From Schistocephalus solidus (lineage: Eukaryota; Platyhelminthes; Cestoda; Diphyllobothriidea; Diphyllobothriidae), in assembly GCA_017591395.1 (NCBI GenBank), contig WEDG01001004.1:1-64000 (forward strand): a DNA stretch of 64,000 bases, written 5' to 3'. Numbering within the stretch: position 1 is the first letter of the stretch; each line of letters opens with the position of its first letter. A model generated the notes under the pieces. That model did not search any database. It was not told where the DNA came from and saw only the letters and a list, made by a program, of their open reading frames with translations. The translations under genes were made by a program, and so were the position numbers. This document shows, one piece after another, positions 1 through 64,000 of this stretch.

Positions 1-432
1 TATACAGACCACTTGGGAACGACCAACGAGAAAATTCTTGATCCACGTAAGAGGTTTTCCTCAATTCCCAACATTCTTAACTGGCAAAGGAGACGATGGG
101 GCTGAACACTATCAAAGGCCTTCTGGAAATCAATGTCGGCCGCATGCACAGTGTCTTTTGCATCGAGTGCTTTTGTCCAGCTTTGCATCGTATAAAGTAA
201 GTTCGTAATACACGAACTCTCCCTACGAAAGCTATATTGTGCAGCTGATTAGAGGTTACGGGTTTCTAAATAAATCATCAATTCCTTTTTGATAACCTTC
301 TTCGTAACCTTGTAACAGATTGAGGTCAGGCGACAAGCCTGTAGTTTGCAGCAAATGCACGACTTCCGCTTTTGTGAAGCGGTGTGATGTGGGGTCTTTT
401 CCAGTCGTTAGGAAGAAATCGACAAGACTGCT
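1..432 (-). pseudogene. CR1/jockey-like LINE reverse transcriptase fragment
   Basis: Read on the minus strand from about 432 down to 1, this gives pieces of a non-LTR reverse transcriptase: a fingers segment (FLPNDWKRPHITPLHKSG), then in another frame the palm A motif ADIDFQKAFDSV, then WIKNFLVGRSQVVC. The order and spacing match the plus-strand copy at 14.88-15.31 kb, so both belong to one LINE family. Stops and frameshifts break it into at least three frames, and the window edge cuts the 3' part. It is a dead fragment. Family recognition is by eye; clade (CR1 or jockey) is uncertain. Confidence 0.8.
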
Positions 433-2230
433 TTAACAACGCTTACATGCAGTACAGTTTACTGTTCATTATCCAAATAAGCGATTCTGATACATCAAGC
501 TGACTTCCCAAGAAGGATTTGATACAATAGTTATTAGTAATCCACCTGATGACTAGTTATCCGATTGACGGAATTTCGTTTTGGTAGAATTTAATCACAT
601 GCTTTTTCTCACAGACAGATTTGACCCACGAACGCTAACGCTTATCAATGATCATGAGGCAGAAGGGAGTGCTAGTTTTGTCGAGCTGGATCGCTGCACC
701 CCGATGCGAAACGCAAAACTATTATGAGGTTTTGGTGAAAGAGAGCCAATATTGAAGCATCATTTAAGTAATTCCTCATTCTGTATTTCAAAATGAAGTC
801 CAGAGTTGTATGAGCTTGGCCACTGAATGTACGTTATCCAACTAATCTGCTACACCAAGATGATTGACAGTGCCAGATTTCCTGGGCACTATATAAATAA
901 TCCAAAGGATGCCTGCCATTTTTGAAAAATTAGTTGTTATTCTTCAGTTAAGCAGTATTTTACCTTACAGAAATGGGACGAAAATTAGCGTCTTCACTGG
1001 AAATCCAATTCCTGTGAGAAAAGCAGTTCTAGTTTTCAGTCTACGCAATAAACCCCTGGGTTATTGTACCTCATTTGGAGAGAAATTCATAATCTAATGT
1101 AGGTAAACATACCCGAGCAGTGTACAAACAGGTGTAAGATCTACTTATTCTGTTACAAAAAATGCATGCTGAACGTGGATTCCATAGGGAAATTAATATA
1201 CTTTCTTCTAGATGTCTGCGAGGATATCATATTAAATTGGTGCTATGACTGTTTGAAATTATTCAAACAACAAATTGGGGCCGGAGCAACCCCATTCAGG
1301 GCCACACCTGCAACGCTTTATTTCAGACCAAAACCCTTAACTCTTGAACAGAATTTCCTGTAGTGGTTTATGGAGTGTTTGTACTAAGCGCACTAAAATC
1401 ATGACTCCAAAATTCTTTTGTCAGGAGTGGGTGAAAGGCATTAGAAGAAATTTTCTATTCAGCATTGTAATTAAGTGGTGGTCAGAAATCGCAGCATGCC
1501 GCACGTCAATCAGCTCCTAAAATTCCTCCTCAGGACGTACATTCAATTTGACGGAGCAAGCTACGAGCAAGTCCAGGGAGCACTATGATGTAAGCTGATC
1601 TCTGGACCCATAGTCGAGGTGATCATATAACGTTTGGCATCACTGGTCTCTTAACATCGCAGACAGGAATTCTGGGCTCGGTATGTGTAAAACACCTTCG
1701 TCTTCATGGAAAGCGATCATGTGCTCAGTTTCAAAAAAAGCCGCTACAGCTTCTTCCCAAGCACAAAGGTTATACGGTAGAGGAAAAGGGAAACCACCGA
1801 CTGGATTAACTCGACTTCCTTTTCTGCCACAAATATTGTGGTGGCCTCAAGACCAACGTGTTTATACTATTTATATATAAATATACTAAACAACTACTGA
1901 ACTTCAGCAGCAACCACTCAATGAGCCACACACAGTTTTCTAAGTACATTATATTGGGGTGTTGAGACACAGTTAAAGGCAAATCAAACACGTCGGAGAT
2001 ACTGAAGGACTGCTGCAGACTCGAATTGCCGAACACGCAGCAGCAGCAGTGCGGCGAAATAACGGTAAGTTTGATGTCGAAGCCCGTTCGCTGAAAACCA
2101 GCCACAAATAGTTTAAGTTTAAAGAGGCCGAGATTCGCTATAGCTGTGATATCTTCGTAAGCCACGAGTTGATTGGGTCATAATTTCTGGACCCCCAGTC
2201 TATTGAGAAGTGTGGTGAACTTCCCAACCC
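433..2230. other. unassigned AT-rich sequence with one repeat copy
   Basis: No gene is recognised. The stretch holds the first copy of a diverged direct repeat (845-1375). Short open frames here, such as those at 1683-1880 and 1806-2165, lack recognisable motifs and overlap on opposite strands, so I do not call them. Confidence 0.5.
845..1375 (+). repeat. diverged direct repeat, copy 1
   Basis: This stretch aligns by eye with 3665-4165. A shared anchor is the phrase gccagatttcctgggc near the left end, followed by the similar gatgcctgcca and gatgcctacca. Later anchors are a Gly/Ala-rich GC-richer patch and 'tactaag-gcact' near the right end. Substitutions and small indels are frequent, so this is an old interspersed repeat. 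Its class is unknown. Confidence 0.55.
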
Positions 2231-2379
2231 TTATTCGGTGTTAAGACTTCGTTTTTTTACATGTTTATAACGTTGAGCCAGGTGGCCGAGTTATTATAAG
2301 CACGGGTGATGAAATTTCAGCAGATAACGACCCGCATAATTTCTATTGTCTCGGGGGCCGTTTTGATTTGTTAGTATAT

Positions 2380-2860
2380 TCATTCTGAGAAAAGCTTGGT
2401 CATGTGTGATTTTGAATAGAAAAGTGACACCATTTTGAGTCTTCTGATCCAGACGGGTTGAAAACCATATTTATTGTAAAGTTCCATGTATGAGTCTTGA
2501 ATGCCATCACATTTGGATAAGGATCTGGTAAAGCATCTTTGAATGGCTTCTATTTTCTTTCGGCCATTTGATGGCATTATGCCAAAGAAAATTGAGCAGT
2601 AATCCAGAAGAGGTAAAACATACATTTTATATAGTCGTGTCTTTAGGGCAGATGAGGAGAAATTTTTACAAATGAATCCGCATAGTCTACAAGCTTTTGG
2701 TGATATTTGTTTAATGTGGGGAGATAAATCAAGAGCATTTTTATAGCTAAGACCTGAGTCTTTTACTGATGTTGTCTCGGTTATTTCCTGATTATTGAAA
2801 ATTATGGGTGGAAGTTTTTGTGGACCAAAAATCAGTAACATGCTGAATCTACCAAGATTA
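2380..2860 (-). pseudogene. LINE reverse transcriptase, C-terminal (thumb) fragment
   Basis: An open frame of about 150 codons on the minus strand reads as the part of a non-LTR RT that follows the palm. It contains TTSVKDSGLSYKNALDLSPH, then YKMYVLPLLDYCSIFFGIM and KIEAIQRCFTRSLS, then the WIRRLKMVSLFY segment. The same order is seen in the plus-strand LINE at 13.33-13.9 kb (ILEYCCPLFGLM, KIEKFQRVFTRRL). There is no catalytic FADD region, endonuclease or start context, so it is a truncated copy with one unusually clean frame. It is unlikely to be functional. Confidence 0.8.
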
Positions 2861-3664
2861 TTACATAAGTGTGAAATACAAAGCCCAATTTCTTATACAT
2901 TCCCTGTAATATGCATTATTTAAGTGACAGTCGCACTTAGTTTCTTGGAATTTTGACAGATATAAATTGGCGTTGATGACAAAAATCTAAAATTATTCGG
3001 CATTTATGCTAGAATAGAAACCGAAGATAGCAATGCAAATCCTTGAGCAAAGACAAAGTCTTATTGACGTCACCTAGGATAACCGAAACGTAGATGTGCT
3101 TTTTAATATTGCATGTGAGTTTAAACACAACCTAGTGCAACCGATGGAAGATACCACAACGAAAAAAGTAAGTTGACTGACAATTCCAGATTTTCAGATT
3201 TATTCATATAAAGTTGTGCACTATCGAACTGGCTGACGTTATTTATTACTTTTTTGTCAGAGTTTATTAGATTGCTTCCACGTGCCAATTAAGACGTATT
3301 TCTTGGTTTAACAGAGAAGACACGTGCGCGTTGATGCAAAGCATTGCTCGCGATTAAGCGGGAGGCGTTAGGTGCGCTGACCTGTATCACAGCCTCTCCT
3401 TACCAACACTAACTTCACAATGCGAGGGGGCATAGTTTCAGCTTAACTACGTAACAGCATCTTAGACAGAGACAGTATCTGATATTTTCTCTGAGGATCG
3501 GTTCGACTTTGAATCCAAAACTTCAAGCGAATAAAGCTCTTCTCCCGGTGATCGCATCTACTTCTTCTCAGTATCACTTAATTTATGAATCTGGAGTGAT
3601 GTGTCTCTGAGAATAAGGCCTATCTGTTCATGAGTTCTGTCACTAAGCTGATGTAGCCCCAACA

Positions 3665-4165
3665 ATCTTGATTATTAAGATGACTGCCAGGGCCAGATTT
3701 CCTGGGCGATTAATCAATAACCAACACGATGCCTACCAGCCTTGTTGGAGCAATAATTAGTGTGTATGCCCGATAAATTATATTTCATCTCACAGAAAAT
3801 GGACAAAATTAGCGTCCTCACTAGTAATGCAATAGCAGGCTCAGTTTGCAGCACAACGATGAACACTTGTGCTTTGATGTCGTTCTGGAGAAATAATCAT
3901 AATCGAATTTAGTTCAGGATCACCCCAGCGGTCTTTAAACACTTATAGATTCAAGCAATTCCTATGAATTTACATGAATGCCAAAGGTTAAATCCACAGG
4001 AAATAAAACTAAATCACTAGATGACTACGAAGATTGCAGGGTTATTTGGTGCTCTGACTGTTTGAACTTCTGCATTTTATAAATTGGTGAATAATTGACA
4101 CAGTCATTGGCAAACCCAACCACCCACAAGGTCTGATTTCAGCCAAACATTCTAAATGGCGATTA
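3665..4165 (+). repeat. diverged direct repeat, copy 2
   Basis: Partner of 845-1375, about 2.8 kb downstream in the same orientation. It shares the gccagatttcctgggc anchor and later landmarks, with many substitutions. Confidence 0.55.
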
Positions 4166-4632
4166 CCGTGGGGGCCTTACTAATGTTCTTACTAAGAGCA
4201 CTTCAGTCATCACGCTCAGTTCCGTTTTCGAAGAGGGACGGGACACTGTGCCCAGGTAAACATTTGCCAGGGAGCGCGTTTGAAGTCACGGATATTTTCC
4301 AGCCTCCCGCACAAACACCCATCATCTATTCATTAGAGCACAGCTATTGTTCTGGAATAAGACAGAACATATTCCTTCAATTCATAATAATCTGCGCTAA
4401 ACTATTTTTTTAGAAAAAGAACTGCAACTCTGCTTAAATATGGAAATCTTCGTGTATGCTTGTGAGCGCAATATAGTACACCATCGATTTAAGCTTCATA
4501 AAATTTTCAGAGCAGTAAAAAGGCACTAAATTGGACAGGTTGCAGCAAATTTGGCTCTGAATGTATGGAATTCAGACATTCTGAATGGTGATTACCGTGG
4601 GGGCCTTACTAGTGTTCGTACTAAGAGCACTA
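4149..4632 (+). repeat. pair of about 55-bp direct repeats spaced 430 bp
   Basis: The stretches 4149-4203 and 4578-4632 are nearly identical. Both contain gattaccgtgggggcctta, then an almost identical tail ending actaagagcac. Differences are a handful of substitutions. They could mark a local duplication or a second truncated copy of the interspersed repeat. Confidence 0.7.
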
Positions 4633-5325
4633 GGTTTTAATCTTTTAATTAAGCAGTGATTGTTTCCGAAAACATGTTATACTCAAAGTGATATAGCTGC
4701 TCATAGTATTTGAGAATAAATATAACTGAAAGTCGAGGCTTAGTCAAAATTGGCTTCGATCAAGACATTCAAATTATTTAGCAAAAAGGATTATGTGTAT
4801 CACGTACAATCACGTGAAATAACATATTTATAACCCATAAAGGTTGCATGATAGAAGTTAACTAGACGCATTCACTTCTTTATTTCGTATTCGCAAAATC
4901 TGTGAAATAACAACCGAAAATTGGCACAATTGTGAAACGTTCGTTGGTCTGTTTCATAGGAAAATAAACGTGTGCAACAATTCTGTCAACGGAATGAAAC
5001 TTTTTTACGACTTATGGATTGGAGATGTGATAATTTTTGAACATAAGATGGCATCATTCATGCTAAAGTATGAACAATATTCTGTGAAATAGAGATGCAT
5101 GTCACAAACTAGATAAATATTTTGGGAAAATTTAGTCAATTTCGTCGTGAAAGGCACTGGTCTGTGCGAAATCTAGCAATTCTAATTAGGTAGCTGACTA
5201 CTGAAGGAAATAAAAAATATATCTAAAATCCCCCAGTTAACCCTCTGGCTAACTTTATGTATTGGTTTTTATGACAGACTTGAAACCTTAAAATGGAGAA
5301 ATCCATATCGCATCGGCACGACGGG

Positions 5326-5345
5326 AATATAAATAAATAAATAGG
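5326..5345 (-). repeat. (TTTA)n-type tail, possible 3' end of a minus-strand LINE
   Basis: An AATA-rich run (ataaataaataaatagg) at this position is, on the minus strand, a TTTA-type tail like those ending the LINE copies at 14.75 and 40.45 kb. The sequence to its right gives no convincing RT frame, so this assignment is weak. Confidence 0.3.
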
Positions 5346-8300
5346 TTTATTGATTTGGCACTACTTGGGCGTCATCAAATCCTCAGAACACAGGAATAAA
5401 CCTAAAACAAACTCCTCTTTTCATTAACCACTTAAGCTTTGGTTTGTTTGTTTGCTTAAATAGCAGTGTGCGAAATGACGAGTTTGATTTAAGTAAATAC
5501 CCTTTTTTCCAAGGTTAAGAAACAGCAAAGTTTGAAGTTAAAACAGCTATACACAATGGGGATGAATGTATCAGGGTACGATTGGTTAGAGTCAAGACAA
5601 GTCTGTTATTGTCGTTCGAGAGTATTCAATCGACATAGGTAGAAACGTCTGCGGTCGATTCGGAGGGATAGGTATTTCCAATCAGATGCAAGCGCAGCTG
5701 ATTCCAGTGTGGGTGTAAAGATGGAATCAACGTTTCTCAATTTTCTCTAGTAGCTCAGATTACTAGCAGATAAGTAGCGCCAGAAACCGACGCCGTCGTA
5801 ACTACCAATCAAGCTCGAAAGTCCATAAAATCTTAACTCTTAACCCTATTGCTTCTTTTCGATCTACAATGTATGATTTAAGCATACACATTGGTCTATT
5901 CTATGTAAACCTATCAAATCGTCTGGAGAACATGACATTAATACCGAGGAGAATTGAGGCTCATGACTTTGGACCAGAGACCGCTCTCTGACGCTTCCTC
6001 CAGCAGTCGCCATTTCCTATCCTACGGACCCCCCGAAGATCTCCCAAGGACAGCCAATCCCCACCTTGCAGTACCAGGCCCCAATAGAATACAAATTTCT
6101 AGTTACAAATAATCCTAAATTATTCGCCTTTCCAACGGTCTTGTTCCTACTTTGGCGTAATTAATTTGGATTCGTTGCGTATCAAATACGGGCCCATTAC
6201 AAGGGGTCGGCTGACTAATTAGACTTAGTTGACTGATTGCTAAAAATGTGAAATAGATTAGGAGCAAGTAAAGTTCAACGGTAAGAAACTTTCAATGCAA
6301 TCCTAAATTCTTCATATTTGTATTATTTAACATAATGTTGATTATGTTTGATCTTGCTGTATAAAATAGCTAGTACCATTCGTTTCATAAAGCTATACCA
6401 AAACCTAGGCAAGCGGTTCGGTGGGCATTCGAATTACGTAGAGCATAGATGATGTTTAAACGGAAAAAATATACTACTAACAGAAAGACAGGAAAATAAT
6501 AAGTTTTGCAAGTTGATTTTTAAGCAAACTGTTAAAAAATCATACATATCTATATAAATATAAAAATAAAGACTCTATCCAAAAACATTTCAAAATGTTA
6601 AATTATGGTAAATTTTTAAAAAGGTTTTAACAATAAAAAAAAGCTGCTTTTTAGATAATGGGTATATAAATCATTAAATTGTATGCCTTTGCGCATAGCC
6701 AGAGAATAGGTATTTGAGTCTTGCAAGTCACTGAGCACCAGCTGAAGCTTGCCCATAACCAGAAGGTGTACCAAATAACCAGATAATTAAATTATTCATC
6801 TCTGTGTGCATTGCAGGTCTTCGTAGGAGGTTCATAAAAGGACGTGAATTAACTACTCATGGGAGCTTCTGGCCTGAGTATCCATTTCTAGTGAAATGGC
6901 TATCCTTGTCATCGGAAGCGTTAGCAAAGTACGTTTGGATTCGCAGCTTGACTTCTAGGTGCATGTACGGCAGCTCGTCGGGAGACCTAGGAATTGAAGA
7001 AGCTGTGTCGTGGGACTGGGCTCAGGTGGGGGATAAGAAAAGAGTGCGGTTACGTAGAGTGCCGCGGTTGCAAGGTTGCCAACTGACAATTACACTCAGA
7101 CCTCGCAGTTAGTCCAATGTGTGTTGTGTGGAGTGGCTGACTGGTGGTCTGAGAGTCAGGGTGCGATGGCTCCTTCTTAACCTGACCTCTGGCTAACTCA
7201 CACGGTCGTCACTAAATCAATGTCCGTACCTGTCCAGGAGACGGCAAGAGATCGTAATCAGGCGTACTCTAATTTATTATTTTAGGCATAACATATGGTA
7301 ATAAACATTTTGACCTGCAAGGCTGTTTCTCACTCAATTATATTTCTAGCAATTCCTACTATAACCGAACGTGCTCAGTCCTATTGTAAACAGACTCCCT
7401 CAAGTAATATTTATAGATTTATAAAATCAACGTGAACAAACTGCGAACGACACTTCTCCAATTTATTCTGCAATCTGCTACAAACGTTTTAATTCTGACG
7501 TGGTGAAGTATATTACCTACGGACAGTTGTCATTCACGCAGCTGATTTATGTTATATGCATACCCATGTTTCAGACGTTTATAAACAGTATCAGAACCCA
7601 ACAGTGACAGTTTCAGCTAAAACACAACACTCTTTGACATAGAAATCAAGCAGATTCCAGTGGATTAATTTGACAAAATAATGCAGCATAGATGATGGCA
7701 GAAAAAATACCAGTGCAACGTCAACCCAAACACTGAATTTAATAATACAGGTTCTGTAGGCGTTGACGCTTCCGTTATTTTTTTCTCGATTAAAAGTACT
7801 TTGTCCTACATACCTCTGTAGACCTGGATGGGTGTTGAGGAGCTATTTTACCAGGAAAAGTACACGAGCTCTTGCAGTGCAGGTACTCCAGACGGCTGCA
7901 CAAAAAAAACAATCTTGTAGAAAGGGCGGCAGCATATGTGCAATAATAATGTGACAAAATCGTCGGAATGCTTTCGGAAAAATAGAACCCTGTAGAGTAC
8001 CTGACAAACCTTGAAACACCTTATTTGCCTTCCGTAGTTTGTGTCGTAGTCTGCTCGACCGGAAACTTCGTAGACGGTCAGCTGCTTCATAAAACTAGGC
8101 CCCTATATATAAAGATAGACCTTCCTGTAGTTGACTGAAATTCCCTTGTGAATAGATGTCTGACAACCAGTAGTAAGAATTGACAGAGAGTGGAAATAAC
8201 CAGATTGCGGTGCTTTGCACACTCCACACGACATGTTCACCCCTTGCTTGCATCTTCAATGCTGTAGCGTACTTATGTGTGGTGCATGTGCTCCCCATCT

Positions 8301-10020
8301 TTGCTTCGGGCTTTTGAATCATGTCGATGTCAAATGTTTGCAAGATACTAGCAAATAATTAGGATACGTTAGGGGTAAAGGGTAGCGTGCGCCAGAAGTT
8401 GGCTGATTTGTAATTGACTTTAATGTTTGATTTGACCATCTGCTGTGTTCTGTTTCAGTGCGCATCTGAGGCGATGTGATTTGGTGCCTCCAAGTTAAAA
8501 TACTCGAGGGAAATATCTATTGAGCTTGCCATACCAGGGTAGCTCGAACATATATATACCTGGATGAATCAACTTTTTGATAACGTCGGCCAATCGGAAC
8601 CAAAATGCACTGATTTAAAATAAGAGTAAGCTTTCACGCCTCAAATGTTTGTTCTGAATTTAATTTTACTGTCAATTATTTCAGCATCTCTACTGGCAGG
8701 TATGCGCAACTCACGAGGGTCTTTTCGCAGGACACGTTGGAGTGAGTTGGCCGTTTCCTTATGCGTAAGAATAAGTCGTCCATTAGTAAAAAAGTACCGT
8801 TTACGCAGGCCTGACATGAACTCACCAGTACGAGAAAGTGACTACTTGAGTTTTTATCGGGTGAAGTTTCGATAAACAAGTTTTATCTACGGTGAAGGTG
8901 AACTTTTGAGTAGCAAATGTGGTTAAGGCACGGATGCTGCAAATTTTCCAATGCATATCTTGCTGGACAAAAGACCAAGCCTTACAAATAGTACTGTACT
9001 TGAATTTGAGAATCTCATTTCTGTCGCAGCATAGCAACCAGGCACGGTTAGCTACGCTCGCCCTCCAGTCCATGTATGATTATTAGTACAACTTCAAAAA
9101 TGCCCAGCGCTTTGACAGTTCTAAGCACGGTGGCTCATGCACAGTCAAATATCCACGCTGAAATTTAGATATATTTTAAAACTTTAATGATTTTTTAGTT
9201 TTATAATTGTTTGATTTGTTTCCGAACCGAAGAACATAAATGTCTGCGAAAGGCAATTCCAATATCCTCGTGATATAAGTACCGGTCAAAACATTTCGGT
9301 AACCAAGTAGCTGTCCATAAAATTATTTGTAAAAATACCGGCAACAAATTCGTTTTGGAAATCGGGCATAAAAGCGATGACATAACTTGCGAGCATGAAA
9401 TGGCAGTTAAGAAACCAACCTCGAATTCGCAAAGCACACAGGAGGATCCAGTCCTTTTGTGGACCTTATTTGCGGTAGACCTGGGAAAGAGAATTTCAAG
9501 CACACAAAAGTTTTGAATGTCTTCCTGCATCACAACACACAGACTAAACGCGCTAAGAAAATAAACATCAGTCAAAAGCAACCCGCAAGCGAAAGGTCAA
9601 GCAAGAGCGAAATGGAAGTACAAAACGTTACGCGTTCAATTGTATTAAATTATATAATCTCCATAATGTGCAGTATGCATATTAATATTAACGTACATCT
9701 GACTGAGGCACTATAAAATAATAGGACTTCCGGCGGTTTTTTCGATAGTGGTCGTCAATTTGTTCCTTCGGCCAGTAACAGGAATATAATCCGTTATGGA
9801 ATTTAAATGTAAATTGACCGTCACTTAATTCGAACCCACTATCCACCGTTAAGAACAGTAATGGCAGGCGTACATTCTGTGACTGTTCACAATACATCAC
9901 CAAGTGATGCAGACAACAAGCATATGTAGTAGTATACAAAAGCATTTATTTACTCTACAAATATCCCCATTTTTCGATTGAAAAGGCAAATAGGCAAAAA
10001 AGGTTTTAAGTTATTCATCT
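5346..10020. other. unassigned AT-rich sequence
   Basis: No gene is recognised over about 4.7 kb. Base composition rises locally at about 6.8-7.25 kb, where a 102-codon open frame (6804-7112) shows no recognisable motif or paralogue in the window. Overlapping frames on both strands at 7.8-9.7 kb likewise lack motifs. Part of 8.6-9.6 kb could be the 3' portion of the Penelope-like element at 10.0-10.56 kb, but no GIY-YIG motif could be made out. Confidence 0.4.
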
Positions 10021-10560
10021 TCACTTGCTGTGTCTCCTAAAAAAGAAACTTTTATAACTAAGTCTTTGCTGCAGTGGCAACTGCAGGAGAAGGAATTCCA
10101 CTGCGTAGCCGTTTTCATGAAGTGTGTTCTGCAGTTGCCGGAGCTCAGCTTCGACAGTTTCCGGAGAGCAGATGCGTCGCATTTTGGCTGCCCATCCCCG
10201 CACAAAATTTCGTTTTGAATTGAATGAAAAAACTGTGAAAATTAACGCATTGTTCGGTCCAGTTTTCCTTTCGGAATCTTTTGCATTGAATAGAACCATC
10301 CTCTTGTCTTTGAAGAAGGACATCTAGGAACCGGATTTTATTGTTTGTCTGAAGCAAAACATAGTGAGGGGTGTGCCTCGTTAAACTATTGAACTAGACC
10401 ATAAATATTGGTGGTATGACTTGTCAGGCAAAAGATAACTCCTGAGCATAGTATTCAAGGTTATTGATAGTATTCTTGAGACTCTTCTGCTCAACCTTGC
10501 CCACGAAGACGTAATCATCTGGGTCTTCGTTTTGGATGCCCCCTCCCTGCGTGCCCTTCT
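10021..10560 (-). pseudogene. Penelope-like element reverse transcriptase fragment
   Basis: On the minus strand the order of motifs is that of a Penelope-like RT. DPDDYVFVGKVEQKSL (about 10.53 kb) sits where the YxDD palm motif is expected. NKIRFLDVLLQRQEDGSI follows (about 10.33 kb), then NFHSF and, in the next frame, RRICSPETVEAELRQLQNTL and HENGY. This FLDV, ICSPE, NGYP succession is typical of Penelope-like proteins. At least two frameshifts separate the blocks, so it is a pseudogene. The nuclease domain that normally follows the RT was not found downstream. Confidence 0.75.
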
Positions 10561-12770
10561 ATCACACACATACATTATATTGCTTAACTCATATAAATTT
10601 CTGTAGCAGCATTTCAGGTATCACAGGGCAGGCTTTATAAGGTGTTAGTTCTGTTTTTTTATTTAAACAATGCACAAAATGCTGTTCAATAATAAAGAGT
10701 TCACTTCAGCTCGGTTTATTGATGGAACAACGGGGTAAAATAGGGTCAATCCTATGGGTCTTCACATCCAGGAATTTTCAAACGCTATTAAAACCTAAGG
10801 ATAAACTAAAAAAATATGATCAGCAAATTAATAACGTTTTGTACCATAAAAGGTGCCATGAACTTATGTGAATGTACTTTGTTTTACCACTCCACAAATT
10901 AGGACATTAAACGCGCATATAAACGTGATGCGATGTCATGCCACACTGTTCACTGTCACAGCGTACGCGAAGCCTGTCAAGAAAATTTCTGTCTGCAGTT
11001 GGCTATAAATGAATAAGGAAACTTGAAACGGAAAGGGCAGAAAAATGACATTTAATCGCAAAAATCTTAGCATATATTCAGCCACTCTCTTATGCGTTTG
11101 AAATCATAGAGCTAGACTGCGAGATCAGCAAACATCTCCGTACACGCTACAATAGAAAGAATGAAGTAACTTCTTTAATTTTCAGCTGCACTTGTGCTCA
11201 TACGTTTCAGCAAAATAAAAAACTGGTCAACCGTTCCCAGATTTTCCTTGATTTAACCTTGGAAAAACGTTAATTACGCCGACATTCGACAGAAAAACAT
11301 GTCATGAAATCGGTTTTTAAAATGGTAAAATAATATAGAGTTTTTTAACTGATTATAGGCATACATACTCCTGGCTTTTTTGTGAACTTTCATTTTTCTC
11401 GGCAGCGAGTTTTCATCTTTGAGTGAGTCTACAAATATGACCAAGACGGCCATCTGCATTAGAAATGCTTTTAAGAAATATCTTATTCTGAAGGGTTTTT
11501 TTATTTAACACATCAAACGGAATGTATAGTTATGGACAGTCGACTGAAGGCACTGAAAATCATAAAACGTTCATCCCATTTTGAAAGCCTATCTAAAACT
11601 CATCGTAAGATAAAACCCTTAATAGTTATGGAGACATTTAAAAAATGTAATAGTCATCTTTATATACACAGCATGGTATGTTTACGATTGCATCTGAGGA
11701 TTTGACCTAAATTTCTTCTTCACTGACCGGCCTGTGAACATGTGAGCATATGAAATAGTATACACCTGTGATTCAGCATGCGCCGAATTTGCGCAACGGG
11801 TTAAAACTCAGCTACTGTAGGTAGGGGTGCCAAATGACTAGAAGACACTATTTACGTATTTAAGAGTTGGCAGACTTCCATTACTTGGCATCGTTCAAAA
11901 TCAAGAACAAAAATAGTCCTAGATTTCCGAATGGACTGATGTAACTGAATATAAGAAATTCAACCAGCTATCCACTGAAATTTTCAATTCTTCCTTGAAG
12001 CTCGTGGAAACACATTAGCTGACATCTCGTAGTACATACTGCAGCGCCAACATTCAAGTTAACGTCATTCTTGAATTTGCTTGTTGTGGTATTTAGGATG
12101 CGAAGGGACGAGCTCGGGGACACAGCAACCGAAGGAAACATGCACAATCTTGAATTCAGCCAAGACTGCAGCCTCTTGAGTTTGGATTCTCAAACGGCAA
12201 TAGGGTGGTAAAAACACTTTGAGCAAAATACCAGAACAGCCTCCTGTAGCTTATGGCGATCACACATGCTGAAACATCAAGCTGACGCCCCCAACGGGAT
12301 TTGCTAAGATGGTACTTTGGAATGCACCAGAGGAATAGTTGGCACTGATTGTTGTTTTGGTATATGTGCAACACTTACTTGTCCTTATGCAAAAGGCTTC
12401 TTATTTTCTGCCTTAGCGAGAGTCCATTGAACAAGGGGCATGGTGCTTCTGCGTCAAGCTGGAGTGCTGTGCCACCTGGCAAGACGCACAACTATGATAG
12501 GGTAGGGGAAAGCGTACATCCGGCTAAACATTAGCTAGTGACACGGATATTTCCCAGCCTCCCACGCTGATATCGCACAAATTTCTCTCATTTGCTCACA
12601 GACCGCAGCCAATTTTCTTGAATAAGGAGGAAGATAAACCTTGTTTTTTCAAGGGAAATCAATATATTCGTGCTCAGAAATCAAACCAGATATGTGCTGA
12701 AATGTGGAATTTTTCATTACTGTTTGTGCAAACACATTGGTGTATTGAATTTGTTGTTGAATCTAATAAA
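10561..12770. other. unassigned AT-rich sequence
   Basis: Nothing recognisable as a gene. A patch at about 12.43-12.65 kb resembles 4.2-4.4 kb (ggatatttcccagcctccc against ggatattttccagcctccc), so part of it is interspersed repeat. Confidence 0.45.
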
Positions 12771-12774
12771 ATGC

Positions 12775-14777
12775 CACTGTCCGCCATCAAAACTTAGGAT
12801 ATATAACATACCACAGCGGCTTACAAGGGATCTGAATAGAGAGATTAACAGGAAAGGAAAGCTTTGGAAGACATTTTGCCGATCAAATAAAAATTTAGCC
12901 TTGCAAGCCTACAAATCTCACATGAACAAGGTTAAAAGCTTGATCTTCAAAAGTCAATGGGAATACGAGAGGGATTTGCTCCAGCGAGCCGTTCTCAAGC
13001 CCAAATTGCTCTACAGCTATGTATGTAAAACAGGAACCCGATTCCTGTTATGAGAAATGACGGCTGTTGCAAGATATCAGAAATTAAAAACAAAGCTGAA
13101 CACTTTTTTACTGTTCTTTCAGTCGGTTTTCAACAGAGAAGCTGTTTTATTCCATCAAGTTACGAGACTATGGGAGCGCCAATTATTCAGGCTATGCTTT
13201 TTCGAGAAGAGTCTGTATTTGAAGAACTTGGCAGATGGAGTTTTCTTCATCCAAGAGTAGTTTTATGTGTTTTGCCCCCGCTAAGCTTCCTGGACCCATC
13301 GTATTTCAAAATAGTACACTTTTAGAAAAAAATCAACCATAAAAAGACTTAGGTCTAAGTTACACGAACAAGCTAGCATTATCGCCTCATGCAGATCGAA
13401 TTTCTGCAAAGGCTGCACAGATATGTGGTTTTTATATCGCACAATTTCTTCCTTCCGGAAATAAAGTTAGACCTGTACCGCATGTTTGTTCTTCCTATTC
13501 TAGAATACTGCTGTCCCCTCTTTGGGCTGATGAACGCCTCTGACCGCAGTAAGATTGAAAAATTTCAGAGGGTTTTTACTCGAAGACTATTTTTCTCTTC
13601 CTGGATCCAGTATCTCTTATACGAATAGATGCCAGTTAGCAAACATTAAATTTCTTTGGGTTAGAAGACTCAAAGCCGGTCTCTGCTTCCTGTTTCGCGT
13701 TAACTCTAGCCCCAATCTCCCACGAATTAACGCTCTTACTCCGGTAGATCGACCCCATGCCACTCGTAATTCCTCCATGATCATTTCACCACCCCTTAGC
13801 TCCACAACTAACCGGTCTCAGTTTTTTGCCTCCAAATATGCTTTCATCTGGAATAATCTTCCACTGCAAATTAGGTTGTCGTCCACATTAGCTATTTTCA
13901 AAACAAAGTAACGCAAACATTTAACTTCGGAAGATATAAAGTCCTTATTGTCTGTTTCCTTCCCTAACTCGCAACTTTTGGATTTCGAAAAGGGTCCTCC
14001 TGGTATTTGAGGCAGTTCCCTTGATATTATAATGGTCTCTTATTATATATCCATCATCCTCTGCAGAGTCAATCTTTGCATTTACTTTTTGCCCCCCCTC
14101 ATTTTAAACTAGCATCGCCAAGTCTTGACAACCTTGGTACTTTCTCCGCTTTTGCAACCCCAACGATGGTCTCCAGGTTCAGTTGAGGATCAAGGCGGGT
14201 TCTGATAGTTTTGCTTCTTTGATTGGGGGACTATGCAGTCAGAAATGTCGCATCTCAATGATGATCTCATGACCTCTACTGTCCCGTCTTCGTTTTGACC
14301 CTGGTGTCCACGATGAGTCCGTCCTCTCTCACCTCCACTGGTGGTTAAAAACAGTAGCTCTGACTGCTATATTATCTCTCACACGACAAGGAGCGTTCCG
14401 AACCCTCATACGTTGTCAGCATCATCACAGATCTATCCCATTGCATCTAGCTATTAATGTTTTAGTTAAGCATTTTTTCTCCAATTTTTAAAAATTGGCG
14501 GCTCGCTGAACTCCGCCTCCAATTTACCGTAGGAGTTTTTTACTGCTTTTTTTCTAGTTCACCGTTTATGTTAAAGATTGTTGTCTATTGTTTTAAAAAT
14601 GGCAAATCGTTCTGAATCGGATATGCCTACCATAATGTTAATTTCTGCTGTTAATATGGCTGCTCACATAGAGCAGCAATTATCCACTTTGTATTTATTT
14701 ATACCGCGATACTAAGTTTGAAATGACGAGGCTCTCTGGGCCTTAAATATACAATTTATTTATTTATTTATTTAAAA
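12775..14777 (+). pseudogene. LINE pseudogene with its 3' end preserved
   Basis: The 5' portion (12.78-13.05 kb) reads as the linker between endonuclease and RT: DLNREINRKGKLWKTFCRSN, then KPKLLYSYV. A short pre-RT segment follows (SVFNREAVLF). The catalytic palm is missing: at about 13.20-13.27 kb the frame jumps to the post-palm segment NHKKDLGLSYTNKLALSPHA, then FVLPILEYCCPLFGLM, IEKFQRVFTRRLF and AFIWNNLPLQIRLSSTL. The untranslated tail to about 14.74 kb ends gggccttaaatatacaattt and then (TATT)n. The copy at 39.1-40.46 kb ends in the same way. Internal loss of the palm and many frameshifts make it inactive. Confidence 0.85.
14738..14777 (+). repeat. LINE 3' terminus with (TATT)n tail
   Basis: The tail gggccttaaatatacaattt followed by tatttatttattta marks the 3' end of the preceding LINE. 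A near-identical terminus occurs at 40429-40457, which defines the family's 3' end as seen in two independent insertions. Confidence 0.75.
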
Positions 14778-16262
14778 AGTCTGAAGGCATGCATATCACT
14801 TGGCTCCAATGGGATTCCAGCACAGTTACTCCACGAGCTTGCTAGGGAGCTGGCTAAACCACTATCCTTTCTGTGCCAGAAATTTTTTGATACTGGAATT
14901 CTTCCTACCGACTGGAAAACAGCCCACATTACACCGCTCCACAAAGGCGGTCGTTGTGCATTTGCTAAAACTACAGGCTTGTCAGCTTGACCTCAATCTG
15001 TTGCAAGTTTATGGAGAAGGTTATCAAAAAGGAATTAAGTTTTATTTAGAAACCCATAATCTCTAATTTAATGCACAATACGGATTTCGTAGGGGAAGAT
15101 CGTGTGTTACGAACTTACTTTATACGATGCGAAGCTGGACAAAAGCCCTCGATGCAAAAGACACTGTGCATGTTGCCTACATTGATTTCCAGAAGGCCTT
15201 CGATAGTGTTCCGCACCAGCGTCTCCTTTACAAGTTGTGAATAATAGGTATTGGAGGCAAACTTCTTACGTGGATCAAGAATTTTCTTGTTTGTCGTTCC
15301 CAAGTGGTCTGTTTAGGCGGATCGCGATCAAAGCGCAAAGTCATCGTTAGTGGAGTCCCACAAGGTTAAGTGCTCGGACCGATCCTATTTGTCGGTTTCA
15401 TTGATGATTTTGTACAGGACTTTGCTATGTTTGCTGAAGATATAAAAATCTGGAAAGTTATCAACGATGCTGCCGATGAAGACGATTTCCAAGAAAATCT
15501 TCGTCGATTGGACGAGTGGTCCCGCATACGGCTCTTGTCCTTCAACTCAAACAAATGCGCCCTGCTACGTCTGGGAAATATAAATCAGGTCACTGATATG
15601 CGGCCCTACTATTTGAACCGTTTGCCATCCCGAGAAGCTCAAACACAGAAAGATCTCGGCGTTTGGATGAAAGAGAACCTGAAGCCTTCTATGCAATTTT
15701 GCAAGGCGGCTAAATCCGCCAATTCAATGCTGTATGCTATCAAGCGGGCATTTAAAGTTTTCGATAAGGACTGCTTTTATACAGCCTTTGGTACGCTTGT
15801 ATGGCCACATTTTGAATAAGCGATCCAAGCCTGGCGACTGTGGACCCAACATGACTACAAGATGCTTGAAAGGGTGCAGCGGCGAGCCACAAAATAAGTA
15901 AGAGGTCAATATGAACTGCCATATGAGATTCACATAAATAATCAAAAGCTCTATCCTCTGAGTTATAGGCAATTGCTCGGAGACTTGAAACAAACCTTAT
16001 GTATCGTTTGTGGCATGGATTGCGCCCTCCCATGTGATGACCTTTTCCAACTTGCCAGTACAAATAATCTCCGAGGTCATCCATTCAAACTTAGTTTGCC
16101 TGAAGTAAGATTGGATGTCAGGAAGTATTTTTTCACCAACCGTGTCGTAGAACCGTGAAATAAACTACCTGAGGTGATTGTCATGTCCCAGTCTGTGTAT
16201 CCATTCACATATCGGCTTGACATACATATGTTGCAGCACCACGAAGACTATATGACTACTTA
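14778..16262 (+). pseudogene. LINE reverse transcriptase pseudogene, longest copy
   Basis: This is the most complete RT of its family here. Fingers appear in shifted frames near 14.88-14.95 kb (FDTGILPTDWKTAHITPLHK). Palm motif A is DFQKAFDSVPHQRLL (15.19 kb). The open frame 15370-15819 begins LGPILFVGFIDDF, has FAEDIKIWKV where FADD is expected, then AQTQKDLGVWMKENLKPS and AIKRAFKVFDKDCF. After a stop the same frame continues with ERVQRRATK, LRGHPFKLSLP and VRKYFFTNRVVEP, ending at about 16.26 kb. Two defects are plain: the catalytic FADD reads FAED, and the PQG motif is followed by a stop (PQG*V). No endonuclease domain is present, so it is 5' truncated and dead. Confidence 0.88.
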
Positions 16263-16494
16263 ACCTTAACAATATCACTGTACCACATATTATATATTGG
16301 ATATTGTATATTTTGAAGGGTTACAGGCATTGCCCTTGATAACCCTATTAATGTTAAGTTATCATTGCATGTGTACAGTCAATATAAAATGTTGTACATT
16401 TTAAAATGTTTGAGTCAAAGCATAAGATAACTTCAAATGCGTTTTCACAGCCATAGGCGAAACATTGTGGAAGAAAAGTAGAGCCCGAAAGATT

Positions 16495-16850
16495 TTAAAA
16501 GGCTGGTTTTAATAAATCATGCTGTGACAGTCGTCTTTTGTCAAATACAATGCAATCAAGCCTTCTTTTAAAATCAATAATGCTTTCAGAGTTAACCATC
16601 TCGCTTGGTAACGAGTTCCAAGGTCGAACTACTCGTTGGCTGAAACAAAACTTTCTGAGGTTCAATCGCGTGCGTTCGCTATTAACCTTGTAAGGATGAC
16701 CACGCAGATGAGTTGTGCAGGCAAAGTCGAAGAAATCCTCCGATCTCAGGGTGGAACCATGGCCCCGGATAATCCGAAATGTCCAGAGCAGGCTACACCG
16801 TAAGTGCCTGCATTAACTCGACTGTAACTTGTTTACATTGCTACTTATTT
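16495..16850 (-). pseudogene. LINE C-terminal tail in a clean minus-strand frame
   Basis: The minus strand reads without a stop from at least 16800 to the stop at 16495-16497. It shows RIIRGHGSTLRSEDFFDFA, TTHLRGHPYKVNSERTRLN, then RKFCFSQRVVRPWNSLPSEM and a VNSESIIDFKRRLD end. This is the C-terminal end of the same RT type as the flanking plus-strand copies (LRGH, FSQRVV-WNSLP). It differs from them in sequence and lies opposite in orientation, so it is a separate, 5'-truncated insertion. The frame has no internal defect, which suggests it is younger than its neighbours. Confidence 0.8.
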
Positions 16851-16904
16851 TTCCGACTGTTATGTAACAAAAAGGGATTTCAAAGACTTTAGCCTATTTT
16901 TTTT

Positions 16905-16937
16905 CCTCAAATACACTGAACTGAACTGAACTGATAT
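16905..16937 (+). repeat. (CTGAA)n short tandem repeat
   Basis: The run actgaactgaactgaactga follows 'cctcaaataca'. It could be the 3' simple-repeat tail of a LINE, but this is not established. Confidence 0.5.
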
Positions 16938-17334
16938 GGTAGCGTCCCTCTTTTTTAGTCACTGTTGACTCCGCCAAACATCACTCTATTTTGACCGATT
17001 TAAAACAAAGTATAAAAACTAATTTTTGAAATGTTTGCTGACCTCCGTTGGATTGGGAATCACGACAACACAACAAGACATGAGCCTCAATAGTGCTCCC
17101 ACTGCATGCACTGTTTTGCTCGGTAAAAGTGTGTCAGAATTATTTTATTATTAAGGGGGTTTCGTTAGATTTGAATGTCTTCCTCCAACAGAACTCTGCA
17201 AAGCTCGGGGTAAGGCCTTTGTGGTGTGTCAAAAATTCTGCTTTGATCATCATAAGATGGGATATGAGTTCTTAAATATTGCCTAACAAATTTCATTTTT
17301 AAGATCATTTAAACCACAAAGGTCACTTTATTAA

Positions 17335-18073
17335 CAAAACCAATGATCTCAAACTTTGGCGCGTCATGCAAACTGCGGCTGATGAAGAAAACTTGCAGGA
17401 AATCTTAAATAAACTCCAAAAATGGTCAAAGGACTGGCTCTAGCCGTTCAATGAGAGGAAGAGCAATACCATACGAGTCGTAAAAAGTAATCTTTCGAAT
17501 CGTACGGTTTACCGAATACATAGAATACCTTTTGAAACAAGTGAATGCCCAAAAGGACCTGGGAGTCTGGATCACTTACTCGTTTAAAACCTCTCTTAAT
17601 TGCGTAAAGGTTGCGTTGTCTGCGATGTCGATTCTCTACCACGTCAAACGAGCTTTTTCAGTCTTCAATGAAGACTGCTTTACCAAAGTTTTGAACATTT
17701 TTGCCGCCGCAGTCGGAAATTCGCTATCCGCTTGGAGACTCTGGGCAGCGAAGGAAATCAACCTCCTCGAAAAGGTCAAAAGGCGAGCAACCAAACTTGT
17801 CCATGGACAGGGCCCACGGCCGTATTAAACATGACTATATAATCTTAATCTTCTTGCCCTAGCGCTATAGCCAGCTTCGGGGAGACTTGGTACTCACCTT
17901 CCGCATATAACGCGTTACGGACTTGTTTCTTGTCCAAGGCGATATCTTCGAGTTCGCAACCCCAGTGAAATTGGAAGATCATCCTCTCATATTACGTGTG
18001 GCTGGGGCAAGGCTAGACATTTGGAAGTACTTTTTCTCCAAAAGAGTGGGCGAAGCTTGAAAAAATCTTCCTC
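17335..18073 (+). pseudogene. LINE reverse transcriptase fragment ending at the satellite
   Basis: Pieces of the same RT type as 14.8-16.3 kb appear in order. They are LKLWRVMQTAADEENLQEIL, then (17532-17828) NAQKDLGVWITYSFKTSLN, VKRAFSVFNEDCF and LEKVKRRATKLVHGQG, then LEDHPLILRV-like and DIWKYFFSKRVGEA near 18.03 kb. Several stops and frameshifts are present and the fingers and first palm motif are absent. Its 3' end runs directly into the first satellite unit at about 18.07 kb, so the LINE and satellite share a boundary. Confidence 0.8.
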
Positions 18074-19060
18074 TGGTATATTGAATCCAGATAATAATCG
18101 GGTAAATAATTTCTGAAATGTTTAAGTGCAGGACATGGAGTCAGGTGATTCGGACATGACTTTCTAGGGTCACATCCAAAATTTCAATTAACATTCGGGT
18201 CGAAGACAATCAACCATGGTGGAATAACCCCGTAATGCCCATTCTACAAACAAGTAGTACTACAGGTAGAATTAATCTTATATGAAAAATACGTTATACC
18301 GTACTTCCGACATATATACTAGCTTTAAGCCCAGAAACGTGTTTCGCCGATGTTTCTGCTGCTATGTGACACAGCAACGAGGGGTTCGGTTACTCAGTGG
18401 GTCCCCCAGCATTCTCTAAGCGGTTGTGGGTATATGGACTCCAGAGCATAATCGGGTAAATAAATTCTGAAAATATTAAGTGCAGGACATGGAGTCAGGT
18501 GATTTAAACATGACTTTTCAGGGTCAGACCAATCTTTCAATGAACATTTCGGTCGAAGACAATCAAACCCTGTTGAATAACCACCAAATGCCCATTCTGC
18601 AAAATGGTAGTACTACAAGAAGCATAAATCTAATATGGCAAAGATGTTATACCGTACTTCCGATATATATACTAGCTAAAAGCCCAGACACGTGAGTTTT
18701 GATATTCTGCTGTGTGACATCAGTAACGAGGGGTTTGGTTACTCAGTGGATCTCCCAGCGTTTCTCTATGCAGGTTTCTGGTATATGGACTCAGAGAATT
18801 GATAGTCTGAAATTATTAGAAGCAAGACATAGAGTCAGGTGATTCGGACATGACTTTTCAGGGTCAGACCAAACTTTCAATGAACATTTCGGTCGAAAAC
18901 CATCAACCCCTGTGGAATAACCACCAAATAACCATTCTACAAAATAGTAGTACTACAAGTTGCATAAATCTTATATGGCAAAGATGTTATACCGTACTAA
19001 CGACATTAGTACTTTCTTAAAGCCCCAACGCGTGTTTCACCTTTGTTTCTGCATTCGGAT
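18074..19060 (-). repeat. 354-bp satellite, inverted portion (2-3 units)
   Basis: Between 18074 and 19060 the satellite lies opposite to the main array. Two near-complete units and a third truncated one can be followed by the landmark tgcaggacatggagtcaggt at 18.13, 18.48 and (altered) 18.83 kb. On the minus strand the hammerhead core position reads CTGAGTA at 18391-18397 and 18740-18746 instead of CTGANGA, so these units have lost an essential G and should not cleave. The orientation switch is at about 19052-19061, with a few filler bases. Confidence 0.9.
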
Positions 19061-19864
19061 GTGACCCTAAAAAGTCATGTCCGAATCACCTGAGTCCATG
19101 TCCTGCACTTAATTATTTCAGAAATTAATTACCGGATTTTTATCTGGAGTCCATATACCAGAAACCGCATAGAGAACGCTGGGGGACCCACTGAAGATCC
19201 AAACCCCTCGTTGATGTGTCGAACAGCAGCAAAAACATCGGCGAAACACGTGTCTGAGCTTAAAGCTAGTATTTATGTCGGAATCACGGTATTAAGTCTT
19301 TGCAATGTAGGATTTATTCTACTTGTTGTACTACTTGTTTGTAGAATGGGCATTACGTGGTTATTCCACAGTGGTTGATTGACTTCGACCCAAATGTTCA
19401 TTGAAATTTTGGTCTGACCCTAAAAAGTCATGTCCGAATCACCTGACTCCATGTCCTGCACTTAATAATTTCAGAAATTATTTACCCGATTATTCTCTGG
19501 AGTCCATACACCAAAACCCGATAGAGAACGCTGGGGACCACTGAGAGCCGAACCTCATTGCTGTGTCACACAGCAGCAGAAACATTAGTGAAATATGTGT
19601 CTATGATTTTAGCTAGTATCTATGTCGGAAGTACGGTATAAAGCTTGCCATATAAGATTCATACTACTTGTAGTACTACTTGTTTGTAGAATGGGCATTA
19701 CGTGGTTATTCCACAGTGGTTGATTGTCTTCGACCCAAATGTTCATTGAAATTTCGGGTCTGACCCTAAAAAGTCATGTCCGAATCACCTGACTCCATGT
19801 CCTGCACTTAATAATTTCAGAAAATTATTTACCCGATTATTCTCTGGAGTCCATATACCAGAAA

Positions 19865-19982
19865 CCGCATAGAGAACGCTGGGGGACCCACTGAGGAGCC
19901 GAACCCCTCGTTGCTGTGTCACACAGCAGCAGAAACATCGGCGAAACACGTGTCTGGGCTTTTTAGCTAGTATCTATGTCGG
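19865..19982 (+). ncRNA. type I hammerhead ribozyme motif, intact unit
   Basis: The invariant core is complete. CTGAGGA (19891-19897) fits CUGANGA. Stem II pairs GCCGA (19898-19902) with TCGGC (19938-19942), capped by the hairpin GCTGTG/CACAGC. GAA (19943-19945) follows, then the short helix III ACACGTGT (19946-19953), which can be a 2-bp stem with an ACGT loop or a self-complementary stem. The cleavable C is 19954. Stem I pairs CCCA (19887-19890) with TGGG (19955-19958), then GCT (19878-19880) with AGC (19965-19967), then CATAGA (19868-19873) with TCTATG (19973-19978), then CCG with CGG. Predicted cleavage is after GTC at 19954. Neither the fold nor activity has been tested here. Confidence 0.88.
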
Positions 19983-20216
19983 AAGTACGGTATAACGTCT
20001 TTGCCATATAAGATTCATACTACTTGTAGTACTACTTGTTTGTAGAATGGGCATTACGTGGTTATTCCACAGTGGTTGATTGTCTTCGACCCAAATGTTC
20101 ATTGAAATTTCGGGTCTGACCTAAAAGTCATGTCCGAACCACCTGACTCCATGTCCTGCACTTAATAATTTCAGAAATTATTTACCCGATTATTCTCTGG
20201 AGTCCATATACCAGAA

Positions 20217-20335
20217 ACCGCATAGAGAACGCTGGGGGACCCACTGAGGAGCCGAACCCCTCGTTGCTGTGTCACACAGCAGCAGAAACATCGGCGAAAA
20301 CACGTGTCTGGGCTTTTAGCTAGTATCTATGTCGG
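20217..20335 (+). ncRNA. hammerhead motif, near-intact unit
   Basis: The core CTGAGGA is at 20243, with stem II GCCGA/TCGGC and stem I complete. One extra A lies in the GAA-to-helix III junction (gaaaacacgtgtc), which may weaken or shift helix III or may be a homopolymer error. Confidence 0.7.
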
Positions 20336-20573
20336 AAGTACGGTATAACGTCTTTACCATATAAGATTCATACTACTTGTAGTACTACTTTGTTTGTAGA
20401 ATGGGCATTACGTGGTTATTCCACAGTGGTTGATTGTCTTCGACCCAAATGTTCATTGAAATTTCGGGTCTGACCCTAAAAAGTCATGTCCGAATCACCT
20501 GACTCCATGTCCTGCACTTAATAATTTCAGAAATTATTTACCCGATTATTCTCTGGAGTCCATATACCAGAAA

Positions 20574-20693
20574 CCGCATAGAGAACGCTGGGGGACCCAC
20601 TGAGGAGCCGAACCCCTCGTTGCTGTGTCACACAGCAGCAGAAACATCGGCGAAAAACGTGTCTGGGCTTTTAGCTAGTATCTATGTCGGAAG
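20574..20693 (+). ncRNA. hammerhead motif, helix III altered
   Basis: The core CTGAGGA is at 20600 and stem II is intact. The GAA is followed by AAACGTGTC, losing the C at position 15.2, so helix III is impaired. Confidence 0.65.
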
Positions 20694-20930
20694 TACGGTA
20701 TAAACGTCTTTTGCCATATAAGATTCATACTACTTGTAGTACTACTTGTTTGTAGAATGGGCATTACGTGGTTATTCCACAGTGGTTGATTGTCTTCGAC
20801 CCAAATGTTCATTGAAATTTCGGGTCTGACCCTAAAAAGGTCATGTCCGAATCACCTGACTCCATGTCCTGCACTTAATAATTTCAGAAATTATTTACCC
20901 GATTATTCTCTGGAGTCCATATACCAGAAA

Positions 20931-21046
20931 CCGCATAGAGAACGCTGGGGGACCCACTGAGGAGCCGAACCCCTCGTTGCTGTGTCACACAGCAGCAGAA
21001 ACATCGGCGAAACACGTGTCTGGGCTTTAGCTTGTATCTATGTCGG
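20931..21046 (+). ncRNA. hammerhead motif, intact unit
   Basis: The core CTGAGGA is at 20957, with GCCGA/TCGGC, GAAACACGTGTC and TGGG. Only peripheral bases in the outer part of stem I differ (agcttg for agctag). Confidence 0.82.
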
Positions 21047-21283
21047 AAGTACGGTATAACGTCTTTACCATATAAGATTCATACTACTTGTAGTACTACT
21101 TCTTTGTAGAATGGGCATTACGTGGTTATTCCACAGACGTTGATTGTCTTCGACCCAAATGTTCATTGAAATTTCGGGTCTGACCCTAAAAAGTCATGTC
21201 CGAATCACCTGACTCCATGTCCTGCACTTTAATAATTTCAGAAATTATTTACCCGATTATTCTCTGGAGTCCATATACCAGAA

Positions 21284-21400
21284 ACCGCATAGAGAACGCT
21301 GGGGACCCACTGAGGAGCTGAACCCCCGTTAAGCTGTTTCACACAGCAGCAGAAACATCGGCGAAACACGTGTCTGGGCTTTTAGCTAGTATCTATGTCG
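21284..21400 (+). ncRNA. hammerhead motif, intact core with stem II wobble
   Basis: The core CTGAGGA is at 21310. Stem II is GCTGA/TCGGC with one G-U wobble, followed by GAAACACGTGTC and TGGG. The apical hairpin of stem II is altered. Confidence 0.75.
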
Positions 21401-21637
21401 GAAGTACGGTATAACGTCTTTACCATATAAGATTCATACTACTTGTAGTACTACTTGTTTGTAGAATGGGCATTACGTGGTTATTCCACAGTGGTTGATT
21501 GTCTTCGACCCAAATGTTCATTGAAATTTCGGGTCTGACCCTAAAACGTCATGTCCGAATCACCTGACTCCATGTCCTGCACTTAATAATTTCAGAAATT
21601 ATTTACCCAATTATTCTCTGGAGTCCATATACCAGAA

Positions 21638-21756
21638 ACCGCATAGAGAACGCTGGGGACCCACTGAGGAGCCGAACCCCTCGTTGCTGTGTCACACACA
21701 GCAGCAGAAACATCGGCGAAAACACGTGTCTGGGCTTTTAGCTAGTATCTATGTCG
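21638..21756 (+). ncRNA. hammerhead motif, near-intact unit
   Basis: The core CTGAGGA is at 21664 with stem II intact. One extra A before helix III (gaaaacacgtgtc), as at 20.3 kb, and two extra bases in the stem II apical loop. Confidence 0.68.
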
Positions 21757-21993
21757 GAAGTACGGTATAACGTCTTTACCATATAAGATTCATACTACTT
21801 GTAGGCACTACTTGTTTGTAGAATGGGCATTACGTGGTTATTCCACAGTGGTTGATTGTCTTCGACCCAAATGTTCATTGAAATTTCGGGTCTGACCCTA
21901 AAAGTCACGTCCGAATCACCTGACTCCATGTCCTGCACTTAATACTCTCAGAAATTATTTACCCGATTATTCTCTGGAGTCCATATACCAGAA

Positions 21994-22108
21994 ACCGCAT
22001 AGAGAACGCTGGGGACCCACTGAGGAGCCGAACCCCTCGTTGCTGTGTCACACAGCAGCAGAAACATCGGCGAAACACGTGTCTGGGCTTTTAGCTTGTA
22101 TCTATGTC
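21994..22108 (+). ncRNA. hammerhead motif, intact unit
   Basis: The core CTGAGGA is at 22020, with GCCGA/TCGGC, GAAACACGTGTC and TGGG, and CATAGA/TCTATG in outer stem I. Confidence 0.82.
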
Positions 22109-22347
22109 GGAAGTACGGTATAACGTCTTTACCATATAAGATTCATACTACTTGTAGTACTACTTCTTTGTAGAATGGGCATTACGTGGTTATTCCACAG
22201 ACGTTGATTGTCTTCGACCCAAATGTTCATTGAAATTTCGGGTCTGACCCTAAAAAGTCATGTCCGAATCACCTGACTCCATGTCCTGCACTTAATAATT
22301 TCAGAAATTATTTACCCGATTATTCTCTGGAGTCCATATACCAGAAA

Positions 22348-22462
22348 CCGCATAGAGAACGCTGGGGGACCCACTGAGGAGCTGAACCCCTCGTTGCTGT
22401 TTCACACAGCAGCAGAAACATCGGCGAAACACGTGTCTGGGCTTTTAGCTAGTATCTATGTC
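22348..22462 (+). ncRNA. hammerhead motif, intact core with stem II wobble
   Basis: The core CTGAGGA is at 22374. Stem II is GCTGA/TCGGC with one wobble; GAAACACGTGTC and stem I are intact. Confidence 0.78.
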
Positions 22463-22700
22463 GGAAGTATGGTATAACGTCTTTACCATATAAGATTCAT
22501 ACTACTTGTAGTACTACTTGTTTGTAGAATGGGCATTACGTGGTTATTCCACAGTGGTTGATTGTCTTCCACCCAAATGTTCATTGAAATTTCGGGTCTG
22601 ACCCTAAACGTCATGTCCGAATCACCTGACTCATGTCCTGCACTTAATAATTTCAGAAATTATTTACCCAATTATTCTCTGGAGTCCATATACCAGAAAC

Positions 22701-22817
22701 CGCATAGAGAACGCTGGGGACCCACTGAGGAACCGAACCCCTCGTTGCTGTGTCACACAGCAGCAGGAAACATCGGCGAAACACGTGTCTGGGCTTTTAG
22801 CTAGTATCTATGTCGGA
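22701..22817 (+). ncRNA. hammerhead motif, stem II base mismatch
   Basis: The core CTGAGGA is at 22725, but the first stem II base is A (ACCGA/TCGGC), giving an A-C mismatch at the 10.1/11.1 position, which normally reduces cleavage. The remainder is intact. Confidence 0.7.
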
Positions 22818-23023
22818 AGTACGGTATAACGTCTTTACCATATAAGATTCATACTACTTGTAGTACTACTTGTTTGTAGAATGGGCATTACGTGGTTATT
22901 CCACAGTGGTTGATTGTCTTCGACCCAAACGTTCATTGAAATTTCGGGTCTGACCCTAAAAAGTCACGTCCGAATCACCTGACTCCATGTCCTGCACTTA
23001 ATAATTTCAGAAATTATTTACCC

Positions 23024-23025
<2 letters not shown>

Positions 23026-23073
<48 letters not shown>
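23026..23073. repeat. (AT)n microsatellite closing the satellite array
   Basis: About 48 bases of alternating A and T directly follow the last satellite unit. Similar tracts precede the other copies of the repeat block (29864-29902, 53568-53645). Confidence 0.95.
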
Positions 23074-23076
<3 letters not shown>

Positions 23077-23340
23077 AAAATTGGAACGGAATAAAAGCAA
23101 GTGAGACCAGAATTGAAATTTGTGGTTTTTTGGCCGTTATCAGCCGGTCATACCCAATCCCAAGGGTGCCCAGTATGTCCACACGTGGCCAAAAAGTAAA
23201 GTACGGCTCTGTCGAACATATTTTTTTGTACTAGTTAATGTTTTTTCAAATGAGAAACACAAAACACGTCGTCAGACAAAAGGATCTTAGGAGAAATTGG
23301 GGAAGATGTGCCCAATTTAAATAAATATTATAAATTTATA

Positions 23341-23343
<3 letters not shown>

Positions 23344-23383
<40 letters not shown>
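23344..23383. repeat. (AT)n microsatellite
   Basis: About 40 bases of alternating A and T inside block A. No second tract of this kind is seen in the corresponding position of block B. Confidence 0.9.
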
Positions 23384-23386
<3 letters not shown>

Positions 23387-24400
23387 AATACTATTCTGAG
23401 AACTGTTTCAAAATTTAAAAAATGCAGTTAAGCGTTTCGCAGGCACTTCAAATCTTATAATTTATAAATTTATTTTTCTGAGGGTTTTAGTAAATGAAGT
23501 GAATTATGTAGCATATCAAATACAAAGTTGTAATGATATTAGTATATTTATAAGTGAACTTGCACCTTTTAATTTTGCATAACGCTCATGGCGACTTTGC
23601 AAATGCTTCTTAAAAAAGGGTTTTTGGAAAAGAAAATTTCCATGTTTAGATAGAAAATGAGTGGTAATTTATGCTTGGTCTTGGAAATCGACATTTTAAA
23701 CGCACAGCCTTTTCTCTAGACGATGTGAAGAAGAATATCTCATTATATTATATCGAAAGTATGTGCTTTAATATAAAATCGGTTTTTTGTTGATAATTAG
23801 GAACAAAATCTTATTTTTCGGACTCCCTTTATTCAAACATGTACTACTCGTAGACATGTGAATTTATTGGTTCGTTTCCGTTCTATCGTAAATCTCTAGC
23901 CAACCATAGTTGGATGACCTACGCAGGCCACATTGACCTCAATATTTTAGCCGTCAAATAAATTGGAATAAACTCAATATCTTGCTGTACCCCGTCAGTT
24001 AAAAGTTTTACACCATAGACAATTGTGACTTCTTATCCGTTGTCAACCAGCAGCGTTCGATCATTTGTTGTTTGAACAGATAAGTGTTTCAAATGAAAAT
24101 TAAATAATGCTGCTTACTGTTGTCATAAGGTTTTGGAAATCGTTTTTATAGAAGAGGCTATGTGCATCAGGTTATGCTAAAATACAATTCTTAATAACGA
24201 GCAGACGCATTCATCCGCATTAAGTTTGAGTTCATGCAAGTTTGCATAGTTTACATCAGTTCATTTTGGGTAAACGTTATAGCGGTTACTGTGTTAAGCG
24301 TCGAGATGTATGTTATTAGTTTATACCAGGTTATTTGTTGTGTCGTGTCATATTACCATTTATCAGTTTAACTGATTCCTTATTGGGTATGTGCTATTGC

Positions 24401-24402
24401 AG
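24401..24402 (+). promoter_or_regulatory. splice acceptor before the gene A first coding exon
   Basis: The sequence gtgctattgcag then tggcttga ends in AG at 24401-24402. Block B keeps it as tgctatttcag at 54204-54214. It sits 52 bases before the start codon and could be the acceptor of an upstream 5'UTR intron or of spliced-leader trans-splicing, which flatworms use. This is inference. Confidence 0.45.
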
Positions 24403-24429
24403 TGGCTTGAAAAACCAGTTCGAAAGAAA

Positions 24430-24447
24430 ATGAGCATTTTGGACTGA
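24430..24447 (+). promoter_or_regulatory. conserved upstream ORF, 5 codons
   Basis: A start codon at 24430 encodes MSILD and stops at 24445-24447, seven bases before the start of the secreted protein gene. Copy B has exactly the same uORF (54242-54259). In copy D both this ATG and the main ATG are lost. A uORF this close could lower translation of the main frame, if both lie on the mature transcript. Confidence 0.55.
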
Positions 24448-24454
24448 GCCGACG

Positions 24455-25310
24455 ATGTTCGTTTTTTTGTTGACGTTTCTCGTACTTGCCCATGGCTGTC
24501 GAAATTATATGGGTAAGGTGATATTTTTTACCTATCAGTCATGAGTTCGAAGTGAAAATTGTTCTTAACTATAAGGCAGTCCTGATAAGTAACTGATAAT
24601 TTGTATTTATTATGTTATCATATGAATTACTCTATCAGTCCTTACTACGATTCTTTTCACAAATCTCACATTCCTGGCTTTCAGGAAACGGTAAAATGTG
24701 CCCCGAAAAAGGAAATCAGTTAAACACGTCCGCGACCGTCACACATCTCCTGACAACGATAACTTCTCTTGCACATGAAACAAGGTTTGGCACTTCTGGT
24801 CGCATCTCCTTCAAAATAATATTTCATGCTGCTCCGGTATTAAAAACCTGTTCAATTGCCAGTAATAACAACATTCGTGGATCGAAAACATTTTCCTGTG
24901 ATTTCTTCGTCCCATCTGCTGAATTTACTCTTACTAAAGAGTGAGTGATATTATTTTTTCGATGTGAGCATAGGAAAATAATATTTATATTTTCTGAACA
25001 TAATTTTTTTTCATTTAGAAATATGGAAGTTGACTCATATACCAGATACCGTTTGCATAGGAAACTTGCAAACTACATATTCAATTTGGACGGACGTGCC
25101 ATTGTGACATTCACACATGTATCTGTAGTTGGTGAAAAAGCAGCCGTTCGAAGGTTTTATTTTCCCAACTTTCAAGAAAAAATACGTGATAATCTTGTAC
25201 CTTATCCAATGTTTGACCGATCAACCTGGGCAGAATGGGCTCTTAGCCATATCGACCGCTTTGTATATTTTGCCTTTTCTAAATGGGATCCCTTGGAATG
25301 CATTTCCTAA
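24455..25310 (+). CDS. secreted protein of unknown family, three exons (copy A)
   Basis: The exons are 24455-24512, 24685-24940 and 25019-25310. Both introns are GT-AG (gtaagg/tttcag, gtgagt/atttag), and the frame stays open across phase 1 and phase 2 joins to a TAA. The protein is 201 residues. Residues 1-14 (MFVFLLTFLVLAHG) are a typical signal peptide, with no other membrane segment. Cysteines are at 15, 25, 75, 91 and 199, and an N-glycosylation sequon (NTS) is at 33-35. The rest alternates polar and aliphatic residues (GRISFKIIFHAAPVLK, AIVTFTHVSVVG), suggesting beta strands. I recognise no domain. Support for coding comes from copy B (same exon lengths and splice sites) and the distant copy D, which keeps the fold-defining pattern and the C-terminal frame. 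Expression is untested. Confidence 0.72.
24513..24684 (+). other. intron 1 of gene A
   Basis: A 172-base GT-AG intron, phase 1. Copy B has a 170-base intron at the same place (54325-54494), alignable through most of its length. Confidence 0.75.
24941..25018 (+). other. intron 2 of gene A
   Basis: A 78-base GT-AG intron, phase 2. Copy B has the same length (54751-54828) and the same donor gtgagt and acceptor tttcatttag. Confidence 0.75.
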
Positions 25311-28042
25311 TTTCGCTTAGAAGAAAAAACCCGAAATATTTGCCTAACAGTAACCATGGACCACAGTGCTCTGGTTTCTAAATACATATTGTTACTTGGT
25401 GTCATCTTATTTCCTTGAAAATCATTGGATTTAATTTTGATAAACGACGGTTACTTTAAGGTGTAAGGAACCAGGCTAAAACTTTTCTAAATGCCTTGGA
25501 CAAATTTAAATATCCTTTAGCAATTTTGAAATTATATGTTCTACCTTCGCATTATTAATAAGCCTTCATAGACTTAGCCGGAAGTGGTCATTTCAGTCAG
25601 CGTGGTCGTTGTAGGTAATGCTCTTTTTGCTAATACTAGTTAATTTGAGGATGCAAGCTGGGCTCGAGATTGTGCTCCAGGGCAAAAGCAGGATGAGTTA
25701 GTCAAGGAACGATCGGTGAAAGAGCTATCCTACAGTTGTAATAATCTTTTAGAAAACTTGAAAAGATAGAATGTGGTGATACAAAGTTTATAGTTGATAC
25801 TTTACGAAAATTATATAATAAATATGGGCAGTACAAAACAGTTAGTTGTATTAAACGTTTGAAATCATTGTGTATTAGTGGAGACTTTACTGTCATTCTA
25901 TTACAGAAATTGTCCCGTTTTAGAGATAATAGAGATTTGGTTAAGAAGCAGATACATAAAATTATAAGTAAATTATTTTGTCTGAATGTAACTTCACACC
26001 GAAAGACGTTTGCGAAATACGACGTGAATTATACCATGGGGAACCAGTTCCAGATTTAGGTATAAATGCATTTTGACACTATCAACTTGTGCACCGCCAG
26101 AATGACTGGCTAATTTAGGTGCTTTGGTGTACGGCGAAATCAAACTATCGAACGTGACTGCAGAAGTGGGTAGCGGGGCGCTTCAACAGATAATCAGACG
26201 CTAGCGTGACCATGTGGTGGCACAGTGGCGCACTTTTGACACAAAAAAATGTCATACAATTTCGAAGGCGTATGGTGTTGCTTCAGCTTCAAAATGCAGA
26301 AAATTGATAAAGGCTTTGGAACCTTCCGTTTTGATTGACTGAAATTGTTTTCGCAGATTAATGCTGCAGGAGGTCAGGTTCCCCTCAATTACCACTTACG
26401 CAATACCGGGTATCCAGAAATCGGACCAAACTCTGTGGTTTATTCGTATTGCTTGATTTTCCATCTCTGGAGAATTTGAGGTCACTCGTCTAAGAATTAC
26501 GTATTTAATCTCTGCCCGTGGAAAATTTTGAAAACAAGGTAGATTAGAAACATCTTGTAAGGTTTAAAGTCGCTTCATGCCTAAACAAATTCAGGCAAAT
26601 GTTTCCTCGTCTAATAACGCTTTTGTTTTCTCGCGGGGTTGGTTTCATTCTCTTAAAAACACGCATTCCTGATTCAACATACCGACTTTAATCGTTAAAA
26701 TCATCGAAGTTTTCCTTCTGTACGCCTCTTCCATATATTTGTTATTAAGAGTTTGAATGGCTGTTTTCGCCAAGAAGAGCCGAACTATTCATAACAGCAG
26801 CACTTTGAATTTGTGATTCTTTAATTTGGTTTTCAATGACTATTGCGATTTGGATAACCGAAGCAAGAAGCCTATCTTGGCGAGGGTCGATTTTGCCATG
26901 TGTTACATTCAATTACAAATCGTGGTTCACTTCTTTCTCGGGACAAAAAACAACACCAATTTTGAAATCAACAAATTTAATATCCGTTAAGGCGGTCTAC
27001 CCATTTACAAACTCGATAAGCGAGCTCAGAAATAAGTCAATGGAACATTCCGGTGTTTATGGTCATTACCTTGGCGCAAACATGTTGGCCCCTAACTTTC
27101 CTCAACCGGCAGCATTAAAACAAACACAAATTGCAGTGTTCAAGCCTCCGGTGAGCCATTGAACTCAACAGCCAATCGGAGAAAGCAGAAACTTTGCGCG
27201 AAAAAATGAATAACGGGGCGGCATCGCCAGCAAATCTACCGAAAGAACAGATCCGGCAAACAGAGGGTGGTTTTCAAGTTTAGCTACGCGTTTAACTACT
27301 AATGATGGAAGTCGCGTCGGCTGCGTCGCCTTTCGTTTCTACCACGTGAAATTTATCACGCCAAACAGGTAACGTTTAATGTTGCAAAAATGTTAGGATG
27401 AAGCGTAAAAATTCGCTGGTTTCGCCGATTTAAATATTTTGCCGGTCATTCGTAACATATTTTGAGGGTTCGATCCGCTACCGTTATTCACCATTAACAT
27501 ATTGTTATTTGGAATTCGAGCGATTCGGTGGGTACTGGTTTTGCCATAACCATCTGGCGAGTTGGTACTAAAGTCCAGAACCACGCAACTTCGTTAGGTA
27601 TTAAAGCTATGAACGATACAAGGTTCACTCGGTACCAGGTGATATCTTATAAAAGTACCGATGCTCATTTGAACTAAAATACTTGACATCAACGCGGTAT
27701 TAGAGGTGAAATGCCTAATGTAACTTTAAAGATCTTCCGGCTGAGCCATGCATGACTGGATGCTGTTAACAAGCGTTGGGATTGCCCCAATTTCGTTTTT
27801 GTGCACGGTATTCTCTCAGTCCGGCGGGAAGGACACGACTCAACAGACTTATTTGCCTTCGAAGCAACCTCAAATATACCTCATTTGCTTCATGGGTTAC
27901 GTGGATTTACCGGTTTAACGGCCGTTCTTTGGTTTGTTGTTTGTGAAAGTGACGGCGTATCAGGTCGAATCAAAGGACGGAATGTTAAAGGCTACGATGG
28001 ACATCAACAGTGTTCTTCCGCACTCCTGTTACCGTTTACGTG
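25311..28042 (+). repeat. 3' segment of repeat block A
   Basis: Non-coding repeat aligning in order with 55.14-58.66 kb of block B. Anchors are cttcatagacttagccgga (25566 and 55369), gactttactgtcattct (25882 and 55686), gcatcgcca (27223 and 57825), caccattaacatattgttat (27490 and 58096) and aacggccgt (27918 and 58557). The stretch from 26.6 kb on differs from block B by many substitutions and small insertions, unlike the gene just upstream. Frames at 26836-27162 and 27801-28127 are not conserved in block B. The block stops near 28042, where satellite sequence begins. Confidence 0.7.
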
Positions 28043-29850
28043 GCCACTAAGAGAACCGAACCCTCGTTTGCCGGTAATAAAGCGTAGCAGAACATCGGCG
28101 AAAACGCGTGTCTGGGCTTTTAGCTAGGTATATGTTGGAGAATTACGATTACTGTCTTTTACCTATAAGTTCGCTACTAATATTTGTTTCGCGTTGAACA
28201 TGGGCGTTGTTCCATGCGTGGTTGATTTTCTTCGGTAAATGTTCTGGAACTTTCGGTCCTGACCCTAAAAGTCGCGTATCCGAATCAAAAGGCGGGCTTC
28301 CGTATTCATACGCCAAAATTTCAGAAATTTTTCTCCGATTATTCTGGAATCCATATAAACGCTTAGAGAGCAGGACACTGGGGAATTGAAACCACGTTAA
28401 CGTGTCGGCGGCGGCGAAACATCGGCGAAATACCCTGTCCCGAGCTTTGGCTGGTACTATTAAGTAGGTAATACTGTCTTTTTTATGTAAAGTTCATTTC
28501 GCGTGATGCTTTGGCGCTTTCGGAATGAACAACGTAATTAATTGCGGTGGTTTGATTATCTTCACGGGCCCGAAATAAATCATTTGGTACAGGACTGACT
28601 CTCAAGTCGTATCCGAGATCACCACTATTGACTCCATAATATAACCGGAAATTATTTCCGCAGAATTCTTCTCTGCGGATCATATGCCAGAGCAGCAGGG
28701 CAACGAGGACGCTTTGAAGACCGAAACCCGTTCTTTAATCAAAGCGGCGGCGGAAACATCGACGTACGTGCGTGCCGGAACTTTAGCTAGTACCTTTGTC
28801 GGAGAATTACGGAAAGTGAAACTGTTTTGCCATATCAGATTCGCATACAACTTGGCATTTTCGCGTACGGTGGCGGAATGGGCATTACCTCAGTTTATTT
28901 CCACGCTGGTACGGTTGATTTATTATTTGGGCCCAAATGTTCGCATTTAGACTTTTCGTTACGAGCCTAAAAATTAATAATCCCGAATAGCGTGGGCTTT
29001 ATTGTGCTGCGCCGTTTCAAAATTTTTTGCCGGGTTATTCTCTGGGATCCATATAAGCGAGAGCAGCAGAGGGGACACCGAGGGGTGAAACCATGAACGC
29101 TGTCAAGCAGCAGCAAAACGAAATACCTGTCTGGGCTTTTTACCAGCTAAGTACCTATCTCCGTAAGTACTGGCGCATCTTTATATAAGTTCAACCTTCG
29201 CGTAGTACTTCTTGCCTTCAAAGTGGGCGCCGGCATAATTGCTTCACTTCGGTTTGATTATCTTCATTTAAATCAATGAACATTGAAATTCGTTGTCTCA
29301 AAGTCATGTCCGAATCACCCTGACTCCATGTCCTGCATAATAATTTCCGTATTTCCCGATTATTCTCTGGAATCCATATACCAGAAACCGCATAGAACGC
29401 TGATGGACACACTGAGGGCCAGAAACCCTCGTTGCTGTAATCTTAACCTTAGAAAACTATCGAAGCGAAACACGGTAATCTGGGCTTTTAGCTAGTTGCA
29501 ACTGTCGGAGTACGGTAAACTAACGCCATGAATTCTTCTAACATACCATGAGCGCGGGGCGTGGGCATGCGTTTATTTCATAATTGGTTCGGAGTTATCT
29601 TCGATCTGAGTATTCACGACATTTTGGGTCCTGACCCTAAAAATTAAATGCGATCCACTGACCATGTCCTCACTTACTTATTTCAGAGGGTATTTTAGAT
29701 TATTCTCACGGTCCATATACCAGAAACCGCTTAGAGAACGCTGAGTTTTACACAGGAGCCAAAACCCTGTTGCTGTAAAGAGGCAGCAAAGTATCAAGCG
29801 GCTGCGTACTGGGCTTTCCGGCTTCAGTATACCTTTGTCGTTGGGACGAT
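28043..29850 (+). repeat. diverged 354-bp satellite, about six degenerate units
   Basis: The same satellite and orientation as 19.1-23.0 kb, recognised by recurring fragments: catcggcgaaa with tgtctgggcttttagcta (28.09 kb), gattattctggaatccatat (28.34 kb), tttagctagtac (28.79 kb), attctctgggatccatat (29.03 kb), ccatataccagaaaccgc (29.37 and 29.71 kb). Spacing is about 340-350. Differences from the clean array are far greater than between any two clean units, with GC-rich insertions (gcggcggcgaaac at 28.40 kb, gcggcggcgg at 28.75 kb). No unit keeps CTGANGA, stem II and GAAA together, so no active ribozyme is expected. Either this is an ancient part of the array or the consensus here is poor. 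Confidence 0.82.
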
Positions 29851-29863
29851 AGCCACTTTCTTT

Positions 29864-29902
29864 GATATATATGCCGCCGCCATATGTATATATATATATG
29901 TA
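29864..29902. repeat. interrupted (AT)n tract
   Basis: Two short TA runs (gatatatatg and gtatatatatatatgtatg) separated by a GC-rich interruption. It occupies the place of the (AT)n at 23026-23073, between satellite and repeat block. Confidence 0.6.
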
Positions 29903-32900
29903 TGGAAATATATTCGAACTTCATTTCAGGGCACAAAAAAAATCAGTTAAAAGGTTCGCGAGCATAAAATCTTATAATTTTAGAATTTATTTTTCCTAAT
30001 GGTTTTAAAATGAAGTGGATCTGTAGCATATAAAACAGGGTTATATGTGAATATTGGTTTTGTCGGTAGGGCTTTCAAACACATGAAATTTGCGTGCCGC
30101 TCGATGCGACATTTTTGAAATCTTCTAAAACGTTTTGGAAGAGATTTTATGTTTGGAGTGAAAATGGTGATTTGTGCTCATATAGAAAATGGAAACATTT
30201 TGAAACTGTGCCTTTTCTCCTGAGCGGCATTGAAGAAAATCATCTCATTATATTATATCGAGAAAGTACGTGCTTTATCTCGAATCGTTTTCGTTTCGGT
30301 GAAAGAAAGATCTGGTACTGGGGACTCCCTATGGTGAACGCCATGCTTCCTAATGGGCATCAAACTTTTATTGGCTCTTAGCCCGCTATCCCAGCCACTT
30401 TATCATTTTCCACTTTAAAATGGGATCCTTTGGAATGCATTTCCATACCAGAAACCAAAATATTTGCCCTATGGCGTAAACGCGGTTATAATTATAATTT
30501 CTTAATACATATAGTAACTTTATCTTATTTCAGCCGAAATCGTGGTTTAATTTTAAAAGCGACAATTTTGTGATTCAAAGAGACACCGGCACTGTTTTTC
30601 TAAATGCCTTGGAACAAACCTCAATATAAGCAAACATTTTTGAAATTAATGTTTCTTTGCATAAATTTATTGGCGCTTCCTTGAGATTTGGCCGGAATTG
30701 CGGTAGAACAATTAAAATGGATTGAACAGGTGACCCTTTCGCTGCCCTTCAATCTCTCTCGGTCATTTCATGTGGATAGAACACTGGGAAATAGAGATTC
30801 TCCGAATTAGAAAGAAGGGCCCCAGGATTAGTCCCACAAACGAAAAGGTTCAGAGATATTCCACGAGTTATGACAAATACTTGAGACTTGAAGAAGGGAA
30901 TGTTTTGAAAGAAACGTTAAGAAACACTTGCCTGACACAATTATATTAATAATTAATCTGGTTGGTATAGTATAATTTGGCCGTATTAAAACGTTGAGAA
31001 TTCAGAGTTATTAAATGGGCTTTGCTAATAATTATGTTATATCGAAATTGTCCTGATTTGGAGATAAAAAACGCTTTGTTCAGAAGCGTTATTGGTAAAT
31101 AAATTTTGTCCTGAATAGCGAAACTTCTGAAACACCCAGAACGACTTTGCGTTTACGTTCAAGTATACATACGAATTGGATTTGATTCGGTGGCACCGAC
31201 ACAACCACTTATGCCCAGATTTTGATAGCAGAATGGCGCCGAAAAAATTAACTGTCAAAACGTGACCACGCGTGGAAGATTGTTGAGACGAAAACAGATC
31301 ACTAAGGGCACCGAAAGCGGCCGCTCTCGACCAAAGGTCGATTATCTTGCCCACCGTGACTGAAATAAAATCCCTGGACTCTGAAAGACATGTGGTCTTC
31401 TATTTAAAAATCAGAGCGAAGGAAATTGCAGGAAACCATATCCTTTGGTTTGCGGCTGAAATTGCATGTGCACTATAATAACTACACTCGCCTGAAGGTT
31501 AGTTCTCAAATTACTTACAAGACAGTAATTAAAATCAAACCAAAATATTGTGGAACTATTAATGGCACATCAATTTCCATGGAGAGATTTGGTCGTATGT
31601 TTGAATTTCGTTTTAATCATTTTCATCGAGGAAAATACCGCGAAAGAGTGGTTGAAGCATCGCGTCGGTTTTGCTTTTGAAAGTCTGGTACGGTCATTCC
31701 GCAGTATTCATCTGACGCGACATTTCATTACTGATGAATGCTGCGGGGTTCGTACGTTAAATACCCCACCGTTTCGCCAGCACTTTCCGATGACGGTATG
31801 CAACGCAAATGATGGGTTGTTAGAATGTAACATAACGTTATGCTGCGGCTGATGTTCAATGCGGCACTTTGGAAAGCCAGATAATTTGCGGGTATTGGTG
31901 TTTTGTTCAACCCTCGCCTGAAGCGAACCACGAAATCGCGCCAAATTTGGTTCAAATTAAAAGAACCCTGATAAGCATAATAGCGCTCTGCGTTATGGTT
32001 TTCACAGTGCAGAATGGCAGAGCACCTTAATTGTTACACGGTTGCCGCTGGTGACATTCGCGGCAAAGTAATAACATTGTGTTACGTTCGAAGACTCCAT
32101 CAATTTTATTACAGCGGTCATGCAGGCGATGAAGATCCGCAAGACGGACCGCAATTTCTTTTCTTTCCTTTGCCCACTCCGCAACCTGACAAACGCATGA
32201 TTTATTCTGCTTACCCAGTACATTTGATTCTTTCACACAGCAATATCAATGTAGAAGACTGACGAGAATTTATTGAGTCCTAAAATATAATCCTCTAATT
32301 GTCTTTGCAAGTTTTCAATGGGAATTTCCACAACCCGAAAACAGAAATGTGCCTTGATCTGTTAAACAGTAAGACCTAGGGGCTTGTGTTTCTATAAACT
32401 CTGCATCCCAGCAATGTAGCATTCTATGTGAAAATAGCCAAACATCTGAGGCCATGGACTCGTTCTGATGCTGACTGGGTTTTATTAAATAAAGAAAGCT
32501 GATCTGCGCATTAATGTTTATCATACTCCACTAAACCTATACAGGTTCGACCTCGCGTTCCAAAATGATTATATTTTGGCCGTTTATGGTTTGCTTAAAA
32601 ACACGCCAGTTTAAGCTGAATGAATACTTATTGAGAAATTCGACACGTTCTCCATAGGAAAACTCGGGGGCCTGTTTGCCAAATTTAAGGAAACAAAGAG
32701 GTTATAAATTCGGGAAGATAAAATGTCCCCAACAAATTATCAAATCTTTCTGGCTCTTTTTAAATTGGTTAAGACTTTCTGGAATGATAGGCCTTTGCAG
32801 ATTGCTAGCATTTTGGCCAAATTTAAGTTTCAATTTTCTTATAAGGATGACTTTTAATTATAATTTAGGATCGGTACTTTTGGATTTATTTCAGAGTAAT

Positions 32901-34450
32901 TCAAGGAGAATGCATCCGTCTGCCAAAATAGGTTACTATGCGCAGCCGGTATTTGCAGGGAAGATAAAGGCAGTTAAGAGAAAATGCATAACTAAGATGA
33001 GCATTAAATATCAATATTGATAATAGGCGCAAACTAAATTGAAATCCAAAATAAGGTTTTATCTCTTCACGTACTTTTAATTTTAAGATACTGTTCAACA
33101 AACGGCAGTAATGGCCTGAGATTCCAATTTTAGCCACGGATAAAAACGTCAGAAAAGAGTAGGTCAAAACGAAAGGGTTGTCGTGTGTTACCGGTAAAGT
33201 CATGTTTCCCGTCAAGATACAACGATATGTTTGGAGGTGAATGCGTGACCCCTCATTCTCAGAAGATTACACTGAAGGCATGTCATCCCAAAGAGTGACG
33301 TTTCAATTATATAATTCTTAAAGATAAAACGTGCATGCTTTTTCAGATGAAATCCACTCAAGTATACCAGATAACTTACCTCAGACTATTATATAAAACA
33401 GAAAGTGAAATATTAAATTATAAATGCAATAATTTGGGCACAATTCATGTTGTTATTCCCGTCGGTGAATAATTTCTATTAATATTGCTACAGTTTTAAA
33501 TTTAATCGATAGTAGTTTTCCCAAATAACTCATTTAATCTGTCATCGCGTAGGTCTTCAAACAATTAATATTTTACCTAAAGCATCCGGTCAAAGAGATG
33601 CGGGGACTTCGAATAAAGAAGGCTTAATGTTCCGTCTCAATGGCCAAACGAAGGCATATAAGAGAAACTTGCTGTAATCTTTGTCCCTTGGGTCATATTC
33701 AATTCTCGAAGGATTTTGTTGGTCAAACGCTTCGGACCATCTGAACCACTGACAACATGTCTGAGCTCAGCAAGCACAATTAGTCGGCTGCTAAGGAAAA
33801 ATAGCTTATGTTGCATTGAAATAACAGATATCATGCGCAAAAAAGTGATTTCTTTTGTATAGACGTGAATTCCAACGCTGGTCGTATTTCCACTAGACAA
33901 AAAAAGGACAATCATTGTATCTGAATTTTTTCAAGTGATAATTATTTCACTTGTAAAGGAAAAAATATTCCTTCCCATCATAAGTCTTCAGAAAAAGCAA
34001 ATTTATTTCAAATATTTTACTTAAAGTTATGCTGGTCTACAATTAAAATTCTTTTTGATTCTCTATTAATGCTCAGCTCGAGCTGACACTGCGAGTATGT
34101 TTAGTTTTTAGAGATGAATATTTTTCTGTAAAGACTAACATGAATTTCTCTATGCCAGTAAGGAGATCCCACATTAAAATCATGAGTTGTGCAATGGATG
34201 CGGCTTAAGGTATTTACTTAAAATGCTCTAAGCAGACCATGAATGGTGATAATAGTCCATAACGAAAAATGTATATAAAACATTAAAATGTCTTTTTGTA
34301 TGATTTTGAAGAAGAAGTGCGTTCCTATCAAATGATTTCAAAGAACAATATTTCCCTCACCTTTCGAATAACGCCTATTTCATGCTAAAATGACACTAAA
34401 AAGTATGAGGAAAATGTATAATACTTACTGTTTCCATTTCATATGAGCAT
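29903..34450 (+). repeat. repeat block C, degenerate copy
   Basis: The start (29.93-30.34 kb) aligns with 23.4-23.84 kb, and 30.37-31.25 kb with 25.2-25.9 kb of block A and 55.1-55.9 kb of block B (aattgtcctgatttg at 31046 and 55711; gattttgatagcag at 31217). Compared with block A a deletion equivalent to 23.84-25.2 kb removed almost all of the gene. Part of 34.03-34.3 kb resembles 61.17-61.43 kb. Frames such as 30094-30381 and 31426-31680 are not conserved in the other copies. The stretch 31.4-34.0 kb has no recognised gene. Confidence 0.6.
30355..30447 (+). pseudogene. remnant of exon 3 of the secreted gene (copy C)
   Basis: Only the last part of exon 3 survives: ggctcttagcc, then an altered middle, then aaatgggatcc and tggaatgcatttcc, aligning with 25225-25307 of gene A. 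Exons 1, 2 and most of exon 3 are gone and the frame is not kept. It shows that block C once held the gene. Confidence 0.75.
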
Positions 34451-34860
34451 GATTTTGCAGGCAACGGAAAATAGCCACATTCGAAGGAAAGGCAGGTGTG
34501 CGTACGCTAATTGAATATGATTTTAAACTCATTTAACTTATGCAAGTTCTTTATATGTATTCAAGAGAATGATTACGCCGATCCAGGAGAACTTTTAGGA
34601 GTGAGAAAAACATATCGTATTACAAAGTCATCATCTGCTACAACCAAGACGACATTTTTAAATGTTTTACTCCGCTCTTATCACCCTGTGGAGGTTTTGA
34701 CGGAGCTTTAGCTTAGGCAAAGTATACGACCTCCAGGCTTGCTAGGTGGCATACGTTGGTCATTGCATTAAAATTAAAACTGAGCTACTAAGTCTTTGAC
34801 AATATCGCTGCTCAACATCGATGTTAAAAATCGAAACTTGTATCAATAACCATTTGGAAA
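34451..34860. other. unassigned sequence with a short open frame
   Basis: A 66-codon open frame (34511-34711) has no recognised motif. It lies just upstream of an RT fragment and could belong to the same element, but I see no alignment that supports this. Confidence 0.3.
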
Positions 34861-34869
34861 GGTAACTTG

Positions 34870-35800
34870 TCATATAACGCCAATGTGGCATCCACCATCA
34901 TCGCGTCATCGGTGTTCATAAAACGCCCTCTCTTGCTAGTGTATTTAAAAAAACTAATTGCAAAACAAATTACGGCTGTTTGCATAATTTATGAATTTCT
35001 CAACTCCTCACAATGTTTTTTACCGGACCGCTCTTTTGAAACCTGCCATATGTCTTTTATTAATCTTGTAACCTTTCCTTGTCATGAGCATCTATCTGTA
35101 GAAGTTATCTATATTGCTCTTAGAAAGGCATTCGATAAAGTGCCTCATAGACGACTTCTAGCTAAATTAGAAGCCATAGAATTTTGCAGTCTCCTTACTA
35201 TCTTTATTCAAAAGCACCTAGCTGATCAAAAACAAAACAGTTTAACGGGTTCCTATTAATCATGTGCTGACCTGATTGTGAGTGGTATCCTTCAAAAGTA
35301 CCGTATAAGATCCTTTGGAGTTCTTACATAACATAAAAGATATTTCATCGAAAACTTAACATTCTCCATTATATATTTGTGCTAATGACCTCAAATGCGT
35401 GCGTTCCTTCTCTAAATCTACGGCCAAACGATGCATAGAACAAATTTATTCGGACTACTACGCTCTTTCGGCGTAGAGCTCTTCATGGCTAATGGATTTC
35501 CTACCTTCGAAGTGACGTTTCATGAGGTTTGGGCCTGTAAGGCTTTGCAACCTGTTATTTTTTAAGGTTGCCCTATGACTGAATGCTCCTGATGCCGATA
35601 TAATTACGGCCAACACTGCTCAGATTTTCGGCTTTATTTCTTATGATTTCTACCTTTCTGGAATTATATTAAGACATAATTGGATGTTTTTACTTCTCAT
35701 TCTTTGATATTTTTGTCCTGTCGGCAGTTAAATGAACGAATCTAGCCGTTCGAAAATTTCAAATGTTGTTTAGATGGTGCCTTAGCGGCGCTCATCATAT
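34870..35800 (+). pseudogene. LINE reverse transcriptase fragment
   Basis: The open frame 34867-35259 includes the segment before palm motif A (CFLPDRSFETCHMSFINLVT, equivalent to the 'GFRKGRSCETCLLSFLD' region), then VEVIYIALRKAFDKVPHRRL with the DKVPHRRLL hallmark. The first catalytic Asp is replaced (IYIALRKAF for DFSKAF). After a stop, SGILQKYRIRSF corresponds to SGVLQGSRIGPLLF. Near 35.73 kb MNESSRSKISNVV corresponds to the MDKSSHSKIENIQ segment of the copy at 47.29 kb. The FADD region is missing. It is a dead fragment of the LINE family that also occurs at 39.1, 44.2 and 46.3 kb. Confidence 0.78.
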
Positions 35801-35854
35801 ATACATTCAAAGTAAGATCTATGCCACGCTTCGGCTGTGGCTTCTCCTCTTTTT

Positions 35855-37680
35855 TATCTTTATGGATACGAAGAAGGCAGTTTTATACAGTGGATCGCGG
35901 AGTTCTGTGGAAAAGCGTGCATGACTTCGGTTGTTCCGAGTGATTCATTCACATAGAATGGCAGCTACACAACGGCATGCTCGCGTGCGTAAAGGTCAAC
36001 GGAACAGTTTACGGGCCTTTGCAGTGTCCAACAGACAGATGCAGGCCTCTGCCTTGGCAACTAGCCTATTCAGAATCTGCCATAATAATGGATGCCAACC
36101 GTGACGAACACCTCGGTATCAGAATCACCTGCAGAATGGTCGCTGGATGTACTTCTATTCGCAATTATAAACAATTACGATCGATGGTTACGTTCTCAAC
36201 GCAACGACCGGTGAGGACATGGAAGGGAGCATAAACCTATTCGCTGCAACCTGCAAACCAGGAACACGCAGAAAACGGTAATTATGCACTAGCTGCCTCA
36301 ATACATCGCTTTTCATGCAACTTGCAGCAACATCAACGGAACCGAACGGACATTTTCTCCTACCAGGCGTATAACTCTTTCCATAGAACTAAAATTGAAG
36401 ATGTGGAAGCCGACCTTATATTCAAAGCCAGCCAAACGTTTGGTGGACTGCGTAACATGCTATGGAATACTCACTGTCTTCATCTCATAACCAAGTTCAA
36501 GATGGAAAAAAATTACTTCTTGCCAACAGTGCGGTATAGGGTGGAGACCTGGATGGCGTGCTTGTAGCATTCATAGCTCAGCTGTATTAGATGGATACTA
36601 GAGCTGAAATGGCAAAGACCGGATTCCATACACGAAAGTGTCGAAACGATCACACCTCCTCATTTTATACGGTCTGCCGAGATAACTGTTATTGCGCTAG
36701 AGCAGTCATCTTCTACAGAGGGCTGACGCACGTATGTCCAAATGACTCATCTATGAAGATTTCGCCCCAGGTTCTCGTCAACAAGAGGCTCTAGTGCACC
36801 ACCACATACAAACTCTTAAATCTTCCTCGAAGCAACTGCAGATCAACCCGGCAAACTGGGAGACCCTCTCTCAGAATCAACCGGCATGAAGGAGGACAAC
36901 GAAGACAGGAACAGTGACTAATTCATCAAACGGGACTACCACTGCAAAGTCCAAAAGGGCGTGATACGCACCCCGGTCAACCACCCCCAATGGCCCAAGC
37001 ACTCCTAACATAAGCCTCCTGCCAACGCATCTACCGGCGCACATCCGGCTGGTAAAAATACATTGAACGCAGTGAAACAATAATCAGAAAAAATATCAAA
37101 TTCTGAGTCAGCATACATCATATCTCTCAACTTTTCTTCTAAATCCACGATGACGACAACAGTGCTCAAAATTCCCATGCCCCACTGCCCTCGCTCTCAG
37201 GCAACATCCTTTCCCATTAAATCCTAGCGTTGATCACACCGACGGCCACCACTGTCCCCACTGATGAAGTCCCATCCGATTATCTGCAACCCACTTCATC
37301 CACCACCACGACCACTGACGCCACTAGCATAAATGGGGACTCGGTCGCACATGATCCTCACGCATCGTCCTGCTCGGCTGCCTGCAAATTATTCGCACGT
37401 CAAATGGTAAACTCAAGCCTGAGGCACGAACGCGCAACAGAGATTGCCGCCTTCACTGCCCTCGTATATTCAATAACCACATGAGGCTATTGAGTCACAT
37501 GTGCATCCTCGATTGCGGAGTGCATCGTGGTGCCAATATACCTAACATGTTTGTTAATAGAAGCGGAGAAGCGAGTTCCAGGAAGAAGTCGCGAAGAAGG
37601 AGACATGATCGCTTGACCTTTCGCATTCTCCTTCCATCCTAACATCCTTGTCAGTCGCACAAATAGGGGACACAAGGGGA
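35855..37680 (+). pseudogene. RTE-like LINE, RT C-terminal half with finger-like tail
   Basis: Motifs follow the flatworm RTE order. VDRGVLWKSVHDFGCSE and FIHIEWQLHNGMLACVKVNG give the palm A neighbourhood. Next come a decayed thumb with LIFKASQTFGGLRNMLWNTH (36.42 kb) and RYRVETWMA, then KDRIPYTKVSKR and LQINPANWE (36.84 kb). An Ala/Lys-rich basic stretch follows, then a Thr/Pro-rich tail (37.2 kb) and CPRIFNNHMRLLSHM (37.45 kb), a C2H2 finger missing ligands. The catalytic FADD segment is not recognisable and at least six frame changes occur. This RTE type with a zinc-finger-bearing tail is known to me mainly from cestodes and other parasitic flatworms; it is the best host clue in the window. 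Confidence 0.82.
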
Positions 37681-37694
37681 ACAGTATTTAAAGA

Positions 37695-37717
37695 GTGTGG
37701 TTGCCAGGCAACCACAC
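37695..37717. promoter_or_regulatory. perfect 11-bp inverted repeat, X-box-like
   Basis: GTGTGGTTGCC (37695-37705), one A, then GGCAACCACAC (37707-37717). The centre GTTGCC-A-GGCAAC matches the RFX X-box form GTNRCC(0-3)RGYAAC. It lies just past the RTE tail and before the Penelope-like 3' region. It could equally be a hairpin terminus of a mobile element. No nearby gene would be its target. Confidence 0.5.
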
Positions 37718-38029
37718 GCCTACTTTATTTACAGACCTCGTTGTCCTTGCCAAGGGTCGTGGTTGCTGGAATGCTTGCTTGCCCGTCCGTGGTTTAGTCG
37801 TAAATGGCCGTCTTTTCATCACCGATGTCGATTAATGGCATGACGATTACTGGCAACTTGGCCCGCTGTCCACCTGCTTTTGATCATCCGCATTGACCCT
37901 GCGTGCCTCGTAATTTTCTTTGCCCAGACAGAACCTTAAGACGGAATATTGAGTCGAAATATCATTGTAGATGTTAGTTATAGGCATTCAGGAGAACCGC
38001 GACTCAAACAGCTCACGGATGTCAACTCT

Positions 38030-38950
38030 GGCGAAAATTTTGGACATATCGAAATAAAGGTTTGGCCAGGTCACTTCGAACGAGCCGCAATCTGGGTATT
38101 TGCGTGATTCCTCCTAACTGCTGCTGCATGCTTGGCCATTTACGTTTGGAGAAGTCTCCCAGTTGCTAGCTAGTGGTTCTTTTCTCCTCCATCGTTAATT
38201 TAATATCCGGGAAAGTTAGCGTTGAAATACCATTTGAATTCTAAAACATGATACGTTTCAATAACGATAAATGTATCATCCACAGCCCAGCCATTCGGTG
38301 AGTTGTGTCGGGAGACGAGCGACTCCAACCGTTGTAAGACCGTCTCTGCTGATCGCTTAACACATTGACATGCCGTTCACCTGCTCGTAAATTATTCCAT
38401 CAAATGTAAAGTACATCATGAGACAGAACTTCAGGAGTTGGAGCGTTTGAGCGTGTCGGAGGGGAATCGGCGTTTCATCGCATTTGTCTCGAAGAAGGAA
38501 TTCGATGGTCACGACTGCCAGGTCCTGGGAAATAAAAGCAAAATGAGACTTGACATCAAGATAATGTTACTTACCAGGAGGCTTTACCCTTTAAGATACT
38601 CCAAGAATTGTGTTGACAAACAGTAGTGTCTGAATTAGCAATCAGGAATTTGAGACGCCGAAACAGCCATTTTGCCTGTCCGTATGTAGGAGTACGTTTA
38701 AGAGGTGTGTTGGACCGGATGGCCAACACTAAAGGAATTGTGGATGCAGTTAAAAAAATCAATCTACTCGTTTGCAATCCGTACATTTTAAGGATTATAG
38801 AGATGTTCGAATAAGCCTCTAATTGTCGTCTTTTACGTGAGAAACAGAGGGAATCTTGCGCAATCAGCGAACTAAAGTCTGCAATGTCCGTTGCTAACCA
38901 TTTCTTCCATCCAGCCTCCTCTAGACAAACGTTATGAAATTCATCCATTA
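38030..38950 (-). pseudogene. Penelope-like element reverse transcriptase
   Basis: The minus strand reads the Penelope-like RT from the N-terminal side at 38.95 kb. SIILKMYGLQ corresponds to the MYGLPK segment; TPTYGQAKWLFRRLKFLIAN follows, with a SDTTV segment, then LQLLKFCLMMYFTFDGIIYE and QVNGMSM, the 'F-x-FDG-x-x-YEQ-x-x-G' block. Near 38.28 kb AVDDTFIVIETYHVLEF gives the catalytic YVDD in the form AVDD, followed by FKWYFNANFPGY. Frames change several times and stops interrupt it. The reading beyond 38.1 kb is too decayed to find the FLDV block or a nuclease domain. This is a distinct Penelope-like type from the one at 10.0-10.56 kb. Confidence 0.85.
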
Positions 38951-39079
38951 ATAAATGAAGATGAGAGATTCGTTCTTTAGCACTCGGACATGGCAGAATT
39001 GTTTTAATACTTGCATTGCAAAACTATATTATGATGGAAAGTGAATCTTTTTCCGACGTTTCAGCCATTATCATGCAAT

Positions 39080-40457
39080 GTTATCAGCACCATTGATTTA
39101 TACTTTTAATTGACTCGTGAACAAATAATTTGTCTAAGAATCTTGATATTCTATGGAACTGACGGTATTCTAAACTCTGTATTTAACAGAGTGCCTAGAT
39201 TCCACCGATTGCTGAGCCATATTTTCTCAGTTTATCTTTTGAACGGATTATTTTCTGAATCATGGAAGAAATCTTTTATTCTTCCTGGCTTCAATTCGGT
39301 ACTCGATTTTTGCCTAGAAAATTAGCTTTTAAGCGTCAAAGTCATATGGTTTTTCTACCGGGAGATTATGCAAAGTTTTGGCATTTAGATTTTTCTTAAC
39401 CTCGTCACTTCCTTTCGTAATGAGCAGCCGTCAGTGGTTGTGATCTACTTTGACCTGAGCATAGCCTTGAACAAAGTACCACATTGACGGCCTTTAGTGA
39501 AGCTGAAAGCCCTCAGATTTTGGCCTTATTTCATTCACTTTATTGCTACAAACCACAGCCAGAAGGACTAAGTATGTAATACCTACTCAACGCCTCAGCC
39601 GATCACGAGTGGTTTTTTTCAAGGCACGCATCTAAGTGTCCGCCTCTTCATTCTCTACATTAATAAAATTTCAACTGCACACAGCATTTACAAAATGTCG
39701 TTTAAGCTGATGATCACAAGTGCATATACTCATCTTATCAGGACACTGCCAAAAGTTGTGTTGATAAAATCAAAATTGATCTACTCATGCTCTCACGTTG
39801 GAGCTCTAGTTGGCAGATGGAATTTTCTCAAACCAAGTGTATGTGTATGTGTATGTTGTTTGGTCACGCCAGGAATCCTAGACCCCCCAAGTTTTTCAAA
39901 GAACTTTTCTTTTAGAACGATTAACCATACGAGACTTAGGTATAAATTACACGAGTAAAATAGCATTATCCCGTCATGCCGATTAATTTTTTTCAAAAGC
40001 TGCAAGCACATTTGGTTTTATATTACATAATTGTTTCCTTCATCAAATTAAGTCATGAAAGTACCGCATGTTTGTTCTTCACATCCTAGAATTCTGCTGT
40101 CACATCGTTCGTCTGATGAACACATTTCATCGCATCACAATTAAAAATGTTCAAACACTATGTACTCGTTATTCCTTCATGATCATTTCACCAACTCTTA
40201 GCTCCACAACTAACGATTGTCGTTGTAAATTTAACCGAAGAAATTTAGTTAATACTTCTTTCCTAGTTCAAAGAATATTCCAAAGATTGTTTAGGAATTG
40301 TCATGAATCTAATGTGCCTACTATCCTACGCATTTCTGCTTTTCGTGTGGCTGTTCACACAGAACAGCAATTATCTACTTTGGTTTTAAATCGTGATACG
40401 ACCTTTTCAATGATGAGGACCTGTGGGCCTTAAATATACAATTAATTTATTTATTGA
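39080..40457 (+). pseudogene. LINE pseudogene, same family as 12.8-14.8 kb
   Basis: Fingers are clear (FHRLLSHIFSVYLLNGLFSE then SWKKSFILP, 39.2-39.3 kb). Palm A is IYFDLSIALNKVPH (39.45 kb), then GFFQGTHLSVRLFILYINKI (39.62 kb). The catalytic FADD position reads YKMSFKLM, so catalysis is lost. VGRWNFLKPS, NHTRLRYKLHE and FVLHILEFCCHIVRLMN align with 13.22-13.55 kb of the other copy. An in-frame (GTATGT)n expansion at 39839-39862 inserts VCVCVC. The tail gggccttaaatatacaatt with TTTA repeats ends it at 40457, as at 14.74-14.78 kb. The endonuclease is absent. Confidence 0.85.
39836..39864 (+). repeat. (GTATGT)n short tandem repeat inside a LINE
   Basis: The run gtgtatgtgtatgtgtatgtt interrupts the segment of the LINE that lacks it at 13.26 kb, so it arose after insertion. 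Confidence 0.75.
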
Positions 40458-40849
40458 AGTGTTTTGTTGACCAGATATCGTCAAAGACGTAGATTGACGG
40501 TATATTTGTATAGGCAGAATGTGCTATTCTTTCCACATACTGGGAAATATTTCACTTTTTCAGAACTAGACAACATATATTGCACAGAAGGGACGGGAAA
40601 ATGTAAATAGCGTCCGCCCTTATAATACTGACCGGACGCCATCTCGTACAGGACCTAGACATTGACTAAAACGTCGAATGGCTATGGTTACGGCCCAGAT
40701 GTTAAAGTCACGTTTACGAGGACGACACCAGTGCCATCCAAGATGGCTGCAAGGGTAGTGATCCTGGTTTATATAAATGTTCTGTAATTTAAAATTGTAA
40801 ATGTGTTAGCCTTCAAGTTTTCATCTGCTAAAGGATTTCCAAGGGCGTC

Positions 40850-42150
40850 TCGAATGGCAGTTTGCCGAGGTTTTCGGTGTGTTTTTACTGTGCGAAAAAA
40901 CGTTTCGTGACATAAAAGGAACGGTTTTTAAAAAAATTGACTTCATCTTCAGACCGCCTGATAGCCTGCAAAAAGATCCCCCAGATAAAGGGAAGAATGC
41001 AAAATTTCACTTTGCAGATTTAATGGATAAGAGTGTTTAAGTAACTAATGACGAAAAGATACTGGAATATAAACCACATCCGTGACATTAATTATTTTCT
41101 TACGGGGAATAACGTGAGAAATAATTGGAACAAAAATTTCGAGCGGCCTGCAGGAATTTACATTCTGACATAGAAAGAAATCAGAACAATCGTAGGAATA
41201 AAGCTGCTTTTATAAATTTGGCATACGAGCAAATTCGAAACGAAAGAAAAGTTTTAATTTTTTAAGAATGTTTTTATAAATTTCCAATTGTACTGTAAAC
41301 ACAGTGGTGTCATTTTCTTAACTCTAAAGTGGGCCTAAAGTTGACTCTATCAATGGACGACAACCTTTGCAAAAGATAAGATCAAGTAAACTTGATCCTC
41401 CGGTAGGGAAGTTGAAAACCGCATTTTACATGGTAATATCTATGGATTCGATTCATTCCTCGGAAATTAATAGGGCCGGAAGATGGAAAGTGTTGAACTT
41501 CAGGAAGATTGAAATCACCTGCAATCAAGCAATACATAAATATAAGTCAGCCGTAAAATGAAATGCCTGCGAGAGACAAAATTTGTAATCCGTACTGACA
41601 TTGTGTGGGTAATAGATACAACCAACGAGTAAAGAGTTCTTATGTTTTAAGGTTATGTGAAGCAAACAGCTCTCATTAATCGCGTTATGTTACGGGTAGT
41701 CTAAGACTTTAACTTGCAGCGTTTGCTGAACATAGATAAAGTTTCCTCTTCCACGGCTGCCGCATTGATAACTTAATATATAATTATAACCAAAAAGATA
41801 AAGTTCGAAGTATGCTACGGAAGTCACTGCCAATGTTTTTGTTACCAATGGAATATCGAGAGAGTAAAGGCAGAGCAGATTCTGAAGCTGGGGCATTTTA
41901 TTAACCAAGGACGTCACATTAAGAACGAACAGTTTTAGTAAGCAGGCTATACGCATTTGAAGGAGGGCAGCTAAGTCATCCAGTGGCTGACGGGACACTG
42001 AACATAGGGAATGGGTGATCCCGCTTTGGTTCTCAGTGTAAGCAGGGGAATTTACAATCGGTGGTTTCGAAAAGTACAAAATGTTTTTATAAAACGTAAT
42101 CTCAAAACGAAGCAGTGAAGCAAAAACTCTTACAATTATATTCAATGCAG
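40850..42150 (-). pseudogene. LINE apurinic-type endonuclease domain
   Basis: The open frame 41690-42145 (minus) reads as the N-terminal endonuclease of a CR1/jockey-type LINE. LKLFVLNVTSLVNKMPQLQN corresponds to the 'NVRSLRNK' motif. LYSLDIPLVTKT follows in place of the DI-x-x-x-TET motif, with the catalytic Glu lost (TKT). SRGRGNFIYVQQTLQVKVLD is the 'RGGGVAIYV' block. After a stop it continues as LLVGCIYYPHN (41.58 kb) and FNFPTGGSSLLDLIL (41.40 kb), the C-terminal 'R-x-SLLDLI' block. The region below 41.3 kb is very decayed. No RT follows on this strand, so the element is 3' truncated or broken. Confidence 0.8.
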
Positions 42151-42399
42151 ATAAGTGAATAGGACCGTAATTTCAAAAACGACGCAGAAAGGAAAAAACT
42201 GCATCGCGAAATACATATTGATATTGCACCCTATTTGAGCACTGTTAATTTACTATGAGCACATTAAAAACGTAAACCAACGTACTTCATTCTGCTCTCC
42301 CTTTAGCTTCGCTTTGGTTTTAGGCTTGGGATAATAGTATGTTAAATACGTAGATTGTTTTAAGTAATAAAAACCTGTCTTCAAAGGCATAGTTATAGC

Positions 42400-42605
42400 A
42401 AAAAATGAATAAAAAGGATAACAATGCATTATTGGATTTAATATTTCGTGATCAGAACATTTTGGGTGAAGCATATTCAGTCACACATGGATATTCAAAT
42501 GCTCATTTCAACAGGGTTAGCGCCGATCACGTGCTGTTCGATTGTCCATTACATCCTATCAGATGCCAGTGCCTACAAGCCCATCAAGCTGGTGTGTGGT
42601 TCTGA
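42400..42605 (+). pseudogene. LINE endonuclease C-terminal fragment
   Basis: The frame 42405-42605 contains NNALLDLIFRDQNILGEAYS followed by VTHGYSN and SADHVLFDCPLHP. These match the end of LINE endonucleases (LLDLIF, then the S-DH catalytic motif in the form SADH). It lies opposite to the endonuclease fragment at 40.85-42.15 kb and is a separate small insertion. Confidence 0.72.
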
Positions 42606-44239
42606 TGGCACCAACCAGTCATTATATTGTGTTTTTGACAATGTTATATTTGTTATTTAATTATCTCGATCACACAATATTTTCTGAACAATTTACCTAT
42701 GCGAGCTTAATGAAGATACCTTACCTCAAAATGTCAGTATTTTGCTGAAGTAATCGCTACTGTTGGGATTATTTGCTGCTATGTAGAGTCATGGATAGGA
42801 AAAGAGCATTACATAATGTATGTATATAGCAGACCGTAATGGGTTTTGTGAATACAAGTTGGTATTTATTAATGAAATTATTTTTTACCATTATAAACAT
42901 TAACTCAAGGCTATGATAACTAAGGAAATAAGGAAATATATTAACATGGGACATTTATATAACCATGCGTGCGTGCATATATGCATGCAGCACAATAATA
43001 AAAATTTAATATTTGGCTTCGAAGTCAACTATTAAATATATATATGTTAATTTTTATTCATATGATAATGTCCTTATAGCTGAAGTCCAGCTCGGTAGCA
43101 CGAATGTTTGAGTGCCTTCCTTTTCCGCCCGGTCACATACTTCTTCTTTATTTTACACCGAGGCGTTAGCTGCAAGATGACGTTTATTGTATGGAAGATA
43201 AGGATCGTTAAATAAATGATATATAAAATAAATGAAAAACATATTGCTTTGGTATCTTTCAATTGATTGACCCCGTTTGTTAGACTTAGGGTCAACATTC
43301 TAACGCTGGAAAAACGCCTGCCTTATCAGTAGTAGTGTAATGTAGTGGTATGTGTTACCAAGCACCACTACGTATAAGGGGATCTGTAAAAAACCTTTTA
43401 AAATGTCTTCAGCCATAGAAGGTGAGCAAGGGTGTCAACTCCTCACTGAAAAACGGGCAGTGAAAATATGACCTACAAACGCTAGGGTATTTTTTCCGTC
43501 AAGGGAGGGTAAATAGGCAATCTGTGAACATTGTTTACGGATAAAGAAATAATTTTCCATACACAGATGGAAATTTTTATTGCTGACAGGACAAGTTTGC
43601 GGGTAATTTGCAATGTCCCTTCAATCTATTCAAATTTCTTTGGACAGCGTCTGTTGGCCACATCAGAAGCAGCTGCAATCAGGCTACGCAAACCGGTTCT
43701 GTGCACTCAAAAGCAATTTACACAGGCACCGCAATTACCGTGGCCGAAAGCCACCAATTTAGCCGCCCGCATCCAATTACCTGGCCCAGCGGCCGCCATC
43801 CCTCTGACGATGATCAAAAGATGGACTGCAATTTTGTTTCTTTCTCCCTCCCTCCCCCCACCCTGACAACCGTAAATTTTTTCTACTTACCCGCATATTT
43901 GAATTAGTTACACAGTTATATAAATGTGAAAGTCTGATGAGAATTTATCAAAAGCTAACGTATGCTCGCCAAATTATCTTTTGAATTTTTCAATGAGAAT
44001 TTGCGCTACATCTTAACTTCCACGATAACAATAAATCCCTTCCATCCTGGTCCTGTATGTTTGTACTGATACATTGTACTAAGTTCTAGTTCCACTTCTT
44101 TCTCGTTTTGTTCCCCGTAAGAAAAATAATTAATGCCAAGGATAATGTCTATGTCCCTTTATCTTTTCACTGTAGACTGCGTAGAGTCTTACGTCATTTT
44201 CATCTACTTAACGACACCTCCGTCCTGCTTTTGATCTCA
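42606..44239. other. unassigned AT-rich sequence
   Basis: No gene recognised. The stretch 43.92-44.1 kb (ctgatgagaatttatcaaaa, ttcaatgagaatttgcg) resembles 32.24-32.34 kb of block C, so an interspersed repeat is present. GC-rich motifs at 43.7-43.8 kb are unexplained. The minus frame 43074-43298 has no recognised motif. Confidence 0.4.
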
Positions 44240-45170
44240 CAAATCTTTGAGCATGCTTAGAGGCTGCCTGACAAAAAAAGTAGCCTATGAGGTCAATTTT
44301 TCCCAAAACCCTTCGTTCAACGTTGCGAAGGTTTATTCACGCACAGTAAAAGCGCAGAGAAAAACGCAGCACCCCATAATTCAAGACGCCTTAGGAATCC
44401 CTATACCTGACGCTAAGTTGACGGCTGATAGCTTCAATCCGGGTTTGGACATGTAAGATCCTCGAAAGCATCATATTTGCCCTCTAGGACATGACCATAG
44501 GCGTTATGCTTTATCGTTAATCTTTCATCACTGAACCAGATGGCGTCACGGTCAGCGTTCTGAAGGCGGATGCAAATTATATATTACCGTTCCTTTCTGT
44601 ATACTATATTAAATCAAGCACTTATAAGCGAAACCTTCCCTGTTTTATCGAAGGAATCGCACATTCTGCTTTAACCCAAACACGGCCGATCTACAAAATT
44701 TGACGACTAAAGACTAATTAATACACCACCAGATGCTTTGAAGATATTGGAGACCTTGATCAAAGACAAGATGATACGTCATCTAACAGAGAAATACCTA
44801 CTTAATGCGGCTCAGCATGGGTTCTTTGGAAATAGATCTTGTGATACCTGCCAGCTCTCTTTCATTGATCACGTGCTATAATCTGGAGACAGCGGGTTTG
44901 CATTTTGCACCGTTTATTTCAGAAGGAACTATTTTTACTGTTTGAACTTTTAAAACCGTTATACCTTTAACCTTACTTACAATTCTGACCAAGCTCGAAC
45001 ACTCACGGCACAACAGTTATCGAGATGTATTTTTTATTTCTTTCTCTTGAACGATCCGTTAGATACCATCGTTTTTTCAGTAAACGCTTTAGCAATCTGG
45101 AATAAGCTACCCATAAGTATCACAATTCAGCAAAATTAAACTTTGTTTACGACAACTGCTACTAGTGTTT
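44240..45170 (+). pseudogene. LINE pseudogene with pre-RT and RT fragments
   Basis: The frame 44247-44456 carries a pre-RT segment (SRTVKAQRKTQHPIIQDALG then IPIPDAKLTADSFN), matching the linker seen in CR1-like elements. RT fingers follow in other frames: NQALISETFPVL (44.61 kb), then LKILETLIKDKMIRHLTEKY, LLNAAQHGFFGNRSCDTCQL and SFIDHVL (44.73-44.88 kb). The palm is deleted. SVNALAIWNKLPISITI (45.08 kb) is the C-terminal 'F-VR-x-x-WN-LP' block. The sequence runs on for an unknown distance into a GC-richer stretch at 45.2-45.45 kb. Confidence 0.75.
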
Positions 45171-46250
45171 AACATTAAGGATGCCTTCCGCGAATTATGT
45201 GTGCTGACTCAGGTAAGAATTCTTCCGTTCTGATGGCGTTCGCGTTCCTGTGCCAAACTTCATGCTGCCTCGGGCAGTCCGAAATCGGCGTATTCCTAAG
45301 TTGACAGCGAGCAACCATTCGCCGATATACCTGCTGTTGGTACAGATTACCGGATCCATAACACCAAAGAAAGAAGGACTACATCGTGTGCCTGTGTCAA
45401 CCCATCCCCGACCCAAACTTTACTCACTCAATAAGCTACAGTTTTTTCTTCTGAAAGCACTTAAATTCATGATTAGGAGGTGTTTACACTGGCATCTCGA
45501 TCCTCTACTGTATATCACTTTTGGCCTTGCTTGTAAACTGACAATAAATATATAAATATATTATCCATCGAATTGTTTTTTAAATTATTTTTCTGCCGGC
45601 TGCCTAGGTCGCCCGCCGTATCGATGGCATTTCCAGCAGGAAGTATTCGTGCTTCCGGTTTCAAGTAAAGGTAACATGTCAAAGAATATACCGATTACGG
45701 TTGTATAGAGGTGACACAATTTTTGGCCAAGTAACAAATGCGTTACTGTCGATTTCAGATGACAATTAGAGAAAAGTGTCATATTTTTGGTAATTTTACC
45801 GATGATGAAAACGGTAATAGTTACTAGTCCCACACTTTTTTTAAATTCGAATTAAAAATTTACGAAAGCAGCTTTAGGATAACTTCACTATTTAATATTT
45901 GGTTATTTAGGGATTGTACTTATATTACAATTCGCGTCAAAAATGGGGCAAACACCAAATAGGCGTAAAGAATCTCTACTTAGTAGCGATACCTAAACTT
46001 CCAGATTTATGGCTGAAGTCTTCCGCCTCCGCTCTTCCATTAAATCTTACATATTTATTCTGCCTTTACTTGATTTTTATAAGAATTCTGTTAGACAGAA
46101 TATGGGTTCAGCGAAGTCATCAAATTCCTTACTTACCAAAAATTGTATCATTGAAACCAATCAATACGCCTCAATTCCTCTGGCATCGCACGATTTACGC
46201 ACTACAATAATTTTGTTCCTGCTACTATTTAGAAACAGATAAACTGAAGA
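45171..46250. other. unassigned sequence
   Basis: A GC-richer stretch (45.2-45.43 kb) carries overlapping open frames on both strands (45250-45555 plus, 45195-45416 minus). Neither shows a recognised motif; the plus frame could be LINE 3' sequence. The remainder is AT-rich and empty. Confidence 0.35.
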
Positions 46251-47650
46251 AGGCAATCACATTAAGCTGGAACCGGTGACATCCCGAATTCCCATATTTA
46301 GCAGATAAGAGATATTCCTCCTTTGTGAGCACACTATTTTCAGTCTATCTTGATAATGGTTTTGTTCCTGATTATACAAATCCTCTATTATTGTTCCAGT
46401 CTTTTAATCCAGGAGAGGCTCTGAATTTCAAAATTATCGTTGTGTTCATAAACTACTTCTCTTGCTAAACCTTATAGAAAACTAATTGTCGTTAACATAA
46501 CAGATGTTTGCTTAACCAAATCAACATCTGTCTACTTCAAAACATGGTCTTCTAAAATGATTGCTCTTGCAAAACCTGTCACATGGCTTTTCTAAGTCGC
46601 CTAACTTCCCCTCATAATAATCAACTATCGGCGGTCATTATTTATTTTGATTTTAATAAGCGTTCGATAAAGTTACGCATATGATATTCATAATTAAACT
46701 GGACGCTTTAGAGCCTTCTTTTCCCCTTAGTGATTGCATTGTGTCATATCTATGTAATCAGAATCAAAATGTCTTAGAGTGATAACCCTGTGTCATTCAA
46801 GGCACCCTGTTAGGTCTTTTTTTTTTTCTCTTTGCATTTATTATATTTCACCCTCCATTAAATGCTTTCAAGGACTTATTTACGCTAAAAATCTTGAACG
46901 CGTGTAATCTTTCTGTCAGTCTTCAGCCTTAAGATGCTTTGAAGAAATCCATACAGATTTGCATGCTCTTTCCGTATGAATTTCAGTGGAAAACGGAATT
47001 CTCTGCTTCTGAGTGTCGCCACATGTGTCTAGAGCATAATAGGCTACTACAAACAGTTATTTTGCAAGGCAAACCTATTATAAATGTTCTAAAATCAAGG
47101 ACTAAGGTTGAAGCTACACAAATAATTTAGATTTCTCGACTCATGTTAACAGAATAACGGCCAAACGCTACCGGGATATGGTGCTTTATTTATAATAAAT
47201 TCCATTATCCTGAAATTAAATTAAGACTTTATTGAAGGTGTGTCCTTCCCATTTTTGAATATGTTTGCTCATTCTGAGTTTAAATGGACAAGTCTAGCCA
47301 TTCTTAAATTGAAAATATTCAAATAGATTTTGCGCAGAAAATCTTGCCTATGGCACTTTCAAATTCTTCCAACTATAATAAGTGCCAGCTATCTTACCTA
47401 CATTTATATGGGTTTCGCATACTTTAAGTTTGCTTGCGTTTCGTTTTCGCCTTTATAGTTGTTCAAATCTTTACCAGCTGTCAGCTCTTACCCAATTATT
47501 TGTACTTTCAACCCCCACTTATAAACGCTCTTTATTCTTTTTGTCATGGTATTGCGTTTTGTGGAATAACCCAACAATCGAAATAAGATTATCAAACACC
47601 CTATCTGCTGTCAAGCCCAGACTGCATCTTTAATATTAACAATAATGCAA
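46250..47650 (+). pseudogene. LINE reverse transcriptase pseudogene
   Basis: Decayed RT in order: FDKVTHMIFIIKLDAL (46.67 kb, palm A region with DKV-H), VIQGTLLG (46.80 kb, for 'VLQGSLLGPLLF'), then the frame 46939-47130 (KKSIQICMLFPYEFQWKTEF, then SECRHMCLEHNRLLQ), ILPIFEYVCSF-like and MDKSSHS (47.25 kb), and a C-terminal WNNPTIEIRLSNTLSA (47.57 kb). The FADD motif is not recognisable. It belongs with the copies at 34.9, 39.1 and 44.2 kb. Ends are not sharply defined. Confidence 0.75.
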
Positions 47651-48474
47651 ATAACCTTTTATTATCCTCTACCTTCCCAAGCATCTATCTCCATGACTCT
47701 GAGAATGGACCATCTTGAATTAAGGGAACTGTCATTTAAATTAGATGCCCATCTATAGGCTACCACACGAACTAAGATGTATCCACAACCCATCCGTAAG
47801 TCGAATCATCGTTAATGAACGAGACATACTGGCTTGAGCATTTTAAAACACATTTGTTACGTTGACCTTTTACTATTATCTCAGGTCAAATCAGACTATT
47901 GAAATGTCTATGCCTCATTTTAGTCGTCTATTCTCACGAGAAATAGCAGCATGGAGCGCACTGTATTGATTTCATCGTACTCAATATCTATAACTTACAT
48001 TTGCGAGTGATGATCAATCTTTCTTAAATTTGGATAAGTTGCATGTTTGTATGCCATGGGCATTCACATAGTCTTACAAAACAGTATTTACCTTGCATCA
48101 TTTTGGAAGTGAGTATCCCTAAACTACCCCCCACTTAGTGAAAGTTTTTTTACTAATTTGTTCGAACTATACAGGTTTTTTCTTAAAACTGCAAATCACT
48201 TTTTTTAAAAGTACAAATGTGCAAATTTTCCCTATCTAAACAAGGCGCAATTGGAACCGATTTATAACACATACGTTCTTTTATTTGGACACTTATCGAA
48301 TTTTATATTTGCTGAATCATTATTAAAAGTAATTATTTGAGCACTCGACACAGAGTTTATTCATTGTTATTGATAAATACCACACCCAAACCTTCAAGTC
48401 AATCAAGAATGAAAATTTAAAAAAAAACATGCTCTAATGTGAAGAACCCCATCATTTTTCCCCTGTAAGTCATA
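47651..48474. other. unassigned AT-rich sequence
   Basis: Nothing recognised. It separates a LINE pseudogene from gene copy D. Confidence 0.4.
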
Positions 48475-49332
48475 CTACAAGACGCACTCTATTAAAGCAT
48501 GTTGGAAAAAGGCATCAGTTGCATACTGATTGATTTTGCTAACTGCCCAATTCTCCCAGGAGGATTTGCCGTAAACGCGATAAGGTAAAACACTGTTACC
48601 AAATCTTCTACCCAAGTCTGGGAAATTAGAGCTTTTGCACTATGGCTTTTCCGCCAGATTGGAGAGAATACGTGAATGCTATCTGTACAATGGCTTCCAT
48701 ATTAAACAAATGATCTGAAAATTTTCCTCCTGTTGCGTACTGGAAATCAACTTTAGCGTTAAGATTCATTACCTTATGACAAAAAATATAGTTAATTATC
48801 AAGTTAAAACTATATTTATACATAATCACATGAATTTCAGAATACTGCCTTATATTTTCGTTATTTTTACCGTGGCCCATTGGATCTGAAAGGTACAGGT
48901 CAACATTTTCGTTTGGCAATTCCGGCCATCAAGGACAATGGAACAACGATTTAATAACGGAGCAGTTTGAAACTTCATAAAGAATGAAATACACACACAC
49001 CGTTCAAAATGTGTTTCGTGGGTAAGAGATGAAAAGAACATTCATGAGATATGTGACGATACTGGTCTGAATTATCTGATGTCCGAACTTGAGACACCTT
49101 TGTGCGTTTTCTGAAATTTAGAAAAGTTTGTTTTGCGAAGCGTCAGGTTGATGCGTTGACCTCATTATAATACAACACACATGTTATCGTAAAATTTTTG
49201 CGCAAATACAGATGAATATATAGTGCATGTAAAACATATGACGGGAACTTAAATCTAATTTACCTGAATATGTATCATACATTTGTCCACAGACATAGAA
49301 TAATCCAAAAAAAGGAAAATTAATAGCACTAT
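48475..49332 (-). pseudogene. diverged inverted paralogue of the secreted gene (copy D)
   Basis: The three exons of gene A are found in order on the minus strand: about 49332-49264, 49110-48871 and 48772-48475. Exon 1 keeps the hydrophobic run (IVLLIFLFLDYS) and a good donor (cag/gtaaat), but the start codon position reads ATA. Exon 2 has SLTHETHF and ISFFMKFQTAPLLNRCSIVL, matching SLAHETRF and ISFKIIFHAAPVLKTCSIAS of copy A. Exon 3 has KFSDHLFNMEAIVQIAFTYS and, one frame over, SSWENWAVSKINQYA ending IECVL, matching STWAEWALSHIDRFV and LECIS. Defects are the lost start, a TGA early in exon 2 and one extra A in exon 3. Intron 2 can still splice at gtaaaa and cataag. It lies alone, beside a LINE and the 3' half of a repeat block. 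Confidence 0.78.
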
Positions 49333-49619
49333 CACAGGCTCAGCGTCGAATGTTGTCAATTTTCTATTAATACTATTTTTATTTGTGTCTGTCACTTCGT
49401 AAGACTGACCTGTTGCATGCACAACCATGTGTAATTTGGCCATTGGATGTTTAAGATTATTTCCATTCCACAATTCAAGCATCGATGTTGATAACGTAAC
49501 GACATTAAATAGGAACGTTCGAACACGCTCGAAATGCGCAGGTACCCATAGATCAATCCGAAAATCCTGGTGTATTTATTTGACAGATTTACTCATTCAT
49601 GGAAAACGTTTACTAAAAA
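49333..49619. other. sequence between gene copy D and repeat block B'
   Basis: No gene recognised apart from the upstream side of copy D. Two overlapping frames (49255-49482 minus, 49427-49681 plus) exist; the minus one only extends exon 1 of copy D upstream. Confidence 0.35.
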
Positions 49620-50746
49620 TGTTGAAAGTAAAAATCGTTTCTGAGCCCAATTACACCATTAACATATTGTTGTTTGACTAAACGGGGTCAAATTGAGTAC
49701 GTGGGTTTTGCCATAACCATCTTCATGAGCCGACGCCCAAAGTCCAGGACACGCAACAGCGGCGCTGAATTCGTCATCCTATGGAACATTTTGGGACATC
49801 TGGTGCGCCAGTGATAATATCGTGGAATTATATTTTAACTAAAAAACTGTACTTCAACATGAGTTTTAGGGTATTGCCTAATGTAACTTTAAACATCTTC
49901 CCGTTTTACTTTTGCATAACTAGATGTGAACTTGCACGCCAAACAGGACTCTTTATTTAATTGCTCAGCGCTAGAGACTTTATTTCGTTTTCTGCATTCG
50001 GGCAAACTAGCTCGATCCATGCGAGTATGGAACACGACTTAAAGCAGACTTATTAACGCTAAGTAACCTTAAATTTATACATAATTTACTTTCACCAGTT
50101 GATATGGATTACATGTTTAAACGGCCGCTCTTTAGCTTATTGTTTGAAAAAGAGACAACTTTTCAGTCAGACAAAGGAGATATATTAAAAAGGCCACGAG
50201 GACAACAACAATCATATCCAGGTGATCAGTGTTCTTGCCTGTGTTTTTTTGACCTTATGTCCTGAAAACCTGTCTGGATTCCAATTTACAGACGAATTCA
50301 GATAGCTGTTTTAAGACATTCTAATTTACCAAAGCCTGGTATTGCTGAATGCCACTCCATGAATTTGAATTTCAAATGGTCGAGTTTATCAAAGTTTTTG
50401 ATTCTCAGGTCCGTTTACAAACGTTTGAGCAGTCAAATCACCTTTTGTCCCCCTCAACAAAAATTGGCCTTATTAGTCCGTTCGTATGGAATTCTTATTC
50501 ATTTTTCCAATTCCACTGCGTCTGGTCAGTATTTTTTTCTGCTTGGTGGTTTATTTTCTCAACTCTCAGGAGATTAAATAAAATAACCAAAAGGAACTTT
50601 CTGCCTGTCATGCATTTGTCATGTTCATGCAGCAACGTACATTCTTCTGCTTGCTACTTTGGGAGGTGATAATGTGTTTCAAACCGTGTTATATAAGAGA
50701 ATTTCGTTTTTAAGTGTATTTGTATATGATGTGCGTGAAGACCTCT

Positions 50747-50977
50747 TCAAGATTGTTTTCCATTCATTCTCTTTCTGAACGCACTTAGGGTGATACAAAA
50801 ACTTGAATCGCAAACGATATTTAAGATGAAACACTGGCCAACACACATCAGATGCACGAATTTCGAGAAATTCGGTACATCGAAATGCGTACTATTAATG
50901 ATAATTTTGATTTCAACGCCTGTTACGAAGAAGGCGTAAATTATGTTGCGTATATGCGGTAGATTTTCGTAGCTCAT
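50747..50977 (-). other. conserved region with an open frame in one of two copies
   Basis: A 76-codon minus-strand frame (NLPHIRNIIYAFFVTGVEIK, then VHLMCVGQCFILNIVC) is well aligned with 59165-59355 of block B, but there a single missing base and a second indel break the frame. No start, splice or domain evidence beyond this. It could be an unrecognised exon or merely conserved repeat. Confidence 0.3.
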
Positions 50978-51069
50978 AAATAATCAACCGATATTATAAA
51001 ATGTCATGCTTTCTTCGATGAACGCTCACCAATCTCTAACTAATAGCACTACTTTTCTCTCTAGCTTAT

Positions 51070-51240
51070 AACAAATAATTACAAAAGAGACAAAGAAGAC
51101 TGGAATAGTCGTTTTTGGCTTAATAGAAGTCGTCAGCCTGTCATACCCAACACCAGGTGGTGCACTACCCAAGGATCAAACCCGCGAGTGCCAAACACGA
51201 AGTCATGAGGATGGGCTAGCTGAATACGGCTAAGACGACA
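51070..51240 (-). repeat. truncated tRNA-derived SINE
   Basis: Corresponds to the SINE at 59.5-59.7 kb and shares gcactacccaaggatcaaac and the B box. The stretch between the B and A boxes is deleted, so the internal promoter is broken. It sits at the same place in the repeat block, so the SINE inserted before the block was duplicated. Confidence 0.65.
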
Positions 51241-52639
51241 AAAATTTTCATTCCAGTTTATCGTCTTTTCTACCGGTCATATTCACCTGCATATCCTGAA
51301 ATGTGTTTATAGTTGAACAATTGACTTAAATGGGATTGAAAGATGGGGTATATTGCAGCTCAATCTCATGATAGATCAATCACATCTGGATGTTGGTTTT
51401 TGAACGAATTTATTTGAGACCACAGGCGAGTATCATACAATGATAATATTTATTGTTCACATTGAGTGTCAATGACCTTATAAATTCCAGCATATTCAAT
51501 CGAGAACATGCAAAATAAACGTTTTCTTTCCGTCTATTTATATAAAAATCGCCTGCTTTAAGGGTTGTATCTTCAGGTTTGAAAAAATTGTCTATTTTGT
51601 CGATTGATTGAAACGCTATTGACTGTTTAACTTCTATTGACGTTTTCCAAATTTACATGCTGTATACATCTTGTGTAAAGAACATCAAACATTTCTCTGC
51701 TCGTTATTAGCGTGATCACATAGTTTTTCATACAGGGGTTTAGTGCATGTTGATTTTTGTATACTTTAGATGCATTATTACTAAATTCACGAGAACGATA
51801 GATCATGAATGATTTTTTTGACTTCCTAAGAATACTCCTAAGTTTAATTCTTAAAAAATCGAAACATAGCACTTCTTTATGCGTAAATTCTGAAAAGATC
51901 TGAGGTGTTTGTCTTTAAATAAAAGACGGAAATATACATTCCAATAGTGTTCACTCGACAAAGCCTCATTTCTCGTTCTCAAAATTAAACGAATTTCGTC
52001 GTATCTTGCTTTATTTTTAGGATAAATTGTTGATAACTTTTTCTATTTCTAAAATTTATCTACATAAAAATTTGGTTTTTCTATTTTTCAAATGGTAAAA
52101 ATATACATTATCATAGAGCTACACCCAACGAAGCCTCAAGTACCGTCCTTTATAAATCCACGTAGAAAAAAGAAATATAAAACATGCACATATAATTTAG
52201 GTTGAAAATTTTTAATTATTATTACTCTCCACAATATGTTTTTTTAATTTACTACTTTTATTGTTGACCAGTTGGAAATCAAATATAAGCATTACATTTT
52301 TAACCCGCGTAACATGCGTAAATTTCACTCATAGTTTCGACCAACAACATTTATTCGTCGTAATCTAACTGCCTCGGGACCCACACGTTGCTTGATAACA
52401 CCAAGTAGTCGCAACATTGATTCAACTATGCAATCCATAATTAAAGCTAAACAGCAAGATTTATCCACTTTACAGAATTACAATGACTTCATGATGAAGT
52501 TTGGGTCTATTTTATATACACTCGGTAACCTGTAGGATGGTCACATATCTGATATTCCATCTCAGGTTTGCCGACGTCTCGACTTACTTGTTCACATAGT
52601 CGCCAGCAAGGCTTTTAACAGACGGAAACGTAATCAAAA

Positions 52640-53540
52640 TTTTATCCTAAAAATGCTCCCATACACAGACGCCCAGTTGACGTTGCTATGGACTTTTTGT
52701 ACTCGGGTGGTTTTAACTATAAAATATTGGAAGCAAAACGCCTCTCTTCACGTATCAAGAATCCTCCTATCTTAGTTTTACTTGTTTTCAACAATTGAGG
52801 GGGACTCAATCTATGCTCAATGACAACGCACTTCTCGCTATTTGGAAATGACAAATGCTTCTTTTGTTGAGATCTGACACGAATGGATCAAAGAAATTGG
52901 TCATTCCTATCATCAACTTGTCAACCTAAAATGACCAAATCTGGTCGTATTTCCACTAACCTCAACAAAATAGTGAATTCATGTCCTTAGCAGCACAGTT
53001 TTGTCAGCTCCAACACTCCACCTTCTTTTTTCGTTTCCCCATGGCTGATTAATGAAAATCCGTTGCTTTTAGCCCACCTGTGATGTCCGCGACCCCGTAT
53101 AAAGCATTTATACCGTCCAACCCATCTCAAGCACTTAGACCGACAGCTTTTCCTCTTAAACTCCGTTCTCCAGACCACTCCATGAAAAATTCTTAACCAT
53201 TCCGCAGAAATTGCGTATTTCATATACACAATCTGTCATCATATCAATTTAAAGACAATCTTTTTAATCTTCATCAATTTAGCTCGTTCTATAACTCCAC
53301 AAGTCATCTAATACCTCAAGTATATGACCTAAGGCAGGTCGTCCGAAGGACGCAAATCCAACCCAAACCAAATAGCAAGGTTCCACAGTTCTATCTAATC
53401 GCATGCTGCCTTTTCAAAACAAACCAACACTCTCCAACAGGCAAATAACACTTACCATGTTAGCCAATAAAAAAGTCATGACGTCCCAGCACTTAATTCT
53501 TATAGCTGCTTGCCCTCTTCCACCGGCATTTTTTATTTAA
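52640..53540 (+). other. decayed coding-like segment at the block's 3' end
   Basis: Shared with 62.8-63.65 kb. In the latter RRRQVDVAMDFLYTGDFNYK is read over 62.85-62.91 kb and the frame 63085-63468 contains PSNPSKALGPIAFHLELRS. The second could be the 'PSKAPGPDGIP' fingers segment of a LINE RT, but the match is weak. In this copy the equivalent frames are broken. Confidence 0.3.
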
Positions 53541-53564
53541 TCTAACTTCCACCATTCCTTTTAC

Positions 53565-53567
<3 letters not shown>

Positions 53568-53645
<78 letters not shown>
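53568..53645. repeat. (AT)n microsatellite, longest tract
   Basis: About 78 bases of alternating A and T at the start of repeat block B. There is no satellite to its left, unlike blocks A and C. Confidence 0.95.
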
Positions 53646-53649
<4 letters not shown>

Positions 53650-54214
53650 AATGCAGGGCCTTTTCTCTAGGCAATGTTGAGAATAATATCTCTTTATATT
53701 ATATCAAAAGTATGTGCTTGAATATGAAATCGGCTTATTTGTTGAAAATTAAGAAAAAGTCTTATTTTTCGAACTGCCTATGTTCGATCATGTACTATTC
53801 TTAGAATTCTTTTGAATTGATTTATTGGTTTTCGGTCTTTCGTATATCCGTAGCCAATCAAAGTTGGATGACGTACTTTGGCAATTTGGACCTTTATATT
53901 TTGGCCGTCAAATAAATTGGGATAAACAATATATCTTCCTGTAACCTGTCAGTTAAAATGTTTACACAATGAATCTTTATGATTTCTTATCCGTCGTCAA
54001 CCAGCAGCGTTTGATCATATATTGTTTAACAGATAAGTGCTTTTAACTGAAAAGTAAATTATGCTGCTTACTGTTGCCTGAAAGCTTTTGGAAAATTTTT
54101 GTATGGAAAAGGCTATGTGCATCACTTTATGCTTAAGGACAATTCTAAATTAAGCTTAGAAGCATTGATCCGCATTAAGTTTGAGTTCATAAAAGCACGC
54201 ATGTGCTATTTCAG
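53646..54214 (+). repeat. 5' segment of repeat block B
   Basis: Aligns with 23.69-24.40 kb of block A up to the splice acceptor before the gene (54204-54214), with one deletion of about 110 bases. Confidence 0.8.
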
Positions 54215-54241
54215 TGGCTTAAAAAAGTAGTAAGTTAGAAA

Positions 54242-54259
54242 ATGAGCATTTTGGACTGA
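54242..54259 (+). promoter_or_regulatory. conserved upstream ORF of copy B
   Basis: Encodes MSILD and stops, identical to the uORF at 24430-24447, with the same seven-base gap to the main start. Confidence 0.55.
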
Positions 54260-54266
54260 ACCGACG

Positions 54267-55141
54267 ATGTTGGCTTATTTGTTGACGTTTCTCGTACTTG
54301 CCCATGGCAGTCGAAAATATATGGGTAAGGTGATATTTTGCCTATAAGTCATGAGTTTGAATTGAAAATTGGACTTAGCTATAAGGCAGTCCTGATGCTA
54401 AAGGTCAAATTTGAATTAATTGTGTTTTCATATGAATTACTCATTTAGAACCAATTACGAATCATTTAACATATCTCACATTTCTGGTTTTCAGGAAACT
54501 GTAAAAAGTGCCCAGACATAGGAAATGAGTTAAACACGTCCGCGACTGTCATACATCTCCTGATAACGGTGACTTCTCTTGCGCATGAAACAAGGTTTGT
54601 CACTTCTGGTCGCATCTCCTTCAATATAATATTCCATGCTGCTCCGTTATTAAAAAGCTGTTCAATTGTCAGTAATAACAAAATTCGGGGATCAAAAACA
54701 TTTTACTGTGATACCTACGTCCTATGTGCAACAATTACTCTTACTAAATTGTGAGTGACATAATTGTATCGATGTGAGCATACGCAAATCATATTTATAT
54801 TTTCTAAGCAAACATTTTTTTCATTTAGAAATATGGCAGTTGACTCAACCACCAGATACCGATTGCGTGGGAAACCGGCAAACTACATATTCAATTTGGA
54901 CGGACGTGCCATTGTGACATTCACACATGTATCTGTCGTTGGTGAAAAAGCAGCCGTTCGAAGGTTTTATTTTCCTATATTTCAAGAAAAATACGTGATA
55001 ACCTTGTACCTTATCCAATGTTGGACCGATCAACCTGGGCAGAATGGGCTTTTAGCCATATCGACATCTTTGTATATTTTGCCTTTTCTAAATAGATCCC
55101 TTGGAATGCATTTTCTGATTTCACTTAGAAAAAACACCTGA
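54267..55141 (+). pseudogene. secreted protein gene, frameshifted copy (copy B)
   Basis: The exons are 54267-54324, 54495-54750 and 54829 onward. Exons 1 and 2 have exactly the lengths of copy A, and donors and acceptors are the same. The signal peptide (MLAYLLTFLVLAHG) and the NTS sequon are kept. In exon 3 the run of A at 54986-54991 is one base shorter than in copy A, and a second base is lost near 55093, where the old frame would read TAG. The new frame runs to 55141, so a protein of about 208 residues with an unrelated last third is possible. Copy D shows that the copy A frame is the ancestral one. Mature-region cysteines differ: C15 is Ser, and new ones appear (CKKC, VLC). It may be a pseudogene, or the indel may be a sequencing error in a homopolymer. 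Confidence 0.7.
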
Positions 55142-55989
55142 AATATTTTCCTTACAGTAACAATGGACCACAGTGCTCTGGTTTTTAAATACAAATTGTT
55201 ACTTGATGTCATCTTATTTCCTTGAAAATCAAGGGATTGAATTTTGATAAGCAACGGTGCCTTAAGGTGTAAGGAACCAGGCTTCAATTTTTCTAAATGC
55301 CTTGAAAACACTCAAATATCCTTTATCGATTTTGAAATTAAATTTTCTACTCTCGCATTATTAATAAGCCTTCATAGACTTAGCCGGAAATGGTCATTTG
55401 AGTCAGCCTGGTCGTTGTCAGTAATGCTCTTCTGATTATACAAGTCAATGTGAGGATGCAGGCTGGGCTCGAGTTTATGCTCCAGGGCAGAAAGGGACAA
55501 GTTAGTCCCACAAGCGATCGGTTAAGATCTATCCCACAGTTGTTATAATCTTTTAGAAGACATGAAAGAAGGAATGTATTGAAGCAACGTTTAAATTTAC
55601 TACCTGACACAATTATATTAATTAATCTGGTTAAAACAAAACTGTACGTAGTATTAAACATTTGAAATTTAAGTGTATAAATGGAGACTTTACTGTCATT
55701 CTGTTATAGAAATTGTCCTGATTTGAGATAATATAGCTTTGTTTAAGAAGCAGATACAGGTAATGAGATATAAATTATTTTGTCTGAATGTTAACTCACA
55801 AAACGACCAAAGACATTTGCAAATACTATATTCAGTATACCATAGGATTGGATCTGATTCAAGTGCTCATGCATATACCACTCATTATCGATTTTTGATA
55901 GCAGGACTGGCTGAATTGACGTTTTTTAGGTAGCCATGACAAAAAACGTGTTCCAAATGATGAAAGACTATTTGGACGCTAAACAATAT

Positions 55990-57410
55990 ACTCAGGGAAA
56001 ATTACCTATGAAACGAATTGACTAGAAACATCTTGTCAGGTGTACTTTTTGAAGGTCTTCTGTATCTATAATTCAATAGTTTTTATAATCCTACCTAAAG
56101 CTTTTGTTCTTATCACAGAAGTTAAATTTTTATCCCCCTTTAAAAGACATGAACCCCATTCAACATATGACTTTGCCATAAAACTAGCAAGCAGATTTTT
56201 TCACTGTCTGCCTCTTTATTTATTTATTGACCACAATGATTCGTGTAAGGTTTTTCGGCAAAGAAGCTGAACTACTATTCATACCTTAACCGTACAGGAT
56301 TTGGCAATCCATATTTAGACATTAAGGTATTACAGTTTTCCAGGGCGTCAAGGTCTAATTTCGTCATGCTTAAGTAAGGTTTCTCTAGTTGAAGGTTTAC
56401 GCGAAGTGGATGTTTGCGTCTGAGCACTGACTGCGGTTTCATATTGATTTTAAAATAAAAGTATTATTCAAATCGATAATATGAAAAGAAAATTGTCACT
56501 AGTGACGTATTGCGGAATAAAATATGTAATATTTGAAATATGTGTTTTAAGCAAGGCACTGCAAGCAAATATCTGCTAAGTTACGAGTTTAAACTGAAAA
56601 TAGAATTAGTGAAGAGGCTATGCAAGATGAAAAATTATATCAAGTGGTATACCAGTTACTGCAAATTATTCTTCGTCGGAAATATTGTAAACTTACAAAA
56701 TTTCAACTTTATTTCTAGAATTAACCTTTATATTCCGTCCTTTTGACGTAAATCTGCAAGAACTTAAATGAGGCTATGTAGGGTGAAAAAGTTTAAAAAC
56801 TTTATATTTAACCCTTTTGCAATTGCAATAACTGCAAGTGTGTGCAGCTGATAATGACGTAGAAATACAATAAATTGTCAATAATTAAGCTAATATTTTC
56901 AACAGGAAAGGAAGAAATCGGTTTTAAATTCGAGAATTCACTTATCTTCAAATTTGAAACAACCGCCGTATTGTCGCATGCAAGACAGTTTTCAAAAATT
57001 TTGACCAAACTCCTGTGGATTTATAAATGTGCATGATTTTTCCATGCGGAGGAATTTGGTCACTCGATTTTAAATTTAAGTTTTCAAAGTTATTTTAAAT
57101 GGGAAAATTACCTATGAAACGAATTGCCTAGAAACATCTTGTCAGGTTTACTTTTTGAAAGTTTTCTGTACTTATAATTCAATAGTATTTCCCATCCTAC
57201 CTAACGCTTTTGTTTTTCTCACAGCAGATAAATTTTTCTTCTCCTTAAAAACACACGAACCCCATTCAGAATAGGACTTTGCCATAAAAATGGCAAGGAG
57301 ATTTTTTCTATGTCTGCCTCTCTATATATTTATTGACCACAATGATTTGGATCATGTTTTCGGCAAACAAGCTGAACTACTATTCATAACTTACCTGTTA
57401 ACGATTTGGC
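55990..57410 (+). repeat. internal direct duplication flanking 0.77 kb
   Basis: The stretches 55990-56320 and 57090-57410 share gggaaaattacctatgaaac, agaaacatcttgtcaggt, ctaccta-gcttttgtt and accccattca in order. Block A shows only one such stretch (near 26.54-26.8 kb), so block B gained the duplication later. Confidence 0.75.
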
Positions 57411-59469
57411 AATCCTTTTTAATTTAGTTTTTTTCCAATGACTGTGCGCTTTGGGATATTTAAACAAAAAACCCATCTAGCGAGATCAGGTGTTACCATT
57501 TTGACACATGATTCAATTACAGATCATGGTTGCTTCTCAAGTACAAAACCTTTACCCGAATTTGAAGTTTCACAAATTTAAGCTTTGTTAGGCTGTCCTT
57601 TCCCATTTAACAACTCGACATGCGAGCTCAAGCAAGTGTGGATATTCGGTGTTTCATGAGTCGTACACATGGCATAAACATGTTGACCTAACCCACTGGC
57701 TTCAAGCACCATTTAGAATAACCTATTTACATGGCTAATTCTAGCACCAGGTAGGGTTATTAGCTCAGCAGCTTGTCGGAGAAAGGCAAAACTGTTTGCG
57801 CGAAAAATAGTGCGTTAAAAGGTGGCATCGCCAATCCCTCTGAAAGACCTGATCCAGCAAACGGGGGCAGTTTCAGTACGCAGGTTTCAGCTACACGTTC
57901 TTCTAATAGCCAATATGTCGACTGCGTAACCTTTGTTAAACCCGTGAAATTTGTTTCACAAATTGCGGTAACATGTTAAACTCGCAAAGTATTTGATAAA
58001 GGCAGTCAATTGTACAGTTTGAAAATTTAAATATTTTGTAATGAAAATGTGAAAACCTTACTTTTGAAAGTAAAAACAACTTCTGAGCCCAATTACACCA
58101 TTAACATATTGTTATTTGACACACCGGGGTCAAATTGAGAACGTGGGTTTTGCCCTTACCATCTTCATGTGCCGACGCCCAAAGTCCAGGACACGCAAAA
58201 GCGGCGCTGAATTCGCCATCCTATGGAACATTTTGGGACATCTGGGGCGCCAGGGATAAAAATCGTGCAATTATATTTTTACTTACAAAATTGTACTTAG
58301 ACATGAGTTTGACTATTGCTTATGTTACTTTAAACATCTTCCTGTTTTACATTTGCATAACTAGATGTGAACTTGCACGCCAAACAGGACTCTTAATTTC
58401 ATTGCTCAGCGCCAGAGATTTTATTTCGTTTATTCATTTGGGCAAACTAGCTCGATCCATGCGAATATGGAAAAAGACTCAACAGACGTATTTACGTTAA
58501 ATAACCTTAAGTATATACATAATTTACTTTCACCAGTTGATTTGGATCTCATGTTTAACGGCCGTGCTTTTAGCTTATTGTTTGAAAAAGAGACAACGTG
58601 TCAGTCAGTTAAAGTAGAAATATTAAAAAGGCCATGAGGACAACAACAGTGTTCTTGCCTCTGTTACCTTTTTTGGTGACCTTATGTCCTTAAACCTGTC
58701 TGGATTCCAATTTGCAGACAAATCACAGATATCTGTTTTTAAGACATACTAATTTACCAAAGTCTGATATTGATAAAATGCCACTACATAAATTTGAATT
58801 TAAAAATGGTTAAGTGTAGCAAAGGTTTTTGATTCTCAGGTCCGTTTGCAAACCTCTGAGCAGTAAAATCAATTTTGGCCCCACTCAACAAAATTGGCAA
58901 TATTATTTCGTTCGTATGGAATTCTTATTCTTTTTCCAATAACAATGCGTCTGGTCAGTATTTGTGTCTGCTTGGTGTTTTATTTTTTCAACAGTCGGGA
59001 GAAGAAATAAAAAACCAAAAGGACCTTTCTGCCAGTCATGCTTTTGTATGTTCATGCAGCAACGTACATTCAACTGCTTGCTACTTTGGGATGTGATAAT
59101 GTGTTTCAACCGTATTATATTAGAGAATTTTGTTTTTTAGTTTATTTGTTTCTGATGTTCGTAAGGACCTCTTCTAGATACAAACGCTCGAATTGCAAAC
59201 GATATTAAAGATTTAAAACTGGCCAACACACAGCAGATGCACAAATTTCGAGAAATGTGGTACATCTATAGGCGTACTATCAACGATAATTTTGATTTCA
59301 ACGCCTGTTACGAAGAAGGCGCTAATTATGTAGCGTATATGCGGTAGATTTCGTAGCTCATGAATAATCAAGCGACATTATAAAATGTCATGCTTTCTTC
59401 GATGAACGCTCACGAATATCTAACTAATAGCACTCTTTTCTTTCTTCCTTAAGGTTTCTTTATACCATG

Positions 59470-59700
59470 CCAGCCACCACACAGCAACTAGTAGAAGAAT
59501 AGGAAGATAAATAATTACAGAAGAGACAAAGAAGACTGAAATAGTCGTTTCTGGCTTATAAGCAGTCGGCAGCCTGTCATACCCAAAGCCAGGTGGTGCA
59601 CTACCCAAGGATCAAACCCGCGAGCCTATGATCAGATGTCAAATGCTCCAACCGCTGAGTCATGAGGATGGCTTGGTGAAAACGGCTAAGAAGACAACAT
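59470..59700 (-). mobile_element. tRNA-derived SINE with both pol III boxes
   Basis: On the minus strand, TGACTCAGCGGTTGG (59662-59648) matches the A box of a tRNA promoter and GGGTTTGATCC (59619-59609) matches the B box, spaced as in a tRNA gene. No cloverleaf can be completed, so it is a SINE head rather than a tRNA. The body continues to the left through gtcatacccaaagccaggtg. Ends are not fixed; the left one is somewhere past 59.47 kb. RNA polymerase III would be expected to transcribe it leftward. Confidence 0.7.
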
Positions 59701-60660
59701 TTTCATTCCAGTCTTTCGTGTTTTTGCCAGCAATATTCAGCTGCATATGCTGAAATATGTTTATAGTTTAACAATTGACTTAATGGGATTTAAAGATGGA
59801 GTATATTGCAGCTCAGTCTCATGATAGGTCAATCACATCTGGATGTTAGTTTTTAAACGAGCTTATTTTAGACCACAGGCGAATATCATACTATGAAAAT
59901 ATTCATTGTTCACACTGAGTTACAATGACCTTATGAATTCCAGCATATTCAATCGAGAACATACACCAGGTTTATTTTATTTCACTCATTTCATAAAAAA
60001 ATCGCCTTCTTTAAGGGGTGTATCTTCCGGTTTGAAACATTGGTCCATATTGTCGATTAATTGAAATGATATTGACCGTTTAATTTCCATGGAAAATTTC
60101 CAAATCTTCATGCTGTATACATCTTGTGTAAAGAAAATCAAACATTTCTCTGCTCGTTATGGGCGTGATAACATAGTTTTCATACAGGGGTTTAGTGCAT
60201 GTGGATCGTTTTTATATTTTCAATGCATTATTACTACATTCACGAGTACTATAGATCATGAATTATGATTTCGACTTCCTTAGAACACTCCTTATTTTAA
60301 TCTTTTTACAATCGAAACCAAGTACTTCTTCATGCATAAAATCTCACAAACGCGTAAAGTCCGAAAAACGAGCATAGGAAAGAATGTGATTGTGAAAATG
60401 TGCAAGGAAATCTATTTAAAATGTATCATTACATCGAAAGTCAATGTGAAACATGACTAATAATTAAGTCACCATTTTTTAAAGATTAAGATTTTAACAG
60501 GTGGTCTAAAAGAAGCACGTTTAATAAACACCATCCTGTCGTAATTTAACTATGTTAATTAAGGTATTCGAATATAAAACGCATTCCTGAAATTCGCTTG
60601 CAATTAATTTCGATACCAATCTGCTGTATTAGTGAATTGAATCAAGCAAAATGCTAAAAA

Positions 60661-60680
60661 ATATTATATATATATATATA
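60661..60680. repeat. short (AT)n tract
   Basis: About 20 bases of alternating A and T within the segment that is absent from B'. Confidence 0.8.
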
Positions 60681-62639
60681 AAATCAGCGTAAAACGTGTA
60701 AAATATATGGGTTTTGTTTTATTAGAACTGTCAAAAATTTCGCTATTTTTGTTTCAAAAATCTAGAAATATGCACAAAAGGAAGGTATTGGTTGCCGAAA
60801 AATAAATATTATACCCAACTCAGCATGTCGAATAGGTATGCGGACTGCGAATAGAAAATGTCTGGTGTTTCCCTATTCCTGGGTGAATTGCGCTTTGCAT
60901 CATGGTCACTTTACAAGTGATTTGTTTACTTTTGCCGTCAGAGGGCCTGAATCACATTACATCATTCTGACATGGGCAAGTTCAATTACTGAGCTTGCTG
61001 TTGTTTGGATGCACTTTTAGAAAACCTACTCCATTTTAGGCAGTTAATTTATTGTGCATTTTGAGTGATTTTTCATTGCAACTATAAATGGAATAATATT
61101 TCATAAAAAAGGTTATCTTTTCGTTTCACAGAAGATTCTTTAAAAAATCATATCGAATTCAAAGGATGAAACTGCAAATCTGGATCTCATTGGTTTTTAA
61201 AATTCCCGATTAATGTTCAGCTCGATCTGCAATTGCACTTTAATTCCGGTTTATATTTCTTAAGTTTCTATGCAAACCATGTTAATATAAGCAAGCACAT
61301 TTATATACCACTATGAAGATTCAAAATCATGTTCATAGCCTTTGCAATTAATGTGGACTATGACATTTAATTCATGTGCTTTTAATGGACCATGAACTCC
61401 CATAATAGGCCATAAATAGAAATGTTTGTGTTTTGGGGGCCTTGTGCGACCGCCTTAACGAACCACACATCCGGATAAAAATGGGGAACTTGCCATAAAT
61501 TTAAGGAAAGTGTAATATATCCATGTCTTGAAGCTAGCATTGAACTGAAGATTCGGTCCAATCATGAGCCTAACCTAAACGCCGACCTTGACTAGCTACT
61601 TAAACATTATCCCAAGGTTAACAATAACCGTTAACTTAATCGTTAACATGAAGTTTATGGAAGTGAGTGCAAAGCCGCATGCACTGCGGTTTTTTTCCCT
61701 TCTCATTTGTAGGTGGCTATAAAGCGTATTTTTATAAATTTATAAATATATTTGATTCATTCGAGTTTATACTTCACATACGACTTATGTTTCCACACAC
61801 AAGTACTGCTTGCTAGTATTTAATAAAATTAATTTCCAAATGTATAAGGCCACTGAAAGGCATCAGGACAATTCATAATAGTTATGGATATAAGATTTAA
61901 TGAAGAAGTGCTATGCCCACATTTGCAGTGATGCGCATTCGACAGCTGGTCAGGGGATAAAAGACTACAAAAATCTGCATTTATTCTAATTTAACTTTAA
62001 GGTCAAGGTGCGCAGGTCAATTTTCGAAAGCTTAGTAAAATTTCAAATGCTGAACGTATGTCTTCGTTTCCTGCTGATTTTATTGGCTTGATTGTTGGTT
62101 AATGTTTGCATTTAATAACCATTTCTAAAATCGGCATACCTGTGGTATTTGTATTTAAAAATAGGTGGAACTATACAGTCCCATAGAGTTCACTTGACAT
62201 AGCCTCATTTCTCGTTCTCAACATTGAATGAATTTTGTCATTTATTGCTATATTCATAGGCTAAAGTTTGGATTACTACATAAATTTGGCTGTTTTATTT
62301 TTCAAAAGGTGAAAATATTCATTAACATAGTGCTAAACTCAACGAAACCTCAATTGCCGTCCTTATAAATCCACGTTAAAAAGTAAAAAATATAAAGCAT
62401 GCACATATAATTTAAGTTGAAAACTTAAAATTATTATTAATTTCCACAATTAGTTGTTTTAAATAACCACTTTTACTGTCGACCAGTTGGAAATCAATAT
62501 AAGCATAACATTTTTAATATGCGTAACATGCGTAAATTGCACTCATAGTTTGACCAACAACATTAATTCGTCGAAATCCAACTGTCTCGGGTCCCAAACG
62601 TTGCTTGATAAAACCTAGAAGTCTAAATATGGATTCAAA

Positions 62640-63480
62640 GCTAAAGATGTAACCACTTTATAGAACTACAATGAATTCATGATGTAGTTTGGGTCTATTT
62701 TATCTATACTCGGTAACCTGTAGGATGGTCACATATCCCATGTTACCTCTCAGGATTGCAAACGTTTCGACTTACTTGTTCATATGGTCGCTAGCAAGGC
62801 TATCGACAGACAGAAACGTAATCAAAAACTTCTCCTAAAAAATGCTCTCATACGCAGACGCCAAGTTGACGTTGCTATGGACTTTTTGTACACGGGTGAT
62901 TTCAACTATAAAATATTGGAAGCAAAACGCCTCTCTTAGCATATCAAGAGTCCTCCTATCTTAGTTAAATAGTTTTCAACAATTGAGGTGGACTCAATCT
63001 TTGCTCAAGGAGATCACACTTCTTGTTATTTGGAAACGACAATATGCTTCCTTTGTTGAGATCCTACATCAATGGAGCGAATAAATGGGTCCTTCCAATC
63101 ATAAAATGCTTAACCTTATATTCCTAAGTCTGGTCATATTTCCACTAACCTCAACGCACTGTTTAATTTATCTCCTCAGCTGCTCAGTTTTCTCAGCTCC
63201 TCCAATCCACCTTCTTTTTTCATTTCCCCCATGGCTGATTAATGAAATGTCCCGTGCTTTTAGACCACCTGTTATGTCCGCAACCCAGTCTAAAGCATTT
63301 ATGCCGTCCAACCCATCAAAAGCACTTGGACCAATAGCTTTCCATCTTGAACTCCGTTCTCCAGACCTCTCCCTAAAAAATTCCAAGCCAGTCCGCAGAA
63401 ATTGCGTACTTCAAAAACAAAATCTGTCATCATATCAATTTAAAGACAACTTATTTAATCTTCACTAATTTAGCTCGTCT
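62640..63480 (+). other. coding-like segment at the 3' end of block B
   Basis: The best frame is 63085-63468, preceded in another frame by RRRQVDVAMDFLYTGDFNYK (62.85-62.91 kb). PSNPSKALGPIAFHLELRS near 63.32 kb could be LINE RT fingers, and the frame ends in a Gln/Asn-rich stretch. The equivalent part of B' is aligned but broken. I do not recognise it with confidence; a decayed LINE is the most likely reading. Confidence 0.3.
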
Positions 63481-63650
63481 TATAACTGCACGGGTCATCT
63501 TATACCCCAATTTTATCACCTAAGGCAGGTCGTCCGAAGGACACAAATCCAACCCAGACCAAAAAGCAAGGTACTGCAGTTCTATTAAATCGCATGCTGC
63601 GTTTTCTAAAACTAACCAACACTCTCTAGCAGGCAAATAACACTAACCAA

Positions 63651-64000
63651 GTTATTCCGATACTTTTCGGTGACCGTCTGCTATGCAGGTTTTATTTTTA
63701 TTTCTTTTCGGGGAGACGGAAACAAGCTAGTCAGTATTCATTCTAGCTAGGCGGAGACTGATGCTGTCGTCGCTGGAGATTGTGTCTTTGGTTCGCCGTA
63801 TGCATAGCTCACAGAAGCCACTTGCAGGACACGGAACAAGAAAGGCCAACAAGTAGTATAGGCAGCTTTGCTCTTAATACAAGAAGAGCATACGATCCAT
63901 TGCCTTTAAAACATAGCACTAATCTGAACCCTTCATTCAACCGTCACTGAAAACCAAAATGTAAATATTTTTTCCCACAGATGTCGGTTCTTGTTCAGGT
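63651..64000. other. unassigned sequence beyond block B
   Basis: Alignment with B' stops near 63.65 kb. What follows is slightly GC-richer, with no recognised gene or repeat partner in the window. Confidence 0.4.

Follow-up and report, generated by a model that had tools for sequence, protein, structure and literature searches.

A probable retrozyme-like satellite with type I hammerhead motifs in a diphyllobothriid-type tapeworm

The 64,000-nt stretch of Schistocephalus solidus DNA analyzed here (contig WEDG01001004.1 of assembly GCA_017591395.1, positions 1 to 64,000; hereafter the window) contains a tandem array that we read as a probable retrozyme-like satellite, from a tapeworm of diphyllobothriid type. 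On this reading each plus-strand unit encodes a type I hammerhead, intact or degraded, and cutting would probably occur in pairs. The array, its ordered motif, the predicted folds and the integrity of the copies are read directly from the sequence. The main array (19054-23023, plus strand; TRF, blastn and descriptor) has a period of 354 bp, 11.2 copies and 95% matches, and includes 11 hammerhead regions; unit GC is 0.438. Its eight full monomers are 97.2% identical, and their consensus keeps the motif intact. No open reading frame (ORF) of at least 120 aa overlaps the array, and exact patterns from the 354-bp unit gave 0 matches in viral and genome contig collections.

Two further blocks of the repeat, both absent from the preliminary description of this DNA, lie nearby. 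A head-to-head inverted part of about 2.7 units occupies 18060-19053 on the minus strand (TRF 18102-19025; left edge by eye); its two hammerhead regions that span the core read CTGAGTA (G8 to T) and were scored as broken, and the third (19010-19052) is only partial. The second array (28044-29776, plus strand; blastn and alignment) is a decayed form of the main-array unit, with about 67-74% identity in the longer matches and intact hammerhead cores in 0 of 6 copies. Immediately 3' of the main array stands an (AT)24 tract (23026-23073, plus strand; TRF).

The unit carries its elements in the order CCCA-CTGANGA-GCCGA...TCGGC-GAA-ACACGTGT-C-TGGG, with two more stem I stretches (GCT/AGC and CATAGA/TCTATG), which bears out the tandem organization and the three-part stem I pairing given in the preliminary description. 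In the exemplar complete region (21998-22106, plus strand throughout; alignment and strict descriptor), the outer stem I strand CATAGA (21998-22003) pairs with TCTATG (22101-22106), the middle segment GCT (22008-22010) with AGC (22093-22095) and the inner segment CCCA (22016-22019) with TGGG (22084-22087). The descriptor then places the catalytic core CTGAGGA, an instance of CTGANGA, at 22020-22026, the helix II strand GCCGA at 22027-22031, pairing with TCGGC at 22067-22071, and the core GAA at 22072-22074; the helix III palindrome ACACGTGT follows at 22075-22082, and the expected cleavage base C17 lies at 22083, by match to TGTCTGGGC. With CUGANGA and GAA in the correct order and H at position 17, the motif classes as a type I hammerhead. 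By eye, the internal loop of stem I has a GGGG opposite a CCCC in that of helix II, a candidate loop I-loop II tertiary contact; in the minimum fold, there is competing G-U pairing within stem I.

Intactness differs among the 11 plus units. CTGANGA is kept in 10, GGCGAA-ACACGTGT-C is exact in seven, and TGTC followed by TGGG is kept in nine; the nine sites matching TGTCTGGGC predict C17 at 19954, 20308, 20663, 21020, 21374, 21730, 22083, 22437 and 22789, the first of which had already been singled out and is indeed the expected C17 of the first good unit. The whole strict descriptor is satisfied by five units (the exemplar and 19868-19978, 20934-21042, 21288-21397 and 22351-22460) and fails in six, so the earlier wording that every plus-strand unit is a hammerhead overstates the number of intact copies. 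In the five, a three-helix junction open at helix I is possible. The worst units, 19168 and 19520, both adjoin the inversion. Homogenization alone could also produce both the survival of CTGANGA and the identity of the monomers.

Rfam searches returned 0 matches at the gathering level; on this point the test that the preliminary description had set for itself, a Hammerhead_1 match above threshold, went against it. Hammerhead_1 (RF00163) scores 22.8 bits against a gathering cut-off of 34 (E 0.56 over 4,227 families, corresponding by division to about 1e-4 for one family alone), and the window-wide search at E up to 3 listed no other family. A search of 17800-23300 at E up to 10 gave two Hammerhead_1 rows (E 0.048), with rliA ahead at E 0.0032. 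The six matches to rliA, pestivirus 3'UTR, mir-1277 (twice), plasmodium snoRNA and VrrA all overlap the (AT)n tract, fall below gathering and were set aside as low complexity. The sub-threshold Hammerhead_1 score is probably due to an enlarged helix II, where the unit has 37 nt at a point at which the RF00163 model has 6 positions. Helix II had been described as a simple 5-bp stem; the GCCGA/TCGGC pairing is there, and the simplicity is not, since the stem encloses a 35-nt insert (22032-22066) with internal loops and its own distal hairpin (22041-22047/22051-22057; 7 bp, or 9 with wobble pairs). The hammerhead of the unit is best read as a flatworm type I form with an atypical, enlarged helix II.

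Folding of a single unit supports helices I and II. The 354-nt plus-strand circle reaches -95.6 kcal/mol (z -2.9, as low in 0 of 200 shuffles), with z -0.6 for the antisense. Unconstrained pair probabilities in the circle are 0.99-1.0 for the outer and middle parts of stem I, 0.58-0.93 for the inner part, 0.85-0.89 for helix II and 0.97-1.0 for the distal hairpin. Helix III was previously put at 2-4 bp; a monomer can form at most 2 bp capped by an ACGU tetraloop, because four contiguous pairs leave no loop, and the circle model gives even this form a probability of about 0.01. In the circle minimum fold, the core bases C3-U4-G5 are paired to the strand of helix III, and among the single regions that have a core, core bases are paired in the minimum fold in 9 of 10, the sole open one being the defective unit 19168. 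In 8 of the 11 units, enforcing the native pairs costs 1.2-3.4 kcal/mol relative to the minimum fold.

For five of the 11 units, folding two copies together without constraint gave an exact double hammerhead, in which the cores, GAA and C17 are open and the copies are joined by an 8-bp helix III from the two palindromes, with a 4-bp intercopy helix I and a 5-bp helix II. The energy gain of the two-copy fold was discarded as evidence because an antisense copy gains more, and the two-copy core check is uninformative for the inverted and second-array copies, since it seeks CTGANGA, which these eight lack. Together with the motif statistics given below, the unconstrained folding of helices I and II and of the two-copy form gives good support to the earlier reading of a satellite of about 350 bp whose hammerhead is type I and has a very short helix III. 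Modeled in this way, the good hammerheads would most likely cut in pairs rather than singly, because the prediction for a lone copy is an open helix III and a partly paired core.

Cleavage, circle formation and mobility are extrapolated from known relatives. A multi-unit transcript would arise by read-through or from a putative promoter; the good hammerheads would cut after C17, between GTC and TGGG, most likely paired through the palindrome ACACGUGU; and a LINE or Penelope-type enzyme could then rebuild tandem arrays by rolling reverse transcription of the circles. A more specific version, which we consider possible but less likely than not, is a cestode retrozyme lineage whose hammerhead forms a structural variant below the Rfam cut-off, with helix II nested as a domain (5 bp, a 9-by-9 internal loop and the distal hairpin) and a self-complementary helix III; cleavage would involve two ribozymes within the same tandem transcript, and the released single-unit circle would fold its own core shut. 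Such a self-shut core, if true, would be a possible answer to how animal retrozyme circles escape reopening. The palindromic helix III offers a simple way to ask whether cleavage needs side-by-side ribozymes, and the answer would bear on what keeps animal RNA circles closed, a matter left open in the Discussion of PMC7229834; according to that paper, the ribozyme can fold freely in most animal retrozyme circles.

Metazoan non-LTR retrozymes of coral, mussel and axolotl are tandem repeats of 150-450 bp with GC below 50%, a type I hammerhead per unit and a short helix III (Cervera and de la Pena 2020, PMC7229834), and the axolotl helix III is given there as 1-2 pairs with a tetraloop cap, dimers cleaving better. 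Metazoan retrozymes are further marked by a highly self-paired monomer, expression as linear and circular monomer RNA, copies dispersed through the genome alongside Penelope-like elements and, when present, target-site duplications exceeding 4 bp; reading the flanks of the tapeworm array by eye, with (AT)n at the right edge, showed no such duplications. The tapeworm array resembles them in unit size, base composition and tandem form, which the earlier term retrozyme-like fits, and also in hammerhead type and short helix III. It differs in predicted monomer pairing (60%, under the "above 70%" self-pairing stated for retrozyme RNAs in PMC4918200). It also differs in the helix II insert with its own hairpin, and in that helix III and the core are unformed in the single-copy fold. 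Hammerheads of the schistosome SM-alpha satellite were reportedly described by Ferbeyre in 1998. SM-alpha and the W-element belong to the same phylum and are likewise satellite-like, with a type I hammerhead and a mixture of intact and broken copies (PMC8490949); schistosome repeats are reported to contain a full tRNA (PMC4918200), whereas ARAGORN found 0 tRNAs in the tapeworm window. The newt satellite 2 hammerhead (PMC6155905, PMC7229834) belongs to another animal phylum, and the helix II insert distinguishes the tapeworm unit from it. Its repeat of about 330 bp, internally looped helix I extension, weak helix III and cleavage as a ribozyme pair all recall the tapeworm unit, for which paired cleavage is predicted. 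Hammerheads of Penelope-like elements and Terminons are also type I, with minimal helix III and tandem copies, and are thought to cleave through dimeric motifs (PMC7761336); theirs are minimal motifs, and no such element was seen in the examined part of the tapeworm window.

Among the titles and abstract openings covered, with subscription papers largely outside this coverage, no report of a cestode hammerhead satellite was found; the repeatome of the tapeworm Caryophyllaeus is reported to include Penelope and satellite clusters, in a text that never uses the word "ribozyme" (PMC12274263). The array would extend flatworm hammerhead satellites to tapeworms, and its structure suggests that helix II inserts can make surveys relying on Rfam miss genuine family members.

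The strongest competing explanation, which we consider unlikely though still deserving of weight, is that an active hammerhead repeat gave rise to the satellite, which now spreads only at the DNA level, by unequal exchange and duplication, with neither transcription nor cleavage. Consistent with this, the hammerhead region is conserved no better than the remainder, both in the inner units (8/984 substitutions vs 19/1947 elsewhere) and in the second array (109/595 vs 188/1059), and purifying selection on the ribozyme was rejected on these counts. Convincing covariation is likewise absent: across 19 copies, seven stem pairs changed on both sides, where shuffles averaged 5.7 and slid controls gave 4-8, and only the percentage paired (80.0 vs 77.7) exceeded shuffles, so covariation was dropped as proof of structure. 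Both results also weigh against the main reading. The second array and the two core-spanning inverted copies are broken, and homologous flanks follow the main and second arrays (23361-23785 vs 29882-30291, 71%; blastn), so the two may stem from a duplication that included their surroundings, not from insertion. Against a purely DNA-level history stand the persistence of CTGANGA in nearly all plus units, the near-identical monomers with an intact consensus, and a circle that beats shuffles on the sense strand only.

We regard as improbable that the hammerhead belongs not to a free retrozyme but to the end of an autonomous retroelement, Penelope-type or other, whose transcripts it processes. Penelope-like elements do carry tandem hammerheads with minimal helix III (PMC7761336), and reverse-transcriptase relics, one of which points to a diphyllobothriid tapeworm, are present in the window; however, the array lacks any overlapping ORF of the size considered, and Pfam scans of 10 among the 19 ORFs reaching 120 aa showed neither a Penelope-type nor a GIY-YIG domain, a weak test that pieces of an old element could escape. 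Chance resemblance, in which an ordinary AT-rich satellite held the motif once and copied it by tandem duplication, is very improbable: the copies share one ancestor, so that the array counts as a single observation, and both the sub-gathering Rfam score and the missing covariation would suit it, but when one unit with 60 nt added (413 nt) was dinucleotide-shuffled 463,240 times and scanned on both strands, the motif appeared in only 3 cases, and 2,510 window shuffles gave it on 4 of 5,020 strands. These figures are somewhat post hoc, because the thresholds had been chosen to match the unit itself. In addition, the CATAGA/TCTATG and GCT/AGC segments fall outside the shuffle criterion, no CTGANGA site outside the array completes the motif, and the strict descriptor matched nothing in the window on either strand beyond the five plus units.

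In the neighboring sequence, a homology search with the ORF at 24945-25310 found nothing at E up to 0.001, and the ORF at 34828-35259 had two weak matches carrying a reverse-transcriptase domain. Searches for the Pol III boxes expected of a SINE-like repeat such as SM-alpha gave, as raw pattern matches, one A-box and two B-box matches on the plus strand, each with one mismatch, and one exact A-box match on the minus strand.

The satellite at 19054-23023 is a flatworm member of the known kind of hammerhead repeat, with an atypical helix II, and its descent from a type I hammerhead is very likely. Tandem Repeats Finder resolved this main array as 11.2 plus-strand units of 354 bp (95% matches), which bears out the satellite of the preliminary description; that description had overlooked both 2.7 inverted units immediately before the array (18102-19025, Tandem Repeats Finder) and a third, decayed stretch (array 2) at 28044-29776 (~67-74% identity over the longer matches; blastn search of the whole window with a single unit). 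The inverted units (18060-19053, minus strand) join the main array head to head at about 19053, and a transcript crossing this junction would fold into a long hairpin. From 8 complete monomers with a mean identity of 97.2%, a majority consensus of 354 nt and GC 0.438 was derived.

In good units the order is CCCA-CTGAGGA-GCCGA-[35 nt]-TCGGC-GAA-ACACGTGT-C-TGGG, flanked on both sides by GCT/AGC and CATAGA/TCTATG, so that the element order and three-part stem I (CCCA/TGGG, GCT/AGC, CATAGA/TCTATG) described previously are present there. Copies were screened with a descriptor comprising stem I of ≥4 bp, CTGANGA, helix II of ≥4 bp, GAA, helix III of ≥3 bp with a 0-8-nt loop, and H at position 17. 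Five of the 11 plus-strand units satisfied it (cores at 19891, 20957, 21310, 22020 and 22374), with no match elsewhere in the window on either strand; CTGANGA itself occurs 25 times on the plus strand and 11 times on the minus strand. A variant descriptor (2-bp helix III, 4-8-nt loop, 3-bp stem I) returned the identical five units. CTGANGA is kept in 10/11 plus-strand units, TGTCTGGG in 9/11, and GGCGAA-ACACGTGT-C is exact in 7/11, and the proposal that every plus-strand unit is a hammerhead was thus too strong. The defects, with units named by the start of the hammerhead region, are helix I and helix II mismatches (19168), a core deletion (19520), one additional A following GAA (20221 and 21642), an altered helix III base (20577) and an A-C at the foot of helix II (22703). 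Both inverted regions that cover the core read CTGAGTA, the third being partial only, and array 2 retains 0/6 intact cores.

Chance occurrence of the motif was assessed by shuffling (stem I ≥4 bp, helix II ≥5 bp, 2-bp helix III with a 4-8-nt loop). Among 463,240 dinucleotide shuffles of a 413-nt stretch (a unit extended by 60 nt), 3 contained the motif on either strand, as did 4/5,020 strands of 2,510 whole-window shuffles. These figures flatter somewhat since the thresholds were chosen after the motif had been seen, but they leave the outer stem I segments out of account. The array counts as one observation because all units have a common ancestor. At the Rfam gathering level no family reached its cut-off across the window, and the above-threshold Hammerhead_1 match whose absence the preliminary description would take as a refutation failed to appear (22.8 bits against a cut-off of 34). 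Hammerhead_1 was nevertheless the sole family at E ≤3 window-wide (22014-22089, 22.8 bits, E 0.56); this E-value counts 4,227 families and, divided out arithmetically, corresponds to ~1e-4 for Hammerhead_1 on its own. With laxer filters over 17800-23300, Hammerhead_1 matched two units with equal scores (E 0.048) among 8 matches, one of which, an rliA match spanning an (AT)n run, had a lower E-value (0.0032). The Rfam alignment skips 37 nt at helix II, where the model has 6 positions, and this extra length is the likely cause of the low score. To our knowledge, and judging by the short loop of the Rfam model, such helix II inserts are unusual among hammerheads.

The insert can form a hairpin of 7 Watson-Crick pairs, or 9 with wobble, the latter reached by 8/20,000 mononucleotide shuffles. 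Folded unconstrained as a circle, the consensus monomer gave -95.6 kcal/mol (z -2.9, 0/200 shuffles as low; antisense circle z -0.6). Pair probabilities were 0.99-1.0 in outer and middle stem I and 0.97-1.0 in the distal hairpin, against 0.85-0.89 in helix II and 0.58-0.93 in inner stem I. Helices I and II are thus predicted in the circle but helix III hardly (~0.01), and the junction is non-native, with C3-U4-G5 of the core paired to the helix III strand. Core bases are likewise paired in the minimum folds of 9/10 single regions with CTGANGA, the sole open core being that of defective unit 19168. Constraining each unit to the native pairs available to it (20577 and 22703 minus one missing pair) raised the energy above the minimum by 1.2-3.4 kcal/mol in 8/11 plus-strand units; the increase was 4.5 for 20577 and 16.7 for 19168, and 19520 lacks the core. 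These folds are a guide only, as secondary-structure energies omit the tertiary contacts that hammerheads need. By eye, the internal loop of stem I contains GGGG (22011-22014) and that of helix II CCCC (22033-22036), with equivalents in other units, and the two tetranucleotides could pair as a loop-loop contact.

Helix III, between GAA and C17 (the expected cleavage base), is a palindrome, and unconstrained two-copy folds formed all three helices as a double hammerhead in 5/11 plus-strand units (19868, 20221, 21642, 21998 and 22351), two of which (20221 and 21642) carry the extra A after GAA. In these folds CTGANGA, GAA and C17 are open, helix III has 8 bp, a 4-bp inner helix I forms between copies and a 5-bp helix II inside each copy. 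The remaining 6/11 formed no double hammerhead, and the energy gain on two-copy pairing was unspecific, the antisense region gaining more. We consider it likely that some units are active today, most probably in pairs.

Across 19 copies, two-sided changes (7 pairs against 5.7 shuffled) and the covariation score (0.132 against 0.121, 76/500 shuffles as high) were both within the shuffle range. Paired cells reached 80.0% against 77.7% shuffled (1/500) and 24-41% in slid controls, for a structure derived from the same sequences. Substitutions in the ribozyme region and the rest of the unit were 8/984 and 19/1,947 in inner units, 29/1,199 and 36/2,431 over all plus units, and 109/595 and 188/1,059 in array 2; the ribozyme region is conserved no better than the rest, and selection on the ribozyme is therefore without support.

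In the account of Cervera and de la Pena (PMC7229834), animal retrozymes are tandem repeats of 150-450 bp with low GC and type I hammerheads; they lack LTR features, and their RNA is expressed in linear and circular form. The sections consulted list platyhelminths among the carriers without detail. The axolotl ribozymes described there, in which a tetraloop caps a helix III of one or two pairs, are more active as dimers, like the expectation for the tapeworm satellite. According to the same authors, the ribozyme is predicted to fold unhindered in most animal retrozyme circles, and something else must block it, whereas the tapeworm circle is predicted to block its own core. Schistosome W-elements hold hammerheads (PMC8490949), of which 3/5 tested candidates cleaved in vitro; of the two inactive ones, one had a core mutation and the other a cleavage-site deletion, by analogy a fair guide to which tapeworm copies may work. 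A full tRNA is mentioned for schistosome repeats in PMC4918200, whereas none was found in the 64-kb window. The helix II insert sets the tapeworm satellite apart from animal retrozymes, W-elements and schistosome repeats. By analogy, it is plausible that the satellite goes through a complete retrozyme cycle with RNA circles. Titles and abstract openings, mostly of open-access literature, yielded no cestode hammerhead.

Four proteins, all from the diphyllobothriid tapeworm Schistocephalus solidus, match a reverse-transcriptase relic at 15370-15819 with 65-77% identity, which makes that order the probable source of the window. Further relics lie at 34828-35259 (weak Pfam RVT_1 match) and 2380-2892 (no Pfam match, resemblance to a LINE judged by eye alone). 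The flank that follows array 1 (the main array) at 23361-23785 and the one that follows array 2 at 29882-30291 share 71% identity, and further blocks recur (24389-26040 with 54201-55846, 85% identical; 49622-51891 with 58064-60344 and 51900-53462 with 62140-63654, ~82%), so the arrays sit in a repeatedly duplicated region. The blocks at 49622-53462 and 58064-63654 point to construction through repeated large duplications. The downstream block occurs a third time from 53649, directly behind an (AT)40 run (53565-53645), and no satellite array is present there. The ORF at 24945-25310 had no homologue at E ≤0.001 among 5.8 billion proteins; by eye, the 24389-26040 and 54201-55846 blocks resemble a small gene of several exons whose product would have a hydrophobic N-terminus.
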